Part shown: positions 1-64,000 of the stretch, piece after piece | How positions within the stretch are numbered: the stretch's first letter is position 1 | Layout of the letters: the number at the start of each line of letters is the position of its first letter | Source: Lentzea guizhouensis | GTDB lineage: Bacteria; Actinomycetota; Actinomycetes; Mycobacteriales; Pseudonocardiaceae | Assembly (NCBI RefSeq): GCF_001701025.1 | Contig: NZ_CP016793.1 | Location: 1,798,001 to 1,862,000, forward strand | Length of the DNA stretch: 64,000 nt | Direction: 5' to 3' | Made by a program: the position numbers and the translations under genes | The notes under the pieces: generated by a model | Told to the model about the DNA's origin: nothing | Database searches by the model: none | The model's input: only the letters and a program-made list of their open reading frames with translations

Positions 1-363
1 CCCACGAAGGTCCTGGGCTCCTCCGAACCTCCCCGGCGGGTCGCTGCGACCGTCGTCGAGAGCGGCTCCTGCGGCCAGGGCATGGACACCGTCGAGTGGG
101 ACGCCGACGGCCAGAAGAAGCAGGCGAAGCTCGACGGGTGCGGCCACCGCAAGGGTGAGACCGTCGAGGTCGTCGTGTCGGACGGCGACATGGTCCAGTC
201 CGCGGCCTCGGTCCCGGCCGGGCTGCCGATGTCGAGCCGCCTCACCGCGCTGCTGCTGTGCCTGGCAGCGCTGGCGGGCGGCTTCTACGCGTTCCTCTTC
301 CGCTACGCGCCGCTGCGCGCACCGGCCGTGCTGCCTACTCCCCGGCCGGGGTCACCTTCTTGA
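1..363 (+). CDS. 3' part of an unknown protein with a C-terminal membrane helix
   Basis: The reading frame is open from the first base of the window, so the start lies outside. The visible 120 residues are polar, with repeated Lys/Glu/Asp and two Cys (in SGSCGQG and LDGCGH). They end in one hydrophobic segment (LTALLLCLAALAGGFYAFLF) and a short Pro-rich tail. The layout suggests a protein anchored by its C-terminus. The last 29 bases overlap the 3' end of the convergent potassium-channel gene. I do not recognise the family. Confidence 0.5.
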   Translation, partial: PTKVLGSSEPPRRVAATVVESGSCGQGMDTVEWDADGQKKQAKLDGCGHRKGETVEVVVSDGDMVQSAASVPAGLPMSSRLTALLLCLAALAGGFYAFLFRYAPLRAPAVLPTPRPGSPS

Positions 364-1375
364 CGTAGAGCAGCCGGTCGCCCGGCTCGATCGCGTCCGC
401 CTCCGGTGCGTCGACGCGGTACAGCTTCCCCAAGCGCACCACGCCCAGCACTATGTCCGACAGGTGCCGCGGCGACCCGCCCACCTCACCCGGCTCGACG
501 TCGCGTTCGGCGATCGCGAGGCCCGCGTCCGGCGTGAGCAGGTCCTCGACCATCGCGACCACGGTCGGCGTCGCGGTGGCCATGCCGAGCAGGCGGCCCG
601 CCGTCTCGGACGACACGACGACCGAGTCGGCGCCGGACTGCTTGAGCAGGTGCTCGTTCTCCCGCTCCCGCACCGACGCCACGATCATCGCCTTGGGTGC
701 CAGCTCACGGGCGGTGAGCGTGATCAGCACCGCCGTGTCGTCCCGGTTCGGGGCGACGACGATCGCGCGCGCACGGGCCGCGCCGGCGACCCGCAGCACG
801 TCGTTGCGCGTACCTGAGCCGTGCACCACCACGAGCCCCTTGGCGGTCGCCGCGTCGAGCGACTCCTGCACGGTGTCGACGACGACGATCGAACCCGGCT
901 CGACACCGTCACCGAGCAGTGCCGCCACCGCGGAACGCCCCTTCGTGCCGTAACCGACGACCACCACGTGGTCCCGCACGACCCGCCTCCACTTCTGAAT
1001 GCGCAACGCCTGACGGGAGCGCTCGGTGAGAACTTCGAGTGTCGTGCCGACCAGCACGATCAGGAACAGCACCCGCAACGGCGTGATGACCAGGACGTTC
1101 ACCAGCCGGGCGGTGGACGACGCCGGCGTGATGTCGCCGTAGCCGGTCGTCGAGAGCGACACCGTGGCGTAGTAGAACGCGTCGAGCAGCGAGACGCCGT
1201 CCTCGTTCACGTCCCGGTAGCCGTCGCGGTCCAGGTAGACGATCAGCACCGCGAGCAGCAGCGCCGCCATCGCGCCGACGACGCGTTTCAGGATCGCGCG
1301 AACAGGGCTCTCGACCTTGTCCGGCATCCTGATCACGCCGACGAGCGAGTGCGACGCCTCGTCAGTCAGGCTCAT
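335..1375 (-). CDS. Potassium channel with a cytoplasmic TrkA-N/RCK domain
   Basis: Predicted membrane potassium channel of the two-TM KcsA/MthK type (346 aa). A first hydrophobic helix (AALLLAVLIVYL) is followed by the pore loop with the intact selectivity filter TTGYGD, then a second helix. A Rossmann TrkA-N domain follows (VVVVGYGTKGRSAV), then a TrkA-C-like tail. The start was placed at MSLTDEAS because its ATG overlaps the TGA of the upstream peptidase gene as ATGA, which implies translational coupling. An in-frame start 10 codons upstream is possible. From memory the orthologue is M. tuberculosis Rv3200c, which also neighbours adnAB. Confidence 0.9.
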   Translation of the reverse strand: MSLTDEASHSLVGVIRMPDKVESPVRAILKRVVGAMAALLLAVLIVYLDRDGYRDVNEDGVSLLDAFYYATVSLSTTGYGDITPASSTARLVNVLVITPLRVLFLIVLVGTTLEVLTERSRQALRIQKWRRVVRDHVVVVGYGTKGRSAVAALLGDGVEPGSIVVVDTVQESLDAATAKGLVVVHGSGTRNDVLRVAGAARARAIVVAPNRDDTAVLITLTARELAPKAMIVASVRERENEHLLKQSGADSVVVSSETAGRLLGMATATPTVVAMVEDLLTPDAGLAIAERDVEPGEVGGSPRHLSDIVLGVVRLGKLYRVDAPEADAIEPGDRLLYVKKVTPAGE

Positions 1376-2781
1376 CGGGTCAACCTCTCGGGCAGCATCC
1401 GCCACAGGTGAGCGGCCGCCTCCGCACCTTTGAGGAGCAACGGCACGACCACGCGCTCGTTCGGCGCGTGGACGCGATCATCCGGCAAGGTCGCCCCGAG
1501 GTACACGAGGGGGACTCCGAGCCACGCCTGCAGCACCGCCGCCGGTCCGGAACCGCCCGCTCGCGCGAACCGCACCGGCTGGTCGAAGGCGAGCTCCAGC
1601 GCGTCGCGGACGGCCTCGTTGGCCGGGTCGTCCGGGCTGATCGCGTACGGCGGCACGCCGGTGCCGCGGAAGCTCACCTCGGCCCTGATGCCGTCCGGGG
1701 TGTGCTGGGCGACGAACTCCCGCAGCTGGCCGGCGACGTTCTCCGGCAGCTGGTCGGGCACGAGCCGGAAGCTGATCTTCGCGGTCGCCGACGCCGGGAT
1801 GATCGTCTTCAGGCCGGGGCCGGTGTAGCCGCTGGACAGGCCGTTGACCTCGGCGGTCGGGCGCACCCAGATCCGTTCGAACGTGGTGTAGCCGGGTTCG
1901 CCCGCCACGGCCTGCGCGCCGCCCGCGTTCTGCGCCAGCCACCTCCGCTCGTCGAACGGCAGTGCCGCGTAGTCGGCGCGTTCCCGCTCGGTCGGTTCGC
2001 GGACGTCGTCGTAGAAGCCGGGGAGCTGGATGCGGCCGTCCTCGTCGTGCAGCGCGGCGACCAACCGGGCGAGCGCCGTCGCCGGGTTCGGGATCGCCCC
2101 GCCCGCGCGGCCGGAATGCACGTCGTCGGTTCCGCCGAAGAACGTGATCTCGCCGCCGAGAACACCGCGCTGACCGGTGTTCACCGTGGGCGTGTCCCGA
2201 TCGTGCACTCCCGTGTCGGTGAACACGACAAGATCACATCCGAGGTCGTCCCGGTGATCTTCGAGGAGCTTTCGCAGGTGCGGGGAACCCGATTCCTCCT
2301 CACCCTCGATGAACAGTTTCAAGGTGACGCCCGGCGCATTCCGACCGGTGGCGGCCAGGTGGGCCTTCACCGCGAGCAGGTGCATCGCGACCTGCCCCTT
2401 GTCGTCGCTCGCCCCGCGCCCGAGCAGCTCGTCGCCGCTGGTCACGGGCTCGAACGGCGGGTGGTGCCAGCGGTCGACCGGGTCGACGGGCTGGACGTCG
2501 TGATGACCGTAGACGAGCACGGTCGGAGCGCCGGGGTCCGCGGCGGGCCAGCACGCGTACACCGCGGGCAGCGCCGGGCCGTGGTCCCAGACCTCGACCT
2601 CCGGCCAGCCGTCCGCTCTGAGCCGGTCAGCCAGCCACTGGGCGGAGCGGTGCACGTCGGCGTGGTGCGCCGGGTCGACACCGATCGACGGGATGGTCAG
2701 CCACTCGCGCAGCCCGGCGAGGAACTCCTCCGCCAGCGCGGCGACCGCGGACCGTTCGGGATGATGAGAATCACCTGCCAC
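1372..2781 (-). CDS. M20-family metallopeptidase (dipeptidase)
   Basis: Cytoplasmic zinc peptidase of the M20/M25/M40 family, expected to cleave dipeptides or short N-acyl peptides. The first metal-ligand motif VLVYGHHDVQPV is present, followed by GASDDKGQ and the catalytic/metal segment EGEEESGSPH. A central dimerisation domain and a final metal region (YLGATLPDDRVHAPNE) complete it. The GTG start (VAGDSHHPE) was chosen because a TATCCT -10 hexamer lies 8 nt before it, a leaderless arrangement. An ATG 16 codons upstream (2829) is the alternative. Its stop overlaps the channel gene start as ATGA. Confidence 0.88.
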   Translation of the reverse strand: MAGDSHHPERSAVAALAEEFLAGLREWLTIPSIGVDPAHHADVHRSAQWLADRLRADGWPEVEVWDHGPALPAVYACWPAADPGAPTVLVYGHHDVQPVDPVDRWHHPPFEPVTSGDELLGRGASDDKGQVAMHLLAVKAHLAATGRNAPGVTLKLFIEGEEESGSPHLRKLLEDHRDDLGCDLVVFTDTGVHDRDTPTVNTGQRGVLGGEITFFGGTDDVHSGRAGGAIPNPATALARLVAALHDEDGRIQLPGFYDDVREPTERERADYAALPFDERRWLAQNAGGAQAVAGEPGYTTFERIWVRPTAEVNGLSSGYTGPGLKTIIPASATAKISFRLVPDQLPENVAGQLREFVAQHTPDGIRAEVSFRGTGVPPYAISPDDPANEAVRDALELAFDQPVRFARAGGSGPAAVLQAWLGVPLVYLGATLPDDRVHAPNERVVVPLLLKGAEAAAHLWRMLPERLTR

Positions 2782-2843
2782 GCTCGGGGAGGATAGGGCA
2801 GCCCGCACTCGCCTACGCGGCGTAGGCATGACAGGGTGACGGC

Positions 2844-3224
2844 ATGGAACCGAACCGTTCCCGGGCGCGATCGGCGTTGGCGCTCGCCGCACTGCTCGGT
2901 CTGGCCGGAGCGACCCACTTCACCAGGCCGAAGTACTACGACGCGATCGTTCCGCGTGCGCTGCCCGGCACCCCGCGGCAGTGGACGTACGCGTCGGGTG
3001 CGGCGGAGCTCGCCGTCGCGGCCGCGGTGGCCGTCCCGCGCACGCGCCGGCTGGGCGGTCTCGCCGCCGCCGCGCTGTTCGTCGCGGTCTTCCCGGCGAA
3101 CGTGAAGATGGCCCTCGATTTCCGGGACAAATCACCCAAGGCCAAGGCAATTGCCTATGGGCGTCTGCCGGTGCAGATCCCTCTCGTGGTGTGGGCGTGG
3201 AAAGTGGCGAAGTCCTCGCCTTGA
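2844..3224 (+). CDS. DoxX-like small integral membrane protein
   Basis: 126-aa protein with about four hydrophobic segments and a central Ala-rich helix pair. It resembles the DoxX/DoxD-like quinone-associated membrane family common in actinobacteria (for example THFTRPKYYDAIVP near the N-terminus and FPANVKMALD in the second half). The exact role is unknown. It diverges from the M20 peptidase gene, so the two promoters lie within the short shared region. The family assignment rests on overall pattern rather than on catalytic residues. Confidence 0.75.
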   Translation: MEPNRSRARSALALAALLGLAGATHFTRPKYYDAIVPRALPGTPRQWTYASGAAELAVAAAVAVPRTRRLGGLAAAALFVAVFPANVKMALDFRDKSPKAKAIAYGRLPVQIPLVVWAWKVAKSSP

Positions 3225-3290
3225 TGAACCTCGGTGTGAATGACGAGGTGTCGCGCAAACGCTGTCATTTTCCGCGCGAGGGACCCTAGG

Positions 3291-3827
3291 ATGCGCCCTG
3301 TGCAAACGCTTCTACACCACGCCGCAGCTGCGCTCGACTGGGACGGGGTCGTCGTTCCCGACGTCGCCGTGCTCGGTCAGCAGGTGTCCGCGGTGGTGCG
3401 TTTGCTGCCCGAGGTCCACGAGTGGAGAACCCAGAACGGCTGGCCGCCGCGCGCGGACCCGTCGTGGTTCCGCTCCTGGTTCGAGCCGGCCGCCCACGAC
3501 CGCCTGCCCGTCGCCGCCGTCGAGCTGGTCGGTGTGCTGGTCAGCGAGTCGACGACCGACCGGGCGCTGCAGTCGTGCGGCACGTTGCTGACCCTCGCGC
3601 CGTGCGCGGTCATGTTGCCGCGAACCGGTGAGTCGCAGGCGTGGTCGTTCATCGAGCTCGACTACTACGGCATCGGTGTCGTGGTGGCGGACGAGTCGTC
3701 CGCGGACCTGATGGTGCCGCCGGAGGACCGGTCACCGGAGTTCGGGCCGTCGCTGTTCGGCCGCTGGCTCCTCGAAGTGCTCTACGAACGCGTGCTGAAG
3801 GCCTCGCACGCTAGCCAACTGACCTGA
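3291..3827 (+). CDS. Hypothetical protein
   Basis: 178-aa soluble, acidic protein that I cannot assign. It has Trp-rich stretches (DPSWFRSWFEP, QAWSFIELDYYGIGVVV) and no signal peptide or membrane helix. The start was set at MRPVQTLL because GAGGGA lies 8-9 nt upstream; an ATG 17 codons earlier is less likely. The 3' end overlaps the convergent adnB gene by 17 bp. Confidence 0.7.
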   Translation: MRPVQTLLHHAAAALDWDGVVVPDVAVLGQQVSAVVRLLPEVHEWRTQNGWPPRADPSWFRSWFEPAAHDRLPVAAVELVGVLVSESTTDRALQSCGTLLTLAPCAVMLPRTGESQAWSFIELDYYGIGVVVADESSADLMVPPEDRSPEFGPSLFGRWLLEVLYERVLKASHASQLT

Positions 3828-6800
3828 TCAGGTCCTTCAGCCCGGCCTCGTCCAGCAGGTCGGCCGGCCGCAGCGTGTGGTCGTGCCGGACGTAGTGGAA
3901 CGCGGCCCGCACCTGCTCCAGCGGGGCGTCCACCAACGCCGCCCACGCCAGCCGGTACGCGGCGAGCTGCACCGACAGCGCCGGGAGCGCCTCCGCGTCG
4001 GGCACCGCGCCGGTCTTCCAGTCGACGACGGTCCAGCCGTCCGGGTCCTTGTAGACGGCGTCCATCCGGCCGCGCACCGAGATTCCGTCGAACTCCGCCT
4101 CGAACGGCACCTCGACGTCGTGCGGGGTGCGCTCGGCCCACGCGCTCGTCAGGAAGGCCTCCTTCAGGCGGTCCAGGTCCGCGTCGGGGGCCGCGTCGGC
4201 GTCACCGGCACCGGGCAGCTCGTCGATGTCGAGCAGGCGGGTGGCGCCGAACCTGTTCTCCAGCCAGGTGTGGAACGCGGTGCCGCGGCGCGCCAGCGGG
4301 TTCGGCGGGAACGGCAACGGCCGCCGCAGCCTGCGGGCGAGCAGGTCGGGGTCCTTGGCCAGCTCGACGAGCTGGCTGACGCTCAGGTGGTCGGGCAGCA
4401 CGACCTGCTCGCGCCGGTTCATCGACGCGGCCCGTTCGGCGAGCAGCACGTCGACGTCCGCGGCCCAGCCCTCCGGGTCGGCGTCCTCCGGCATCTCCGG
4501 GTCGTCGGGGACCACGTCGTCCGGCAGCGGTTCGGGCTCCGGCGGGAAGTCGTCGTCCGGCGGCGGATCGTCGGGCGGCGGGTAGTCCTCGTCCTCCCGC
4601 AGCGTCTCGGGTTCCGGTTCGTCGAAGATCAGCGGGAGCGGCTCCGGTGGTGCGGTGCGGAGCTCGTCCAGCGCGGCCAGCACCATCTCCGCGCCCTCGA
4701 CGACGGCGTCGCGGCGCTTGCCGAGCGGATCGGCGGGCCACTGCGCGGCCTTCACGTCCTGCGCGAGCGGGTTCGGGGTCTCCGGCTCCGGTTCGCCGGC
4801 CCAGACGCTGATGTCGCCCGCGTGGTCCCGCCGGAAGACCTCGTGCATCTCGGTGAGGAACACCGAGGGCCCCTTGGGCTTCTCGCCCGCCTCCCCCCAC
4901 CAGTGGCCGGACAGCAGCAGGCTGTGCTCCGCACGCGTGACGCCGACGTAGAACAGCCGGCGTTCCTCGACCAGCCTGCGGTCCTCGAACTCCTCTGCGT
5001 GGATCGTGAGGGCCTCGTCGACCTCCTTGCGGTTGAAGCCGGCACTCAGCTTCAGCTCGGGCAGGTCCTGGGAGTCACCGCGCAGGTCGGCGGGCAGCTC
5101 GGTGACCGCCTTGAGCCAGCACGACGACTTCTTGCGGCCCGGGAACACGTCCTTGACCAGGTGCGGCAACGCGACGATGTGCCACTCCAGCCCCTTCGCC
5201 GAGTGCACGGTGAGGATCTGCACCCGGTCCTCGGACACCTCGATCTCGCCCGGCTCCAGCCCGTCCTCGGCGTGCTCGGCGGTGTAGAGGTAGTCGAGCA
5301 ACGACGGCAGCGTCGCCGACGGGCTCGCGGCCGCGAAGTCCGTGACCACGTCGGCGAACGCGTCGAGGTGCGCGCGCCCGACCATGCCCGGCCTCGACAT
5401 GGCCTCGATGTCCAGCAGCAACGTCCGTTCGACGTCCGCCACCAGCTCCGGCAACGGCTGGGTGAGCCTGCGCCGCAACGACGCCAGCTCGCCACCGAGC
5501 CGGCGGATCCTGCGGTAGCCGTCCGTCGAGTACGCGTCCGGGTCGCCGGGGTCGTCGAGCGCGTCGGCCAGACCGGCCTGCTCGGCGTGCTCGCCGGGGA
5601 GGGCGTCCGCGATGACGAGCAACGGATCGTCCACAACGGACTGCCGGGACTGCACACCGGCGAGATCCCTGGCACGGGACCAGAGTGCGGCGAGGTCCCG
5701 TGCGGCGAGGCGCCAGCGCGAGCCGGTGAGGAGTCTCGCGGCCGCCGTGCCGGCGAGCGGGTCGACGAGCACCCTCAGCGCTGACACCAGATCGCGCACC
5801 TCGGGTTCGTCGAGCAGGCCGCCGAGCCCGACGACCTCGACGGGCAGACCGCGTTCCCGGAGAGCCGCCGCGATGGCCGCCATGTCCGACCGTCGCCGCA
5901 CCAGCACGGCCGCGGTCGGCGGCGCGCCTTCCGCGTCGAGGTGCGCAACCCATTGCGCCGCAACGTTGTCCGCGACCCAGTCCAGCTCCTGGCGGATGTC
6001 GGCGTGCAATGCCAGCCGCACGTCCCCCTGGCCCGCACCGGGTCGCGCCTTGAGCTCGTCGACGTCGAGCCCGGCCTCCCGCAGCGGCAACGACACCGCG
6101 TTCGCCAGCTCCAGCACCTCCGGCGGGTTGCGGAAGCTGGTCAGCAGCCCGAACTTCTTCGTCGGCGGGAAGTCGTCCACGAACCGCGGCAGGTTCGCCG
6201 CCGACGCCCCGCGCCACCCGTAGATGGCCTGCGCGGGGTCACCGACCGACGTGACCGGCATCGGCTTGCCCTCACCGAACAGGCTGCGCAGCAGCACCCG
6301 CTGCGCGTGCCCGGTGTCCTGGTACTCGTCCAGCAGCACCGCCCCGTACCGGGCACGTTCGCCCTCGTTGACCTCGGGGAACTGGGCGAGCTGCGCGGCC
6401 AGCGACATCTGGTCGGCGAAGTCGAGGGCGGCTTCCTTGCGCTTGCGCTGCTGGTAGGCGTCGAGCAGTGGCAGCAGGGCGACCCGGAGTCGTTGCGCCG
6501 CAACGATCTCTTTGAGCTTTTCGGGCAGCGCGTCGCGTTGGCGCGGCGCCTTGGGGGCGTTCTCGACGAGCGCGGTGAACTTCTCGGCGTGTGCTTGGAG
6601 CTGGTCGGGCGTGACGAGGTGCTCACCGAGCTCGCCGGCGAGCGCGAGCAGGTAGCCGGTGATCGTGGCGGGCACCTTGTCGGTGTCGAGGTCCTTCGCC
6701 CACGTCGAGACCACGCGGTGCGCGAGCTGCCAGGCCGCGGTCTCGGTGAGCAGCCGGACGCCGGGCTCGACCGGGAGCCGGAGCCCGTGCTCGGTGACCA

Positions 6801-7170
6801 GGCGGCCCGCGTAGGCGTGGTAGGTGAGGACGACGGGTTCGCCGGTGAGCACGGCCATCTTGCGCTCACCGCTGGGGTCGAGGTCGTCGAGCAGGCTGGA
6901 CCCGGCGAGCCTGCGGAGCCTGGCTCGGACGCGCTCGGCGAGCTGACGGGCGGCCTTGCGGGTGAAGGTGAGGCCGAGGACGCGGTCGGGTTCGACGAGG
7001 CCGTTGGCGACGAGCCAGACGACCCTCGCGGCCATGGTCTCGGTCTTGCCGGCACCGGCGCCCGCGATGACCAGAGCGGGCTGGGCGGGGGCGGCGATGA
7101 CCTCGGCCTGCTCGGGGGTGGGCTTGTTGAGGCCTAGAGAGTCGGCGATCTCGAAGGGGCTGACGGTCAT
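3811..7170 (-). CDS. adnB: AdnB-like helicase-nuclease subunit
   Basis: Subunit of the AdnAB motor-nuclease that resects double-strand breaks in actinobacteria, with SF1A UvrD-type helicase domains followed by a RecB-like nuclease. Walker A is GAGAGKTE (about residues 37-44). Motif II is LLDEYQDT. The nuclease core near the C-terminus shows GRMDAV and VVDWKTG. The length (1119 aa) fits the family. A very acidic, Pro-rich linker lies at about residues 845-905. The start ATG overlaps the stop of a 62-codon ORF as ATGA. adnA lies upstream on the same strand, as in mycobacteria (Rv3201c/Rv3202c). Confidence 0.93.
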   Translation of the reverse strand: MTVSPFEIADSLGLNKPTPEQAEVIAAPAQPALVIAGAGAGKTETMAARVVWLVANGLVEPDRVLGLTFTRKAARQLAERVRARLRRLAGSSLLDDLDPSGERKMAVLTGEPVVLTYHAYAGRLVTEHGLRLPVEPGVRLLTETAAWQLAHRVVSTWAKDLDTDKVPATITGYLLALAGELGEHLVTPDQLQAHAEKFTALVENAPKAPRQRDALPEKLKEIVAAQRLRVALLPLLDAYQQRKRKEAALDFADQMSLAAQLAQFPEVNEGERARYGAVLLDEYQDTGHAQRVLLRSLFGEGKPMPVTSVGDPAQAIYGWRGASAANLPRFVDDFPPTKKFGLLTSFRNPPEVLELANAVSLPLREAGLDVDELKARPGAGQGDVRLALHADIRQELDWVADNVAAQWVAHLDAEGAPPTAAVLVRRRSDMAAIAAALRERGLPVEVVGLGGLLDEPEVRDLVSALRVLVDPLAGTAAARLLTGSRWRLAARDLAALWSRARDLAGVQSRQSVVDDPLLVIADALPGEHAEQAGLADALDDPGDPDAYSTDGYRRIRRLGGELASLRRRLTQPLPELVADVERTLLLDIEAMSRPGMVGRAHLDAFADVVTDFAAASPSATLPSLLDYLYTAEHAEDGLEPGEIEVSEDRVQILTVHSAKGLEWHIVALPHLVKDVFPGRKKSSCWLKAVTELPADLRGDSQDLPELKLSAGFNRKEVDEALTIHAEEFEDRRLVEERRLFYVGVTRAEHSLLLSGHWWGEAGEKPKGPSVFLTEMHEVFRRDHAGDISVWAGEPEPETPNPLAQDVKAAQWPADPLGKRRDAVVEGAEMVLAALDELRTAPPEPLPLIFDEPEPETLREDEDYPPPDDPPPDDDFPPEPEPLPDDVVPDDPEMPEDADPEGWAADVDVLLAERAASMNRREQVVLPDHLSVSQLVELAKDPDLLARRLRRPLPFPPNPLARRGTAFHTWLENRFGATRLLDIDELPGAGDADAAPDADLDRLKEAFLTSAWAERTPHDVEVPFEAEFDGISVRGRMDAVYKDPDGWTVVDWKTGAVPDAEALPALSVQLAAYRLAWAALVDAPLEQVRAAFHYVRHDHTLRPADLLDEAGLKDLIRSVG

Positions 7171-7355
7171 GGCGCGACCGGGTGGGGCGAAGGCGAGGTG
7201 GCGGGCTCGGCGACGGGTGCGGTGGCGGTGGTGGTGGGCGCGGCGGCCGCAGGCACAGCGGCGGGCGCGGTGGCGTTCGCCACAGGAGCACGGCGACGCG
7301 GCTCATCGCGTGAAGCGACAAACCGGTCACGGGTGCTGGGCAACGTCACCGACAC
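7167..7355 (-). CDS. Possible 62-aa ORF coupled to adnB
   Basis: Small ORF between adnA and adnB. It begins with ATG preceded by a purine-rich ribosome-binding sequence (AGGTAGGAAG directly upstream), and its TGA overlaps the adnB ATG. The product starts MSVTLPSTRDRF and ends in an Ala/Pro/Thr-rich tail without recognisable fold. It could be a leader peptide that loads ribosomes onto adnB, which lacks its own clear ribosome-binding site, or a non-functional ORF. No homologue is recognised. Confidence 0.4.
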   Translation of the reverse strand: MSVTLPSTRDRFVASRDEPRRRAPVANATAPAAVPAAAAPTTTATAPVAEPATSPSPHPVAP

Positions 7356-7465
7356 ATCTTCCTACCTGCTCCGAACGGCTCCGCACCACCCGGCCCGACA
7401 CGTTCGTCCGACGTTCCGCCGGGCGAAAGACGCAGGTCACCGGCGAGCCGTGCACCCACTGCCAC

Positions 7466-10400
7466 CTACTCGCTCACCTGGCGTCCTGACGGGTGGACCG
7501 GGCACGTCGTGCGGGCCGGGCAGCGGTCGCAGTCCGAGTTCTCCCGCGCGGTGTAGGACGGGCCGAGCACCGACTCCGCCGCGTCCTGCACGACCTCCAG
7601 CCACGCGCGCACGCCCTGTTCGTCGAGCGGGGCCTGGGTGCGTTCGACGGCGCCGGTCTTCTTGTCCTCGCGGGCCACGTACAGCAGCCGCGCGCCGCCC
7701 GGTTCGGTGCCCAGGCCGATGTGGGTGAAGCCGCCCAGCGAGGTCGCCAGCTGGTAGACGGCGAGCTGGGGGTGTTCCTGGCCGGCGTCGCGGGACACCG
7801 GGTTCTTGCCGGTCTTGATGTCCACCACGATCGGGCGGCCGTCGGCGTCGTGTTCGAGGCGGTCGACGCGGCCGCGGACCTGCAGCCAGGGGCCGCCGTC
7901 GCGTTTGGGGACCTCGACGGACATCTCCTCCTCGACCGCGACCTGGGTGAGCTGGCTGCGGGTCATGGTGAGCCAGGCGAGGAACGTGTCGAGCATCTTC
8001 TCGACGCGCATGCGTTCGCGGCGGGAGAACCAGGGGGCGCCCGCGTCGACGGCGGCCCAGGCCTCGTCGAGCTTGACGCGCAGTTGCCGAGCGTCGGCAC
8101 CGGAGGCGGCGGCCTGGGCGAGGGCGTGGACCAGGGTGCCGGTCACCGAGGCGAGCTCGGCCGGGTCCTGGCCGCCGTGGCGTTCGACGACCCAGCGCAG
8201 CGGGCACTTGGTGATCACCTCGATGGTCGAGGGGGTCACGCTGACCTTTTGCTCCTCGGTCCACAGCGGAGCGTCCGACGACACCGCGGCGACGCCGTAC
8301 CAGGACTCCGGGTGGGCGCCGGGGACGTTCGCCTCGGCCAGGCGGGCCAGCTGCGCGGCAGCGCGGGAGCGGCGGTCGGCGGGTTCGGCGTCCGAGCAGA
8401 CCACGCGGCGCAGCTCGCCGACCAGCTCGGCGAGGACCAGGCCGCGCTGGGGGCGGTGGAGCTTGCGCTCGTCCTCGGCGGACGACTCGATCTCGTCCAG
8501 GAAGCGCGACGGCTGTTCGTCCTCGCCGCGGACCGCGCTGATCAGCAGCTTCGACCGGGCCCGGGAGGCGGCGACCAGGAGCAGCCGGCGTTCCTCGGCC
8601 AGGATCGGCGCCACCGCGGACACCGACGGTTCGAGGCCGGCCAGCACGTCCACCATGCGTTCGACGCCCAGCACCGTGCCGCGCAGGCGCAGGTCGGGCC
8701 ACGACCCCTCCTGCACACCGGGCACGGCGACGACCTCCCACTCACGGCCGGCGGCGGCGTGCGCGGTCAGCACGGCCACCGCCTCGCCGATCGGGGCGGA
8801 GGCGGCCAGCGTGTCGCCGACGATCCGTTGCGACTCCAGGTAGTCCGCGAACCCGGCCACCCCGGAGCCCGGCAGCCGGTCGACGTACTTCGCGGCCGAC
8901 TCGAACAACGCCACGATCGCGTCGAGGTCGCGGTCGGCCTGCATGCCGGTGACGCCGCGGCGGGACGACTGCGCGACCCAGCGCTCCTGCAGACCGGTCG
9001 CGGTCCACAGCTCCCACAGCACCGACTCCACCGACGCGCCGCGCTCGATCGTCTTGCGCGCCAACGCCAACAGGTGCGAGATCCGGCGGGCGGGCAGTGA
9101 CTCGACGTCCTCCAGCGCGGCCAGCCGGTCCTCGGTCAGCAGCACCTCGACCAGCAGCTCACCGCTCGGCCGGTCGCCACCGGCGGCCATCTCCAGCCGC
9201 CGCAGCCCACGCCGCAACCGCCGCAGCGCCAACGGATCCGCGCCGCCATAGGAAGAAGACAACAGCATCGCCGCCGTGTCCTCGTCCAGTGAAGAAGGAG
9301 ACGCCGCCGCACGCACCAGGGCCAGCAACGGGCGCACGGACGGTTGTTGCGCCAACGGCAGCTCATCGGACGGCACCGCCACCGGCACGCCCGCCGCGAG
9401 CAACGCCCGCTGCAGCACCGGCAACGACAACGTCGCCGACCGCACGATCACGGCCATCCGCGACCACGGCACCTCGTCGGCCAGGTGCGAGCGCCGCAGC
9501 TGGTCCGCCACCCACGTCGCCTCCTGCGCCGCCGACGCGAGCAGCCGCACCTGCACCGACCCTCGCCGTCGGCCGGCAGCACGCCCGCGTGGGCGACGCA
9601 CCCGGCAGCCGGGCCGCCAGCCTCGCCACCGCGTCCCGCACCTCCGGCGTCATCCGGTGCGACCGCGGCAGCACCACCGTCTCGCCCGGCACGTCCCGCA
9701 GGATCTCCGGATCGGCGCCGCGGAACGTGAAGATCGCCTGGTCCGGGTCACCGGCCAGGACGAACCGCGCCGCACCCGACCCCAGCGACCTGATCAGCGA
9801 GTACTGCATCGGGTCGAGGTGCTGCGCGTCGTCGACCAGCAGGTACCGCACCCGTTGCCGCTCGGCCCACAGCAGGTCCTCGTCCGTGACGAACGCCGCG
9901 TACGCCGCCGACACCAGCTCGGCCGCGTCCAGTGCGGGGGCGAACGCCGTCGCGGAGTCCATCCCCGACAGCAGGTTCACCTCCTCGTACTGCTGCCCGA
10001 ACCGCCCGGCCGCCACCCACTCGTCGCGCCCGTGCTCCTCGCCGAGCTCGATCAGGTCTTCCGGGCCGAGCCCGCGTTCGGCCGCCCGCAGCAGCAGGTC
10101 GCGCAGCTCGTGCGCGAAGCCGGGCAGCTCCAGCGCCGGCCGCAACCGCTCCGGCCAGTGCGCGGCACCGAGCTCGACGTCACCGGCCAGCAGGTCGCGC
10201 ACCATCGCGTCCTGCTCAGGCCCGGACAGCAACCGCGGCGCCGGCTCCTCGAGCCGCACCGCCTGGTTGCGCAGCACCGCGAACGCGTACGAGTGCACGG
10301 TCCGCACCAACGGCTCGCGCACGGTCGAGAACCGCCCGGTCAGCAACCGCGTGATCTCGGCGCGCAACGCCACCGACGCGCGCCGGTTCGCGGTCAGCAC

Positions 10401-10601
10401 CAGCACGTTCTCCGGATCGGCCCCGTGCTCCAGCACGACGTGCGCGGCGAGCTCGGCCAGCAGCGTCGTCTTGCCGGTGCCCGGACCGCCGAGCACCCGG
10501 AGGAAGCCCTCCTGCGTGAAGACCCGCTGGGCGGCCTCGTCCCACCGGGGACGCGGGCGCGTCTCCGGCTTCCGGCGGACCAGCTGGGGTGGAAGTGCCA
10601 C
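7466..10601 (-). pseudogene. adnA: AdnA-like helicase-nuclease subunit, frame broken near 9560-9591
   Basis: Partner of AdnB. The first part (about 335 residues) carries the SF1 helicase with Walker A GGPGTGKTTL, motif II LLVDDAQHLD and motif III GDPDQAIFTFRG. The second part carries UvrD-C, the nuclease motif IVVDIKTGK and a C-terminal Cys cluster (CDRCPARTTC) expected to bind Fe-S. The frame changes twice. Adding one base to the CCC run at about 9591 and one to the GGG run at about 9560 (minus-strand sense) gives a continuous GVLPADGEGSVQV join and about 1040 residues, the family length. Sequence error is therefore as likely as true loss. The start is GTG. Confidence 0.85.
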
Positions 10602-10739
10602 GACTCGATTTCACCACGCTGCACCGACAAGATCAGTCACGCCCGCCGGTCGGAGCACCGCCCGGCGCCGTCACCGCACCTCGGAAGCGGCCGGCACACG
10701 TCCGCTGACCTGGCCGGACGTCACCCCGGCCCCGTCTGG

Positions 10740-12861
10740 TCACCGGGGTGGGAGGTTCTCCAGGAAGTCGCCGGCCGGCAGTGCCCCGCTGAAGTGGTCA
10801 CCGGTCGCGAAGTCCGCGCCCGCGTCCCGCCACCACGCGGCCAGCTCGGCGCTGTCGATCCCGTCGACCGCCACCGACACGCCCTGCTCCCGCAGCAACG
10901 GCAGCAGCGCCGCCACGTACTGCGACCGGCTCGCCACCAGGCCGCGCGCCACGCGCACCGCCTGCACCGGCAGGTCGGCGGCGAGCAGGCCGAAGTCGAG
11001 CGGCCCCAGCCCGAAGTCGTCGACCGCGGTCAGGACGCCCATGCGGGCCAGCACCGCGACGTTGTCCGCGGCGTCGGCCATCGGCAGCACGGACCCCGGC
11101 ACGCTGATCATCAGCTGCCCTGGGGCCAGCCCGACCTGGTCGAGCACCCGCACGACCCGCGTCACGAGGTCGGCGTCGGCCGACTGGTGCGCGGTGAGCC
11201 GCAGGGCGAGCGCGCGTTCGAACTGCCCGCGCTGCCGCCACCACACCGACTGGCCACCGGCCACCCGCAGCATCCACTCGCCGAGCGGCAGGATCAGGCC
11301 GGTCTGCTCGGCCAGCGCCGCGCACCGGTCGTGGCCCAGCGCCTCGGACTCCGGCCGCTCCCAGTGCATCGCGGCCTCGACCCCGCTGACCGCGCCGCTC
11401 GCCAGCTCGACGACCGGCCGGTACCGCACGGTGATCTCGCCGTTCTCCCACGCGCTCGGCATCTCGACGGCCAGCGCGTCGTCGCGGCGTTCCTCGGCGT
11501 CCTGACCGGCGTGGAACAGCTCCCACTGCCCGCGCCTGCCGCGCTTGGCCCGGCGCAACGCCCGTTCCGCCGAGCGCAGCACGTCGAGCGGTTCCACCTC
11601 GCCGCCGGGCCGGTGCACGACACCGGCGCTGACCGACACCGCCAGCCCGTGACCGTCCACATAGGTCGGTTCGAGCATCAGGTCCTCGTTGATGCCCTTC
11701 ATGATCGTGTCGATGGGCGGGGTGGTCGCCGTGTTCTCGACCAGCACGCCGAACTCGTCCCCGCCGAACCGGGCGATCATGACCTTCTCGTCCGCCAGCA
11801 GCGCCTTGAGCCGCTGCGTGACGTGCTGCAGCATCCGTTCGACGACCCGGCCGCCGAAGCTGTCGCGCAGCATGCCGAACGCGTCGAGGTCGAGGTGGAA
11901 GACCGTGATGCCGTGCTCGGGATCGCCCTTGCGCAGCGCGATCTCCAGCTGCGTGGTGAAGAACTGCCGGTTCGGCAGCCCGGTCAGCGGGTCGTGCAGC
12001 GACTGGCGCTTCAGCTCGTTCTGCAGCAGCTCCAGCTCGGTGCCGTCCTCGACGACCACGACGAAGTGGCTCGGCTCGTCGTTCGCGCCGCGCAGCAGCG
12101 ACGCCGCCAGCGTGACCCGTGCGACCTCGCCGTCCTTGCGCCGCAACCGCTGCGACTGCCGCACGCGGTCGGTGGTGCCGGCGGCCAGCTCGTCCATCGC
12201 CTCGCTCAGCATCTCGGCGAAGCCAGGCTCGACGAGGTCGAACAGCGGCACGCCGGTGAGCTCGTCCGCGGTGCGCTCGAGGATGTGGCCGATGGCCGCG
12301 TTCGCCCTGATCAGGGTGCCGTCCAGGTCGACGATCAGCACGCCGTTGGTGGACGACGTGACGACCTCGTTGAACCGGGCCTCGCTCTCCTTGAGGTTCC
12401 CAGTTCGCGTCACGGACGGCCTTGAGCAACGACTTCTGCAGGCTTTCTTGCTGCGCCAGCACCGACTCGGTGTTCGCGCCGGTGAACCCGGTGCCGAGCG
12501 CGCCCATCGCGAGCGCCACCCGTTCCGCGTAGCGCGCGACGGGCTGGAACTCCGGCAGCGCGAGCAGTCCCTTGCCGAGGACCTCGGTGGTGCACCGCAG
12601 CCCGAGCTTGCCCAGGTGACCGAGCGCGGCCAGGTCGGCGCCGACGGCCTCGACCGGTGCGGTGGCGAACGGTTCCGCGTGCAGCATCGAGCACAACGCG
12701 TCGAGCCGCTCACCCAGCTCCCGGTCGAGATCTTCACTGCCCAGCGGAATCGCGACCGTGCCGAGCAGGCGGTATGACCATTTGCGGGCAAGGGTCAGCC
12801 GCGCTCTCGCATTGTCCTGGGGCGAGGGCGTGCGGTCGGGCATTCGACTCGGGTTGGGCAT
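10740..12861 (-). pseudogene. GGDEF-EAL protein, cassette copy 1, one frame break at ~12397
   Basis: Cytoplasmic c-di-GMP signalling protein resembling the PAS-GGDEF-EAL architecture of Streptomyces RmdA. An N-terminal alpha-helical region (about 150 aa) is followed by a PAS domain (TNGVLIVDLDGTLIRANAAI), a GGDEF domain with the canonical motif ARFGGDEF, and an EAL domain. No RxxD inhibitory site precedes GGDEF. The EAL signature is degenerate (VEAAMHW for ExLxR; DDFGLG kept), so cyclase activity is more likely than phosphodiesterase activity. One extra base in the AA at 12397-12398 (plus strand TT) breaks the frame; removing it gives RDANWDLKESEARF, matching RDAQWDQRQSEAKF of copy 2. Confidence 0.85.
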
Positions 12862-12962
12862 TCGTGGCCGCCTCGCAATGGCTCCTGAGGTCCGGCAGTT
12901 TACCCACGCACGGTTGGTCTCACTTCAACCGGCGGCGTGAATCTTCACTCTATCGGTGTTCC

Positions 12963-13772
12963 CTACGGTTTACGACCGACGCCGGCGAAGGCGATCCTGT
13001 TGACGGCCGGATCATCGGAGATGTCACCGGGGCCGGTGGGACGCCATTCGGCGAACTTGACGAGTCCCGGTTCGACCAGTTCGAAATCACCGAAGAAGGC
13101 TTCGATCTCGTCGCGGTCGCGGTAGGTGACGTCGCCGCCGCCCGCCTTGCTCATCCGGTCCGTCACGGCCCGCGCCTCGTCGTTGACGTGGTCGCCGGCC
13201 ATGTGCGAGATCGCGAGGTAGCTCCCGCTCGGCAGTGCCTCCCGGTAGCGCTTGAGCAGGCCCTGCGGGTCGGCCTCGGTGGGCACCCAGTGGACCATGA
13301 ACAGCAGCAGCAACCCGATCGGCTCGTCGAAGTCCAGCAGCCGGTTCACCTCGCCGCTGGACAGGATGCTCTCCGGGTCGCGCATGTCCGCCTGCAGCAC
13401 TCCGACGCGGTCGTCACCTGCGACGATGAGCTCACCGTGCGCCACGGCCACGGGGTCGCGGTCCACGTAGACGACGCGGCAGTCGGGGGCCGTCTGGGCG
13501 ACCTCGTGCACGTTCGCCACGGTCGGGATGCCGGAGCCGATGTCGAGGAACTGGCGCACGCCCTGCTCGGTCATGAACCGCACCGCGCGGCGCAGGAAGG
13601 CCCGGTTGAGCCGGGCGGCGCTGCGCGAGTGCGGCATCATCTGCTCGGCCTTCTCGCCCATCAGGCGGTCGACCGCGAAGTTGTGCGCGCCGCCGAGGAG
13701 GTAGTCGTACACCCGTGCGGCACTGGGCACGGAAACGTCCACGCTCTGTGGAATCCAGCTCTCGTCGGCCAC
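12963..13772 (-). CDS. SAM-dependent methyltransferase, DUF574 type, cassette copy 1
   Basis: Actinobacterial S-adenosyl methyltransferase of the DUF574/Methyltransf_19 family. It has the family N-terminus (ARVYDYLLGGAHNFAVDR) and the SAM-binding loop FLDIGSGIPTVANVHE, followed by VYVDRDPVAV. Substrates of the family are unknown. The GTG start (VADESW) was chosen by comparison with copy 2 and an AGAAGAGG ribosome-binding site; in-frame GTGs lie up to 3 codons upstream. It precedes the GGDEF-EAL gene on the same strand by about 100 bp and diverges from the P450 gene. Confidence 0.9.
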   Translation of the reverse strand: MADESWIPQSVDVSVPSAARVYDYLLGGAHNFAVDRLMGEKAEQMMPHSRSAARLNRAFLRRAVRFMTEQGVRQFLDIGSGIPTVANVHEVAQTAPDCRVVYVDRDPVAVAHGELIVAGDDRVGVLQADMRDPESILSSGEVNRLLDFDEPIGLLLLFMVHWVPTEADPQGLLKRYREALPSGSYLAISHMAGDHVNDEARAVTDRMSKAGGGDVTYRDRDEIEAFFGDFELVEPGLVKFAEWRPTGPGDISDDPAVNRIAFAGVGRKP

Positions 13773-13856
13773 CACGACCACCCTCTTCTGGTTGCGGACG
13801 CACTAGCTTAGTCATGCACAAAGCGACTACGACTAGGCCGCTCGTGTGAACGCGCG

Positions 13857-13907
13857 CCACCCGTTTGGGCACTGTCGTTGTCGACCGAACGACTCCTAAG
13901 GTGGTCC
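13857..13907 (+). promoter_or_regulatory. Conserved cassette promoter block, copy 1
   Basis: This 51-bp stretch between the divergent methyltransferase and P450 genes matches 19407-19457 at 43 of 51 positions, far better conserved than the surrounding intergenic DNA. It begins CCACCCGTT and ends GGTGGTCC, giving outer inverted ends. It contains TAAGGT (13897-13902), a fit to the TAnnnT -10 hexamer for the P450 gene. A shared regulator site plus promoter is inferred. Confidence 0.55.
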
Positions 13908-13931
13908 ATCCTTTCCACGCGAGGAGCGATG

Positions 13932-15245
13932 ATGTCCGTCCCGGTGGCGCCCGGCAGGCTGCCATTTCTCGGGCACACGTTGCCAATGCTCAGGAAAAGA
14001 TTCGCATTCACCGCGAATTTACGAGGTCAGGGCGATCTCGTCGAAGTGCACCTCGGCCCGATGCGGGCCTATTTCGTGACCAGTCCCGAGTTGATGCACC
14101 AGGTGCTGGTCACCGATGCGCCGAAGTTCCACAAAGGCCGGATGTACGACAAGTTCCGCCCGTTCGTCGGCAACGGGCTCGCGGTGTCGAGCGGGACGTT
14201 CCACCTGCGCCAGCGGCGGATGGTGCAGCCGGCGTTCCACCGCGACCGCATCGCCGGCTACGCCGCCATCATGGTCCGCGCGGCGACCGACCTGGTGCGG
14301 GAGTGGCGGCCGGGCGAGGTGCGCCGGCTCGAGGCCGACATGCAGGGGCTCGCCGTCACGATCGTCGGTGAGGCCTTGTTCTCCACCGAGATCGGCAAAC
14401 GCGCGATCGACGAGGCCCGCCGGTCCGTGTTCGTGATCATCAAGAACGGCATCCTGCGCGCGCTCTCGCCGGGGTTCGTCGAGAAGCTGCCGATCCCGGC
14501 CAACCGCGAGTTCGACGAGGCCATCGCCAGGATGCGCGCGATCGTGCACGAGGTCATCGCGAGCAGGCGGGACGACGACACCGACCACGGCGACCTGCTG
14601 TCGACGCTGCTGGCCGCCAGGGACCCCGAGACCGGCGAGCCGATGACCGAGGACGAGGTCTTCGACGAGGTCATCACGCTGCTCACCGCGGGCATCGAGA
14701 CCACGGCGCTGGCGCTGGCCTGGATCTTCCACGAGATCGCCGCCAACCCCGGCGTGCAGGCGCGGGTGCTGGCGGAGGTCGACGAGGTCCTGGCGGGCCG
14801 GCCGGTGACGATCGACGACGTGCCGAGGCTCGCCTACCTGGGCCAGGTCGCGCAGGAGGTGCTGCGCAAGTACCCGCTCTGGCTCGTCATGCGCCGCACG
14901 GCCGAGGAGGTCGAGCTCGGCGGCGCACGCCTCGCACCGGGCACCGAGGTGATCCTCAGCCCGCACACCATGCACCACGACCCGGCGCACTTCCCGGACC
15001 CCGAGCGCTTCGACCCCGACCGCTGGACCCCCGAACGCGCGAAGCGGCTGCCGAAGGGCGCGTTCGTCCCGTTCGGCGGCGGCATCCACCAGTGCATCGG
15101 AAACCACTTCGCGCTGACCGAGATCGTCACCGTGGTGGCGACGGTCTGCGCGCACCACCGGCTGGTCCCCGACCGGCCGGTGCGCACGAAGTTCACCAAC
15201 GCGGCCTACCCCTACGACCTGATGATGAAGGTCGTCCCCCGCTAG
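13932..15245 (+). CDS. Cytochrome P450, cassette copy 1
   Basis: Haem monooxygenase of 437 aa. It has the I-helix oxygen-activation motif AGIETT (about residue 253), the K-helix ExxR (EVLR, about 308) and the Cys-ligand loop FGGGIHQCIG (about 381-390). It resembles actinobacterial P450s annotated as pentalenene-oxygenase-like; the substrate is not deducible. GAGGAG ends 5 nt before the chosen ATG, and an adjacent ATG one codon earlier is too close to it. It is co-transcribed with the secreted hydrolase 17 bp downstream. Redox partners are not encoded nearby. Confidence 0.93.
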   Translation: MSVPVAPGRLPFLGHTLPMLRKRFAFTANLRGQGDLVEVHLGPMRAYFVTSPELMHQVLVTDAPKFHKGRMYDKFRPFVGNGLAVSSGTFHLRQRRMVQPAFHRDRIAGYAAIMVRAATDLVREWRPGEVRRLEADMQGLAVTIVGEALFSTEIGKRAIDEARRSVFVIIKNGILRALSPGFVEKLPIPANREFDEAIARMRAIVHEVIASRRDDDTDHGDLLSTLLAARDPETGEPMTEDEVFDEVITLLTAGIETTALALAWIFHEIAANPGVQARVLAEVDEVLAGRPVTIDDVPRLAYLGQVAQEVLRKYPLWLVMRRTAEEVELGGARLAPGTEVILSPHTMHHDPAHFPDPERFDPDRWTPERAKRLPKGAFVPFGGGIHQCIGNHFALTEIVTVVATVCAHHRLVPDRPVRTKFTNAAYPYDLMMKVVPR

Positions 15246-15262
15246 CTGGAGGTTGTTCCCCC

Positions 15263-16264
15263 ATGCGTTTCCGCCGGCTCTGTGCCGCCGTGCTGCTCGC
15301 CGCGTTCATCCCGGTCCCCGCACCGGCGAACGCCGCCCAGAACACCACCTGTGAGGACGTGTACACCCCCGTCCAGTTCGGCCTCGTCAAGCAGACGATG
15401 TACGGCCGGCTGTGCGTGCCGCGGGGCGCCGGCACCGTCCAGGTGCTCGTCCCCGGTGGCACCTACACCAGCGGCTACTGGGACATCCCGGTGGACGGCG
15501 AGCTCCGCTCCGTCACCCGCGCGATGAACAAGGCGGGCATCGCCACCATGGCGGTGGACCGGATCGGCACCGGCAAGAGCACCAAGCCGCTCAGCATCCT
15601 GGTGGACGTCCCGAACCAGGCCGAGGCGGTGCACCAGGTGATCCAGAGCCTGCGCCCGCGGTTCTCGAAGGTCTTAGTGGGCGGTCACTCCATCGGTTCC
15701 GCCATCGCGATGGCCGAGGCGGGCAGGTACCGCGACGTCGACGGCGTGCTCGTCACCGGCATGACCCACCAGTGGGACTACGTCAGGGCCGTCCCCGCGC
15801 TGACCAACCTGATCCCGGCCCTGCTCGACCCCAAGCTGAGCCTGCGCGGCATCGACGTCGGCTACCTGACCACCGCGCCGGGCACGCGCTACAAGATGTT
15901 CCACTCGCCCGGCCCGAACGTCGCGAGCGTCATCAACCTCGACGAGTCCACAAAGGACGTCGTGTCGGCGAGCGAGTTCGTGACCACCGCGCTGATGTCC
16001 AACATCGTGCTCCCCGCGAGCGCCGGCATCACCGCTCCGGTGCTGACCGTGCAGACCTCGGCCGACTACTTCTGCGGCACCCCACCGCTCGGCGCCGACT
16101 GCTCGTCGGCCGCGGCACTGGTCCGTTCCGAGAAGCCGTTCTACCCGCGGGCGCCGCGGCTGGACGGGTACGTGGTGAACGGGTACGGGCACGTGTTCAA
16201 CTTCGACACCAAGGGCGCTGACCGCTACCACGCGGCTCTCGTCGCGTGGCAGCGCAGCATCTGA
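15263..16264 (+). CDS. Secreted alpha/beta hydrolase, cassette copy 1
   Basis: 333-aa exported hydrolase. A Sec signal peptide (MRFRRLCAAVLLAAFIPVP, Ala-rich cleavage region APANAA) precedes an alpha/beta-hydrolase fold with the nucleophile elbow GGHSIGSA and a probable catalytic His near the end (NGYGHVFNF). Several Cys may form disulfides outside the cell. TGGAGGT lies before the ATG, and the gene starts 17 bp after the P450 stop, so the two form an operon. The pairing suggests an exported product or ester linked to the P450 reaction; this is inference. Confidence 0.88.
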   Translation: MRFRRLCAAVLLAAFIPVPAPANAAQNTTCEDVYTPVQFGLVKQTMYGRLCVPRGAGTVQVLVPGGTYTSGYWDIPVDGELRSVTRAMNKAGIATMAVDRIGTGKSTKPLSILVDVPNQAEAVHQVIQSLRPRFSKVLVGGHSIGSAIAMAEAGRYRDVDGVLVTGMTHQWDYVRAVPALTNLIPALLDPKLSLRGIDVGYLTTAPGTRYKMFHSPGPNVASVINLDESTKDVVSASEFVTTALMSNIVLPASAGITAPVLTVQTSADYFCGTPPLGADCSSAAALVRSEKPFYPRAPRLDGYVVNGYGHVFNFDTKGADRYHAALVAWQRSI

Positions 16265-16278
16265 CAGCTACCGGCGGG

Positions 16279-16304
16279 GGTGGCGCGGTGAGTGCCGCGC
16301 CACC
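16279..16304. terminator. Hairpin between convergent hydrolase 1 and GGDEF-EAL 2
   Basis: A 10-bp perfect stem (GGTGGCGCGG / CCGCGCCACC) with a 6-nt loop lies in the 44-bp gap between convergent stop codons. There is no U-tract. G+C-rich hairpins of this kind commonly act as terminators in actinobacteria. Confidence 0.6.
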
Positions 16305-16308
16305 TCAG

Positions 16309-18389
16309 CTAGAGCTTCTGCAGGAACTCGCCCGCGTCACGCGGGACACCGAAGTGGGCGCCGATCGCGAGGTCGGCGCCCGCTTCCGTCCACCACCGGG
16401 CCTGCTCGGCGGTCTCGACGCCGTCCACGCAGATGTTCACGCCCAGCTCGTGCACCGCCGGGATCAGCGCCACCGAGCGGGGATCCATGCGGTGCACCAG
16501 TTCCTCCGGCACGCACACGGACACGATCGGCAGCTCCGAGAGCCAGGCCAGGTCGCGCGGACCGAGGCCGAAGTCCTCCAGCGCGATCCGCACGCCCCTG
16601 GCCGCGAGCGTGCTGAGGTTCTCCGCCGCGCCGGCCACGCCGAGGACGCCGACCGGCATGCACAGCGTCAGGCGCTCGTGCGGCAGGCCGGTCTCCTCCA
16701 CGACCTTCGCCACCCGTGACACCAGGTCCGCGTCGGTCGCCTGGTGGCGGGTGAGGCGGACGCCGAACTGCGCGTCGAGCTCACCTCGTTGCCGCCACCA
16801 CTGGGCCTGGCCGGCCGCGATCCTGATCAGCCACTCGCCCATCGGCAGGATGAGTCCGGTCTGGTCGGCGAGCTCGGCGCAGCGGTCGGAGAGGTCCCAG
16901 TGCAGCACGGCTTCCACGCCCGCGAGCTCACCGGTCGCGAGGACGCGGACCGGCCGGTAGCAGACGCCGATGTCGCCCTGTTCCCACGCTCCCGGCATCA
17001 CGACGGCCAGTGCGTGGTCGCGGCGGCGTTCGGTGTCCTGGTTGCCGTGGAACAACTCCCACTGGCCACGCTGGTCCTTCTTGGCCTGCCGCAGCGCGAG
17101 GTCGGCCATGCGCAGCAGCTCGACCGGGTCGACGTCGGGCGAGGGCCGGTGGACGACGCCCGCGCTCACCGACACCGAGAGGCCGTGGTCGTCCACGAAC
17201 ACCGGTTCGGCCAGGTCGGTGTTGATCGCGGCCATCGTCGTCGCGACGTCCGGCGTCAGGAAGGTGTTCTCCACGACGATGCCGAACTCGTCGCCGTCGA
17301 ACCGCGCGACCATCGCCTGCTCGCGCGACATCAACGCGCGCAGCCTGCGGGCCACGTGCTGCAGCAGCCTCTCCCCGACGCCGCCGCCGAGGCTGTTGCA
17401 CACCAGGCCGAACGCGTCGAGGTCCAGGTGGAACACGGTCACGCCGAACTCGGGGTCGGCGCGGCGCAGCGCGGTCTCCAGGTGCGTGGTGAAGAACTGC
17501 CGGTTCGGCAGGCCGGTCAGCACGTCGTGCAGCGACTGCCGGCGCAGTTCTCCTTGCAGCAGCGCGAGTTCCGTGTCGTCGTCGGCGACCACGAGCACGT
17601 GGCTCGGCTTGCCGTCGCCGTCGCGCAGCAACGACGCCGTCATCGTCACCTTGGCCAGGTCGTCCTCACCGCGCAGCAGGTGCAGCGGTTCGCGTTCGAA
17701 CTCGGCCCGCTCGGCGAGCACGCGTTCGACCATCTCGCGGAACACGACGATCGAGCTCGGCGCGACGAACTCCATCAGCCGGGCGCCCGGTTCCGGACGC
17801 TGCCGAGGATGCCGCCGATGGCCTCGTTGGCCCACACCACCTTCCCGTCGAGACCGACGATCAGGATGCCGTTGGTCGACGAGATCGCGATGCCCGCGAA
17901 CTTGGCCTCGCTCTGCCGCTGGTCCCACTGCGCGTCACGGGCGGCCTTGAGCAGCGAGCGCTGCATGCTCTCCTGCTGGTCGAGGATCGCGCGGGCGCGC
18001 GCCGTGGTGAAGCCGCACGTCAGCGCACCGATCCCGCCGACCACGCGCACCACGTGCTGCTTGCTCGCGCTGAACTCCTCCAAGCCCAGCAAGCCCTTCC
18101 CGAGCACGTCGACCGTGCGCTTGAGACCGGGTTCGTTGACGTAGCCGAGAGCGACGAGTCGCTCGCCCACCTCCTCGAACGGAGCAGGGTCGAACGGCTC
18201 GTTGTGCAACGCCGCGCACAACGCGTCGAGCTGGCCGGCCAGTTCGGCGTCCAGCTCGTCCCGTCTCAGCGCGACCATCACAACGCTGCTGAGCAGGTAG
18301 CTCCACTTGCGCGACAAGGCTTCCCGCGCGCGGACGGCGGCGGTGTCCGCGGGTGGAGCGGCATCGGGTCTTCGGCTCGGATTCGTCAT
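16309..18389 (-). pseudogene. GGDEF-EAL protein, cassette copy 2, one frame break at ~17795
   Basis: Paralogue of the protein at 10740-12861 with the same helical N-terminus, PAS (TNGILIVGLDGKVVWANEAI), GGDEF and EAL domains. The cyclase motif is altered to ARFDGDEF (first Gly replaced by Asp), and the EAL signature is degenerate (VEAVLHWD), so enzymatic activity is doubtful. The frame breaks once in the PAS domain. Adding one C to the CC at 17793-17798 restores GSVPEPGARLMEFV and continuity with copy 1. It could be sequence error, decay of a redundant copy, or phase variation. Confidence 0.85.
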
Positions 18390-18492
18390 TCCCGTTGCCC
18401 TGTATGGGGTGCAGAGTGTCCGGCAGTCTACCTACCGCGAGTCGGCGCCCACTGCGCCAACAGTGTGAAACCTCCACCACGGACGGGTGGTT

Positions 18493-19311
18493 TTAGGCCT
18501 TACGACCTACACCAGCGTACAGGAACATGTTCATGGACGCCTCGGCGGCGATGTCACCGGGACCGTCCGGACGCCACTCACCACACCCGACCAAACCGGG
18601 TTCCACCAGCTCGAAGCCGTCGAACAGCGCGCTGACCTGGGCGTGGTCGCGCATGTGCATCTGGTCGGCGCTGCTGCTGCGGTTCACCACGTCGGCGGCC
18701 TTGTCGACGTTGTCGCCGATCTGGTCCTTGGCGACGTGCGTCATCACGACGAAGCTCCCGGCGGGCAGGGCGTCGCGGTAGCCGGCGACGAGCTTCCGCG
18801 GGTCGTCGGAGTCGGGCACCCAGTGCAGCATGAGCAGCATCAACAGCCCGATCGGCTCGTCGAAGCGCAGCAGCCTGCCGACCTCCTCACTCGCCAGCAC
18901 GGCCTCCGGATCGCGCATGTCGGCGTGCACGATGGCGGCGTTTTCGTTGTGAGACAACATGAGTTGACTGTGCGCGACGGCGACCGGGTCCTTGTCGACG
19001 TAGACGACACGCGCGGCGGGGTCGCGGTGCTGCGCCACCTCGTGCACGTTCGCGACGGTCGGGATGCCGGAACCGATGTCGAGGAACTGCCGAACTCCCT
19101 GGTCCATCAGGTAGTTCACCGCGCGACCGAGGAACCGCCGGTTGAGCCGCGCCACGCTGGGCAGGCCCGGCACCAGCTTCTCGATCTGCGATCCGACCGC
19201 GCGGTCGGCGGCGAAGTTGTGGGCGCCGCCGAGGATGTAGTCGTAGACGCGGGCCATGCTCGGGACGTCCATGTCGATGCCGAGCGGCACCCAGTCCTGG
19301 GTTTCTGCCAC
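18493..19311 (-). CDS. SAM-dependent methyltransferase, DUF574 type, cassette copy 2
   Basis: Paralogue of the methyltransferase at 12963-13772. It keeps ARVYDYILGGAHNFAADR and the SAM loop FLDIGSGIPTVANVHE, then VYVDKDPVAVAHS. The GTG start (VAETQDW) follows an AAGAGGT ribosome-binding site; a GTG three codons upstream is the alternative. It lies upstream of GGDEF-EAL copy 2 and diverges from P450 copy 2, repeating the order and orientation of copy 1. Confidence 0.9.
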   Translation of the reverse strand: MAETQDWVPLGIDMDVPSMARVYDYILGGAHNFAADRAVGSQIEKLVPGLPSVARLNRRFLGRAVNYLMDQGVRQFLDIGSGIPTVANVHEVAQHRDPAARVVYVDKDPVAVAHSQLMLSHNENAAIVHADMRDPEAVLASEEVGRLLRFDEPIGLLMLLMLHWVPDSDDPRKLVAGYRDALPAGSFVVMTHVAKDQIGDNVDKAADVVNRSSSADQMHMRDHAQVSALFDGFELVEPGLVGCGEWRPDGPGDIAAEASMNMFLYAGVGRKA

Positions 19312-19406
19312 GGTGAACACCTCTTCGGTTCGTGGCGGTTCGGGGATGACGCACGAGCTTAGTCACCCGAGCGCGCACGGCGTTGAACCATCGGAGTGAC
19401 ACCGAA

Positions 19407-19457
19407 CCACCCGTTCAGGCACTGTCGTCTTCGCCCAAACGGCTCCTAGGGTGGTCC
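19407..19457 (+). promoter_or_regulatory. Conserved cassette promoter block, copy 2
   Basis: Counterpart of 13857-13907 (43 of 51 bases identical, no gaps). The -10-like TAGGGT is at 19447-19452, and the CCACC/GGTGG outer ends are kept. Mismatches are scattered single substitutions. Confidence 0.55.
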
Positions 19458-19491
19458 GTCCCCCCGTTCGGCTGATCCGTTGGAGTTGCCG

Positions 19492-20796
19492 ATGCCCGTC
19501 CCGGTGGCACCACGCCGCTGGCCGTTGCTCGGGCACACCCCCGCGATGCTCGCCCGGCGCGCCGGGTTCACCGACGCGTTGTACGAGCACGGCGACGTGG
19601 TGCGCCTCGACCTCGGTCCGCTGCGCGCGTACTTCGTCACCGATCCCGCGCTCACGCACGAGGTTCTCGTCACGCAGGGCGCGAAGTTCCGCAAAGGCGC
19701 CATGTTCGACAAGTTCCAGCCGTACCTGGGAACCGGGCTGCTGCTGTCGAACGGCGAGCACCACCTGCGGCAACGGCGGATGATGCAGCCCGCGTTCCAC
19801 CGCGACCGGATGGACGCCTACGCCACCACGATGGTCCGCGCGGCCACGGCGATGGCGGAGTCGTGGCAGCCCGGCGAGGTCCGGACCATCGAGAACGACA
19901 TGCAGGAACTCGCGGTCACCATCGTCGGCGAGGCGCTTTTCTCGACGGAGATGGGACAACGTGCGGTCGCTGAGGTCCGCCGGTCGATCTTCACGGTCAT
20001 CCAGCAGGGCATGGTCCGCGCGCTGTCGCCGTCGTTCGTCGAAAAGCTGCCGCTGCCGGGCAACCGGGAGTTCGACGCGGCCATCGCGCGGATGAAGGCC
20101 GTGGTGCTGCAGGTGATCGAGAGCTGGCGGGCGGACGGCACCGACCACGGTGACGTGCTGTCGATGTTGTTGCTGGCGCAGGACGGCGGCATCGGCATGT
20201 CCGACCAGCAGACCTACGACGAGGTCCTGACGTTGCTGACCGCGGGCATCGAGACGACCGCGATCGCGTTGGCGTGGGCGTTGTACGAGGTCGGCCGCAA
20301 CCCGGAGATCGAACGGCGATTACACGAGGAGGTCGACGCGCTGGGCGGCCCCGCCACGTTCGCCGACCTGCCGCGCCTGCCCTACGCAGCGCAGATCGTG
20401 CAGGAAACCCTGCGCCACTACCCGATCTGGTTCGTGATGCGCCGAACGCTCGTCCCGGTCGACCTCGGTCCCGTGACCCTCCCGGCCGGCGCCGAGGTGA
20501 TCGTCAGCCCGCACGCCCTGCACCACGACCCGCGTTCCTACCCCGCCCCGGCGCGCTTCGACCCGTCCCGCTGGACGCCGTCGTTCACCGCGGACCTGCC
20601 GCGCGGCGCGTTCGTCCCGTTCGGCGGCGGCAACCGCCAGTGTCTCGGCAACACCTTCGCCCAGACCGAGATCGTGCTGACCCTCGCGACCGTCGCCGCC
20701 CGCTGGCGGCTGGTCCCCACCCGTCCGGCGCGCGTGAAGTTCACGTCCGCCCCCTATCCCGACGGCCTGCTCATGAAAGCCGTCCCCCGCAACTAG
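19492..20796 (+). CDS. Cytochrome P450, cassette copy 2
   Basis: 434-aa paralogue of the P450 at 13932. It has I-helix AGIETT (about residue 251), ExxR (ETLR) and Cys-ligand loop FGGGNRQCLG (about 376-386). The loop has Arg where copy 1 has His, and the Phe/Trp-rich region after ExxR differs, so the substrates may have diverged. The ATG follows TTGGAG; an in-frame ATG four codons upstream is possible. The hydrolase copy 2 starts 17 bp after the stop, the same spacing as in copy 1. Confidence 0.92.
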   Translation: MPVPVAPRRWPLLGHTPAMLARRAGFTDALYEHGDVVRLDLGPLRAYFVTDPALTHEVLVTQGAKFRKGAMFDKFQPYLGTGLLLSNGEHHLRQRRMMQPAFHRDRMDAYATTMVRAATAMAESWQPGEVRTIENDMQELAVTIVGEALFSTEMGQRAVAEVRRSIFTVIQQGMVRALSPSFVEKLPLPGNREFDAAIARMKAVVLQVIESWRADGTDHGDVLSMLLLAQDGGIGMSDQQTYDEVLTLLTAGIETTAIALAWALYEVGRNPEIERRLHEEVDALGGPATFADLPRLPYAAQIVQETLRHYPIWFVMRRTLVPVDLGPVTLPAGAEVIVSPHALHHDPRSYPAPARFDPSRWTPSFTADLPRGAFVPFGGGNRQCLGNTFAQTEIVLTLATVAARWRLVPTRPARVKFTSAPYPDGLLMKAVPRN

Positions 20797-20813
20797 TTGG
20801 AGGTAGTTCCCCC

Positions 20814-21803
20814 ATGCGTTTCCGCCGGTTGTGCGCCGCGGCTCTGCTCGCCACCGGAACACTGCTGTTCCCCACCCCCGCCTCGGCCGCCGTGACGTGC
20901 CAGGACGTGAGCTTCCCCGTCCGCGTCGGCCTGACCCCGTTGATCACCAGCCAGGAGACGATGGCCGGCCGCCTCTGCACCCCCGGCCGCGCCACCACCG
21001 TGCAGGTCCTGATCCCCGGCGGCACCTACGACCGCTCCTACTGGGACGTCGGCTTCGAACCGTCCACCCACTCCTTCACGAAGGCCCAGAACGCCGCCGG
21101 CTTCGCCACCCTCGCGATCGACCGCCTGGGCACCGGCCGCAGCTCCAAACCGCTGAGCGCCCTCGTCACCGCCTCCACCCAGGCGAGCGCCGTCCACCAG
21201 GTCATCCAGGCGCTGAAACCCCGCTTCGGCAAGGTGATCGTCGGCGGCCACTCCATCGGCGCGGCCATGGCCATCATCGAGGCGGCCACCTACGGCGACG
21301 TCGACGGCGTCCTCGTCACCGGCTTCACCCACAAGATGAACTACATCACCGTGGTCCCGGTGCTCGCCAACATGGTCCCGGCGGGCCTGGACGTCGGCTA
21401 CCTCACCACCATGCCGAACACCCGCTACAACTCGTTCCACAAACCGGGCCCGCTGATCCAGGGCGCGATCTCGTTCGACGAGAGGACGAAGTCCGTCTTC
21501 GCCGCCACCGAGGCCGTCGACACGATCCTGCTCAACACCGTCATCATCCCGGTGTCCCGGCGGATCGACGTCCCGGTGATGATCGCCGTCGGCAACGACA
21601 CGCACTTCTGCAGCTCCGGCGTGCCGCTGATGGGCAGCGACTGCTCCTCACCCGCCGCCCTGGCCGCGGACGAGGGCACGTTCTTCCCGGCGGTGCCGCG
21701 CCTGGACACCTTCATCCTCAACGGGTACGGCCACTCCATCAACTACGCCCCGAACGCCCCGCAGTACCACGCGGCCGTCTCCTCCTGGGCCGCCCGGATC
21801 TGA
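20814..21803 (+). CDS. Secreted alpha/beta hydrolase, cassette copy 2
   Basis: 329-aa paralogue of the hydrolase at 15263. It has an almost identical start (MRFRRLCAA), signal peptide to TPASAA, nucleophile elbow GGHSIGAA and C-terminal NGYGHSINY. The ribosome-binding site TTGGAGGT and the CCCCC run before the ATG are shared with copy 1. Copy 2 lacks about six residues present in copy 1 (DPKLSL in the copy 1 segment PALLDPKLSLRGIDVGYL). Export and ester or peptide hydrolysis are inferred from fold only. Confidence 0.88.
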   Translation: MRFRRLCAAALLATGTLLFPTPASAAVTCQDVSFPVRVGLTPLITSQETMAGRLCTPGRATTVQVLIPGGTYDRSYWDVGFEPSTHSFTKAQNAAGFATLAIDRLGTGRSSKPLSALVTASTQASAVHQVIQALKPRFGKVIVGGHSIGAAMAIIEAATYGDVDGVLVTGFTHKMNYITVVPVLANMVPAGLDVGYLTTMPNTRYNSFHKPGPLIQGAISFDERTKSVFAATEAVDTILLNTVIIPVSRRIDVPVMIAVGNDTHFCSSGVPLMGSDCSSPAALAADEGTFFPAVPRLDTFILNGYGHSINYAPNAPQYHAAVSSWAARI

Positions 21804-21827
21804 CGCGCCTGAGCCTAGAATCGCGAA

Positions 21828-22145
21828 ATGGACGAAGAGATCCACGAGCGGATCCGCGACTTCATCAAGGCCATCCCGCGCGGACGCGTCGCCACCTACG
21901 GCGACATCGCAGATCTCGCCAAGGCCCCGTCGCCACGGCTGGTCGGCCGCATCCTCAACGAGGACGGGCACGACCTGCCGTGGCAACGCGTGCTGAAGGC
22001 GGACGGCACCTGTGCTCCGCACCTGCGGGAGACGCAGCTGCAGATGCTGCACGAGGAGGGGGTGCCGAACCTCGACGGGAAGGTGGACCTGCGGGAGTAC
22101 CGGTGGGAGGACGCCCGGAAGGAAGAGCTGCCAGGCCTCTGGTAG
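21828..22145 (+). CDS. Alkyltransferase-like (ATL) DNA-binding protein
   Basis: 105-aa MGMT-fold protein. The helix-turn-helix and active-site region are present (GRVATYGDIA, LVGRILN), but the alkyl-acceptor motif PCHRV reads PWQRV, with Trp in place of the catalytic Cys. This is typical of ATL proteins, which bind O6-alkylguanine and hand lesions to nucleotide-excision repair without repairing them. A TAGAAT hexamer ends 6 nt before the ATG, so the mRNA is probably leaderless. From memory the orthologue is Rv3204, near adnA in M. tuberculosis. Confidence 0.88.
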   Translation: MDEEIHERIRDFIKAIPRGRVATYGDIADLAKAPSPRLVGRILNEDGHDLPWQRVLKADGTCAPHLRETQLQMLHEEGVPNLDGKVDLREYRWEDARKEELPGLW

Positions 22146-22235
22146 CAGGCTGACGCAGGGGTCCCCTTCGCTGTTGGCTCCCCCGCGACCCACGCTGCTC
22201 AGCAGGTCTGACCGTTCCGGTAGGACGAGGCCGGG

Positions 22236-22881
22236 TCACGCCGACCTCCTGACCTCGCCCAAACCCTCGTAGTACCGCCGCACCAACGCCTCGGCGATCA
22301 GCGGGTGCGCTCCGACCGGCGCGGCCACCACGTCGGCCCCGCACCCGCTCACCAGGTCGTGGAACACCCCCGGCGCCAGCAACCACGAGGCGACGGCCAC
22401 CCGCCGTCCGCGCCCGGCGACGGCGGCCACCACGTCCCCGATCCGCGGCGAAGCGGTGGCCGCGTACCCGACCGCCTCCGCGCCCAGCAGTCCCGCCGCC
22501 GCCGCACGTCCGCCAACGCCGCACGTCCGAAGACCCGGCGGCCGCCAGCACCACCGCATCTCCGCGCCGAACCCCGGCCTCGCGCAACCGGTCCCGCACC
22601 GCCGGCACCGCATCCACGCCCAGCGGCGGCGTCAGCACCACGTCAGGCCGCGAGCCGATCTGCTCGGGGATGTCCACCCGCACGTGGTACCCGGCAGCCA
22701 GGAACGCCGGCACGACAACACACGGTCCGTCCACAACGGACCGGACGTCCGGCTGGACGACGTCCGCGTAGGCGACCTCGACCGGCACGTCCACCGACTC
22801 CCGCACCAGCGCGGCGATGGACGAGCAGACCGACAACCCCGACGCGGAACGCGTGCCGTGGAACGCCAAGACCAGCTTCAT
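22236..22881 (-). pseudogene. CbiX/SirB-like chelatase, frame broken near 22502-22520
   Basis: Sirohydrochlorin chelatase-like protein (CbiX fold), probably inserting Fe or Co for sirohaem, the NirB cofactor. The first part keeps the N-terminal metal-site motif LVLAFHGTRS and VVPAFLAAGYHVRVD. The second part (ATASPRIGDVV, VASWLLAPGVFHDLV) is in another frame. Adding one G at each of two CGG sites (about 22520 and 22502) gives DVRALADVRAAAAGLL and one continuous product of about 215 aa. Its ATG overlaps the HemD-fusion stop as ATGA. It is the last gene of the nitrogen operon. Confidence 0.8.
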
Positions 22882-23972
22882 GCAGGCTCCATCGCAAGTC
22901 GGTACCCACGCTTCACCACGGTGCACACCATCTGCGGCGCCCCCAACGCCGTCCGCAACCGCCCGATCGCGGTCTCCACGGCGTGCTCCTCACCACCGGA
23001 AGGCAATGCCGCCAACAGGTCCTGGCGCGACACCACCCGCCCGCGCGCCGCGACCAGGGTCCGCAGCACCGCCATCGGCGCCGGTGCGACGGGACGCAGC
23101 TCGCCGTCGACCACCACGGCCTGTGCCCGCATCTCCAGGTCCCGCGACGCGATTCGCAACCGGGTGGCCCGCGCGGGCAGCTCGACCGCCAGCTCGCGGA
23201 CCATCGACCCGATCCGCGACCGGGCCGGCTGCACGACCGGGATGCCGGCCGCCACCAGCGGTCCTGCGGTGATCGCGCCCACACCGACCACCAGGACGTT
23301 GCGGCGCAACGCCTCCACCAGAGCCGGACGGCGGTCGCCTGCTGTCCGCAGCACCGAGGACGCCGCCGGAGCGCTCGTGAACGTCAAGGCGTCCACCTGG
23401 CCCGCCAGCACCGCCTCGACCAGCCGCTCCAGCGGGGCCGGGTCGACCGGTGGTTCCCAGCGGTAGACCGGGATCTCCACCACGTCGGCGCCCGCGGCCT
23501 GCAGCGAACCGACGAAGTCCGGGAGTGGTTCGCCGTGCAGCTGGACGGCGACGCGCTTGCCGGCGACGCCCATGCGCAGGAGGTACTGCAGGAGCTCTGC
23601 GTTCGACTCCGACGACGGTGACCACGTCTCGGTCAGGCCCGCCGCTCGGACGGCACCCTTCGCCTTCGGGCCGCGCGGGAGCACCACCGCTGACGACAAC
23701 CCGCGCTGCAGTCGTGCACCCAGGCCCCAGCCCTCAGCTGCCTCGAACCAGCCGCGGAAACCGATCGCGGTGGTGGCCACGACCACGTCGACCGGGGCCG
23801 ACAGCAGTTCGGTCGTCGCGGCCAGCAGGGAGGTGTCATCGGGCAGCGGCACGATGCGCAGCGCGGGGCCGTGCACCACCACGGCGCCCTTGCGCTCCAG
23901 CAGGGCGATCAGCTCGTCGGCACGGCGGGCGGCGGTGACGCCGATGGTGAAGCCGGCCAGGGGGCCGGTCAC
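22878..23972 (-). CDS. Uroporphyrinogen-III synthase fused to a winged-helix regulator domain
   Basis: 364-aa fusion. Residues ~1-255 form a HemD-type uroporphyrinogen-III synthase (FTIGVTAARRADEL; LTFTSAPAASSVL). Residues ~270-360 form an OmpR/PhoB-type winged helix (RTLVAARGRVVSRQDLL; VKRGYRLAMEP). The likely role is to link sirohaem supply to transcriptional control of nitrite reduction. The GTG start overlaps the nirD stop (GTGA), and its stop overlaps the cbiX start. From memory M. tuberculosis carries the same pair as Rv0260c/Rv0259c near nirBD. Confidence 0.88.
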   Translation of the reverse strand: MTGPLAGFTIGVTAARRADELIALLERKGAVVVHGPALRIVPLPDDTSLLAATTELLSAPVDVVVATTAIGFRGWFEAAEGWGLGARLQRGLSSAVVLPRGPKAKGAVRAAGLTETWSPSSESNAELLQYLLRMGVAGKRVAVQLHGEPLPDFVGSLQAAGADVVEIPVYRWEPPVDPAPLERLVEAVLAGQVDALTFTSAPAASSVLRTAGDRRPALVEALRRNVLVVGVGAITAGPLVAAGIPVVQPARSRIGSMVRELAVELPARATRLRIASRDLEMRAQAVVVDGELRPVAPAPMAVLRTLVAARGRVVSRQDLLAALPSGGEEHAVETAIGRLRTALGAPQMVCTVVKRGYRLAMEPA

Positions 23973-24283
23973 GTCAGCTCCACGACGCCGTCACGCACCC
24001 GCACCTCGTGCACGGCGACCGACACCTCCGGCGAGTCGAGGCACTTGCCGGTGGCCAGCTCGAAGGCCTGCTTGTAGACCGGGGAGACGACCACCGGGAC
24101 GCCGCCGCGGTCGCCCAGGATGCCGCGGGAGAGCACGGCGGCGCCGCTGAACGGGTCGATGTTGTCCAGGGCGTGCAGGGTGCCGTCGGCGGTGAGGAAC
24201 ACGGCCACCTGCGAGCCGTCGGGGAGCAGGGCGGCGACACCCTGCTCCGGGCGCAGCAGGGCGAGGTCACAGACCACGGTCAT
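23969..24283 (-). CDS. nirD: Nitrite reductase small subunit NirD
   Basis: 104-aa Rieske-fold partner of NirB in assimilatory NAD(P)H nitrite reductase. It keeps the fold motifs (QVAVFLTADGTLHALDNIDPF; VPVVVSPVYKQAFELATGKC) but lacks the CxH/CxxH cluster ligands, as usual for NirD. The ATG was chosen because it overlaps the nirB TGA (ATGA). Confidence 0.92.
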   Translation of the reverse strand: MTVVCDLALLRPEQGVAALLPDGSQVAVFLTADGTLHALDNIDPFSGAAVLSRGILGDRGGVPVVVSPVYKQAFELATGKCLDSPEVSVAVHEVRVRDGVVELT

Positions 24284-26736
24284 CGCACTACCTCCGGAAT
24301 GCCGAGCTGGACGGGGACGCGCTGGCCGCGTTCGGCGCGGAACGAGATCGACGGGTCGGGGGTACCGGGCGCGTTGACGAACGACGTGAAGCGCGCGAGC
24401 TTCTCCGGGTCCTCCAGCACGCCGCGCCACTCGTCGGCGTAGGAGCCGACGTGGGCCTCCATCGCGGCCTCCAGGTCGGCGCAGATGCCGAGCTTGTCGT
24501 CGACGACGACCTCACGCAGGTGGTCCAGGCCGCCGTCCAGGCCCTCCAGCCACACCGATGTGCGCTGCAACCGGTCGGCGGTGCGGATGTAGAACATCAG
24601 GAACCGGTCGATCGTGCGGATCAGCGTCTCGGTGTCCACATCGGACACCAGCAGGTCGGCGTGCCGGGGCGTGAAGCCGCCGTTGCCGCCGACGTAGAGG
24701 TTCCAGCCGTTCTCGGTGGCGATGATGCCGAAGTCCTTGCTGCGGGCCTCGGCGCACTCCCGCGCACACCCGGACACCGCGGACTTCAGCTTGTGCGGCG
24801 ACCGCAGACCGCGGTAGCGCAGCTCCAGGTCGATCGCGAGCCCCACGGAGTCCTGCACGCCGTACCGGCACCAGGTCGTGCCGACGCAGGACTTCACCGT
24901 GCGCAACGCCTTGCCGTAGGCGTGCCCGGACTCGAACCCGGCGTCCACCAGCCGGCGCCAGATCTCCGGCAGCTGGTCGACCGTGGCACCGAACAGGTCG
25001 ATCCGCTGACCACCGGTGATCTTGGTGTAGAGCCCGAAGTCGCGGGCCACCTCACCGATGACGATCAGCTTCTCCGGCGTGATCTCCCCGCCGGGAATGC
25101 GCGGCACGACCGAGTACGTGCCGTTGCGCTGCATGTTCGCCAGGAACCTGTCGTTGGTGTCCTGCAACGAGACCTGCGTCTCGCCGAGGATGTGCCCGTT
25201 GTTCAGCGACGCCAGGATCGAGGCCACCGCGGGCTTGCAGATGTCGCAGCCGCGCCCGCTGCCGTGCTTCTCGATCAACGCCGTGAACGTCGTGGTCCTG
25301 GTCGCGCGGGCGATCTCGAACAGCTCCGCCCGGGAACAGGTGAAGTGCTCGCACAACGCCTTGGACTGCTCGACACCGCAGTCGGTCAGCAGCTTCTTCA
25401 GCATCGGCACGCACGAACCGCAGCCCGTGCCCGCCTTCGTGCACGCCTTCAGCTCGGCGACGTCGCACGCCACACCCGACCCGATCGCGTCGGTGATCGT
25501 CTGCTTCGTCACCGCGTGGCACGAGCACACCTGGGCGTCCGCGGGCATCTCGACGTCGACCGCACCCCCGGGCTGCAGCAGCGCGGCCGGGACCTCCTTG
25601 CCCACCAACGGCCGCAGCGACGGGTACGAGGACGCGTCACCGACCAGCACGCCACCGAGCAGGGTCTTCGCGTCGTCCGACACCACGAGCTTGCTGTACG
25701 TGCCCGCGACCGCGTTGTTCACCACGACCTCGAGCGCGCCCTCGGTCGTGGCGTGCGCGTCACCGAACGACGCCACGTCCACGCCGAGCAGCTTCAGCTT
25801 CGTCGACACGTCCGCACCGGGGAACACCCGCGTGCCACCGGAGATCTGGTCCGCGACCACCTCGGCCATCGCGTAGCCGGGAGCGACGAGCCCGTACGTC
25901 ACACCCTCGACCGCCGCGCACTCCCCGATCGCGAACACGTGCGGGTCGGCGGTGCGGCAGGCGGCGTCGACCAGGTACCCGCCGCGCGGTCCCAGCTCCA
26001 GCCCCAGATCGAGGTCCGTGCGCGGCCGGATGCCCGCGCTGAACACCACGACGTCGAGGTCCAGCTCGACACCGTTGGCCAGCTTGGCGATCAGCCGCGA
26101 GCCGTCGCGTTCGATGGAGGAGGCCGACGTCCCGGTGTGCACGGTCAGGTCGAGCTTCTCGACCAGCCGCTTCAGCAGCCCGGCGCCGCCCTCGTCGACC
26201 TGGATCGGCATCAGCCGCGGCGCGAGCTCCACGACGTGCGGCGAGACCCTCATGCCGCGCAACGCGTTCGCCGCCTCCAGCCCGAGCAGGCCACCACCGA
26301 GCACCATGCCGGAGTGCCGGCCGGGCCGGTCGGCCGCCGCGACCGTCGCCCGGATCTCGTCCAGGTCGTCGATCGTCCGGTAGACGTGGCAACCGGGCAG
26401 GTCCCGGCCGGGGACAGGGGGCACGAACGGCACCGAGCCGGTGGCCAGCACCAACGCGTCGTACGCGACCTCGATGCCGGAGGCGCCCACGACGACCCGG
26501 CGTTCCCGGTCGACGGAGACCGCCTTCTCGCCGAGCCGGAGCTCACAGCCGGACAGCGGCGCGAGCTCCAGGTCCGCCGAGTCCCAGGTGTCCACATAGG
26601 ACGACAGCGCCACGCGGTCGTACGCGGGACGGGACTCCTCGCCGAACACCACGATCCGCCAGGACGACTCACGAAGGATCTCGACGAGCCGGTGGCCGAC
26701 CATGCCGTTGCCGATCACGACCAAAGTCTGGGTCAT
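24280..26736 (-). CDS. nirB: Nitrite reductase [NAD(P)H] large subunit NirB
   Basis: 818-aa cytoplasmic enzyme reducing nitrite to ammonium. The order is: N-terminal FAD/NAD domains (VIGNGMVGHRLVEIL; GMVLGGGLLGLEAANAL), a BFD-like [2Fe-2S] domain (CSCHAV ... GTGCGSC, about 405-445), then the sirohaem/[4Fe-4S] reductase domain with Cys pairs in CVGTTWC (about 615) and GCAREC (about 655). It is translationally coupled to nirD. A possible GlnR site lies 63 bp upstream. Confidence 0.95.
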   Translation of the reverse strand: MTQTLVVIGNGMVGHRLVEILRESSWRIVVFGEESRPAYDRVALSSYVDTWDSADLELAPLSGCELRLGEKAVSVDRERRVVVGASGIEVAYDALVLATGSVPFVPPVPGRDLPGCHVYRTIDDLDEIRATVAAADRPGRHSGMVLGGGLLGLEAANALRGMRVSPHVVELAPRLMPIQVDEGGAGLLKRLVEKLDLTVHTGTSASSIERDGSRLIAKLANGVELDLDVVVFSAGIRPRTDLDLGLELGPRGGYLVDAACRTADPHVFAIGECAAVEGVTYGLVAPGYAMAEVVADQISGGTRVFPGADVSTKLKLLGVDVASFGDAHATTEGALEVVVNNAVAGTYSKLVVSDDAKTLLGGVLVGDASSYPSLRPLVGKEVPAALLQPGGAVDVEMPADAQVCSCHAVTKQTITDAIGSGVACDVAELKACTKAGTGCGSCVPMLKKLLTDCGVEQSKALCEHFTCSRAELFEIARATRTTTFTALIEKHGSGRGCDICKPAVASILASLNNGHILGETQVSLQDTNDRFLANMQRNGTYSVVPRIPGGEITPEKLIVIGEVARDFGLYTKITGGQRIDLFGATVDQLPEIWRRLVDAGFESGHAYGKALRTVKSCVGTTWCRYGVQDSVGLAIDLELRYRGLRSPHKLKSAVSGCARECAEARSKDFGIIATENGWNLYVGGNGGFTPRHADLLVSDVDTETLIRTIDRFLMFYIRTADRLQRTSVWLEGLDGGLDHLREVVVDDKLGICADLEAAMEAHVGSYADEWRGVLEDPEKLARFTSFVNAPGTPDPSISFRAERGQRVPVQLGIPEVVR

Positions 26737-26798
26737 CGGGCACTCCTCCTTCCGCCCGGTATGCTCACCGGGCGGCGTGTCATCCCAAGGTCCGCTAC

Positions 26799-26814
26799 AT
26801 TTCGCGGGTGTTAA
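26799..26814 (-). promoter_or_regulatory. Possible GlnR box upstream of nirB
   Basis: On the minus strand TTAAC, six bases, then GAAAT resembles the actinobacterial GlnR half-box gTnAC-n6-GaAAC with two mismatches. It lies 63 bp before the nirB start and after the narK stop. Low specificity; a site-model search is needed. Confidence 0.3.
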
Positions 26815-26848
26815 AGGAAACTCTCGCCGCTGCTCAGAGCGGTGTGCG

Positions 26849-28150
26849 TCACACGCCCGCGTAGGCGAGCGAGGGCCGCGTCACGAAGACGTTGCGCCGC
26901 AGGTAGAACCACCACGTGGTGCCGAGGCAGAGCGCGTAGAACACCAGGATCGCGGTCAGCGCGGGCGTCAGGGTCTTCGAGCCCTCCAGCGAGAACTTGA
27001 AGACCAGGTTGACCAGCACGCCACCGGCAGCGCCGATCGCACCGGCGATGCCGACCACGGCGGCGGCCTGGCGCTTGGCCGACTTGTCGTCGTCCGACTG
27101 CGTGCGGAAGATCGCCGGGATCATCCGGTAGGTCGAGCCGTTGCCGACGCCCGCCAGCACGAACAGCGCGATGAACGAGCCGAAGAACAACCCGAAGTTC
27201 TTCATGTCGACGCTGACCATCACGCCGATCGTGCCGATCCCGAGCCCGACGAACGTGCCCAGCGTCACCTTCGCGCCACCGACCCGGTCGGCGAGCCACC
27301 CGCCCGCGGGCCGGGCGACCGAGCCGATCAGCGCGCCGAGGAACGCGAGCGCCACCCAGCCCTTGTAGTCCACGAAGCTGAGCTTGATCAGCGACGGGAA
27401 CGCGAACGAGTAGCCGATGAACGACCCGAACGTGCCGATGTACAGGAACGACATCACCCAGGTGTGCTTGTTGGACAACGCGAGCCGGTACGACCGCCCG
27501 TCCGGCTTGGCCTGGGTGAGGCTGTTCATGAACGACCAGGCGCAGATCGTGGCGACCACGATGAACGGCATCCAGATCAGCGCCGCATAAGCCAGGTTGA
27601 TCCCGGTGCCGACAGAGATGACGACCGGCACGACGAGCTGCGTGACCGCGACACCGAGGTTGCCGCCGGCCGCGTTCATGCCCAGCGCGAGACCCTTCTT
27701 GCCCTCCGGGTAGAAGAACGAGATGTTCGCCATCGACGACGAGAAGTTGCCGCCGCCCAAGCCCATCGCGGCCGAGGTGAGCAGGAAGAACCAGTACGGC
27801 GTGCCCGGCGTGGACACCGCGTGGGCGAGCATCGTGCACGGGATCAGCAGCAGCCCGGCGCTGATCGTCGTCCACAACCGGCCACCGAAGCGCGGCACCG
27901 CGAACGTGTACGGCACCCGCAGCACCGCGCCCACCAGGTTCGGCACGATCAACAGCCAGAACTGCTGGCCCACGCTGAAGTCGAACCCGACCGAGCCGAG
28001 GCTCACCACCACGATGCTCATGAGCACCCACACGCTGAACCCGAGGTTCTCGGCGAAGATGCTCAGCGCCAGGTTCTTGCGGGCGATCCGCTTGCCGGTG
28101 GACTCCCAGAACTCGGGCTTCTCCGGCTCCCAGTGGTCGATCCAGCTCAT
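26849..28150 (-). CDS. narK: Nitrate/nitrite transporter, NarK family
   Basis: 433-aa major-facilitator protein with about 12 membrane helices. It has the nitrate-nitrite porter signature region GLGGGNFSSSMANISFF followed by EGKKGLALGMNAAGGNLGV, and the matching C-half motif GNGSTYRMIPAIF. It imports nitrate, or exports nitrite, for the adjacent reductases. It lies between the nasB-like gene and nirB on the same strand with a 112-bp gap to nirB, so an internal promoter there is possible. Confidence 0.92.
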   Translation of the reverse strand: MSWIDHWEPEKPEFWESTGKRIARKNLALSIFAENLGFSVWVLMSIVVVSLGSVGFDFSVGQQFWLLIVPNLVGAVLRVPYTFAVPRFGGRLWTTISAGLLLIPCTMLAHAVSTPGTPYWFFLLTSAAMGLGGGNFSSSMANISFFYPEGKKGLALGMNAAGGNLGVAVTQLVVPVVISVGTGINLAYAALIWMPFIVVATICAWSFMNSLTQAKPDGRSYRLALSNKHTWVMSFLYIGTFGSFIGYSFAFPSLIKLSFVDYKGWVALAFLGALIGSVARPAGGWLADRVGGAKVTLGTFVGLGIGTIGVMVSVDMKNFGLFFGSFIALFVLAGVGNGSTYRMIPAIFRTQSDDDKSAKRQAAAVVGIAGAIGAAGGVLVNLVFKFSLEGSKTLTPALTAILVFYALCLGTTWWFYLRRNVFVTRPSLAYAGV

Positions 28151-28248
28151 GTGCGTCCTCCGCGGAATCGGCGATTGCCGAACAACCTAAGAACCGGGCA
28201 TTACCAAGGGGTTCTGCTCGATGACGGCGGCGGCAACTCCGCCGCACA

Positions 28249-29721
28249 TCAGGCGGAAGCCGGTTGTGAGGCCCCCAGCCAGTCGAGCAGCCCGCACACC
28301 GCGTCCTTGCAGCCGCCACAGCCCGTGGTCGCGCGGGTGGCCTCCGCGAGCTGCGGCACCGTCTCCGCACCCGCCCGCCAGGCCGACACGATCTGTCCTT
28401 TGGAGACGGTGTTGCACCGGCAGATCACCGAGCTGGACGGCAGGTCCGCCGGTGACGCCGCTTCGGCGGGCAACGCCCGGCCCAGCAACAACGCCAGCCG
28501 GTCCGTCGGCGCGGGAATGCCGCGGTCGTAGAGCTGGGTGATCGTGGCGGCCGCGTCCGGCGCACCCAGCACGATCGCACCCGTGACCCGGTCGTCGCGC
28601 AGCACCAGCTTGGCGTAGCGGCCACGCGAAGGTTCCTGGAAGCACAGGACTTCCGAGTCCGGGCAGTCCACATCGACGTGCACGTCGCCCAGCGCCGCCA
28701 GGTCCACGTCACGCGCTTTCAACCGGGTCACCACGGACGTGCCGCTGTACCGCGCGGCCGGGTTCGCACCGGTCAGCCGGTCGGCGAGCACGGCCGCCTG
28801 GTCCCACGCGGGCTGCACCAGCCCGGACACCGTGCCGGGGTGCTGGGCGCAGTCGCCGATCGCGTGGATCCGCGGGTCGCTGGTGCGCAACGCGTCGTCC
28901 ACCACGACCCCGCGGTCGACGGTGATCCCCGCTTCGACCGCCAGCGAGGTCTCGGCACGCACTCCCGCGGACACCACGACCAGTTCGGCGGGCACGTGCG
29001 TGCCGTCGTCGAGGACCAGGCCGTCACCGGGGAGGTACTTGGCGGCCAGCGAGTTCAGCCGGAACTCGATGCCGAGCTTGCCGAGCGTGCGGGCCAGCAC
29101 ACCGCCCGCGCCGGGGTCGAGCTGGCGTTCCATCAGGTGGCCGACCGGGTGCACGACCGTGACGAGACACCCTCGTCCGGCCAGCCCTCGGGCAGCCTCG
29201 ATCCCCAGCAACCCGCCGCCCAGCACCACGACGGGCATGCCCTTCTGCGCCTTGGCCTCGATCTGCGCGCAGTCGTCCAGCGTGCGAAACGCGACCACGC
29301 CTTCCGCCAGCTCGCCGTCCTCCACCAGCCCTTCAGCCGGCGGCACCCACGGCACACTCCCCGTCGCCAGCACCAACGCGTCGTACGGAACGGTCACGCG
29401 GGAGTCCCCCGTGACCTCCAGGGGAACGCGGGACTCCCGCGTGACCTCCAGGGTGACGGTGCGGGCGGTGCGGTCGATGGCGAGAACCTCGTGGCCCAGG
29501 CGCAGGTCGATGTTGTGGTCGACTGCCCACTTGTCGTCGTGCAGGCGGGTCGCCGCGGGAGGCATCGACCCGGCGACCACGGTCGAGAGCAGCACGCGGT
29601 TGTACGCGGCGTGCGGCTCGGCTCCGATGACGGTGATGGAGATGTCCTGGTCACGGCGGCGCAGCTCGTCCGCCAACCGCGCGCCCGCCATGCCGTAGCC
29701 AACGATCACGACTCGTCGCAT
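28249..29721 (-). CDS. FAD/NAD(P)-dependent electron-transfer subunit of assimilatory nitrate reductase (NasB-like)
   Basis: 490-aa pyridine-nucleotide-disulfide-type oxidoreductase. It has the FAD site VIVGYGMAGARLADEL, the NAD(P) site VVVLGGGLLGIEAARGL and a C-terminal BFD-like [2Fe-2S] domain (CRCNTV ... TTGCGGC). It resembles the N-terminal half of NirB but without the sirohaem domain, the usual layout of NasB-type electron donors to the molybdenum nitrate reductase. Its start overlaps the nitrate reductase gene by 16 bp. Confidence 0.85.
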   Translation of the reverse strand: MRRVVIVGYGMAGARLADELRRRDQDISITVIGAEPHAAYNRVLLSTVVAGSMPPAATRLHDDKWAVDHNIDLRLGHEVLAIDRTARTVTLEVTRESRVPLEVTGDSRVTVPYDALVLATGSVPWVPPAEGLVEDGELAEGVVAFRTLDDCAQIEAKAQKGMPVVVLGGGLLGIEAARGLAGRGCLVTVVHPVGHLMERQLDPGAGGVLARTLGKLGIEFRLNSLAAKYLPGDGLVLDDGTHVPAELVVVSAGVRAETSLAVEAGITVDRGVVVDDALRTSDPRIHAIGDCAQHPGTVSGLVQPAWDQAAVLADRLTGANPAARYSGTSVVTRLKARDVDLAALGDVHVDVDCPDSEVLCFQEPSRGRYAKLVLRDDRVTGAIVLGAPDAAATITQLYDRGIPAPTDRLALLLGRALPAEAASPADLPSSSVICRCNTVSKGQIVSAWRAGAETVPQLAEATRATTGCGGCKDAVCGLLDWLGASQPASA

Positions 29722-31670
29722 GCCCGCTCCAATCGCACCGCGCAGACCTTGAACTCGGGCATCCGGCTCGTGGGGTCGAGCGCGGGGTTGGTGAGCAGGT
29801 TCGCCCGCCCGTCACCGGGGAAGTGGAACGGCAGGAACACCGCGTCGACGCGCATGCTCGGCACGCACCGCACGGTGGCCGTGACACGACCCCTCCTGGA
29901 CACGACGTGCGCGGGTTCGTCGGGAACCAGTCCCGCCCGCGCGGCCGTGTCGGGGTGCACCTCGACGTACATCTCGGGAACGGCCTTGAGCAGCTCGCCG
30001 ATCCGCCTCGTCTGCGCACCCGACTGGTAGTGCTGCAGGACCCGCCCGGTGGTGGCCTGCAACGGGAACTCGGCGTCCGGCGGTTCCGCCGGGCCGGTGT
30101 GGTCGACCGGGACGAACCGCGCCAGGCCGTCGGCGTGGGCGAACCGGTCGAGGAAGAGCCTCGGGGTGCCGGGGTGGTCGGTCGAGGGCACCGGCCAGTG
30201 CAGCTGCTCGTCGTCGAGCCGCTCGTAGGTGATGCCGGAGTAGTCGGACAGGCCGCCTTCCGACGCCCTGCGCAGTTCTTCGAACGCCTCGCGCGGCTCC
30301 GTGGGGAAACCACCGACGCCGAGGCGGGACGCCAGGCCGTTGATCAGCTCCAGGTCGCTGCGCACGCCGGGCGGCGGGTCGAGTGCCTTGCGGCGCCGGA
30401 TGACCCGGCCTTCGAGGTTGGTCATCGTGCCGTCCTCCTCGGCCCACTGGGTCACCGGGAACACGACATCGGCCATCGCGGCCGTCTCCGACATCACGAA
30501 GTCCGCGACCACCAGCAGGTCCAGCGCCTTCAACCGGTCCGCGACACCGGCCGCGCGCGGCGCCGAGACGACCGGGTTGCTGCCGAACACCAGCATCGCC
30601 TTGAGGTCGTCGGCGGTGAGCAGCTCGTAGGCGCTGCGGCCGGGTCCTGGCAGCTCGTCGACGCCCCAGACGTCCATGACGTGCGCGCGGGCCGCCGGGT
30701 CGTCGATCTTGCGGTAACCGGGCAGCTGGTCGGCCTTCTGGCCGTGCTCGCGGCCGCCCTGGCCGTTGCCCTGCCCGGTCAGGCAGCCGTACCCGGAGCC
30801 GGTCTTGCCCGGCAGCCCGAGCGCGAGCGCCAGGTTGATCCACGCGGAGACGGTGTCGGTGCCGGACGCGTGCTGCTCGCTGCCGCGCCCGGTGAGGAGG
30901 TAAGACCTTCCGGCCAGCATCTGCACCGCGGCGCGCTGGTCGGCGGCCGACACGCCGGTGACGCGTTCGGTCTGCTCCGGCCACCACTGCGCGGCGATCC
31001 GCCAGGCGTCGTCGAACCCGGTGGTGCGCTCGGCGATGTAGGCCTTGTCGACCAGCCCCTCGATCATCGCGGTGTGCAGCAACCCCAGTGCCAGCGCCAG
31101 GTCCGTGCCGGGCGCGGGCTGCAGGTGCAGGGTGGCGCGTTCGGCGGTGGCGGTGCGGCGCGGGTCGATGACGATCAGCCGGGCGCCTTCGAGGTGCCGC
31201 AGGAACGGCGGCATAGTCTCGGCCGGGTTGGACCCCGCGAGCAGCACCGTGTCAGCGGTCTTGAGGTCCGTGAGCGGGAACGGCATGCCCCGGTCGAGCC
31301 CGAACGCCTTGTTGCCGGCCGCCGCGGCCGACGACATGCAGAACCGGCCGTTGTAGTCGATCTGCGAGGTCTTCAGCGCGACCCTGGCGAACTTGCCCAG
31401 CAGGTACGCCTTCTCGTTGGTCAGCCCGCCGCCGCCGAACACGGCGACCTCGTCGGGCTCGTACTCGCGGATCTTGCGGACGACGAAGTCCAGCGCGTCG
31501 TCCCAGGACGCGGGTTCGCCGTGGATCAACGGCGTGGTGAGGCGGGATGGATGGCGCAGCAGCTCCCCCGCCGTCCAGCCCTTCTGGCACAGCCCACCGG
31601 GACCAGGGGCCACCTGGCCGTCGATGACGCTCATGGCGCATTGGAGCGCGCAGTACGGGCAATGGGTCAC
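29706..31670 (-). CDS. Assimilatory nitrate reductase catalytic subunit (NasC/NarB-like)
   Basis: 654-aa molybdopterin oxidoreductase reducing nitrate to nitrite in the cytoplasm. Four N-terminal Cys (4, 7, 11, 28; HCPYCALQC ... GLCQKGW) bind a [4Fe-4S] cluster. Central Mo-bis-MGD binding motifs follow (GSNPAETMP, VIDPRRTATAE, TGQGNGQGGREHGQK), and a C-terminal molydopterin dinucleotide-binding domain ends it (LQATTGRVLQHYQSGAQTRR). There is no twin-arginine signal, as expected for an assimilatory enzyme. The GTG start lies 7 nt after TAGCGT (minus strand of 31678-31683), suggesting a leaderless operon promoter. Confidence 0.93.
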   Translation of the reverse strand: MTHCPYCALQCAMSVIDGQVAPGPGGLCQKGWTAGELLRHPSRLTTPLIHGEPASWDDALDFVVRKIREYEPDEVAVFGGGGLTNEKAYLLGKFARVALKTSQIDYNGRFCMSSAAAAGNKAFGLDRGMPFPLTDLKTADTVLLAGSNPAETMPPFLRHLEGARLIVIDPRRTATAERATLHLQPAPGTDLALALGLLHTAMIEGLVDKAYIAERTTGFDDAWRIAAQWWPEQTERVTGVSAADQRAAVQMLAGRSYLLTGRGSEQHASGTDTVSAWINLALALGLPGKTGSGYGCLTGQGNGQGGREHGQKADQLPGYRKIDDPAARAHVMDVWGVDELPGPGRSAYELLTADDLKAMLVFGSNPVVSAPRAAGVADRLKALDLLVVADFVMSETAAMADVVFPVTQWAEEDGTMTNLEGRVIRRRKALDPPPGVRSDLELINGLASRLGVGGFPTEPREAFEELRRASEGGLSDYSGITYERLDDEQLHWPVPSTDHPGTPRLFLDRFAHADGLARFVPVDHTGPAEPPDAEFPLQATTGRVLQHYQSGAQTRRIGELLKAVPEMYVEVHPDTAARAGLVPDEPAHVVSRRGRVTATVRCVPSMRVDAVFLPFHFPGDGRANLLTNPALDPTSRMPEFKVCAVRLERACDES

Positions 31671-31739
31671 GCCGCTGACGCTAAGAAGCGCGCGTTAACC
31701 CGAAGCTCCGCAATGTTTCGAACCGGGAAATTGGCCCGC

Positions 31740-32537
31740 TCAGAGCAGTGCGGTCACGTGGTGAGCAGCTCGTTCCAAGCCCGCAAACGACTGTGGCGTT
31801 GACAACGGGTGCAACGCGTGCACGGCCAACCGGAACAACACGGCCCGCACCAGCGCCTGCTCCCACTCGGCCTGGTGGCTCCACCGGTGGAGCAGGCCGG
31901 AGTCGGCACCACCCCACGCGACGGCGTCCACCGCGACCACGGCGGCGGCGTACTCGGCGGGGCGCCAGTAGGCGGCGAAGTCGATGACGGCCGGCGGCGC
32001 GTTGCCCGCGAACAGCACGTTGCCGAACAGGTCACCGTGCACGACCTGGGGCTTGAGGTTGATCGGCTTCTGCACCTCGGCCAGCAGGTCGAACAGCCGG
32101 CCGCCGAGGTCGGCGTCGAGCGGCACCTCCTCCTCACCCCACGCCAACCGGTCGGCGACGGCGAACACGTCCGTGCGCGCGTCGAGGAACCGGGGTTTGG
32201 GCAGGTCGGCCGTGGCCTGGTGGAGGCGCTGGGCGACCGCGATGACCTCGTCGTGGCGTGCCTCGGCCCGGCCGGCGAGGAACTTCGTGGCCGACCAGCC
32301 GCCGACGACGTAGCGGCCGTCGGTGGACCGCAGCGGCCGGCCGATCCTGAGGTTCGGCACGTCGAGGTTGTCGAGGGTCTTGGCGATCCAGGTGGCCTCG
32401 GCGGGCCGGGGCGCGGGCCTGATCGTGGCATCGCCACATCGCCACGCCGGGCCACCGTCGATGAGCTCTGGTTCGGCGTCACGTGCCCCGAACGCCGCAC
32501 GCACGTGCGCTGGGGGCGGTTCGGGAGACCGGGTCAC
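31740..32537 (-). CDS. TIGR02569-family protein (aminoglycoside-phosphotransferase-like fold)
   Basis: 265-aa actinobacterial conserved protein resembling a kinase-fold phosphotransferase. The segment QVVHGDLFGNVLFAGN matches the APH catalytic loop (HGDxxxxN), followed by AVIDFAAYWRP in the position of the metal-binding D. The substrate is unknown. The GTG start was chosen because TAGCGT ends 8 nt upstream (leaderless); the frame extends 23 codons further upstream. It lies downstream of moeZ on the same strand, as Rv3205c/Rv3206c do in M. tuberculosis. Confidence 0.82.
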   Translation of the reverse strand: MTRSPEPPPAHVRAAFGARDAEPELIDGGPAWRCGDATIRPAPRPAEATWIAKTLDNLDVPNLRIGRPLRSTDGRYVVGGWSATKFLAGRAEARHDEVIAVAQRLHQATADLPKPRFLDARTDVFAVADRLAWGEEEVPLDADLGGRLFDLLAEVQKPINLKPQVVHGDLFGNVLFAGNAPPAVIDFAAYWRPAEYAAAVVAVDAVAWGGADSGLLHRWSHQAEWEQALVRAVLFRLAVHALHPLSTPQSFAGLERAAHHVTALL

Positions 32538-32625
32538 GATCGCGCACGCTACCTGCTTAGGCCTTCTGGGTGGTGTAACACGACACGCCGTGATTCGCGC
32601 CGCCACCCGCCTGGTCTAGCGTTTT

Positions 32626-32675
32626 GGCGTCTGCAAGTACTACCGACTCCCACGTTGGTAGTACTTGCAGACGCC
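32626..32675. terminator. 19-bp perfect inverted repeat downstream of moeZ
   Basis: Arms at 32626-32644 and 32657-32675 (GGCGTCTGCAAGTACTACC and its complement) are perfectly matched around a 12-nt loop, 14 bp after the moeZ stop. There is no U-tract on the minus strand, so it would be a U-less actinobacterial-type terminator. The symmetric AAGTACT core could also be a protein site. Confidence 0.6.
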
Positions 32676-32689
32676 GTCAAGCCGGACGG

Positions 32690-33862
32690 TCAGTACGTCG
32701 GCAGGCTGGGATCGACCTCGCGAGCCCAGGCCAGCACGCCGCCACCGACGTGCACGGCGTCCTTGAAGCCCGCCTTGTGCAGCGCCGCCAGCGCCTCCGC
32801 CGAGCGCGCACCCGACTTGCAGTGCAGCACCAGCGGCTTGTCCTGCGGCAGCTCCGAGAACGCCTCACCCGACAGGATCTTGTCCTTCGGGATGAGCACC
32901 GAGCCCGGGATCTTCACGATCTCGTACTCGTGCGGCTCGCGGACGTCCACCAGCAGGAAGTCCTCGCCGGACTCCTGCTTGTGCTTGAGCTCGAGCGGCG
33001 TGATCGTGTTGCCCGCGGCCGCCTGCTGCGCGTCCGTGGACACGACACCGCAGAACGCCTCGTAGTCGATCAGCTCGGTGATCTTCGGGGACTCCGGGTC
33101 CTTGCGGATCTTGATGGTCCGGTACGACATCTCCAGCGCGTCGTAGACCATCAGGCGGCCCAGCAGCGGGTCGCCGATGCCGGTGAGCAGCTTGATCGCC
33201 TCGGTGACCATGATCGAGCCGATCGACGCGCACAGCACGCCCAGCACGCCGCCCTCGGCGCACGAGGGGACCATGCCGGGAGGCGGCGGCTCCGGGTAGA
33301 GGTCGCGGTAGTTGAGGCCCTGGCCGTTCGGCGCGTCCTCCCAGAAGACGCTGACCTGGCCCTCGAACCGGAAGATCGAGCCCCACACGTACGGCTTGCC
33401 CAGCAGCACCGCGGCGTCGTTCACCAGGTAGCGCGTGGCGAAGTTGTCCGTGCCGTCGAGGATCAGGTCGTAGTCGCGGAAGATCTCCAGCGCGTTCTCG
33501 GAGTTCAGGTGCGTCTGGTGCAGGACCACCTTGACGAACGGGTTGATCTCCGCGACCGAGTCGCGCGCGGACTCGGCCTTGGGGCGGCCGACGTCGGACT
33601 GACCGTGGATGACCTGGCGCTGCAGGTTCGACTCGTCCACGACGTCGAAGTCGACGACGCCGAGCGTGCCGACCCCGGCCGCGGCCAGGTACAGCAGTGC
33701 CGGGCTGCCGAGACCGCCCGCGCCGACGACGAGCACCTTCGCGTTCTTCAGCCGCTTCTGCCCGTCCACCCCGACGTCCGGGATGATCAGGTGCCGGCTG
33801 TAGCGCGCGACTTCTTCCTTGGTCAGCTCCGCGGCTGGCTCAACGAGCGGCGGAAGCGCCAT
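32690..33862 (-). CDS. moeZ: Adenylyltransferase/sulfurtransferase MoeZ
   Basis: 390-aa ThiF/E1-like enzyme that adenylates and thiolates the C-terminus of sulfur-carrier proteins (MoaD, CysO, ThiS type). The N-terminal ATP site VVGAGGLGSPALLYLAA and catalytic Cys region (TDAQ, AFCGVVSTD) are present. A C-terminal rhodanese domain carries the active loop LHCKSGARS with Cys at about 346. The start MALPPLVEP follows GGAGGACC; an upstream ATG 13 codons earlier lacks this support. It is orthologous in position to M. tuberculosis moeB1/moeZ (Rv3206c). Confidence 0.93.
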   Translation of the reverse strand: MALPPLVEPAAELTKEEVARYSRHLIIPDVGVDGQKRLKNAKVLVVGAGGLGSPALLYLAAAGVGTLGVVDFDVVDESNLQRQVIHGQSDVGRPKAESARDSVAEINPFVKVVLHQTHLNSENALEIFRDYDLILDGTDNFATRYLVNDAAVLLGKPYVWGSIFRFEGQVSVFWEDAPNGQGLNYRDLYPEPPPPGMVPSCAEGGVLGVLCASIGSIMVTEAIKLLTGIGDPLLGRLMVYDALEMSYRTIKIRKDPESPKITELIDYEAFCGVVSTDAQQAAAGNTITPLELKHKQESGEDFLLVDVREPHEYEIVKIPGSVLIPKDKILSGEAFSELPQDKPLVLHCKSGARSAEALAALHKAGFKDAVHVGGGVLAWAREVDPSLPTY

Positions 33863-33941
33863 GCTGGTCCTCCTCGACGAATGTCTCCGTGTCCGAGACA
33901 ACGTCTACCCTGCCTGGACTCTTCCCGGTTGGAAAGCCGTC

Positions 33942-34937
33942 TCACCCAGCGGGAAACGCGTTCGGCTTGCACACCTTGCCGTCGGCGGGGACCACGTCCA
34001 GACCGGCGTTGAGCTGCGAGACGAAGTCGTTCGAGACGCCGAACGTCTGCTGCATCATCACCGGGGCCGGCGCGTCGGTCTCCGGGCAGGCCGCGTGGCC
34101 GCTGCCGAGCGCGTGGCCGACCTCGTGGTTGATCACGTAGTTGCGGTACCCGGACAGGTCCCGGCTGTAGGCCATGGCCCCGCGCACCCAGCGGGCGACG
34201 TTGATGACCACGCGCTTGCTGGGCTTGTCGAAGCACGAGGTCTCGAACGGGATCTCCTTGCCGCAGATCGCGTGCGTCGTCTTCGTGCTGGTCAGGATGA
34301 TCGTGAAGTCCGGGTTCTGGTTCGCCTCGACCCGCTGCAGCGCGACCGTCTTGGTGCCGATCCAGCTGCGCGGGTCGGACAGGAAGCCCTCGACCGTGCG
34401 CCCGAACGCCGCCGCGTCGTCGTTGTAGTCCGCGGGCCGCACGCCGTCCTCGATGGCGATCGAGTACTTGCGGAACTTCGCCGCGTTCGCCTCGCCGACC
34501 CGCGGGCCGCTGCCGGCGACCGCCTTGAACGTGCCGACGCCGTCCTGCGAGAAGTCGGGGCCAGGAGGCAGCTCCGCGGTGGGGATGTTGAGCTGCGGCT
34601 TCTGGCCCTGGACCTCGGTCGCGGGCGGCTCGGGGGTGTTCACGGGCGTCTCGGCCGCGTTCGTGCCGGCGTTGTCACCGGACACGGGCGTCTTGGGCTG
34701 GACCGTGTCGAGCACCACCAGCGCGGTGAGCACGACCAGGACCGGGATCGCGTAGATCCGCCAGCCGTAGCTGGAGACGAGCCGCTTCACCCCGCCGCTG
34801 CGGCGTGGCCGCTGGAGCCGGCTGGTGCCCTCCGGCTCCCACGCGGCCGCGAGCGGTTCCGCGCTGGTACGCCGCGCGCCACGGCGGTAGCGGTCTGCGG
34901 GCGGAGCACTTCGTCCTCGCTCGGGGGCGCGATTCAC
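33942..34937 (-). CDS. DUF3152 membrane-anchored metallopeptidase-like protein
   Basis: 331-aa protein with a basic cytoplasmic N-terminus, one membrane helix (IYAIPVLVVLTALVVLDTV, about residues 61-79), a Pro/Thr-rich extracytoplasmic linker and a C-terminal domain with VINHEVGHALGSGH. That is the HExGHxxGxxH zinc motif of metzincin-like peptidases. Two Cys pairs may form disulfides. The role is unknown. It lies upstream of moeZ on the same strand; from memory Rv3207c occupies this position in M. tuberculosis. The start is GTG. Confidence 0.85.
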   Translation of the reverse strand: MNRAPERGRSAPPADRYRRGARRTSAEPLAAAWEPEGTSRLQRPRRSGGVKRLVSSYGWRIYAIPVLVVLTALVVLDTVQPKTPVSGDNAGTNAAETPVNTPEPPATEVQGQKPQLNIPTAELPPGPDFSQDGVGTFKAVAGSGPRVGEANAAKFRKYSIAIEDGVRPADYNDDAAAFGRTVEGFLSDPRSWIGTKTVALQRVEANQNPDFTIILTSTKTTHAICGKEIPFETSCFDKPSKRVVINVARWVRGAMAYSRDLSGYRNYVINHEVGHALGSGHAACPETDAPAPVMMQQTFGVSNDFVSQLNAGLDVVPADGKVCKPNAFPAG

Positions 34938-34977
34938 GTGTCCCAGGGTCCCACACCGCCCGCACGGCCGTCGTCGG

Positions 34978-35931
34978 TCACCACGTCTGCCGGTCGACCG
35001 CCTCCCACATGCCCAGCACGGCCCTCGCCACGGTGGCGGGCCGTTCCATCTGGGCGACGTGCCCGGTGTTCGGCAGCACCAGCAGCCGGCCCTTCGGCAA
35101 CGTCCGCGCGGTCCGCGGCCCCTTGCGAACGCTGACCAGCCGGTCGTTCTCGCCCCAGAGCACCAGCGTGGGCGCCCGCACCGACGGCAGCACCCGCCAC
35201 AACGACCGCGCGCCGGGCGTGAGCCAGTTCGTCATCAACCCGACGGTGCTGCGGCTGAGCGCCCGGTTCGCCCACTGCTGCCTGGCGCGTTCCTCGTTCT
35301 CCGCGATCGACTCCTCGATGCGGTTGTCCGGCACGATGCTCGGGTCGGCGAAGCAGAGCTCCAGCATCTGCCGGGTGCGGTCGTGCGCGGTCATCTTCGC
35401 GAGCTCGCGGCGGACCTTCGCGCCGATGATCGGCAGGACCGTGAGCGCCATCCGCGGGTCGGACATGCGGTCGAGGCGCGGTCTGAGGTCGGGCACGGCC
35501 GGCGAGACCAGCGTGAGCGTCCTCACCAGCTCGGGCCTGGTCGCGGCGGCGATGGCGGAGATCGCGCCGCCCATGGAGTTGCCGAGCAGGTGCACCGGCT
35601 CGCCGAGGGTCTCGACGTACTTGACGACCGTCCGGGCGTGCGTGGCGAGGCTGAAGTCGTAACCGGGGATCGGCTCGGAGCGCCCGAAGCCCGGCAGGTC
35701 GATCGAGTAGCCGCTGACGTGGTCCTTCAGCTGGGCCGCGAGGTCGGTCCAGTTGGTCGCGCTCCCACCCAGGCCGTGCACGTAGACCGCGGGCGGCCCG
35801 TTTCCCGGCGTGACCCTGACGTGCACCTCGTGGTCGTCGATCTGGCAGAACTCACCTGGCCAGGGCGTCTGCCCGGTGTCCAGCGGCGGCAGCTCGGCGC
35901 GGGACAGCGGGGCGGGAATCAGCGTGCTCAT
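34978..35931 (-). CDS. Alpha/beta hydrolase
   Basis: 317-aa cytoplasmic hydrolase. It has the oxyanion segment VHGLGGSATNW, nucleophile elbow LLGNSMGGAIS (Asn-Ser-Met) and terminal catalytic His in LPNTGHVAQMERP. The acid is probably Asp in WGENDRLVS. GGGGAG directly precedes the ATG. It is upstream of the DUF3152 gene (40-bp gap) and may share its transcript. The substrate is unknown. Confidence 0.88.
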   Translation of the reverse strand: MSTLIPAPLSRAELPPLDTGQTPWPGEFCQIDDHEVHVRVTPGNGPPAVYVHGLGGSATNWTDLAAQLKDHVSGYSIDLPGFGRSEPIPGYDFSLATHARTVVKYVETLGEPVHLLGNSMGGAISAIAAATRPELVRTLTLVSPAVPDLRPRLDRMSDPRMALTVLPIIGAKVRRELAKMTAHDRTRQMLELCFADPSIVPDNRIEESIAENEERARQQWANRALSRSTVGLMTNWLTPGARSLWRVLPSVRAPTLVLWGENDRLVSVRKGPRTARTLPKGRLLVLPNTGHVAQMERPATVARAVLGMWEAVDRQTW

Positions 35932-36060
35932 CTCCCCAGGATGCGGGAAGCGGGCAAGACATGGTTCACGGAAGTGGGCTACCAGCGAGTAAGGTTGCGG
36001 TCACGCCGCGGTCGGCTGGCGCTCGACCCGACGGCAGTGATGAACAGTGCTGGAGGCACC

Positions 36061-36690
36061 ATGACGGAGACGGCTCAGAGCGCACCCGCAGGCAGGGGCG
36101 TTCGACTGCCGCGCACCGCCCGCCGCGCCCAACTGCTGGCAGCGGCGCAGGACGTGTTCGTCGCGAACGGCTACCACGCCGCGGCGATGGACGAGATCGC
36201 CGAGCGCGCGGGCGTGTCCAAGCCGGTGCTGTACCAACACTTCCCCGGCAAGCTCGAGCTGTACATGGCCCTGCTCGAGTCGCATGTGGACGAGCTGGTC
36301 GGCCGCGTCCGCACCGCCATCGGCTCCACCACGGACAACAAGCTCCGCGTCCGCGCCGCCGTGGCCGCGTTCTACGACTTCGTGGACGGCGAGGGCCAGG
36401 CCTTCCGGATGGTCTTCGAGTCCGACCTGCGCTCCGAGCCCGCCGTCCAGTCCGCCGTCGAGCGCGCCACCACCGACTCGGTGGACGCGATCACGGACAC
36501 GATCACCGCGGACGCCGGCCTGGACCCGGAGCGCGCGCGGCTGCTGGCCGTTGGTCTCGTGGGGTTGTCGCAGGTCACGGCCCGGTCGTGGCTGGCGGAC
36601 AACCGGCGGGTGCCGAAGGAGGACGCGGTGGCGTTGATCTCGAACCTGGCGTGGCGCGGGATCGGTGGCGGGTTCCCGCTGCAGCACTGA
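36061..36690 (+). CDS. TetR-family transcriptional regulator
   Basis: 209-aa repressor-type protein with N-terminal TetR helix-turn-helix (AAMDEIAERAGVSKPVLYQHF, residues ~42-62) and an all-helical ligand domain. GGAGG lies 6-7 nt before the ATG. It diverges from the hydrolase/DUF3152/moeZ block, and position suggests it is the counterpart of Rv3208. The ligand is unknown; fatty-acid or CoA-type effectors are common in this branch. Confidence 0.9.
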   Translation: MTETAQSAPAGRGVRLPRTARRAQLLAAAQDVFVANGYHAAAMDEIAERAGVSKPVLYQHFPGKLELYMALLESHVDELVGRVRTAIGSTTDNKLRVRAAVAAFYDFVDGEGQAFRMVFESDLRSEPAVQSAVERATTDSVDAITDTITADAGLDPERARLLAVGLVGLSQVTARSWLADNRRVPKEDAVALISNLAWRGIGGGFPLQH

Positions 36691-36760
36691 GGTTTGCCAC
36701 CAAACGTCGATCGCCGCCAGCCTGAACGGCCCAGTCGAGCTGTTCAGCAGGGGGTCGCGC

Positions 36761-37656
36761 GTGGCCGACGAGCACTGGCACAACAAGGCCGAGAACTCCG
36801 GCCAGACCGTTCAGGCCCGTGACGTCCACGGCGGCATCACGTTCTTCATCAACAAGAACGCGGTCAAGCTCGTGAGCCTCGGCGGGGTGCTCGTCCTGGC
36901 CGGCGGGGCGGCGCTCTGGCTCACCCAGCGGCCGCACGACCCGGCCGCACCGCAGGCGGCGCCGTCCAGCACGGTGTCGTCGGCGCCACCGGCCGCGATC
37001 CGGCTCGCCGGGAAGGTGATGATGGACGAGTCGGCCTTCGACAAGGTCGTCCCGTCCGGCGATCTGGAGCACGAGGACGTCGTCGTGAACTTCAGCGAGC
37101 GGACCCCGGCGACCCGGCCGTCGCAGGCCGAGTGGTTCGCAGCGCACGGCGCGGTCGGCGTGAACCAGGCCCGCTGGAGCTTCAGCCTGGACGGGATGCT
37201 GGACCACACCGTTCAGCTCGCCGACGTGCGGCCGGTCGAACTGGAGTGCGGCGAGCCCCTGGGCGGCACCTGCTTCAGCGACCCCGGCGCGGCAGAGGAC
37301 CCTGAGCACCTCGTCATCGACCTCGACCAGCCGAAGCCCCGGTTCCTCCTCAGCTCACCGGAGCGGGACCAGCCGCCGCAGCCGTTGTTCGAGCGGAAGG
37401 TCGACCTGAAGAAGAACGAATCCACGCCGTTCCTGCTGATCGCCAACGCCACCAAGCAGCACTGCAAGTTCAGCTGCAGCTCTTCCACACCGCCGACGGG
37501 CAGCAGCGGGAGCACGTCCTGGACCTCGACGGCAAGCCCTTCGAGGTGACCGGCAAGGCGAGCCCGGAGAAGTACGACGCCGCGTACCTGTCCGGGCTCG
37601 CCCAGTGCAGGGTCTCCTACAAGGTGCCGTACTCGCACATCGGCGAACCCTGCTAG
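36761..37656 (+). pseudogene. Membrane-anchored protein with a VQARDVHGG motif, frame broken at ~37470
   Basis: About 298 residues if repaired. The N-terminus (ADEHWHNKAENSGQTVQARD, then VHGGI) carries the short motif that recurs in many uncharacterised actinobacterial regulatory and conflict-system proteins. One membrane helix (LVSLGGVLVLAGGAALWL) and an extracytoplasmic domain with two Cys pairs follow. The frame breaks at TTCAG (37469-37473). Adding one C (TTCCAG) gives CKFQLQLFHTADGQQ and a C-terminus ending SHIGEPC. GTG start after AGCAGGGGG. The function is unknown. Confidence 0.65.
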
Positions 37657-37765
37657 TGCGGTGACCACAATCTTCACCGTGTTTCCCGACGCTCAGCAGG
37701 GCACCTCGTGGGACCGGCCCCACGCCCCCATACGTCCAGTGGTTTCTACCGATTTAGTGACCTAC
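37653..37765 (+). other. attL: left junction of the integrative element
   Basis: The outer part (37653-37728) is one arm of a host palindrome beginning CTAGTGCGGTGACCAC, whose exact complement is at 47874-47889. The centre CGTGGGACCGGCCCCACG (37713-37730) matches the right junction in 17 of 18 bases. The inner part (to 37765, ending CGATTTAGTGACCTAC) is the complement-like partner of the arm at 47783-47800. This is the expected structure of a hybrid attL site for a large serine integrase. Confidence 0.75.
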
Positions 37766-37805
37766 TTGTGACCTGGGAAGACACCGTTTGTGCCGCTACC
37801 GGCGG

Positions 37806-37987
37806 CCCTACTGTGTCGGGCTGCTGCCCCTACCGGGTAGGGCCGTAGGGCCAGTGAGGTAGCGGCCTCAAACGCGGTGTGACCTGCGACGTAGGGCGGT
37901 AGGGGCTCTTTGTTCGTGACTCGGTCGATCCGGGTACTTCAAGCATGGAGAGGTGCGGCGGGCTATGCCGTGCTGGTGAGGCCCTAC
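37806..37987. repeat. Cluster of GTAGGG/CCCTAC hexamers at the element's left end
   Basis: Seven copies in about 180 bp: CCCTAC at 37806, 37828 and 37982; GTAGGG at 37837, 37845, 37891 and 37899. Two copies form a palindrome (CCCCTACCGGGTAGGGC). Together with the att arm they fill the 422-bp gap between the flanking gene and the HTH gene. Candidate roles are iterons, transfer-clt-like sites or regulator boxes. Confidence 0.6.
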
Positions 37988-38078
37988 CGTCTGCAACTTG
38001 CACTCGCGGAAATCGCCGTGAACAGGGAGTACTCTGGAGATCCGTCATTGGTGAAGCGTGTGAGGTGAGCGCCCTGTC

Positions 38079-39542
38079 ATGAGTCCGACCCGTGGACGTG
38101 GTGCCTCGACTTCACGCGAACGCCGATGCGGTCGATGCGATACGCCGTTGGCCGCAGACAACACGACGCGGATGTGCGGCCGCTGCCTGCGAGAATTTGG
38201 CGGACTCGATAAACCACCGGCAGGATTGACAAAAGAGTTCTTTTCCACGCCTGAGATGTGCGCAGCTCTTGATGCGAATCATATGGGTAAAGTGTTCAAG
38301 GCTTACAGGCAACATGAACGCTTTGTGAAGCTTCTCGGGCGACCACTCAGTCAAGAGGAATTCGGCCGCTGGCTCGGATTGAGCCAAACGGCAGTCAGTA
38401 GGATCGAAGGCGCAAAACCCGAGGAAAATCTCGGAGCGCTCCGCAAATATGCGGCTGCTCTACATATACCGAACGATCTTCTATGGTTCGATTTTCCGGG
38501 GGAGAATCGCGCTAGTCGGGCTTTTCAGGATGCGGCATGCAGCGGCAAATCAGCTGATTCGTTCGAATGGGAGAGTCCGGCAGCGATCGCAGAGAGAGCT
38601 ACGGCCTTTGCGGCCAGTTCCAGTGACTCAGTCATTGAACTAACGCGCATTGCGGTCACTGACGTGATGTCACGATACGAAGCTGAGGGGCCGAGTAAGC
38701 TCGTAGCAGAAGCGTTGAAGATCCGTAAGACGACTCAGGAAGTTCTCGATGGCTGGATCCATCCGGCTAAGCGTGACGAGATTGTTCGTCTTGCAGCACA
38801 GTCAGCGGCGCTCCTCGGTTACATGGCTGTCAACGCAGGAAAGTTCAATGTAGCTAAAGCCTATTGCGCAGAAGGCGAGATGATGGCCTCTGTTGCAAAC
38901 GATGTGGACCTGATGATGTGGGTTCGTGGCACGCAGTCGTTCTGCGCTTATTATGAGAAGGACTACGTAAAGGCTGCTGAGATCGCACGGTCTGGAATCG
39001 CGCTCGATCCCACTTCGCCGCAAGCTATTCGTCTTCGCTCAAACGGTGAAGCGAGGGCGTTGGGAATGCTTGGACAACGCGATGAGGCAGCATCTGCTAT
39101 CAGTGATGGCGCGCGACTGCTGGACGCGATAGCGGATGACAGCGAGATTCTCGACTCGTGCATTTCGTTCAGTCCGTACGGATATGCGCGATTCGCAGCC
39201 AACGCAGCTACGGCATGGGTTCCCCTCGGAAACCTTGACCGGGTTGTTCAATACATCGGCGAGATTGACACAGCGGTGGAAGAAGCCGATTCAAACTGGA
39301 GCCGAGTTTTGACCCGGCTTGATATCGCAACAGCTGCTTTGATCCGGAATCCCCCTGATCTCGAACAGGCGGCATCGTTCGGAATCACAGCGCTTCGGAA
39401 GTGTGGGAAGAACCCCATTCAATCCATCCGACAGCGTGCCGCTACGCTTCGGGACATTGCGTCACAATGGATCGTCGTTCCGGTAATACGTGAATTTATT
39501 GAGCTGCACAATGCATGGAGCAAATCCAACGCAGCTCAGTAG
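38079..39542 (+). CDS. Zinc-ribbon, XRE-type HTH and TPR regulator
   Basis: 487-aa protein. A zinc ribbon (CGRC ... CGRC, Cys 17/20/33/36) is followed by an XRE helix-turn-helix (LSQEEFGRWLGLSQTAVSRI, about 89-108) and a long all-helical TPR-like region typical of peptide- or protein-sensing regulators. It is the first gene of the element and probably its master regulator, possibly acting at the GTAGGG repeats upstream. GAGGTGA lies 11 nt before the ATG. The codons are less G+C-biased than in host genes. Confidence 0.82.
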   Translation: MSPTRGRGASTSRERRCGRCDTPLAADNTTRMCGRCLREFGGLDKPPAGLTKEFFSTPEMCAALDANHMGKVFKAYRQHERFVKLLGRPLSQEEFGRWLGLSQTAVSRIEGAKPEENLGALRKYAAALHIPNDLLWFDFPGENRASRAFQDAACSGKSADSFEWESPAAIAERATAFAASSSDSVIELTRIAVTDVMSRYEAEGPSKLVAEALKIRKTTQEVLDGWIHPAKRDEIVRLAAQSAALLGYMAVNAGKFNVAKAYCAEGEMMASVANDVDLMMWVRGTQSFCAYYEKDYVKAAEIARSGIALDPTSPQAIRLRSNGEARALGMLGQRDEAASAISDGARLLDAIADDSEILDSCISFSPYGYARFAANAATAWVPLGNLDRVVQYIGEIDTAVEEADSNWSRVLTRLDIATAALIRNPPDLEQAASFGITALRKCGKNPIQSIRQRAATLRDIASQWIVVPVIREFIELHNAWSKSNAAQ

Positions 39543-39576
39543 AGGCGACGCTAGCCCGAAAAGAGGACAGCAAAAG

Positions 39577-40275
39577 TTGAGCGCCAGGACTAGCTACTTG
39601 GCTTTTCCTCCGGAACGCGCCGATCGAATCGACGACATGAGTTCAGTGTTGAGCAATGACCGCGAATCTTTCGACGAACTAGATCGATTGGAAAGTCATT
39701 GGGAAAGGCCTTTCAAGCGGTCGTTCTACTGGATGCTCACCTTCTCGCACGATCACTCTGTCGCCGAACTTGTGCGCTCTTGTCAGCAGGAGTTAAACCT
39801 TCCCTTCCTGGATCCTATTGAATCGGACGACTTGCATCTGACGATGCGTCGCGCGAGTTACGGCATATATACAGATGAAGGTGATGCCCTCCAAAACGCC
39901 GACGGCATACGTACACAACTCTCGGCAATCAATCAGTTTCGGTTGGGTCTCTTCCCCATGGCAGGGTCTCCCCGCGCTGTCCGAATGAGCGTTTTTCCCT
40001 GGGAGCCGCTCATTAAGATTTTCGACATTATTACGGATGGAGACGATCAGCAGACAACCGTCACAAGCAAGCTCTTTCGACCGCACGTAGGCGTTGGATA
40101 CGTGAATCAATCGGTATCAGCTCGCCCAGTGATCGAACGAGTGATCAAGTTGCGGCGAATTGAACCGCATTGGACTACAGTGAAATCGGTTGATCTTGTC
40201 GATTTGAGGCGTGAGGGAAGTTCTTACAAGTGGGACACGGTGCTTTCTTGCGATCTCGGTTCCCGCACGATTTAG
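39577..40275 (+). CDS. 2H-phosphoesterase / 2'-5' RNA ligase-like protein
   Basis: 232-aa protein with two His motifs in the expected order and spacing: DDLHLTM (about residue 86) and FRPHVGVGYVN (about 169). These match the HxT/S-type pair of the 2H phosphoesterase (LigT) superfamily, which hydrolyses cyclic phosphodiesters in RNA or nucleotides. The second motif has Gly in place of Thr/Ser, so catalysis is uncertain. The start is ambiguous: a TTG here follows AGAGGAC, and an ATG at 39637 is the alternative. It lies 34 bp after the HTH/TPR gene and is probably co-expressed. Confidence 0.65.
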   Translation: MSARTSYLAFPPERADRIDDMSSVLSNDRESFDELDRLESHWERPFKRSFYWMLTFSHDHSVAELVRSCQQELNLPFLDPIESDDLHLTMRRASYGIYTDEGDALQNADGIRTQLSAINQFRLGLFPMAGSPRAVRMSVFPWEPLIKIFDIITDGDDQQTTVTSKLFRPHVGVGYVNQSVSARPVIERVIKLRRIEPHWTTVKSVDLVDLRREGSSYKWDTVLSCDLGSRTI

Positions 40276-40291
40276 GTCTGTAATCGGTTAG

Positions 40292-40480
40292 CTATGCAGG
40301 TCTGAGATTTGTTTTTCGCCCGCAGTCTTCACATTGGTCTTCCGCCCATTTCATGGTTCCAATCCAGTTGGTCGAGTAGCTTACCTTGTCATTGTGCGGA
40401 GGGCATTTGGGTGGCGGGATGAACCCGGTTGCCCGCATGTCCCGGTTTGCGTCTTTCCTTGCTTGATTAGCGTTACCCAC
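40292..40480 (-). CDS. Small Cys-pair protein, last gene of the element's minus-strand operon
   Basis: 62-aa protein. Its C-terminal half has a lone Cys (KCPPH) and a CEDCG pair, compatible with a small zinc-binding knuckle, and Trp residues in NWIGTMKWAED. GTG start; an ATG 14 codons in is possible. No family recognised. It ends 17 bp from the 2H-phosphoesterase stop, convergent with it. Confidence 0.45.
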   Translation of the reverse strand: MGNANQARKDANRDMRATGFIPPPKCPPHNDKVSYSTNWIGTMKWAEDQCEDCGRKTNLRPA

Positions 40481-40514
40481 CAGATCAGAGCTAGGTTTCC
40501 CCTAAGGGCAATTG

Positions 40515-40892
40515 TTAATGATTTGCGCTACCGTGTCCGAAGAGATGCCCTATGAAGCACATATACTTTTTGACTATTTCACGTCCTTCGTGACTTCTTT
40601 GCATACGTTCCAGCATTTCTATTGAAATGTGCTGCGTGAGCCATAGAAAACAGTGCGCCAGACCGGCATTGGTGAGTTGGTACCGGGGTCGGGTCGGCAG
40701 GTGGTTCTCGGCTTCCACAACAAGCCGGAATTCATAAAGTCTCTGAAGGGCGTTGCTGGCCATTTTTGGGTTGCATCCGGTCTGGCTATGGATTTCTTTT
40801 GGACTCCATGAGCGATCGGGTTCACTGAGGAGAAGCATGATGATCGTGAAGCGGGAGAGTGTCGGGCGTCCTTCGGGTGGAGCGGCGGGCAT
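40515..40892 (-). CDS. Winged-helix (PadR/MarR-like) regulator
   Basis: 125-aa protein with a winged-helix DNA-binding domain: the recognition region SWSPKEIHSQTGCNPKMASN is followed by the wing (FRLVVEAENHLPTRPRYQLT). A short helical C-terminus could dimerise. The ATG follows GAGGAAA at proper spacing. It may autoregulate the minus-strand operon of the element. Confidence 0.65.
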   Translation of the reverse strand: MPAAPPEGRPTLSRFTIIMLLLSEPDRSWSPKEIHSQTGCNPKMASNALQRLYEFRLVVEAENHLPTRPRYQLTNAGLAHCFLWLTQHISIEMLERMQRSHEGREIVKKYMCFIGHLFGHGSANH

Positions 40893-40923
40893 GCTGATAG
40901 TTTCCTCGTTTGCTGGAGAATAC

Positions 40924-41130
40924 TTAGCGGCTTTCGATAGCGTTGTTGCAGACACCGCGAATCGGGCACAGCTTGCACAACGTGGGCGGTCGCTCAATGG
41001 TCGGTGACAAGCCGGGCACAGTTGACAATTTCCTGCGTTTGTTTTTCAGTATCTTTGCGAATCGGCGGGCGATGAGCAGTCCTGCGGTCAGCAGGATGAA
41101 GGAGATGTAGTCGATCAGGTCCGGTCTCAT
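40924..41130 (-). CDS. Small membrane protein with a C-terminal Cys cluster
   Basis: 68-aa protein with one membrane helix (YISFILLTAGLLIARRF), a basic stretch, then CKLCPIRGVC near the C-terminus. The C-x2-C-x4-C pattern suggests metal or Fe-S binding close to the membrane. CAGGAG lies before the ATG, which overlaps the preceding stop (ATGA). Family unknown. Confidence 0.6.
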   Translation of the reverse strand: MRPDLIDYISFILLTAGLLIARRFAKILKNKRRKLSTVPGLSPTIERPPTLCKLCPIRGVCNNAIESR

Positions 41131-41549
41131 TGCATACTCCTGCTGACGCGGTCGATCTTGCTGAAGAACGGGCGCAGTTTTGCGCCGCCGTTGATGTGCC
41201 CGCATTTCCTCTGTATCAAGTCGTAATCGCGTGCCACTAGTCGACCTGTGAGAAGACCGTGACGCAGCAGAGTGGCGCAGAGAGCCAGATTCCGCACGGT
41301 GCTCGGGTATGTGTCGCGAATGTGGAGGTACAGCGTGGCTGCCTCGTTGCCTTTGCCGGTGCGGACCATTTTCATGTACTGGGCAGTGTCATTGGATGCG
41401 GCGTTGAAAGCGGTGGCGTTCAGGCGGTTGGTGCTCAGGATTTCTTCCACGACAAAGCCGAGGCGTTCGCGGGAGTCGTAGGAGACGATCCAGCGCCACA
41501 GTGCTCTGAGAGGCGTTCTGGCGGTGCGTGATCTGGTGCGGTGTTTCAT
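41127..41549 (-). CDS. Hypothetical basic protein of the element operon
   Basis: 140-aa basic, mostly helical protein that I do not recognise. The Arg-rich N-terminus (MKHRTRSRTARTPLRAL) suggests nucleic-acid contact. It starts 15 bp after the preceding stop and overlaps the following gene (ATGA), so it is clearly part of the same transcript. Confidence 0.6.
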   Translation of the reverse strand: MKHRTRSRTARTPLRALWRWIVSYDSRERLGFVVEEILSTNRLNATAFNAASNDTAQYMKMVRTGKGNEAATLYLHIRDTYPSTVRNLALCATLLRHGLLTGRLVARDYDLIQRKCGHINGGAKLRPFFSKIDRVSRSMQ

Positions 41550-41564
41550 GCTTTGTCACCGCTC

Positions 41565-41897
41565 TCAGAAGTCGCTGATGTCTGCGATTGCGGTGGTCGG
41601 CCATTGCTTGACGGTGTCCACGATGGACCGTATGTCGCCGACGATCTTCTGTGTCTCGACGCCTTTTGAGGTGCGGCTCGCCGCCGTTTGTCCGTCTTCG
41701 TGGCCGTAGACGTGGATCACGTCGATATAGTGAAGTGAGCCTCGGATGTACAGCATCATTTCCGGGCCGTCGCCGTCTGTTCCTCCGAGTGCGCCGGGGA
41801 CGAATCCCATTAGAACGAGTTCACGGACAGCGCTGAGAGCTTCTTTGGCGTTTGCGGGGTGGTCTGCGTGGTGGTTGGTCATGTCGTCGGTGCTCAT
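41565..41897 (-). CDS. Hypothetical acidic protein of the element operon
   Basis: 110-aa acidic protein with a His-rich N-terminus (MTNHHADHP) and an alpha/beta pattern (EMMLYIRGSLHYIDVIHVYG). No family recognised. The ATG overlaps the upstream stop (ATATGA), which fixes the start and indicates coupling. Confidence 0.6.
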   Translation of the reverse strand: MSTDDMTNHHADHPANAKEALSAVRELVLMGFVPGALGGTDGDGPEMMLYIRGSLHYIDVIHVYGHEDGQTAASRTSKGVETQKIVGDIRSIVDTVKQWPTTAIADISDF

Positions 41898-42184
41898 ATC
41901 GCGTCGCCGTCTTCGTGAATGAGGTTCTGTGGGAATGGGGAGGCGGTGTTGGCTTGCGTGGGCCATCTGCTGCGTGCCAATCGTTCGCAGAGGCTTAGCG
42001 CGAGTAGTAGATCCGTCATGGCGTTGATGGAGACGTTGCATTTGATGAGCTGCGTTGTGCCGACGTCCTGCAGTCGTATGGTGACGAAGTTGGGTCCGAC
42101 ACAGGTCACGTGAAGCGTGCGGCGATTGCCGTTCTCGTCTATCGCCGGAATTTCGAAGGCGGGAGTGTCGTCAGTATTGGTCAT
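41894..42184 (-). CDS. Hypothetical protein of the element operon
   Basis: 96-aa protein, beta-rich in the first half (RRTLHVTCVGPNFVTIRLQD) and helical in the second. No family recognised. Its start lies inside the 3' end of the Imm1-like gene (14-bp overlap) and its stop overlaps the next ATG. Confidence 0.6.
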   Translation of the reverse strand: MTNTDDTPAFEIPAIDENGNRRTLHVTCVGPNFVTIRLQDVGTTQLIKCNVSINAMTDLLLALSLCERLARSRWPTQANTASPFPQNLIHEDGDAI

Positions 42185-42611
42185 AGGGCACCCATTCGAT
42201 ACAGGTGGGGCGTGTGCGGGTGTTCAGCCACTCCATCAACGCGGCTCGTGCGCGAGGAATGGGAATCAACGCGCTGCGCGGAAATACTGCCCCGGTTTCG
42301 CCGTTGAAGACCAACGCGACAAAGGGACTGTTGTCGTCGGGGTTGTGGGAGTTAGCTATGGATAACGCGGGGTCGTCGTGGTCGATGTAGCTCAGCGCGG
42401 CAATATTGTTTCTCGGTGATGCGCTGACTCTGAGTTGGTGATTGGGGTACGGCCCTGACCGTTCGCTGTAGAACTCGACATCTCCGACTGAGAGAAGTGT
42501 TTCCCAGTCGGTGTGCTCGGTATGCAAGACCTGTTCTATCAGTTGGGTGCATTCGATGATCCCGCGTGCCACGCGGCCTATCTGCGTGGTGAGGATTGCC
42601 GTCACAATCAT
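42171..42611 (-). CDS. Imm1-family-like immunity protein
   Basis: 146-aa protein resembling the actinobacterial Imm1 immunity family. It has a compact alpha/beta fold with PNHQLRVSASP and the characteristic C-terminal Trp-containing end (MEWLNTRTRP, then TCIEW). Imm1 proteins neutralise nuclease or deaminase-type polymorphic toxins. No toxin gene is adjacent, so it may act as an orphan protecting the element's host. It is first in the minus-strand operon. A GTG two codons upstream (42617) is an alternative start. Confidence 0.6.
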   Translation of the reverse strand: MIVTAILTTQIGRVARGIIECTQLIEQVLHTEHTDWETLLSVGDVEFYSERSGPYPNHQLRVSASPRNNIAALSYIDHDDPALSIANSHNPDDNSPFVALVFNGETGAVFPRSALIPIPRARAALMEWLNTRTRPTCIEWVPYDQY

Positions 42612-42617
42612 CGACAC

Positions 42618-43134
42618 CGGTCACAATCTCATCGGGCCTCGGTGTGTTTGTGTGGTCACGTGTGTGACCAACCAGGCCGATTAGCTCACCGGTGGTGTGC
42701 GGGGTCTATGACAGTTCGCGGGTACCGTTACCCCGATCCTGCATATCCGCTGTTCGCAGGGGTTCTCAGCGCCTGGGCATGGTGCTGATGCTCACTCGTC
42801 AGGGCGAACGAGCATCCCGAGAGCAGCCCGTCACTAATGCGCGCCCCGTACCGGGTTGCAGCCGACTGCCTGTTTCCGCAGCTCAGATGGGGTGTCTCTG
42901 CGGAAGGGGAGATCAACATACAGATCCGGCATATCCGCGTTGATTTACCTGCCTTTTGTATGTCGATCATCGCGTGCGATCGCCTGACCTGCGGGTATTC
43001 CAAAACGCGCATAGCGTATGCAGAATCTGACATAGAGGTTTCTTTTGGTGGGCGGCTTACTTGAGTCATCGCCCCGCACCTGGCGGGGTGTGGCTCTCAC
43101 AAGAGAGTCCCTTCCAAGAGATTGGGTTTACCTC
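42618..43134. other. Divergent regulatory region of the element with a 16-bp direct repeat
   Basis: About 520 bp without a convincing gene separates the minus-strand operon from the transfer genes. A 16-bp repeat (GATCCTGCATATCCGC at 42735-42750; GATCCGGCATATCCGC at 42923-42938) differs at one base. ORFs in this interval lack ribosome-binding sites and protein-like composition. The region probably holds promoters for both directions. Confidence 0.5.
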
Positions 43135-43482
43135 ATGTTCGAAACTCCAGAACAGATGCAGAACCGTTTGTTCCACCTGGCGTGGCTGGGTGAGGAACTC
43201 CCGACGATCGCGGCACAGCGTGACGGCGGGTGGATTTACCGGCAGATCGCCAGGGAAGCGGCGGCCGTGCTGGCCGTGGCTACGCAGTACGTCAGTGAGA
43301 ACGAATTGGCGCGGGTGTTCATGGATGCTCGTGGGACGTTGTCGGCCGAGTCGCCCGAGGAACAGTCTGTGGACGCGGTGCGGGCGGCGTGGCTGGACAC
43401 CGACGCGGTGACCAGCTCCCCGAGCTCGGTTCCCGAGCAGCGAACACGGGCACACGCGATGCGCGTGGACGGTCGCCGATGA
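43135..43482 (+). CDS. Hypothetical protein upstream of the TraB-like gene
   Basis: 115-aa acidic, helical protein (METPEQ-type start: MFETPEQMQNRLF) with no recognised domain. Its TGA overlaps the ATG of the translocase gene (ATGA), so the two are translationally coupled and it may be a transfer accessory. AAGAGA lies upstream; in-frame starts further upstream exist. Confidence 0.6.
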   Translation: MFETPEQMQNRLFHLAWLGEELPTIAAQRDGGWIYRQIAREAAAVLAVATQYVSENELARVFMDARGTLSAESPEEQSVDAVRAAWLDTDAVTSSPSSVPEQRTRAHAMRVDGRR

Positions 43483-45674
43483 GCGCGCGTGGTGTGACGC
43501 GGGCAGTGGTGGCGCGGGTGCGCGCCACCCTGCTCGGGTGGCTGGGTGCGTTCGGTGCCGTGATCGACGCGGTGACGGGCTGGTGGGTGGAACGGGTGCT
43601 CTTCTCGCCCGCCTACCTCGCCATCGCGGGATGGGTGCGGGAAACCGTTGCGGCACTTCGGTTCTGGCGTGGCTGGCCCGTGCTCGCCGACCGGGCGCGT
43701 CGGGTGTGGCGTGCGGTCTGGTCGGTGGCCGGACCGCCCGTACGGGACGCGGCCGGATGGCTGCGCCACCGCGCGCCGGGTGTGGTGTGGCGGGGCGTGT
43801 GCTGGTTCGCACGGCGCGCTCCCCGCTGGACCTGGCGGACCACCGTGTACGCCCTGTGTGGTGCGTGGTGGGTGGTGTCGCGCACGGTCCGGTGGGCGTC
43901 GGGGCACGCCTCTTACGCGAGGTTGGTCCGGCAGATGGACGACGAGCAGCGGCACGGGACCGCGAAGCGGTTGCGGGAGGAGTGGGCGCGCATGGCCGCC
44001 GTGCGGTCGGTGCTCATGTTGATCGTCGCCGTGGTCGTGGTGCTGGTCGTGTCCGGTATCGCGGGCAAGCTCGGGAACCTTCCCGCGGCCTCGATCATGT
44101 TCGGTGTGTTTGCGCTGGTAGGAAGGGGTGTGCGACCCCAGCCGGCTGAGGGTGATCATGATCATGAGCTGATCGTCCACAGTGGCCCGGATGAGCCGTT
44201 CCCGATCGCCGACGCGCACACCCGCGCCGAAGCGGCCGACGCGGTATCACGGGCGCTGCGCACGGAAGGTGTGGATCTCCGGCTGGTCGGCGAGGCGGTG
44301 CGCCAGTCGTGGGGGTGGGAAGTCCCGGTGATCTTGCGCCGGGGCACCCCTTCTCAGGTGGTCGACAAGTTGGCCGCGCTGGAAACCACTCTCGATCTAC
44401 CGGCGGGCGGGGCGATGGCGTCCCCGGACCGCACCCGCCGCGCCCGAGTGGTCATCCGGCTGGCCGAGCGGGACCCGTTCACCGGGTTGCAGGCCGCGCC
44501 CGCACACGCGGCACGGCCGCTGGTGTCGCGGTCGATCACCGACCGGCTGCACGTCGGATCGGTGATCACCGGCGAACCCCTCGCATTGGGCTTGCTCGGG
44601 GTGCACGGGGTCGTGATCGGTGACACCGGGTCCGGGAAGTCCTCGACCCTGGCCACGCTCGCCGACGCGGTGACGGACTGCGCGGACGCGACCGTGTGGG
44701 ATCTCGACCCCGCCGGAACCGGGCTGGACGTCCTCGCCGATTCGATCGAGCGCAGCGAGCGCACCCGCGCCGGGATCGAGGACGCCTTGGCCGATGCCCT
44801 GGCGTTGGCTGAGGTTCGGCCGCATCTGTTGCGGGACATGGGAATGCAGGGGCGTGAGTGGGTGCCCACGCGTGAGCATCCGGCGGTGATCGTGTTCGTG
44901 GACGAGTACTCGCGATTGTCCAACGCTGCCAAGGAAATGGCGGTCGAGGTGCTGCGGATCGGCCGCAAGGCGCGGGTGTCTCTTCTGCTGGCCGCGACGG
45001 AGGCGACCAGTGACACGCTCGGGGACGCGATCGCCGACACCACGGCGCTCAAGATCCTGCACGCGTGCCGACACGCGGACGTCCGGTTGGTGCTGGGTCC
45101 GTCGATGCTCGGGGAGGGGTGGCGGCCGGACCGGCTCAACCCGGCATCGGCCGACAGTCCCGAGGACGCGGGCAGCGCGTACGTCTACGCCCCGCACTAC
45201 CGCGACCCGGTGTTGTCGAAGTTCCGCCCGGTGTCCGATGAGGACACCGCACAGCGGGCACGACAGCGGGCACCGCACCGTCCGAGGGTGGACGCTGTGT
45301 CGATCGAGGCGGCACGCAAACGCCGTGCTGCCAACGGTTTCAGCCCATCAGGCAACGGCAGTGGGAGTGGGCGGCACCGTGCGGTGATCGCCTTGCCGTC
45401 GCCTCGATCCGGTGAGCCTGCCCCGCTGGACCGCATGGCCGTCGCGGACGTGCTGGCCGCGTTCGGCGACGACGAACGACTGTGGACCGTGGACCTGTTG
45501 GCCCGGCTTGCCGGGCGGCACGACCGGTACGCGGACTGGACCCCGGAAGACCTGGCGGACGCGTTGCGGCCCCTGAAGCTCTCTCCGGCGCAGATCAAGC
45601 AAGACGGGCGTAACCGGCAGGGCTACCACCGCCAAGTCGTCAGCGACGCTCTCAGCGCCCAGGAACGGGGGTGA
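43479..45674 (+). CDS. TraB/FtsK-SpoIIIE-like DNA translocase
   Basis: 731-aa motor protein likely to move double-stranded element DNA between mycelial cells, as TraB does in actinomycete conjugation. It has an amphipathic Trp-rich N-terminus, a membrane segment (VLMLIVAVVVVLVVSGIAG, about 178-196), the FtsK/SpoIIIE ATPase with Walker A GDTGSGKSS (about 382) and Walker B VIVFVDEYSRL (about 470), and a C-terminal winged-helix-like region. The G+C-rich codons contrast with the left half of the element. Confidence 0.85.
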   Translation: MSARGVTRAVVARVRATLLGWLGAFGAVIDAVTGWWVERVLFSPAYLAIAGWVRETVAALRFWRGWPVLADRARRVWRAVWSVAGPPVRDAAGWLRHRAPGVVWRGVCWFARRAPRWTWRTTVYALCGAWWVVSRTVRWASGHASYARLVRQMDDEQRHGTAKRLREEWARMAAVRSVLMLIVAVVVVLVVSGIAGKLGNLPAASIMFGVFALVGRGVRPQPAEGDHDHELIVHSGPDEPFPIADAHTRAEAADAVSRALRTEGVDLRLVGEAVRQSWGWEVPVILRRGTPSQVVDKLAALETTLDLPAGGAMASPDRTRRARVVIRLAERDPFTGLQAAPAHAARPLVSRSITDRLHVGSVITGEPLALGLLGVHGVVIGDTGSGKSSTLATLADAVTDCADATVWDLDPAGTGLDVLADSIERSERTRAGIEDALADALALAEVRPHLLRDMGMQGREWVPTREHPAVIVFVDEYSRLSNAAKEMAVEVLRIGRKARVSLLLAATEATSDTLGDAIADTTALKILHACRHADVRLVLGPSMLGEGWRPDRLNPASADSPEDAGSAYVYAPHYRDPVLSKFRPVSDEDTAQRARQRAPHRPRVDAVSIEAARKRRAANGFSPSGNGSGSGRHRAVIALPSPRSGEPAPLDRMAVADVLAAFGDDERLWTVDLLARLAGRHDRYADWTPEDLADALRPLKLSPAQIKQDGRNRQGYHRQVVSDALSAQERG

Positions 45675-45678
45675 ACAC

Positions 45679-45897
45679 ATGACCACCACCGCAACCGTGA
45701 CCGTGGCCGTCCCGCTGATCCTGGCACTGGTGATCTTCTACGCCGTCAAGCACGGAAAGCAGAAAATCCTCGGGGTACTGCTGGGAATCGCGTTCGGCGT
45801 GAGCCTCGCACCGACCGGACTCGCCGGACACATCGGCCGTGCCGTGAATGCGCTGATCATTTCCGGGATCAACACATTGTCCGGACTGTTCAGCTGA
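45679..45897 (+). CDS. Small integral membrane protein
   Basis: 72-aa protein with two hydrophobic helices (VAVPLILALVIFYAV; ILGVLLGIAFGVSLAP) and an amphipathic C-terminus. It starts 4 bp after the translocase stop with GGGGG before the ATG, so it belongs to the transfer operon. Similar small membrane proteins accompany TraB in actinomycete elements; this is an analogy only. Confidence 0.7.
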   Translation: MTTTATVTVAVPLILALVIFYAVKHGKQKILGVLLGIAFGVSLAPTGLAGHIGRAVNALIISGINTLSGLFS

Positions 45898-45961
45898 AGA
45901 ATCAATCCGGGAGACGGAAACCGTCGACATCCACCATGCGAGGGGAGGTGATGAGACCACG

Positions 45962-46156
45962 ATGAATGATGAACACGAATCGGCGATCACCGGAGGTGAC
46001 ACAGAGACAACCAGCTACTTCACGCCAGAACAGAGAGAAAGCATGGAACACTGGCGGAAGATCGTCGCCACCATGCCGCCGATGACGCAGGATGAAATCA
46101 ATAGGATCGGGGCGTTGTTCTCCAGGATCGACGCGCGTCAACGCGACACAAAGTAG
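45962..46156 (+). CDS. Hypothetical 64-aa acidic protein
   Basis: Short soluble protein with a Thr/Glu-rich start and a helical C-terminal half (QRESMEHWRKIVATM; DEINRIGALFSRI). A strong ribosome-binding site (GGGGAGGTGATGAG) precedes the ATG. It is the last gene of the plus-strand transfer operon, before the bidirectional terminator. Function unknown. Confidence 0.6.
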   Translation: MNDEHESAITGGDTETTSYFTPEQRESMEHWRKIVATMPPMTQDEINRIGALFSRIDARQRDTK

Positions 46157-46182
46157 CCCGGCACACAGCGGAACTGAACACC

Positions 46183-46221
46183 GTGATGCCCCGCGCCATT
46201 TTCACTGGCGCGGGGCATCAC
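46183..46221. terminator. 16-bp perfect hairpin between convergent transfer and integrase genes
   Basis: Arms 46183-46198 (GTGATGCCCCGCGCCA) and 46206-46221 pair perfectly around a TTTTCAC loop, in the gap between convergent stops. It probably terminates transcription in both directions. Confidence 0.8.
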
Positions 46222-46234
46222 GATATTCAGGCCG

Positions 46235-47773
46235 CTAGCGGCGAGTCTTGCCGTTGAGAAAAGGGGCCTTCGGGTCCGCTGTGATCATCCGATCACGATC
46301 AAACACACGCTTGCCTTCTTTCGGTGACGGCAAGATCCGGATCTGCAACGGACCCATGGCATTGGCCAGCATGGCACGCTTTTCCACTACGTCCGCATCC
46401 GCCCACTTCGCATCGATCTGTTCGGCGGCCAAAGCGGTCGTCGGACCTTCCGGCGCTCCACCCGACAGTTCATCGTATTCCGCTTGCAAGTCGGTCAAGT
46501 CGTCCATCAGCGGGTCGTGTGATGCCTCGAACGTCTTCAGGGAAATCTGACGTCGTCCCAGCTTCTCAGACAACGCCTGCTGCAACGCCTCGATTTCCTC
46601 GATCTCGGCAGCAAGTTCCCTCAACCGCCCGGACACCTCAGCACGCGCAAGAGAGATGGCATGGGCGTAGTGAGGGTCCGACAAGCGGGAGACCACGAAA
46701 CTCCGCAGTTCACGGTCCACGGCAGCCTGGTCGACAGTGATCGACCCACAGTTACCCGCACGCTTTCGGCAGTAGTAAATTTCAATTCGACCGCCCGTGC
46801 TCTTGCGCTCTCCTTTGTCGCGGCCGGTGAGCTTGTTCCCGCACACACCACACCGCAACATTCCTGACGCCAGATATTTCCGACCTGGGGCGGCACCACG
46901 GCGACGACTTTCCATCATCGCCCGGACCCGCAACCATTCCTTTTCATCCACGACAGGTTCACCCGGCAACCGGCCGACCACTACACCATCTGTTTCCAGG
47001 CGACCGGCCAACTGTGGACGCAACAGAGTCTGGCGCACCGTCTCGCCGATCCATTCACCCCCGTCTGTCGTCCCGAGCCCTTGCTCATTCCACAAGCGCG
47101 CAACCTTGGATGAGTCGGTTGCATTGAGTGACATCTCATGCACAGCTTTCCGCAACGCCGCCTGCTCCCGCTTCACCAGCGATTCGGAAACGTACGGACG
47201 CGCGTCCGTCTTGTCCTTCGGTCCAGGCTTCCAAGTCAGGTCTTTTCGCATCATCCCGAAACCCGGACGTCCGCCCACCGTACGGCCACGTTCGCGGTAA
47301 GCCTGCATTCGGCGGGTGATCCGGCGCGACGCGTCATCAGATGAACGTGCCGCGTGCGCGACCTCGATTCGCAGAATGAACCGGTCGTCCGGATCGGACA
47401 GGTTGCGCGTACCGTGCGAACTGATAACGAGAAACCCGTTATCGGCTAGGTCGATCAGTCGTTCCAGGTCGCGTGGCTGACGGAAAAGGCGGTCTACGTG
47501 CCAGATGGCGATACCTTGTGAAAGACGCTGAGCGGCCCGGTCCAACAACCTCTCGAAATCGGGCCGCTTCACGTTCTTTTTCCACGCGGACAGACCGTCA
47601 CTCAGCTCAAGACCCAACGAACCGCCGTGACGATGGATCGTCGCCTGGTTGTCCTTGTGCTGATCCTCGACCTTCTCCAACTCCAATGTGTTCGGGTTCC
47701 ACGACAACCGCGCGTAGGAGTCGAACACCGGCAAAGCCCTCTGACCTGCACTAACCTTCTCTGCGTCGCCCAT
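46235..47773 (-). CDS. Large serine recombinase (integrase) of the element
   Basis: 512-aa site-specific recombinase. The N-terminal resolvase domain carries the catalytic motif YARLS (Ser24) and downstream Arg residues (HVDRLFRQPRDL). The recombinase domain (GRPGFGM ...) follows, then a zinc ribbon (CGVCGNKL ... YYCRKRAGNC) and a coiled coil (ELAAEIEEIEALQQALSEKL). The ATG follows GTGGAGG and lies 10 bp inside the attR arm, the usual integrase-attP arrangement. It should catalyse attP x attB integration; a directionality factor is not recognisable here. Confidence 0.93.
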   Translation of the reverse strand: MGDAEKVSAGQRALPVFDSYARLSWNPNTLELEKVEDQHKDNQATIHRHGGSLGLELSDGLSAWKKNVKRPDFERLLDRAAQRLSQGIAIWHVDRLFRQPRDLERLIDLADNGFLVISSHGTRNLSDPDDRFILRIEVAHAARSSDDASRRITRRMQAYRERGRTVGGRPGFGMMRKDLTWKPGPKDKTDARPYVSESLVKREQAALRKAVHEMSLNATDSSKVARLWNEQGLGTTDGGEWIGETVRQTLLRPQLAGRLETDGVVVGRLPGEPVVDEKEWLRVRAMMESRRRGAAPGRKYLASGMLRCGVCGNKLTGRDKGERKSTGGRIEIYYCRKRAGNCGSITVDQAAVDRELRSFVVSRLSDPHYAHAISLARAEVSGRLRELAAEIEEIEALQQALSEKLGRRQISLKTFEASHDPLMDDLTDLQAEYDELSGGAPEGPTTALAAEQIDAKWADADVVEKRAMLANAMGPLQIRILPSPKEGKRVFDRDRMITADPKAPFLNGKTRR

Positions 47774-47782
47774 GCCTCCACA

Positions 47783-47889
47783 GTAGGTCACCAAAGCGGT
47801 ACAACCAGTATGAGGACGTGGGGCCGGCCCCACGATGCACCCGTCTGACCGCCGCGAAACGCGGCAAAGGTTCGTGGTCACCGCACTAG
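47783..47889 (+). other. attR: right junction of the integrative element
   Basis: The inner arm (from 47783, GTAGGTCACCAAAGCGGTA) mirrors the attL inner arm. The centre CGTGGGGCCGGCCCCACG (47817-47834) is a perfect 18-bp palindrome. The outer part runs to GTGGTCACCGCACTAG (47874-47889), the exact complement of the outer end of attL. Joining the outer parts recreates a long hairpin attB; joining the inner parts recreates a dyad-symmetric attP. Confidence 0.75.
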
Positions 47890-49093
47890 TAGTGTGTCGC
47901 TGCTTACTTACGGCGTTTTGGCTGGGAGGCTGTTGTCATGGCCTCCCAGTTGAAGCGGCCGGTGACGTTGTCGGCACGGGATCGTGAAGAGCTGATCCGG
48001 CTGACCAGCACGGGTGTGCGTGCGGCGTCGGCGATCAGGCGGGCGCGGGTGCTGCTCGCGCTGGACACCTCGGTGGGCGAACCCGATCCGAAGGAAGTGA
48101 TCGCGACCCGGCTCGGGGTCTCGGGTGAGATGCTGCGGCTGGTCGCCAGGCGGTTCGCCGAGACCGGCGGTGATGTTCTTGCCACGATCGGACGTAAGAA
48201 GCGTGCTCTTCCGCCGGTGCCGTCGCCGGTGACCGGGGAGGTGGAGGCCCGGCTGATCGCGCTGGCGTGCTCGGCACCGCCGGCCGGGCATGCCCGGTGG
48301 TCGTTGCGGCTGCTGGAAAAGCATGTCGAGCTCACCGAGGACATCCCGAACCTGGACCACTCGACCATCGGCCGGGTGTTGAAAAAACGCAACTGCGTCC
48401 TCATCTGAGGAAGTGCTGGACCATCCCGCCACGCGCCAACGCCGAGTTCGCCGCCCGCATGGAAGACGTCCTCGCCGTCTACGCCCGCCCGTACGATCCC
48501 GCCCGCCCGGTCGTGTGCATGGACGAGAAACCCTTCCAGTTCCTCGGCGAGGTCCGCGACCCGCTGCCGGCCCGGCCGGGCCGCGATGCCCGCCAGGACA
48601 GCGAATACGTCCGGCGCGGCACCTGCTCGATCTTCGTGTTCACCGACCCCCTGCGCGGCTGGCGGCGTGTCCACGCCCTGGCCCAGCGGACCAAACTCGA
48701 CTGGGCCGGGCAGGTCAAACAACTCCTGACCGTCGACTACCCCGACGCCGGGACCGTGGTGCTGGTCATGGACAACCTCAACACCCACACCATCGCCTCG
48801 CTCTACGACGCCTTCCCGCCCGCCGAGGCCTTCGCCCTGGCCCAGCGCCTGGAAATCCACCACACCCCCAAACACGGGTCCTGGCTCAACATCGCCGAGA
48901 TCGAACTCTCCGCACTCAGCCGCCAGTGCCTCGACCGCCGCATCAGCGACCTCGACACCCTCAACACCGAACTCGCCGCCTGGCAACACGCCACCAACAC
49001 CAACCAGCGCGGCGTCGACTGGCAGTTCACCACTCACGACGCCCGCACCCGACTCCGCCACCTCTACCCCAAAGGTTAGAAGCGACGGTCTAC
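47889..49093 (+). mobile_element. IS630-family insertion sequence, 1205 bp
   Basis: Terminal inverted repeats are imperfect: the left end GTAGTGTGTCGCTGCTTAC and the complemented right end GTAGACCGTCGCTTCTAAC share GTAG, GTCGCT and CT-AC. TA is duplicated at 47887-47888 and 49094-49095, as expected for IS630. The pre-insertion target reads CTAG. It carries one transposase split over two frames. Confidence 0.82.
47938..49079 (+). CDS. IS630-family transposase, expressed through a -1 frameshift
   Basis: DDE transposase in two overlapping frames: 47938-48408 (helix-turn-helix domain) and the frame ending at 49079 (catalytic domain). The frames join at six A residues (48382-48387), giving [14 protein letters not shown] after -1 slippage, a programmed arrangement common in IS630 elements. 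Catalytic residues are visible: Asp in CMDEKPFQ, Asp in LVMDNLNTH, Glu in [12 protein letters not shown]. The copy looks intact. Confidence 0.88.
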
Positions 49094-49097
49094 TAGT

Positions 49098-49886
49098 TCA
49101 CATCAGCGCGGCGATCCGCCTCGCCACGTCCTCCGACCGCTCCAGCGGCAGCATGTGCCCGGTCTTCGGGTAGATCACGAACTCCGCCGACGGCAGCGCC
49201 TCCGCGATCACCCGCGCGTGCCGGATGGGCGTCAGGACGTCCCACGACCCGGCCATCACCACGGTCGGGATCGACGACAGCACCGCGAGAGCCTCCCGCC
49301 GCTGGTGCCGGGTGAGCTCCTCGCGGATGCCGACGAACGCCGTCCCGGTCGTGTTTCCGGCCATCGCCGCCGCCGCGCGGACGTCGGCCCACCGCGGCCG
49401 GCGTCCGAACGTGACGCGCAGGCCCGGCGCGATGAGGCGGCCGAACCCGATCTTCGGCCGTTTGACCAGCCACTTCGCGGCCAGTCGCTCCACCGCGTTC
49501 ACGGCGGGCAGGTTGCCGCACGAGGTGGCGACCAGCGCCACGCCCGTGACGCGGGCGAACAGCTCCGGGTGGGACTCGGCCAGGGCCATGATGGTCATGC
49601 CGCCCAGCGAGTGACCGGCCAGGACGATGCGGCCGCTCGGCACGTGCTCCTCCAGGACGGCGGCCAGGTCGTCGGCCAGCTCCGACAGCGTCGGCGACGG
49701 GCCCTCACCGGAGGAGCGGCCGTGGCCGCGCACGTCGTAGCGGACCACGCGGCCGGGCAAAGCCGCGGCCACGCGGTCCCACGTCGTGAGGTCCATGGTC
49801 CAGCCGTGCAGCAGGACGGCGGTCACGTCGGAGGGCGAAGTCCCCGACGTGACGACGTTCAGCCGATCAAGAACGAGCGGCGCCAC
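49098..49886 (-). CDS. Alpha/beta hydrolase
   Basis: 262-aa hydrolase. It has oxyanion segment LLHGWTMDLTTWD, nucleophile elbow LAGHSLGGMTI, acid in GSWDVLTP and catalytic His in YPKTGHMLPLE. The GTG start (VAPLVLD) overlaps the AurF-like gene by 28 bp, so the two are co-transcribed. The IS630 element ends 4 bp beyond its stop codon. The substrate is unknown and may relate to the oxygenase product. Confidence 0.85.
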   Translation of the reverse strand: MAPLVLDRLNVVTSGTSPSDVTAVLLHGWTMDLTTWDRVAAALPGRVVRYDVRGHGRSSGEGPSPTLSELADDLAAVLEEHVPSGRIVLAGHSLGGMTIMALAESHPELFARVTGVALVATSCGNLPAVNAVERLAAKWLVKRPKIGFGRLIAPGLRVTFGRRPRWADVRAAAAMAGNTTGTAFVGIREELTRHQRREALAVLSSIPTVVMAGSWDVLTPIRHARVIAEALPSAEFVIYPKTGHMLPLERSEDVARRIAALM

Positions 49887-50746
49887 GAGCGCATCCCCGG
49901 CTTTCCGACGAGTCCGGCCTCCTGCAGGAACGACATGATCCGTTCGCCCGACCAGCGGATGGTCTCCTGGAACCGCGGGTTGGCCAGCGCCTGGCGGTGG
50001 GCCTCGCGCACGTCGAGGCCCACGGCGGCGTAGACCTCCGGGTTGATGATCGCGCGGGTGATCATCATCGACACGAAGCCGATGAGCCACTTCTGGTACG
50101 GCTTCTCGAAGCCGCGCAGGTCGTCCATGCCCCGCAGCAGCTCCTCGCGCGCGAACCGGACGTGGCGGGCCTCTTCGAGCACGTGGATGCGGTTGACCAT
50201 CCGCACGATCGGCTGGACGGTCTCGTCGTTCATCGCCTCGCGCTGCAGGCGGTCGAGGATCTCCTCGGCGACCAGGATCGAGCCGTACATCGCGGGGCCG
50301 TAACCGATGACGGGCAGCAGCTTGCCCAGCCGGTGAGTGTGCTTGACCGGCCCGTACGCCGGGCAGCCGATGCGTTCGACCAGGCGCGCGAACATCGTCG
50401 AGTGGCGGCACTCGTCAGCGACCTCGGTCAGCGCGTACTGGGCGTGCCTGGTCGTGGGGTCGGTGTTGTAGACGACCTTGACGAGCATCTGCATCAGCAG
50501 CAGCTCGAACCACAGCCCGACGGACGCGATCGAGGCCAGCTCGTGCTTCGAGAGCTCGATGCGCTGCTCGTGCGTCAACGAGTCGTACAGGGGCGTGCCG
50601 TAGAGCGAAATGCGCTGTTCAGGGATGTAGAAGAGCCCGTCGACCAGCGGAGCGGACCAGTCGATGTCCACCTCCGGGTCGTAGAACTTCTCCGCGGACG
50701 ACTTCAGCAGCCTCTCCGCCGTCTTCTCCCGATCGGCGACCCTCAT
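49859..50746 (-). CDS. AurF-like diiron oxygenase
   Basis: 295-aa protein of the p-aminobenzoate N-oxygenase (AurF) type. Diiron ligands are visible as Glu/His motifs on helices: SKHELASIAS, TEVADECRHSTMF, SILVAEEILDRL and HVLEEARHVRFAREE. The substrate is unknown; relatives oxidise amines or hydrocarbons. The ATG follows GGGGAGGG. It diverges from a TetR gene across a 61-bp region with a repeated operator-like sequence, so TetR control is likely. Confidence 0.87.
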   Translation of the reverse strand: MRVADREKTAERLLKSSAEKFYDPEVDIDWSAPLVDGLFYIPEQRISLYGTPLYDSLTHEQRIELSKHELASIASVGLWFELLLMQMLVKVVYNTDPTTRHAQYALTEVADECRHSTMFARLVERIGCPAYGPVKHTHRLGKLLPVIGYGPAMYGSILVAEEILDRLQREAMNDETVQPIVRMVNRIHVLEEARHVRFAREELLRGMDDLRGFEKPYQKWLIGFVSMMITRAIINPEVYAAVGLDVREAHRQALANPRFQETIRWSGERIMSFLQEAGLVGKPGMRSWRRSFLIG

Positions 50747-50767
50747 CGGTAGCCCTCCCCGGTAAGT

Positions 50768-50800
50768 GTTACTTGAGGTAACGGTTACTTCTGGTAGCGT
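50768..50800. promoter_or_regulatory. Operator-promoter between the AurF-like and TetR genes
   Basis: A palindrome GTTACTTGAGGTAAC (50768-50782) is followed by a near copy GGTTACTTCTGGTAGC (50783-50798). Both share TTACTT-n2-GGTA. TAGCGT (50795-50800) is a -10 hexamer 7 nt before the TetR ATG, so a repressor bound here would block its leaderless promoter. Confidence 0.65.
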
Positions 50801-50807
50801 GCGTCAC

Positions 50808-51491
50808 ATGGCACGCACTGTCAAGGGGCCGGACGCGCGACGTGAGCGGTGGAAGGGTCATCGCGAGCAGCGCAGGGCGGAGTTCGTCGAGGCCACGATC
50901 GCCGCCGTGGCCAAGAAGGGCCCGGACGTCGGCATGGAGGACATCGCCGCCGAGGCAGGCGTGAGCAAGCCCGTGCTCTACCGGCACTTCACCGACAAGT
51001 CGGACATCTACCTCGCGGTCGGCCAGAAGGCCACCGAGCTGCTGATGGACCGGATGGGACCCGCCCTCGTCGCGGAGGGCTCGATCCGCGCGCGCATCGA
51101 GGGGATCGTCGACGCCTACCTGTCGGTGATCGAGGAGAACCCGAACCTGTACCGGTTCGTCGTGAAGGGCTCCTTCGTCGACCGGCCGGTGGAGAAGGAC
51201 GTCGCGCAGGAGGACAAGAACCTCATCGCCGCGACGCTCGCCAGGATCATCGGCGACTACCTGCGCGCGTTCGACATGGACTCGGGCGGCGCGGAACCGT
51301 GGGCGCACGGGCTCGTCGGCATGGTGCAGAACGCGGGCGACTGGTGGCTCGACCGGCAGACCATGTCCCGCGCGAACCTCAGCGACTACCTCGCCACGCT
51401 CATCTGGCACGCCCTCGACGGCGTGCTGCGCGCCGGCGGCATCCAGATCGACCCCGAACAGCCACTCACCCAGTTGCGATTGGTGGACTAG
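50808..51491 (+). CDS. TetR-family transcriptional regulator
   Basis: 227-aa regulator with helix-turn-helix VGMEDIAAEAGVSKPVLYRHF (about residues 42-62) and a helical effector domain. The start (MARTVKGPD) follows the -10 hexamer by 7 nt, with no leader. It probably represses itself and the divergent oxygenase-hydrolase pair. A DUF4873 gene follows with no gap. Confidence 0.9.
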   Translation: MARTVKGPDARRERWKGHREQRRAEFVEATIAAVAKKGPDVGMEDIAAEAGVSKPVLYRHFTDKSDIYLAVGQKATELLMDRMGPALVAEGSIRARIEGIVDAYLSVIEENPNLYRFVVKGSFVDRPVEKDVAQEDKNLIAATLARIIGDYLRAFDMDSGGAEPWAHGLVGMVQNAGDWWLDRQTMSRANLSDYLATLIWHALDGVLRAGGIQIDPEQPLTQLRLVD

Positions 51492-51809
51492 ATGAGCGAC
51501 GAGCACGAGCACGAAGAAGAGGGCTACACCGGCGCCGCCACGCTCGTCTTCGGGGACACCGAGGTCGCGGTCGAGGTCGAGCTGCGCGGCTACTTCCAGC
51601 CGATCGACGGCCGCTACCACTGGTACGGCCGGATCAAGGCCAACGACGACGTCACCAGCCGGGTCGAGGGCGGCGCGCGGACCGCGGTGCTGCGCACCCC
51701 GACCGGTCAGGCGGAGGGGACGCTCACCGACCCCGACCCGTGGGGCCGCTACCGGGTCGGCGGCATCTCCACCCCGCCCTACAAGATCGAAGAACCTGCG
51801 GAGAGCTAG
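51492..51809 (+). CDS. DUF4873-like protein
   Basis: 105-aa acidic beta-rich protein (AATLVFGDTEVAVEVELRGY; DGRYHWYGRIKAND; DPWGRYRVGG) resembling the DUF4873 family that often accompanies actinobacterial flavin monooxygenases. The biochemical role is unknown. The ATG directly follows the TetR stop, so the two genes are one operon ending at a strong terminator. Confidence 0.78.
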   Translation: MSDEHEHEEEGYTGAATLVFGDTEVAVEVELRGYFQPIDGRYHWYGRIKANDDVTSRVEGGARTAVLRTPTGQAEGTLTDPDPWGRYRVGGISTPPYKIEEPAES

Positions 51810-51811
51810 CA

Positions 51812-51844
51812 AAAAGCCCCGGTCAGCACGACCGGGGCTTTTTC
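51812..51844. terminator. Bidirectional intrinsic terminator
   Basis: AAAAAGCCCCGGTC (51812-51825) pairs with GACCGGGGCTTTTT (51831-51844) around a 5-nt loop, giving a G+C-rich stem with a U-tract on either strand. It lies between the convergent DUF4873 and DUF3107 genes. Confidence 0.93.
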
Positions 51845-51855
51845 GTTCGAGAACC

Positions 51856-52080
51856 TCAGGCGCCGAACCCGACCTTGCGCGAGTCCTGCGGGCCGATCTC
51901 CACGTACGCGACGCGGCCAGCGGGCACGACGAACCGCGCACCCTTGGCGTCCACCAGCGACAGCACGCTGGACTTGCCGGACACCGCGTCCGCCACCAGG
52001 GTCTCCACCTCGGACGGGTTGAGCTCACTGGTCACGACGAGTTCCCGCGGGCTGTCCGCGACGCCGATCCTGACCTCCAC
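51856..52080 (-). CDS. DUF3107-family protein
   Basis: 74-aa small protein of the actinobacterial DUF3107 family (Rv3208A/TB9.4 type), with the typical start VEVRIGVADSPREL and end VAYVEIGP. The GTG start at 52080 is supported by GGAGG 6 nt upstream and by homologue length. The frame extends upstream to a TTG that lacks this support. Function unknown; it is conserved beside the MiaE-like gene. Confidence 0.85.
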   Translation of the reverse strand: MEVRIGVADSPRELVVTSELNPSEVETLVADAVSGKSSVLSLVDAKGARFVVPAGRVAYVEIGPQDSRKVGFGA

Positions 52081-52123
52081 GCTGACCTCCGTGCTCAAGA
52101 GAAAAATCTACGGCCGAGCCTAC

Positions 52124-52768
52124 CTAGCCCAGACCGAGCTGCGTCATGCGCCGCGCGTGCGACTGCTGGAGACGGCGGAACAGCTGACCGATCCCGGCGA
52201 GGTCCCCCGACCCCCTGACGATCAGCTCCGACAGCCCGTCCCGCTCCGCCACCACGTACTGGGCCTGCGTCAACGCCTCGCCGAGCAGCCGCCGGCCCCA
52301 CAGCGCGAGCCGGTCGCGCACCCGCGGATCCGACTCGACGGCGGCCAGGACTTCGCGCTCAGCGAACGCCGAGTGCCCCGTGTCGGCGAGCACGGTGAGC
52401 ACCAGCTCGCGGGTCGGCTCGTCGTCGAGCCACGCGGCCACCTCGCGGTAGAAGTCCGCCGCGAGCCCGTCGCCCACGTACGCCTTCACCAGCGACTCGA
52501 GCCACGACTTGGGGCTCGTCGACTCGTGGAACGCGTCGAACCCGGCGACGAACGGCGCCATCGCGTCCTCGACCTTGACGTCCTGCTCGGCCAGGTGCTT
52601 CTGCAGCAACGTGAAGTGCCCGATCTCCGCCGCCGCCATCTGCGCGAGGGCCGCACGGCCGGACAGTGTCGGCGCCGTGCGCGAGTCTTCGGTCATCCGG
52701 TCGAAGGCGGAGAGCTCGCCGTAGGCGAGCGCTCCAAGAAGATCAACAACACCCTCCGCAACACCCAT
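52124..52768 (-). CDS. Ferritin-like MiaE-type protein
   Basis: 214-aa helical protein of the ferritin-like fold related to tRNA-(ms2io6A)-hydroxylase (MiaE_2 type). Candidate iron ligands are Glu in GELSAFDRM, Glu and His in [15 protein letters not shown], and His/Glu in [11 protein letters not shown]. Whether it modifies tRNA here is unproven. TAGAGT ends 7 nt before the ATG, so the transcript is probably leaderless. From memory it corresponds to Rv3210c. Confidence 0.82.
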
Positions 52769-53229
52769 GGCCCGAACTCTAGTGGCGCGGCCCGTGGCCA
52801 CCGCCCGTTGTTCGCCTTCCGGACCATCTCGGCCACGCCTGTCCAGGCCGCGTTCGCGAGGCGTGGGAGCGGTCCCGGACGGCACGCCGCGGACGCCGAT
52901 GTCGATCGTGATCCTCGTACCAGGTGGTCAACTGCGTCTTTCCAGGTAGAATGTTCTGCAGGCGCCCGGCGTGACGAGTGTGACGACCACGCTGTGACCC
53001 CTGTCTTTCCTGGGCAGGCGCCGCGAATGGGTGCGTGCACACCTTTCCCGCAGCTCCACTGGAGAGCGCGGTCGAGAGGCCCGGCCAGGGCTAGTGCGCG
53101 CTGGTACGAGAGAGGCTGATCACCCTGACCGCTGAAGTAGAAGCACATCTGGACCCGGTTCTCCTGGAGCACAGCGAGACCGGAGCCGTCGAAGAGGACA
53201 CCACGCGCCCGCTGGAGGCCAACGCCCCG
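52769..53229 (+). promoter_or_regulatory. Promoter and long leader of the DEAD-box gene
   Basis: About 460 bp without a separate gene lie before the annotated rhlE start. TAGAAT at about 52946-52951 fits a -10 hexamer. The last part (53116-53229) is in frame with rhlE and encodes an acidic sequence (DPVLLEHSETGAVEED), so translation may begin at a CTG near 53125 preceded by GAGAGG. A long 5' leader is common for cold-regulated DEAD-box genes. Confidence 0.45.
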
Positions 53230-54735
53230 GTGCGCACCGACTCCCCCACGTTCGCCGAGCTCGGCGTGCGCGACGAGATCGTCAAGGCGCTCGGCGAAGC
53301 CGGCATCGAACGCACGTTCGCCATCCAGGAGCTGACGCTCCCCATCGCGCTCGCCGGTGACGACGTCATCGGCCAGGCGCGCACCGGCACCGGCAAGACC
53401 CTCGGGTTCGGCGTGCCGCTGCTGCACCGCCTCGACACGCCCGGCGACGGCACCCCGCAGGCCCTTGTGGTCGTGCCCACCCGTGAGCTGTGTCTCCAGG
53501 TCACCCACGACCTCACCGCCGCGGCGAAGCACCTGGGTGTGCGCGTGGCCGCGATCTACGGCGGCATCCCGTACGAGCGGCAGATCGCTCAGCTGCGCAA
53601 GGGCGTCGACGTGGTCATCGGTACCCCGGGCCGCCTGCTCGACCTCGCGGAGCAGCGCCACCTGGTGCTCGGCAAGGTCGGGATGCTGGTGCTCGACGAG
53701 GCCGACGAGATGCTCGACCTGGGGTTCCTCCCCGACATCGAGCGCATCCTGACGATGGTCCCCGACCAGCGGCAGACGATGCTGTTCAGCGCGACCATGC
53801 CCGGCCCGATCATCACGCTGGCCCGCACGTTCCTCAAGCAGCCGACGCACATCCGCGCCGAGGAGAACGACGCAGGTCAGACGCACGAGCGCACCAAGCA
53901 GTTCGTCTACCGGGCGCACTCGATGGACAAGCCGGAGATGCTGGCCCGCGTGCTGCAGGCCCGTGACCGCGGCCTGTCGATGATCTTCGCGCGGACCAAG
54001 CGGACCGCGCAGAAGGTGGCCGACGACCTGACCGAGCGCGGGTTCGCCGCGGCGGCGGTGCACGGTGACCTGGGCCAGGGCGCGCGCGAGAAGGCGCTGC
54101 GGGCGTTCCGCAGCGGCAAGGTCGACGTGCTGGTGGCCACCGACGTGGCGGCCCGCGGCATCGACATCGACGACGTGACGCACGTCATCAACTACCAGTG
54201 CCCCGAGGACGAGAAGACCTACGTGCACCGCATCGGCCGCACGGGCCGGGCCGGGCGCGAGGGTGTCGCCGTCACGTTCGTCGACTGGGACGAGACGACG
54301 CGCTGGAAGTCCGTCAGCGACCTGCTGAACCTGGGTCAGCCCGACCCGGTGGAGACGTACTCGACCTCGGACCACCTGTTCGAGGACCTGGGAATCCCGT
54401 CCGGTTCCACGGGCCGGCTGCCGCTGAGCCACCGCACGCGGGCCGGTCTGGACGCCGAGGAGGAGGAGACGCTCGACAACGGCAAGCGCAAGCGCCGTCG
54501 TCGCACCGGCTCCAAGGGCGCGACCGAGCAGGCCGCACCGGAGGCGGCGAGCGAGGAGTCCAGGCCGAAGCGGTCCCGGTCGCGCACGCGCAGCCGTGCC
54601 GGCGTGCCGGTCCCCGGTGAGCAGCCGGAGGCGCAGGCACCCGCCGAGGCCGCCGAGAAGCCCGCGTCGGACAAGCCGCGCCGGCGCCGCCGTCGTCGAA
54701 CCTCTGCCGAACAGGCCGCTCCTTCGGCAGACTGA
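53230..54735 (+). CDS. rhlE: DEAD-box RNA helicase (RhlE-like)
   Basis: 501-aa ATP-dependent RNA helicase. The Q motif region (FAIQELTLPIAL), motif I ARTGTGKT, Ia PTRELCLQ, Ib TPGRLLDL, DEAD box VLDEADEM, SAT (FSATMP) and motif VI HRIGRTGRAGR are all present. A basic Arg-rich C-terminal tail probably binds RNA. The GTG start is the first standard start, but the frame continues about 45 codons upstream with family-like acidic sequence, so a CTG start at about 53125 is plausible. The role is RNA remodelling or ribosome assembly. It corresponds to Rv3211. Confidence 0.92.
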   Translation: MRTDSPTFAELGVRDEIVKALGEAGIERTFAIQELTLPIALAGDDVIGQARTGTGKTLGFGVPLLHRLDTPGDGTPQALVVVPTRELCLQVTHDLTAAAKHLGVRVAAIYGGIPYERQIAQLRKGVDVVIGTPGRLLDLAEQRHLVLGKVGMLVLDEADEMLDLGFLPDIERILTMVPDQRQTMLFSATMPGPIITLARTFLKQPTHIRAEENDAGQTHERTKQFVYRAHSMDKPEMLARVLQARDRGLSMIFARTKRTAQKVADDLTERGFAAAAVHGDLGQGAREKALRAFRSGKVDVLVATDVAARGIDIDDVTHVINYQCPEDEKTYVHRIGRTGRAGREGVAVTFVDWDETTRWKSVSDLLNLGQPDPVETYSTSDHLFEDLGIPSGSTGRLPLSHRTRAGLDAEEEETLDNGKRKRRRRTGSKGATEQAAPEAASEESRPKRSRSRTRSRAGVPVPGEQPEAQAPAEAAEKPASDKPRRRRRRRTSAEQAAPSAD

Positions 54736-54740
54736 TCACC

Positions 54741-56072
54741 ATGTCGACCCCCGGTTCCGACGTCACCGATGTCGAGGACGTCCTCGACGAGCCCGAGCAC
54801 GCTCCGGCGCCCGTCGAGGAACGTCCGCGCGCCAGGTCCTGGCGCACCCGCGCCGACTTCATCGCGGTCGCGCTGATCGCGGTCGTCGCGGTCGTCGCGT
54901 CCGTGCTGACCTGGGCGTTCAGCGATGCGCGGGCCACGACGTCGGTCACCGGGCCGTCCACCTGGCCGCAGCTGCCGGAGGTGACCGCGCTACCGCCGTC
55001 GCTCGGCGAGGTGTGGCGCGCGCCCTCCGGCGCCACCCAGTGGCCGGTGGTGATCCAGACCGCGGTCAAGGAGACCGGCGAGGAGAAGCCGTCGACGGTC
55101 GTGACCGGCAACGGCGGCGAGGTCACCGGCCGCGACCCGCTGACCGGTGACGCGCGCTGGAGCTACACGCGCGACCTGCCGCTGTGCGTGGTCGGCACCG
55201 GCTGGGGCCGCGCGATGGCCCTGTACTCCAAGGGCACCAACTGCTCCGAGCTCACCTCGCTCGACGGCGTGACCGGTGAGCGGCGGGCGCAGCGCAACGG
55301 CGACGCCGAACCCGGCACGGCGCTGCTCAACGAGGGCTCGCACCTCATCACGACCGGGGAGCGGTTCCTCGAGGTCTACCGGCGTGACGACCTGGTGCGC
55401 TCGCTCGAGTACGGCCAGCTGCGCGCGGTCGTGAACCCCGGCAAGCAGCCGCGCGCCGGGTGCACGTACGGCTCGGCGGCGGTGACGTCCAGCCGGTTCG
55501 CGCTGATCGAGCGCTGCCCCGGAGACGGCACCGACCGGATCACGATCCTCAAGCCCAACCCGGACAAGTCCGACGAGCCCAAGGTGTTCGCGAGCGTGCT
55601 GACCGGCGGCAAGAACGCGCAGGTCGTGGCCATCACGGACAAGCACGTCGCGGTGGCGCTGCCGAGCCCAGGCCGGATCGTCGTGTTCGACGCCGAGACC
55701 GGCTCGCAGCTCTCCGAGGCACCGGTCGACATCCCGGACGCCGACTTCGCCGACCCGCCGCACCGCGTGGCGCGCTCGTTCACCACCGCCACGAACGTGT
55801 TCTGGTTCAGCGGTTCCAAGACGGTCGCGCTCGCCCAGGACACGCTCACTCCACAGTGGACGGCCGAGGGCACGTCCGGTGCGGGCACCACGCTCGCGGG
55901 TCGTGCGCTGGTTCCGGTGCGTGAGGGCCTGCGGGTGTACGAGCAGACCACCGGGGCACTGGTGGGCACGATCCGGGTGAACCGCGACGGCTACACCGGA
56001 CCGGTGCAGCTGGCCACAGCCGGACCGGTGGTGCTCGAGCAGCGTGGCGAAACGCTGGTCGCGCTGCGATAG
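54741..56072 (+). CDS. Membrane-anchored PQQ-like beta-propeller protein (Rv3212-like)
   Basis: 443-aa protein. A cytoplasmic acidic N-terminus, one helix (FIAVALIAVVAVVASVLTWAF, about 40-60) and a large extracytoplasmic domain with WD/PQQ-type repeats (VTGRDPLTGDARWSYTRD; VVFDAETGSQLSE; LRVYEQTTGALVGTI) suggest a beta-propeller facing the wall. Several Cys pairs are present. It follows rhlE by 5 bp. Function unknown; the rhlE-Rv3212 pair is conserved from memory. Confidence 0.82.
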   Translation: MSTPGSDVTDVEDVLDEPEHAPAPVEERPRARSWRTRADFIAVALIAVVAVVASVLTWAFSDARATTSVTGPSTWPQLPEVTALPPSLGEVWRAPSGATQWPVVIQTAVKETGEEKPSTVVTGNGGEVTGRDPLTGDARWSYTRDLPLCVVGTGWGRAMALYSKGTNCSELTSLDGVTGERRAQRNGDAEPGTALLNEGSHLITTGERFLEVYRRDDLVRSLEYGQLRAVVNPGKQPRAGCTYGSAAVTSSRFALIERCPGDGTDRITILKPNPDKSDEPKVFASVLTGGKNAQVVAITDKHVAVALPSPGRIVVFDAETGSQLSEAPVDIPDADFADPPHRVARSFTTATNVFWFSGSKTVALAQDTLTPQWTAEGTSGAGTTLAGRALVPVREGLRVYEQTTGALVGTIRVNRDGYTGPVQLATAGPVVLEQRGETLVALR

Positions 56073-56080
56073 TTCGTGGC

Positions 56081-56956
56081 GTGTACTCGCAGATCAGCCC
56101 GCACCGGGCAGCACACGTCGACCTCCCGGGCCGCTACGGCACGATCGCGGCGTTGCGCGCGCCGGCGGTCGACGACGCGCTGCGGGTGACGGCACTGCTG
56201 GTGCCGGGGTACACCGGGTCCAAAGAGGACTTCGCGCCGATCGTCGATCCCATCGCGGACGCGGGGTTCGAGGTGGTCGCGATCGACCTGCCCGGCCAGC
56301 AGGACTCGCCGGGTCCCGACGACGAGACGCTCTACCGGCCGGGTCCGCTGGGCGCCGTCGTGGCCGAGCTGATCGAGAAGATCGCCGCGGAGGGCCGCCG
56401 GGTGCTGCTGCTCGGCCACTCCTACGGCGGTCTGGTGTCACGGGCGGCGGTGTTCGCGGGCGCGCCGATCGTGGGGCTGACGCTGATGGCGTCCGGCCCG
56501 TCGGAGCTGCCCGCCGGTCCCCGCCGCACGGCGCTGGAGGTCGGCGAGCACGTGCTGGCCGAGAAGGGCGTCGAGGGCACGCAGCAGCTGAACGAGCTGC
56601 GGTCGTCGCAGAACCCGGCGTGGGCCGCACTCCCCCAGGACCTGAAGGACTTCTACCGCACCAGGTTCCTGCGCTCGCCCGCCGCCGCGTTGCTCGGCAT
56701 GAGCAACGGCCTGCGCTACGAACCGGACCAGGTCGCCAAGCTCGCCCGCATCCTGCGGTCGGCTCAGGTGCCGGCGCTGGTGGTGTGCGGCGACGCCGAC
56801 GACGCGTGGAGCCCGGCCACCCAGCGGGACATGGCGGAGCGGCTGGACGCGGACTTCGCGGTGCTGCCCGGCGTGATGCACTCGCCGAACACCGAGGCAC
56901 CGCACGAGCTCATCGCCACGCTGCTGCCGACCTGGCGGGCCTGGCTGACCTCGTAG
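56081..56956 (+). CDS. Alpha/beta hydrolase
   Basis: 291-aa hydrolase. It has LLVPGYTGSKEDFAP near the oxyanion site, nucleophile elbow LLGHSYGGLVS, acid in CGDADDAWSP and His in LPGVMHSPNTEAP. GTG start 8 bp after the propeller gene stop, so probably the same transcript. Substrate unknown. Confidence 0.87.
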   Translation: MYSQISPHRAAHVDLPGRYGTIAALRAPAVDDALRVTALLVPGYTGSKEDFAPIVDPIADAGFEVVAIDLPGQQDSPGPDDETLYRPGPLGAVVAELIEKIAAEGRRVLLLGHSYGGLVSRAAVFAGAPIVGLTLMASGPSELPAGPRRTALEVGEHVLAEKGVEGTQQLNELRSSQNPAWAALPQDLKDFYRTRFLRSPAAALLGMSNGLRYEPDQVAKLARILRSAQVPALVVCGDADDAWSPATQRDMAERLDADFAVLPGVMHSPNTEAPHELIATLLPTWRAWLTS

Positions 56957-56978
56957 GGCCAGCCAGGCCTTCACCGGA

Positions 56979-57413
56979 TCACAGGCCGATCGTGATGTTC
57001 CGCTCGTCGCGCGCCACGCCACCGCTCGAGTAGGTGCGCAGCTCGGCCTTGCCGAACGCGGTGCCCAGCCGGAACGCGCGCTCCGTCGCCGTCACGTTGA
57101 GCGTGATGGTCTGGAAACCGCCGGTGCAGGCGAGGCTGTCGCGGTAGGCGCCACCGCTCGCGATGCCGCCCAGCACCGACTGCGTGACCTGCACGTTCAG
57201 GTACGCCTGCGAGCCGGCCGGGCACGCGTAGGAGACCTGGACCTCGGCCACCGCGCCCCACGCCTTGTACTTCGCGGCCGTCTCGACCCGCACCGCGGAG
57301 GTCGACGGCGACTGCGCGCTCACGTCCGCCAGCACCGGCGCGACCGACGCGATGACCGCGCCACCCACGACGGCGGCGACGGCCAGCGCCTTGCCCCCAG
57401 CAAGCTTCTTCAT
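56979..57413 (-). CDS. Secreted small protein
   Basis: 144-aa exported protein. A Sec signal peptide (MKKLAGGKALAVAAVVGGAV, cleavage probably near VLADVSA) is followed by a beta-rich domain with one likely disulfide (SYACPAG and LACTGGF) and Thr/Gly-rich strands. No known family. Its ATG overlaps the stop of the O-antigen-ligase-like gene (ATGA). Confidence 0.75.
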   Translation of the reverse strand: MKKLAGGKALAVAAVVGGAVIASVAPVLADVSAQSPSTSAVRVETAAKYKAWGAVAEVQVSYACPAGSQAYLNVQVTQSVLGGIASGGAYRDSLACTGGFQTITLNVTATERAFRLGTAFGKAELRTYSSGGVARDERNITIGL

Positions 57414-58714
57414 GCTGTCCCCTCACTTCGTCCGTCCCCAGTGGACGGAAACCCCAGACCGGCGCAAAGACCGGCGATGATCAGCACGACCGGCATGTGC
57501 CAGAGGAAGTCGAACGCGCTGTGCACCAGCACGACGACGACCGCCGCCGACGCCCCCGCCCACAACGCGGTTCCGCGCCCACGCCACAGGGCGACCAGCA
57601 CGGCCGCGACAACCCCCAGCGCCAGCAGCAGTCCCACTGCTCCCAGCTCGACGAGCACCTGCAGGTACTCGTTGTGCACATAACGCATGACACGCGTGTT
57701 CCCGTTGTCCGCGTTGAAGAAGAAAGTCGCCTTGCCCGGCCCGACGCCCAGCAGCGGCGACCGCGCGACCAGGTCCAGCGCGGCACCGGTGGCCCCGCTG
57801 CGGTCCGGCGAGCTGAACGTCAACCGCGTGGCCAGCCCGTCCGCCAGCCAGAACGCGGTCACGCCACCGGCCGCGAGCACCGCGGCCACGGGCGCCAGAA
57901 ACCGGCCCAGCCGGGGCAGACCGACCGCCACAGCGGCTCCGGCGACCAGCCCGGCGAACGCGACAACCGGCTGCGGCTCCCGCACCACCGGCATCGACGG
58001 CAGCAACGCGGCCACCGCCACGACCGCGCCGAGCAGGGGTGGCGCGGCGGCCACCAGGGTCTTCCTCACCCCGGAGCACACGCACAGCACCAACACCCCG
58101 GCGACCAGCGCGATCACCCCGGCACGGCTCATCGTGGCACCGATCCCCGTGCACACCAGGAAGATTGCGGCCGAGTGCACCGGCGTGGGCTTCCTGCCCA
58201 GCGCGAGCACCGCCGTCGCCGCCAGCACAGCGGCCGCCGCGTTCGGGTAGGTCACCGTCGACGCCGCCCGCAGCAGCCCTTCCGCCTCGGTCGTCCACGA
58301 CGGCAGCCGGACCACCACGGCCACCCACCCGGTCAGCCCGACCAGCGCGCCGACGCCGAGGACCACGGTGGCGAGCTGGTCCCGTTGCAGGTCATCCGCC
58401 CGCGCAGCCACGAGGACCGCACCGGCGAACACCCCGGCGGCCACCGCGGCCGGCACCCCGGCGGCGACATCGCCTTCGAGCAGCCCGCGCACGAGCGCCC
58501 ACACCGCGACCGCACCACCCAGCCAGACCAGCAGGTTCGGCCGCGGCCGCGCGAGCACCACGGCCAAGCCGACGAGCAGCGCCGACGTCACCCGGCCGTA
58601 CGTGTAGTACCCGCCCTGCGCGACCACGGCCGCGGCGAAACCGGCGACCAGCAGCAGCACCGGAACGGGAAGTGCGGCCGTTTCCCGGCGCGCGCCAACG
58701 ACTTCCCCCACCAC
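57410..58714 (-). CDS. O-antigen-ligase-like (Wzy/WaaL) membrane protein
   Basis: Polytopic protein of about 434 aa with about 12 helices and a Wzy_C/O-antigen ligase region: SPLLGVGPGKATFFF and the periplasmic motif HNEYLQVLVELG. It may ligate or polymerise cell-surface glycans. A GTG start at 58714/58711 was chosen because TACAGT lies upstream as a -10 and GGGGGC precedes the start; an ATG at 58792 is the other option. Coupled to the secreted-protein gene. Confidence 0.82.
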   Translation of the reverse strand: MVGEVVGARRETAALPVPVLLLVAGFAAAVVAQGGYYTYGRVTSALLVGLAVVLARPRPNLLVWLGGAVAVWALVRGLLEGDVAAGVPAAVAAGVFAGAVLVAARADDLQRDQLATVVLGVGALVGLTGWVAVVVRLPSWTTEAEGLLRAASTVTYPNAAAAVLAATAVLALGRKPTPVHSAAIFLVCTGIGATMSRAGVIALVAGVLVLCVCSGVRKTLVAAAPPLLGAVVAVAALLPSMPVVREPQPVVAFAGLVAGAAVAVGLPRLGRFLAPVAAVLAAGGVTAFWLADGLATRLTFSSPDRSGATGAALDLVARSPLLGVGPGKATFFFNADNGNTRVMRYVHNEYLQVLVELGAVGLLLALGVVAAVLVALWRGRGTALWAGASAAVVVVLVHSAFDFLWHMPVVLIIAGLCAGLGFPSTGDGRSEGTA

Positions 58715-59271
58715 CAGAGCCCCCAAGTCAGATCCGCTCCCCAGCGGACCTTGAGCACTGTAAGCGGCGAACGCACGCGGCCGGAAGGGCAAAAACAGGT
58801 CAACTCGGCAGCACCGAGGTGAACGCCCTTGGCAACACGAACGGCTCGAACGGCAGTGGGCTCTGCAGCGTGATCCGCCGCGACGACGGAAGCACCAGCG
58901 TCAGCGGTGCCGGGAGCCGGTGCGTGCCGTGGCGACGAATGCCAGCGCCACCGCCGAGCGCGCCTGGGCGGGCGTCGCTGCGCACCGGGCTGGTTCGTGG
59001 CGACGCGGTCGTCTAGTGGGCGACGCGGGTGGCTTCGGTGTGGTCGGGCGGGCTCGGCAGGTCAGGCAGGCTCGGCAGCGCGGGCAGGCTCGGCAAGGCG
59101 GGCAGGCTCGGCAAGGCGAGCAGGCTCGGCAAGGCGAGCAGGCTCGGCAAGGCGAGCAGGCTCGGCAAGGCGAGCAGGCTCGGCGGGGTCAGGCAGGCCG
59201 GGCGGGGCAAGCGGGCTCGGCGGGTCAAGCGGCCTGGGTGAGGTCGGGCAGGTTCGGCGGGGCAGGCGGGC
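58715..59271. other. Intergenic region without a supported gene
   Basis: About 560 bp between two minus-strand genes. It contains the O-antigen-ligase promoter, an unassigned G+C-rich stretch and the 18-bp minisatellite. ORFs crossing the repeat exist on both strands only because the unit length is a multiple of three; none has a ribosome-binding site or protein-like composition outside the repeat. Confidence 0.55.
59067..59174. repeat. 18-bp minisatellite, six tandem units
   Basis: Unit CAGGCTCGGCAAGGCGAG repeats head to tail. Units 3-6 (59103-59174) are identical, unit 2 has one change and unit 1 four or fewer. A partial unit follows. The flanks on both sides are looser versions of the same G+C-rich motif, so the array probably arose by local slippage. 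Confidence 0.92.
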
Positions 59272-59580
59272 TCAGGCCCACCAGAAGGTCCACAGGGTTG
59301 CCGCGGACACCAGCAACACCGCCAGCGAAGCCACCGGCGCGCGCCAGTCGGCGTACCGGTCGGCCACGATCTGCCCGGTGATGACGAGCAGCGCCGCCAC
59401 CACGTGCGCGGTCACCGAGAGCCCGCCGGGGCCCGGCAGGTCGCGGGAGTTCGCGTAGAACTGGACGCCGATGTTCCCCAGGGCGAGCAGGACCATGCCC
59501 ACCGCGAGCACTCCGCTCACGGCGCGCAGGATTCCGTGGGTCCGCGACGGCCGCTTTGCTTCGACTTCCACCTCAGCCAC
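59272..59580 (-). CDS. Small membrane protein
   Basis: 102-aa protein with three hydrophobic helices (ILRAVSGVLAVGMVLLALGN; VTAHVVAALLVITGQIVADR; ASLAVLLVSAATLWTFWWA). The GTG start (VAEVEVEAK) was chosen because the upstream in-frame sequence is Arg-rich and unlike a protein start. No family recognised. Confidence 0.65.
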   Translation of the reverse strand: MAEVEVEAKRPSRTHGILRAVSGVLAVGMVLLALGNIGVQFYANSRDLPGPGGLSVTAHVVAALLVITGQIVADRYADWRAPVASLAVLLVSAATLWTFWWA

Positions 59581-59879
59581 CCTACGGGTCCCGGTACGTC
59601 CGCGGTCCGAGGGTTGCGCGGCTACGACGAACGCCGCAACGCCGTCGTCCTGACGGCGCCGAGGCCGCACGCAGCCACGACGAGCACTTCAGCCCGGCGC
59701 CTCATCGAGCGCCGCACCCGGCCCACCAAGTCCCGACGAGCGTCACCACGGCCCTCCCCGCCCACGAAGGCACGCCGAGTGCCGCCACGCTCTCCTCACG
59801 ACACCCGCCCCACCCGGTGCCCCAGCCCTCACCCCCACAGACGCCGCTTCACCCAGGCCCACGCCCTGCCAACGCCCCG

Positions 59880-60719
59880 TCACGGCGCCAGCAGCGACCA
59901 CGGCTCGATCGCCGGCGCCGCCGCCTGCCCCTCCGGACAGCTCCGCCGGAAGTCGCACCACTGGCACTGCCGGCCCGTCTGCGGCGGGAACAGGATCTCC
60001 TCGTCCCCGCCCGCCTTCAACGTCTCCGCCGCCAGGTCGATCTCGTCCGCCGCCTCCTCGGCCCGGCGCACGTGCCTGGCCAGCGACTCCTCCGTGTGCT
60101 CCCAGACCGCCACCGTCCCGGACGGCAGGTGGTGCAGCTCGACGCGGCGGCACGGTTTGCGCAGGGTGCGGCGGGCGGCCAGGGCGTACAGGGCCAGTGC
60201 CTGGGAGCCGCGGGCGTCGTCGGTGTCCAGCACGTGGCGGCCGGTCTTGTAGTCGACGATCACCAGTTCGCCGTCGCGGTGGTCGATGCGGTCGACCCGG
60301 CCCTCGGCGACGATCCGCTCGGTCGGCGTCGAGACCCAGCGCTCGACGCCCAGCGGTTCGAAGTCGACGTCCAGCGAGCTCACGTAGTCGTGCACCCAAC
60401 TGCCGGCACGCGCGCGGTACTCGGCGGCCTGGTCGACGTCGCGGAAGCCCTCCGACTTCCACTGCCGGTTCACCAGTGCCACCGCCTGGTCCGGAGTGCG
60501 CTTGTCGGCGGGCAGGTCGAACAACGCCTTCAAAGCGTTGTGCACTACCGCACCCAACGTGTTGTGCGCCCAGGCACCGCCACGGGGTGGCGTCGGCCGG
60601 TCCAGGTACGTCATCCGGTAGCGGCGCGGGCAGCTCGTCCACGTCGAGAGCTTCGCGGGCGTGACGCGCACGAGCCGACGCGGTGCCGTGGTGCCGAAGT
60701 CGAAGCCGAGTTGTTCCAC
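59880..60719 (-). CDS. RecB-family (PD-(D/E)XK) exonuclease
   Basis: 279-aa single-domain nuclease of the Cas4/RecB type. Core motifs GRVDRIDHRDG and LVIVDYKTG supply the PD-(D/E)XK residues. Cys at CPRRYRM near the N-terminus and CQWCDFRRSC near the C-terminus form the four-Cys iron-sulfur signature. The GTG start is supported by TAACTT ending 7 nt upstream (leaderless). From memory similar to M. tuberculosis Rv2119. The role in DNA repair is inferred. Confidence 0.87.
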   Translation of the reverse strand: MEQLGFDFGTTAPRRLVRVTPAKLSTWTSCPRRYRMTYLDRPTPPRGGAWAHNTLGAVVHNALKALFDLPADKRTPDQAVALVNRQWKSEGFRDVDQAAEYRARAGSWVHDYVSSLDVDFEPLGVERWVSTPTERIVAEGRVDRIDHRDGELVIVDYKTGRHVLDTDDARGSQALALYALAARRTLRKPCRRVELHHLPSGTVAVWEHTEESLARHVRRAEEAADEIDLAAETLKAGGDEEILFPPQTGRQCQWCDFRRSCPEGQAAAPAIEPWSLLAP

Positions 60720-60761
60720 CCCAACCAAGTTACTCAGGCACCCTGACAGAAAATGAACGGC

Positions 60762-61038
60762 ATGGAGATCTGGCACAACCCGCGCTGCTCCAAGAGCCGC
60801 GCCGCCAAGCAACGCCTCGACGACGCCGACATCGAGTACACCGAACGCCGCTACCTCGACGACGCCCCGACCGCCGAAGAGCTCGACCACGTCCTCAAGC
60901 TCCCGCACCAAGGAACCCGCCTACCCCGCCACCCTCGAACACGACCGCGCCAAGTGGATCGCCCACCTCGCAGCCAACCCGAGTCTCATCGAGCGACCCA
61001 TCATCATCGACGGCGACAGCGCGCGCATCGAACGCTAA
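60762..61038 (+). pseudogene. ArsC/Spx-like reductase remnant, frameshifted and internally deleted
   Basis: The N-terminal half reads as an ArsC-family protein (MEIWHNPRCSKSRAAK, Cys in NPRCSKS) to LDHVLKL. The frame then shifts at about 60915, and the C-terminal half (KEPAYPATLEHDRAKWI; NPSLIERPIIIDGD) continues to 61038. Compared with the family, about a dozen residues around the join are missing, so this is real decay rather than a single-base error. Its stop overlaps the marC stop. Confidence 0.72.
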
Positions 61039-61646
61039 GCACCCTCGATGAACCCCTGCACCGACGACGCCACCAGCTGCACCGCGATCGCCGCCAGCAG
61101 CAGGCCGGCGATCTTCGCCATCAGCAGGATCCCGCTCTCCTTGAACACCTTGATCAGCAACCCGGCCGACCGCAACGTCCCCAGCAGCACCAGGTGCACG
61201 GCCACGATCGCCGCGGCCAACGCGAGGTAGGACCCCAGAGCACCGTCCGCCTGCCGCACGAACACGATCGTCGCCGCGATCGCGCCCGGCCCGGCCAGCA
61301 GCGGCGTGCCCAGCGGCACCAGGGCGATGTTGACGTCCTCCACCTCGGGGTGGTTGGTGGCGCCCTTGCCGGTCAGCAGGTCCAGCGCGATCAGCAGCAA
61401 CAGCAACCCGCCCGCACCCTGCAGGGCGGGGATGCCGATGTGCATGTAGGCCAGGATCGAGTTGCCCGCGACGGCGAACAGCGTGATCACCAGGAACGAC
61501 ACCAGCACGCCCTGCCGCGCGGCTGACCGGCGTGCCTCCCGCGACTTGCGGCCGACCAGGCCCAGGAACACGGGCACCGTGCCGGGCGGGTCCATGATCA
61601 CCAGCAGCGTGATCGTGGCCTCGATGAAGAGCCGCAGGTTGAACAC
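61035..61646 (-). CDS. MarC-family membrane protein
   Basis: 203-aa integral membrane protein with six hydrophobic helices of the MarC/YhgN family. Family features include LLVIMDPPGTVPVFLGL near the start and PLGTPLLAGPGAI in the middle. Physiological role unresolved. GTG start. Confidence 0.9.
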   Translation of the reverse strand: MFNLRLFIEATITLLVIMDPPGTVPVFLGLVGRKSREARRSAARQGVLVSFLVITLFAVAGNSILAYMHIGIPALQGAGGLLLLLIALDLLTGKGATNHPEVEDVNIALVPLGTPLLAGPGAIAATIVFVRQADGALGSYLALAAAIVAVHLVLLGTLRSAGLLIKVFKESGILLMAKIAGLLLAAIAVQLVASSVQGFIEGA

Positions 61647-61658
61647 CGGAACACCGCC

Positions 61659-62516
61659 CTATCCGACCAGGATCTTGCCGCCCGTCGCCCGCTCGGCCAG
61701 AGCATCCAGCATCTCCGGCGCCGTCGTCTCCGCGCCGAGCCGGACCGTCTTGTTCGTGCCGTGGTAGTCACTCGACCCGGTGATGACCAGGCCCAGCGAC
61801 GACGCCAGCGACCGCAGCGACTCCCTCGTCCGCGCGTCGTGGTCCGGGTGGTCGACCTCGACGCCGGTCAGGCCGAGCGACGCCAGCGACTCGACGACCG
61901 CGGGGGCCACGACCGGGCCGCGGGAACGGGCGAACGGGTGCGCCAGCACCGTCACGCCGCCGGCCTCGGTGATCATCTCGATCGCGCGCTCGACCGGGGT
62001 GTCGGTGCGGCCGACGTAGTAGGCGCCGCCGGTCAGGAACGTCGCGAACGCCTCGTCCACCGACTCCACGACCCCGGCGCGGATCAACGCCTGCGCGAGG
62101 TGCGGGCGACCGGCGGGCGCGTCGAAGGGCAGCCGTTCCATCAGCTCGACCGGGTCGATCGGGAAGCCGTCGGCCTGCATCATCTCGGCCATCTTCTGCA
62201 GCCGCTGCCTGCGCTCCTGGCGCAGCCGCGACTGCTCGACCATCAACGCCGAGTGCGTCGGGTCGTACAGGTAGGCCAGCAGGTGGACGGTGATCGTGCG
62301 GCCGTAGCCGTCAGGGCACTCGCACGAGAGCTCGGCCCCGCGCACCAGGCGCAGACCCGGTGGCAACGCCGCGACCGCCTCCGCCCACCCCGCCGACGTG
62401 TCGTGGTCGGTGAGCGCCACCGCGTCGAGTCCTGCTCGGGCCGCCGCCCTCACCAGCTCGGCTGGGCTGTCGGTGCCGTCGGACTCGGACGAATGGGTGT
62501 GCAGATCGATGACCAC
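61659..62516 (-). CDS. PHP-domain phosphoesterase (YciV/TrpH-like)
   Basis: 285-aa metal-dependent phosphoesterase. PHP motifs are present: DLHTHSSESDGT, ALTDHDTSAGW, GAELSCE, VLAHPFAR and ITGSSDYHG. Related proteins hydrolyse 3',5'-bisphosphonucleotides or RNA 5' ends. It lies between marC and a PH-domain protein on the same strand with short gaps. Confidence 0.92.
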   Translation of the reverse strand: MVIDLHTHSSESDGTDSPAELVRAAARAGLDAVALTDHDTSAGWAEAVAALPPGLRLVRGAELSCECPDGYGRTITVHLLAYLYDPTHSALMVEQSRLRQERRQRLQKMAEMMQADGFPIDPVELMERLPFDAPAGRPHLAQALIRAGVVESVDEAFATFLTGGAYYVGRTDTPVERAIEMITEAGGVTVLAHPFARSRGPVVAPAVVESLASLGLTGVEVDHPDHDARTRESLRSLASSLGLVITGSSDYHGTNKTVRLGAETTAPEMLDALAERATGGKILVG

Positions 62517-62552
62517 GTCGTCCAGTGTGGACGACGTGGTGCACGGCCCGCG

Positions 62553-63113
62553 TTACGGGACCATCTTCTTCCCGCGGGCGGCCCGCTGCGCCTTGATCAT
62601 CGAGAACCGCTCGGCCTGCGCCTTCTTGTCGCCGAAGGTCAGCTCCGAGATGGCGTCGTAGACCTCTTCGGGGTCCGGCAGGAACTCCAGGCGGTTCAAC
62701 GCCTGGATCTGACCTGCCGACTCGACGATCAGCGTGCCGTAGCCGAACATGCGGCCGGCCACCGTGCGCTCGTAGGTGAGGTCGGTGACCTTGCTGATGG
62801 GCATCATCGCGACCTTGGTCTCGAAGACGCCCGACGTCAGCATGAACCGCTTGTCGGTGACGACGATCCGCTCGACCCACCACTCGATGATGAAGTAGGC
62901 GAGCCGCAGCAGCACCAGCAGCGCGCCGTACCACAGCACGTTCTGGATCACTCCGGCGTTGGCCGGGAGCAGGTACGAGATCATCATGAAGCCGGCGAGC
63001 AGCGCCGCGGCCTCGAGCACGTCCCAGATCAGGTAGGACCAGTGCCTGCGCACCCGGATGACCCGACGCTCGCTCGACAGCAGGTAGTCGTCCGGATCAC
63101 GTGGTGCGAACAT
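62553..63113 (-). CDS. PH-domain membrane protein (bPH2 type)
   Basis: 186-aa protein. Two membrane helices (LEAAALLAGFMMISYLL; VLWYGALLVLLRLAYFII) are followed by a bacterial PH domain (ERIVVTDKRFMLTSGVFE; MPISKVTDLTYERT; GYGTLIVESAGQ). Probably a membrane-associated scaffold. Upstream of the PHP gene on the same strand. Confidence 0.85.
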   Translation of the reverse strand: MFAPRDPDDYLLSSERRVIRVRRHWSYLIWDVLEAAALLAGFMMISYLLPANAGVIQNVLWYGALLVLLRLAYFIIEWWVERIVVTDKRFMLTSGVFETKVAMMPISKVTDLTYERTVAGRMFGYGTLIVESAGQIQALNRLEFLPDPEEVYDAISELTFGDKKAQAERFSMIKAQRAARGKKMVP

Positions 63114-63189
63114 GCGCTACCAGCCCTTCCTGGTACCAGCCAGTGCCCTGTCTGCCCTGCTCCTGGCCTCCCAGCGGGAGCCGGGGAGC

Positions 63190-63348
63190 CTAGAACAATT
63201 GTCGCACGAAGGTGATCAGGGCCTCAGCCGCAGTTCGCAGCGAGTTGAGGATGTTCTGCACCAGCTGAGCTGCTTGCTGAGGCTCAGCGATGAGGAAGAA
63301 CAGCAACAAGGCAATACCGGCGAAAGTGAGGATCTTCTTCAAGTTCAC
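63190..63348 (-). CDS. Small membrane peptide
   Basis: 52-aa protein with one membrane helix (ILTFAGIALLLFFLIAEPQQ) and an amphipathic helical tail (VQNILNSLRTAAEALI). GTG start (VNLKKIL) after GGTGG; the frame continues upstream without a better start. Function unknown. Confidence 0.65.
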   Translation of the reverse strand: MNLKKILTFAGIALLLFFLIAEPQQAAQLVQNILNSLRTAAEALITFVRQLF

Positions 63349-63489
63349 GGTGTCCACCCCGTCCGCGTTCGCACCCGTTTGGCGCCGTTCGTGACCGTTG
63401 TACAGCACGATTCAGTGCCTTGGGAGATTTGTACCGCAGCTGGGGTAGTCCGCTGCACCGCCGTTCCGGTGTGACTACGCTTCGTGATC

Positions 63490-63903
63490 GTGACGGGCAG
63501 CAGCGAGCGCACCATCCGTTGTGTCGGGGCCATCGTTCATGACTCGAACGGGCGACTACTGCTCGTGCGACGAGCCAACGCACCAGGTGAGGGCCTGTGG
63601 TCGGTACCGGGTGGGCGAGTGGAGCCGAACGAGACCGATGAGGCTGCTGTGACGAGGGAAGTCCTCGAGGAGACCGGTCTCTCCGTCACGGCGGGTCACC
63701 TCGTCGGCAGCGTCGAGCGACCGGTCCCGAACGGGGTTTTCCGGATCTACGACTACGAGTGCCAGGTCAGGTCGGGTGTGCTCCAAGCGGGCGACGACGC
63801 ATCGGATGTCGCTTGGGTCGACAGTGCGACGTTGGCCACACTTCGGACCACCGAGGGGCTGGTGGAAGCGCTCTCCGAGTGGAACTGCCTGCCCAGGGCC
63901 TGA
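63490..63903 (+). CDS. NUDIX hydrolase
   Basis: 137-aa pyrophosphohydrolase. The Nudix box GRVEPNETDEAAVTREVLEE plus TG matches GX5EX7REUXEEXGU. The N-terminal strand IRCVGAIVHDSNGRLLLVRR and LWSVPGG are family-typical. Substrate unknown (nucleotide sugar or oxidised nucleotide are possibilities). The GTG was chosen because TACGCT (63476-63481) ends 8 nt upstream; a GTG two codons earlier is less likely. Confidence 0.9.
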   Translation: MTGSSERTIRCVGAIVHDSNGRLLLVRRANAPGEGLWSVPGGRVEPNETDEAAVTREVLEETGLSVTAGHLVGSVERPVPNGVFRIYDYECQVRSGVLQAGDDASDVAWVDSATLATLRTTEGLVEALSEWNCLPRA

Positions 63904-64000
63904 TCCGGGTTCACGCGATCGGGAACGGGCCGGGTTCACCGCTCAGCGCCAAACGAGACGGTGCCCGTGCGCCTCGGTGGTCGCCAGAGTGGTGCTCGAA

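Follow-up and report, generated by a model that had tools for sequence, protein, structure and literature searches.

A tandemly duplicated methyltransferase, P450, hydrolase and degenerate GGDEF-EAL cassette in Lentzea guizhouensis, a candidate system for making or sensing a small molecule

Two direct copies of a four-gene unit lie side by side (10740-16264 and 16309-21803) in the window, that is, the whole stretch of 64,000 nucleotides of the soil bacterium Lentzea guizhouensis analysed here (contig NZ_CP016793.1, positions 1,798,001 to 1,862,000), each with a GGDEF-EAL protein (GE), a PF04672 methyltransferase (MT), a P450 and a secreted hydrolase (Table 1). We propose, still tentatively, that this block is one co-inherited and co-regulated functional unit for the methylation, oxidation and secreted demethylation of a metabolite, with GE serving as receptor or scaffold. 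The cassette may make or sense a small molecule, as the first-pass annotation had suggested.

The tandem four-gene duplication with shared order and strand was borne out by direct repeats from block to block (families D1-D12, at offsets of 5,533-5,563 nt and with 70-85% DNA identity in ungapped stretches) and by four matching gene families, and the identical spacing of 17 nt between P450 and hydrolase, also pointed out at first pass, does hold in both copies (15245/15263 and 20796/20814). Between copies 1 and 2, the paralogous proteins are 54% (GE), 55% (MT), 61% (P450) and 55% (hydrolase) identical, and the secreted hydrolases start with MRFRRLCAAVLLAA (H1) and MRFRRLCAAALLAT (H2). A chance likeness of the two blocks is ruled out, given that the paralogues align over their length and that the tandem is present in relatives too, and so is a recent duplication, in view of these identities of 54-61% and of the second cassette found in 22/23 Lentzea-clade loci. 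As to the gene extents first given, the four families per block stood but the boundaries did not, since GE1 runs to 12861 and GE2 to 18389, and the P450 starts are shifted, with translation more plausibly beginning at ATG 13929 and ATG 19492.

The corrected GE reading frames gain an N-terminal domain of about 130 aa, and GE1 and GE2 are each broken by one frameshift relative to their relatives (near 12401 and near 17778-17799, respectively). This junction is in frame in 73/73 of the relatives' junctions that could be paired, which rules out a programmed frameshift and makes an assembly error likely. Moreover, the flanking UvrD/PDDEXK gene is likewise split and a CbiX-like gene appears broken, and therefore assembly indels are a likelier cause of the GE breaks than real mutations. 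One relative (L162) has a frame break within its GE1 N-domain as well.

Table 1. Features of the two cassette copies (positions in the window)
Feature	Position	Strand	Description
GE1	10740..12861	-	helical N-domain, PAS, GGDEF and EAL, the last two degenerate; a single-base frameshift near 12401
MT1	12963..13781	-	PF04672 (Methyltransf_19, formerly DUF574) SAM methyltransferase
Operator 1 (putative)	13857..13876	+	CCACCCGTTTGGGCACTGTC; divergent MT1/P450-1 intergenic region
Candidate -10 of P450-1 promoter, TAAGGT	13897..13902	+	conserved columns; putative assignment
P450-1	13929..15245	+	corrected start ATG 13929; haem motif FVPFGGGIHQCIG
H1	15263..16264	+	secreted StnA-like alpha/beta hydrolase, signal peptide; triad S143/D268/H310
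GE2	16309..18389	-	GE1 paralogue, both domains degenerate; one frameshift near 17778-17799
MT2	18493..19320	-	PF04672 methyltransferase, MT1 paralogue
Operator 2 (putative)	19407..19426	+	CCACCCGTTCAGGCACTGTC; MT2/P450-2 intergenic region
Candidate -10 of P450-2 promoter, TAGGGT	19447..19452	+	conserved columns; putative assignment
P450-2	19492..20796	+	corrected start ATG 19492
H2	20814..21803	+	secreted StnA-like alpha/beta hydrolase, H1 paralogue

The first-pass annotation had expected the four families to co-occur elsewhere, and they were found together in other genera and in several layouts. The divergent MT/P450-hydrolase arrangement is present in 64/64 named loci, a figure biased upward because these loci, taken from the best 80 of 157 confirmed stretches picked with cassette hydrolases, were chosen by hydrolase similarity, and many of them share genomes with other surveyed loci; the named neighbours are Lentzea. 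In a wider survey of 118 hydrolases (those of at least 700 nt in the fetched loci, a subset of all hydrolase matches), MT lies within 3 kb of 91/118 and all four genes occur at 49/118, in several layouts, while MT and hydrolase are found together without the P450 at 16/118. The same survey holds many MT/P450-hydrolase loci without GE, keeping in mind that in tandem arrays a GE within 6 kb may belong to the neighbouring copy.

Trees were made by a quick method, without bootstraps, for 69/89 cassettes, namely those that have the complete set of four genes in standard layout, and with the C-terminal part of GE only. In each of the four gene trees, copy 1 and copy 2 fall into clades of their own, and these concordant clades fit a single duplication of the whole unit, which, as far as sequence goes, would have taken place in tandem and early in Lentzea. 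The idea that the four pairs diverged together is upheld by this concordance but only in part, given that in the MT and P450 trees the two Lentzea copies were not recovered as one clade, with single-clade grouping not rejected.

Between MT and P450 we recognise a new, putative operator dedicated to the cassette, a palindromic element with the consensus ACCCGATCGGGCACTGTC that is present in 86/87 of these intergenic regions, with candidate P450 -10 elements (TAAGGT, TAGGGT) at a conserved spacing from it. An exact match to the pattern is found nowhere in the 10-Mb genome but at the two cassettes, and in ten named relatives, where matches with up to two mismatches exceed the reversed control, six exact matches, among the matches listed, are all inside fetched cassette loci, so that a wider regulon was rejected. 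Together with the co-occurrence, the varied layouts and the concordant clades, this cassette-specific element sustains the earlier claim that the four genes are one evolutionary unit. It could be argued that a general MT-GE pair and a P450-hydrolase pair merely share a promoter region without forming one pathway, and indeed three MT-GE pairs elsewhere in this genome have no P450 or hydrolase within the fetched flanks (a Pfam scan of 10 ORFs beside them found no common partner), besides the many loci without GE mentioned above. We nevertheless consider such mere linkage unlikely, given that the same families stay together across rearranged layouts, that the operator between MT and P450 is specific to the cassette, and that MT and hydrolase persist together even where the P450 is missing.

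The predicted chemistry of such a unit starts with MT. MT1 and MT2 match PF04672 with 294.7 and 301.7 bits (gathering score 26), a family with 14 matches in this genome, and the top structural match of MT is 2qe6, solved with SAM; the solved PF04672 members are listed as proteins of unknown function. Outside PF04672, the best structural neighbours by VIA-align Z are leucine carboxyl methyltransferases (PPM1/LCMT-1, also TYW4), a resemblance in fold alone, with 7-11% identity, and in sequence MT does not belong to them, PF04672 being its only Pfam match at E 1e-3. The secreted hydrolase is closest to the methylesterase StnA (E 3.6e-45), and its triad of S143, D268 and H310 is invariant among 15 aligned homologues; homology and this Ser-Asp-His triad assign it to the StnA-type methylesterase family, and cleavage of a methyl ester is predicted. 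In streptonigrin biosynthesis, where the carboxyl methylation is cryptic, StnF2 is the partner methyltransferase that adds the methyl ester, and StnA is the dedicated alpha/beta hydrolase that removes it, as we propose for the cassette hydrolase. The hydrolase family and the catalytic triad are common to both, but StnA belongs to a 48-gene antibiotic cluster, whereas the unit described here has four genes, for a PF04672 MT, a P450, a hydrolase and a pseudo-GGDEF-EAL protein. The P450 is a PF00067 protein with the Cys haem-ligand motif in 86/87, and P450-1 is nearest to terpenoid oxidases yet below the NCBIfam cut-offs (albaflavenone 370/700 bits, pentalenene oxygenase 339/800), and is a member of neither equivalog. 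Active-site motifs are kept by most MT, P450 and hydrolase homologues.

An identical parts list could serve uptake and detoxification, with the esterase cutting an environmental ester, the P450 oxidising the freed lipophile, MT capping it and GE sensing the compound. The terpenoid-oxidase neighbours of the P450 agree with this, as does the patchy occurrence of the hydrolase, which was found in 67/150 genomes of the family among the matches listed (up to 14 candidates were scored per genome, and up to five in each of two further genome searches). SulE, a homologue listed with StnA, detoxifies sulfonylurea herbicides by de-esterification, according to an excerpt of PMC10356948. An EamA-family transporter in the flank of 13/64 named loci (7 Amycolatopsis and 6 Saccharothrix, two lineages) would also suit detoxification, but two queries gave none at the other 51/64, Lentzea included. 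The pairing of MT and hydrolase, with opposite predicted activities and even without the P450, suits a writer and an eraser better than a catabolic chain, and we regard detoxification as a somewhat improbable role.

The GGDEF and EAL domains of GE score above the Pfam cut-offs, and the first-pass annotation had spoken of c-di-GMP-type signalling, a claim that, in the enzymatic sense, failed on the residues. These were counted in 104 distinct GE sequences from the fetched loci, near-duplicates included and matches with internal stops, of at most 1 kb or of at most 150 bits left out, with 7 paralogues of this genome as controls. In the standard cassette GE, the FK lysine and the guanine-binding Asn of the active GGDEF half-site are each found in 0/82, against 6/7 controls. 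In the EAL domain, whose catalytic residues include Asn, Lys, Gln and Glu, the Asn is kept in 1/81 and the Lys and Gln in 0/81 each, against 7/7 controls; the first Glu of EGVE is found in 10/81 vs. 7/7, and the Glu of EAL itself is retained in 75/82. The GG[DE]EF signature is not preserved overall, with the first Gly in 20/82 (controls 5/7), the second Gly in 71/82, the Asp in 77/82 and the Glu in 81/82, copy 1 having GGDEF and copy 2 DGDEF. Among 22 divergent GE, none has the EAL Asn or Lys, and the Gln is found in 0/20. In the basal relative L139, with a GE beside MT in its genome, nearly all examined residues are kept. Judged by these residues, GE would be neither a diguanylate cyclase nor a c-di-GMP phosphodiesterase, and c-di-GMP turnover by GE is unlikely because it is without the key catalytic residues. 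An active module, in which GE synthesises or degrades c-di-GMP and thereby controls the enzymes, might invoke the Pfam scores, the GGDEF of copy 1, the second Gly, Asp and Glu and the EAL Glu of most homologues, and the conserved GE of L139, but the losses in standard and divergent GE alike make it very improbable. As for the N-domain, a PDB profile search gave a best E of 0.43, and its likeness to the RsbR/stressosome N-terminal domain (3zta, 2bnl), a non-haem globin fold, is no greater than helical bundles in general share; compared with RsbR, the helical domain of GE stands ahead of PAS-GGDEF-EAL.

In the pathway that we tentatively propose, MT would add a methyl group to the carboxylate of a probably lipophilic metabolite, the P450 would then oxidise the methyl ester, and the secreted StnA-like esterase would strip the methyl group extracellularly, so that the free acid would appear only outside the cell. 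GE, with its RsbR-like helical domain, PAS, pseudo-GGDEF and pseudo-EAL, may respond to a ligand as a receptor or scaffold and either tune MT or report the product. The metabolite scaffold would be produced elsewhere; in 41 outgroup loci (L171-L211), no cross-genus scaffold gene adjoining the cassette was found among the 12 ORF clusters listed, which were mostly single-genus and included two of the EamA-family transporter. The representative of the largest outgroup ORF cluster (12 loci, several genera) looks like an out-of-frame reading. More doubtful is the broader idea of a new actinobacterial class of signalling cassette, in which a carboxyl methyl-ester mask would be written inside the cell and erased outside by the esterase, a GGDEF-EAL receptor that is degenerate and has a globin-like sensor domain would read the released oxidised acid, and the whole would answer to an operator of its own, with diverging copies perhaps making different signals.

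Conservons, which are actinobacterial G protein systems for signalling (CvnA-D, some with the P450 CvnE), are, like the cassette, multi-gene and multi-copy units, but the parts named in the excerpt of PMC13343842 include no MT, esterase or GGDEF-EAL. The cassette is not a conservon, its scanned ORFs having no histidine kinase, roadblock, CvnC-type or GTPase protein of the CvnA-D core. Literature searches gave no description of this cassette among the matches listed.

Four loosely annotated genes thereby become a single testable unit, with carboxyl methylation as a functional hypothesis for the multi-copy PF04672 family and a specific putative operator as bait for finding the regulator. The MT-linked GGDEF-EAL proteins form a series from the nearly intact one of L139 to those of the cassettes, with both domains degenerate. 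A diffusible acid, should the product prove to be one, would represent a new class of signal or metabolite in Pseudonocardiaceae.

The first-pass annotation had proposed a tandem duplication of a four-gene cassette, and this was borne out: the two blocks lie in direct tandem, offset by 5.53-5.56 kb and 70-85% identical in DNA over ungapped stretches, and both carry, in the order it had described, GE (-), MT (-), P450 (+) and the hydrolase (+). By Pfam, GE comprises PAS, GGDEF and EAL domains, MT belongs to PF04672, P450 to PF00067 and the hydrolase to Abhydrolase_6, with PAS being detected in copy 1 alone because a frameshift cuts the copy 2 GE. The proteins of both copies are 54-61% identical, and GE1 starts at 12861 instead of 12791. 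A one-base shift splits both GE1 and GE2; in relatives, all 73 GE junctions pairable by script are in frame, and one relative's locus, L162, has a frame break within its own GE1 N-domain. The breaks in GE1/GE2 and in the UvrD/PDDEXK gene, and the apparent one in the CbiX-like gene, are probably assembly errors. Very likely, each cassette block works as one functional unit.

A second cassette was found, at least in part, in 22 of the 23 Lentzea-clade loci (L148-L170), with L160 having one cassette, and a third was seen in L164, L165 and L168. In trees of the 69 complete cassettes, with SH-aLRT as the sole support measure, copy 2 is monophyletic for each gene (GE 100, MT 100, P450 100, hydrolase 98), as is copy 1 together with L160 for MT (99), P450 (99) and hydrolase (100), and copy 1 without L160 for GE (99). 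The expectation that the four pairs diverged together thus held for the copy clades of all four genes, but Lentzea monophyly was recovered for GE (99) and hydrolase (95) and not for MT and P450, where it was nevertheless not rejected (AU p 0.465 and 0.432, respectively). These concordant clades fit a single duplication of the whole cassette close to the root of Lentzea. All four gene trees share five outgroup clades; Umezawaea endophytica has two cassettes, all four genes of one, L188, falling in the same clade, separate from the other, L173; and dN/dS is 0.07-0.51 (five strain pairs). The trees also place L158, "Nocardia sp. NRRL S-836", inside Lentzea, and L184, "Rhodococcus rhodnii NRRL B-16535", beside Kibdelosporangium aridum, and both records may be misnamed.

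Hydrolase matches were found in 67 of 150 family genomes at E 1e-20, host genome counted, and in the phylum sample in 2 of 396 genomes at E 1e-40, one being the host's own, and in 12 at E 1e-10; there, no MT, P450 or GE was near the hydrolase in the 8 places examined from the 13 listed outside the host genome. MT-P450-hydrolase is present in all 64 loci of a set picked using cassette hydrolases (from the best 80 of 157 confirmed stretches). Together with the window these hold 89 cassettes: 69 are complete and in the standard layout, 17 have no adjacent GE, 2 have no P450, and 1 shows P450 and hydrolase only. Co-occurrence of the four families elsewhere, as implied by the earlier reading of one system, was found in a wider survey, covering 118 hydrolases in the loci examined: 91 have MT no more than 3 kb away, 75 both MT and P450, and 49 all four families, with MT lacking P450 in 16 and no MT in 27. 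GE may here lie beyond MT, downstream of the hydrolase or, on the strand of the hydrolase, upstream of it; in another layout P450 shares the strand of MT, and GE is on the far side of the hydrolase. Since the same families recur in several gene orders, we argue that they are kept together for a shared job rather than by frozen linkage. Searches covering mostly open-access papers turned up no description of the cassette.

Positions of features in the window, in relatives' loci (L-numbers) and elsewhere in the host genome (L139-L141)
Feature	Position	Remarks
UvrD-like helicase and PDDEXK nuclease gene, AdnAB-like	window 7466-10601	two frames, split near 9560, probably by an assembly indel; adjoins cassette
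Exact CCACCCGNNNNGGCACTGTC	window 13857-13876	one of the only two in the 10-Mb host genome
Exact CCACCCGNNNNGGCACTGTC	window 19407-19426	the other
CbiX-like gene	window 21955-22926	frame apparently broken
Reductase, NirB-like	window 24280-26736	downstream of CbiX-like gene
Middle cassette copy	L164:6472-6717	keeps MT and hydrolase; all or most of P450 lost
Middle cassette copy	L165:5979-7993	as L164
EamA-family transporter	L195:1581-2555	beside cassette
EamA-family transporter	L180:8757-9785	beside cassette
Amplified cassette version	L072:337-18956 (G006)	one 19-kb stretch; several hydrolases, three P450s, five MT genes
MT-GE pair	L139:6731-9772	no P450 or hydrolase within examined flanks; GE retains nearly all catalytic residues looked at
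MT-GE pair	L140:6833-9661	no P450 or hydrolase within examined flanks
MT-GE pair	L141:6677-9323	no P450 or hydrolase within examined flanks
Second P450, Umezawaea endophytica	L188:8174-9394	after hydrolase; 42% identical to P450-1

The cassette itself contains no transcription factor gene. Its MT-P450 intergenic region carries a conserved element, a putative operator of consensus ACCCGATCGGGCACTGTC, with CCGAACGG and then a -10-like CCTA(G/T)NGTG downstream at conserved spacing. An exact copy of the core 10-mer CCCGATCGGG is present in 23 of 43 intergenics from the outgroup and the window, any 10-mer reaching at most 3 in 20 shuffles. The operator matrix scores above 15 in 86 of 87 MT-P450 intergenics, the same 87 as its training set, the top score in shuffled intergenics being 6.3; in further loci, partly from the same genomes as the 64-locus set, it exceeds 15 upstream of MT in 47 of 68 cases where P450 is divergent, in 5 of 19 where the hydrolase is, and in 0 of 17 where neither is. 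Other parts of the loci also yield scores above 6.3 (174 of 483, best 19). The window copies are imperfect palindromes, CCCGTTTGGG and CCCGTTCAGG, and with 1-2 mismatches CCACCCGNNNNGGCACTGTC has 26 matches in the host genome vs. 18 in the reversed control.

As for the enzymes, H1 matches the two StnA sequences (E 3.6e-45) and no other PDB sequence at E 1e-3. The H1 residues S143, D268 and H310, which do not vary among 15 homologues, align with the StnA triad, Ser185-Asp308-His349 (PMC5225493). By a simple script, which is not a signal-peptide predictor, 83 of 87 hydrolases have a hydrophobic leader and 79 an AxA. MT has two sequence relatives of solved structure, both annotated without function; beyond these, PPM1/LCMT-1 carboxyl methyltransferases take the first six places among chains ranked by VIA-align Z (Z 19.0-20.5, 3.2-3.5 Å, 235-241 residues), ahead of mycobacterial ML2640/Rv0731c (17.8-18.6) and, at 16-17.4, of another PPM1 entry, NodS, TYW4 and others, with PPM1 at rank 38 in Foldseek's own ranking. 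P450 is similar to terpene oxidases, at scores under their cut-offs, and the haem motif is retained in 86 of 87. An EamA-family transporter flanks 13 of the 64 loci, in two lineages (7 Amycolatopsis and 6 Saccharothrix), where it may be an exporter or a chance neighbour; in L191 a MarR-family gene adjoins it. We tentatively suggest, at somewhat below even chances, the mechanism that needs the fewest assumptions to link these findings: a metabolite would be methylated at a carboxyl and then, in this presumed order, oxidized and demethylated by the secreted enzyme.
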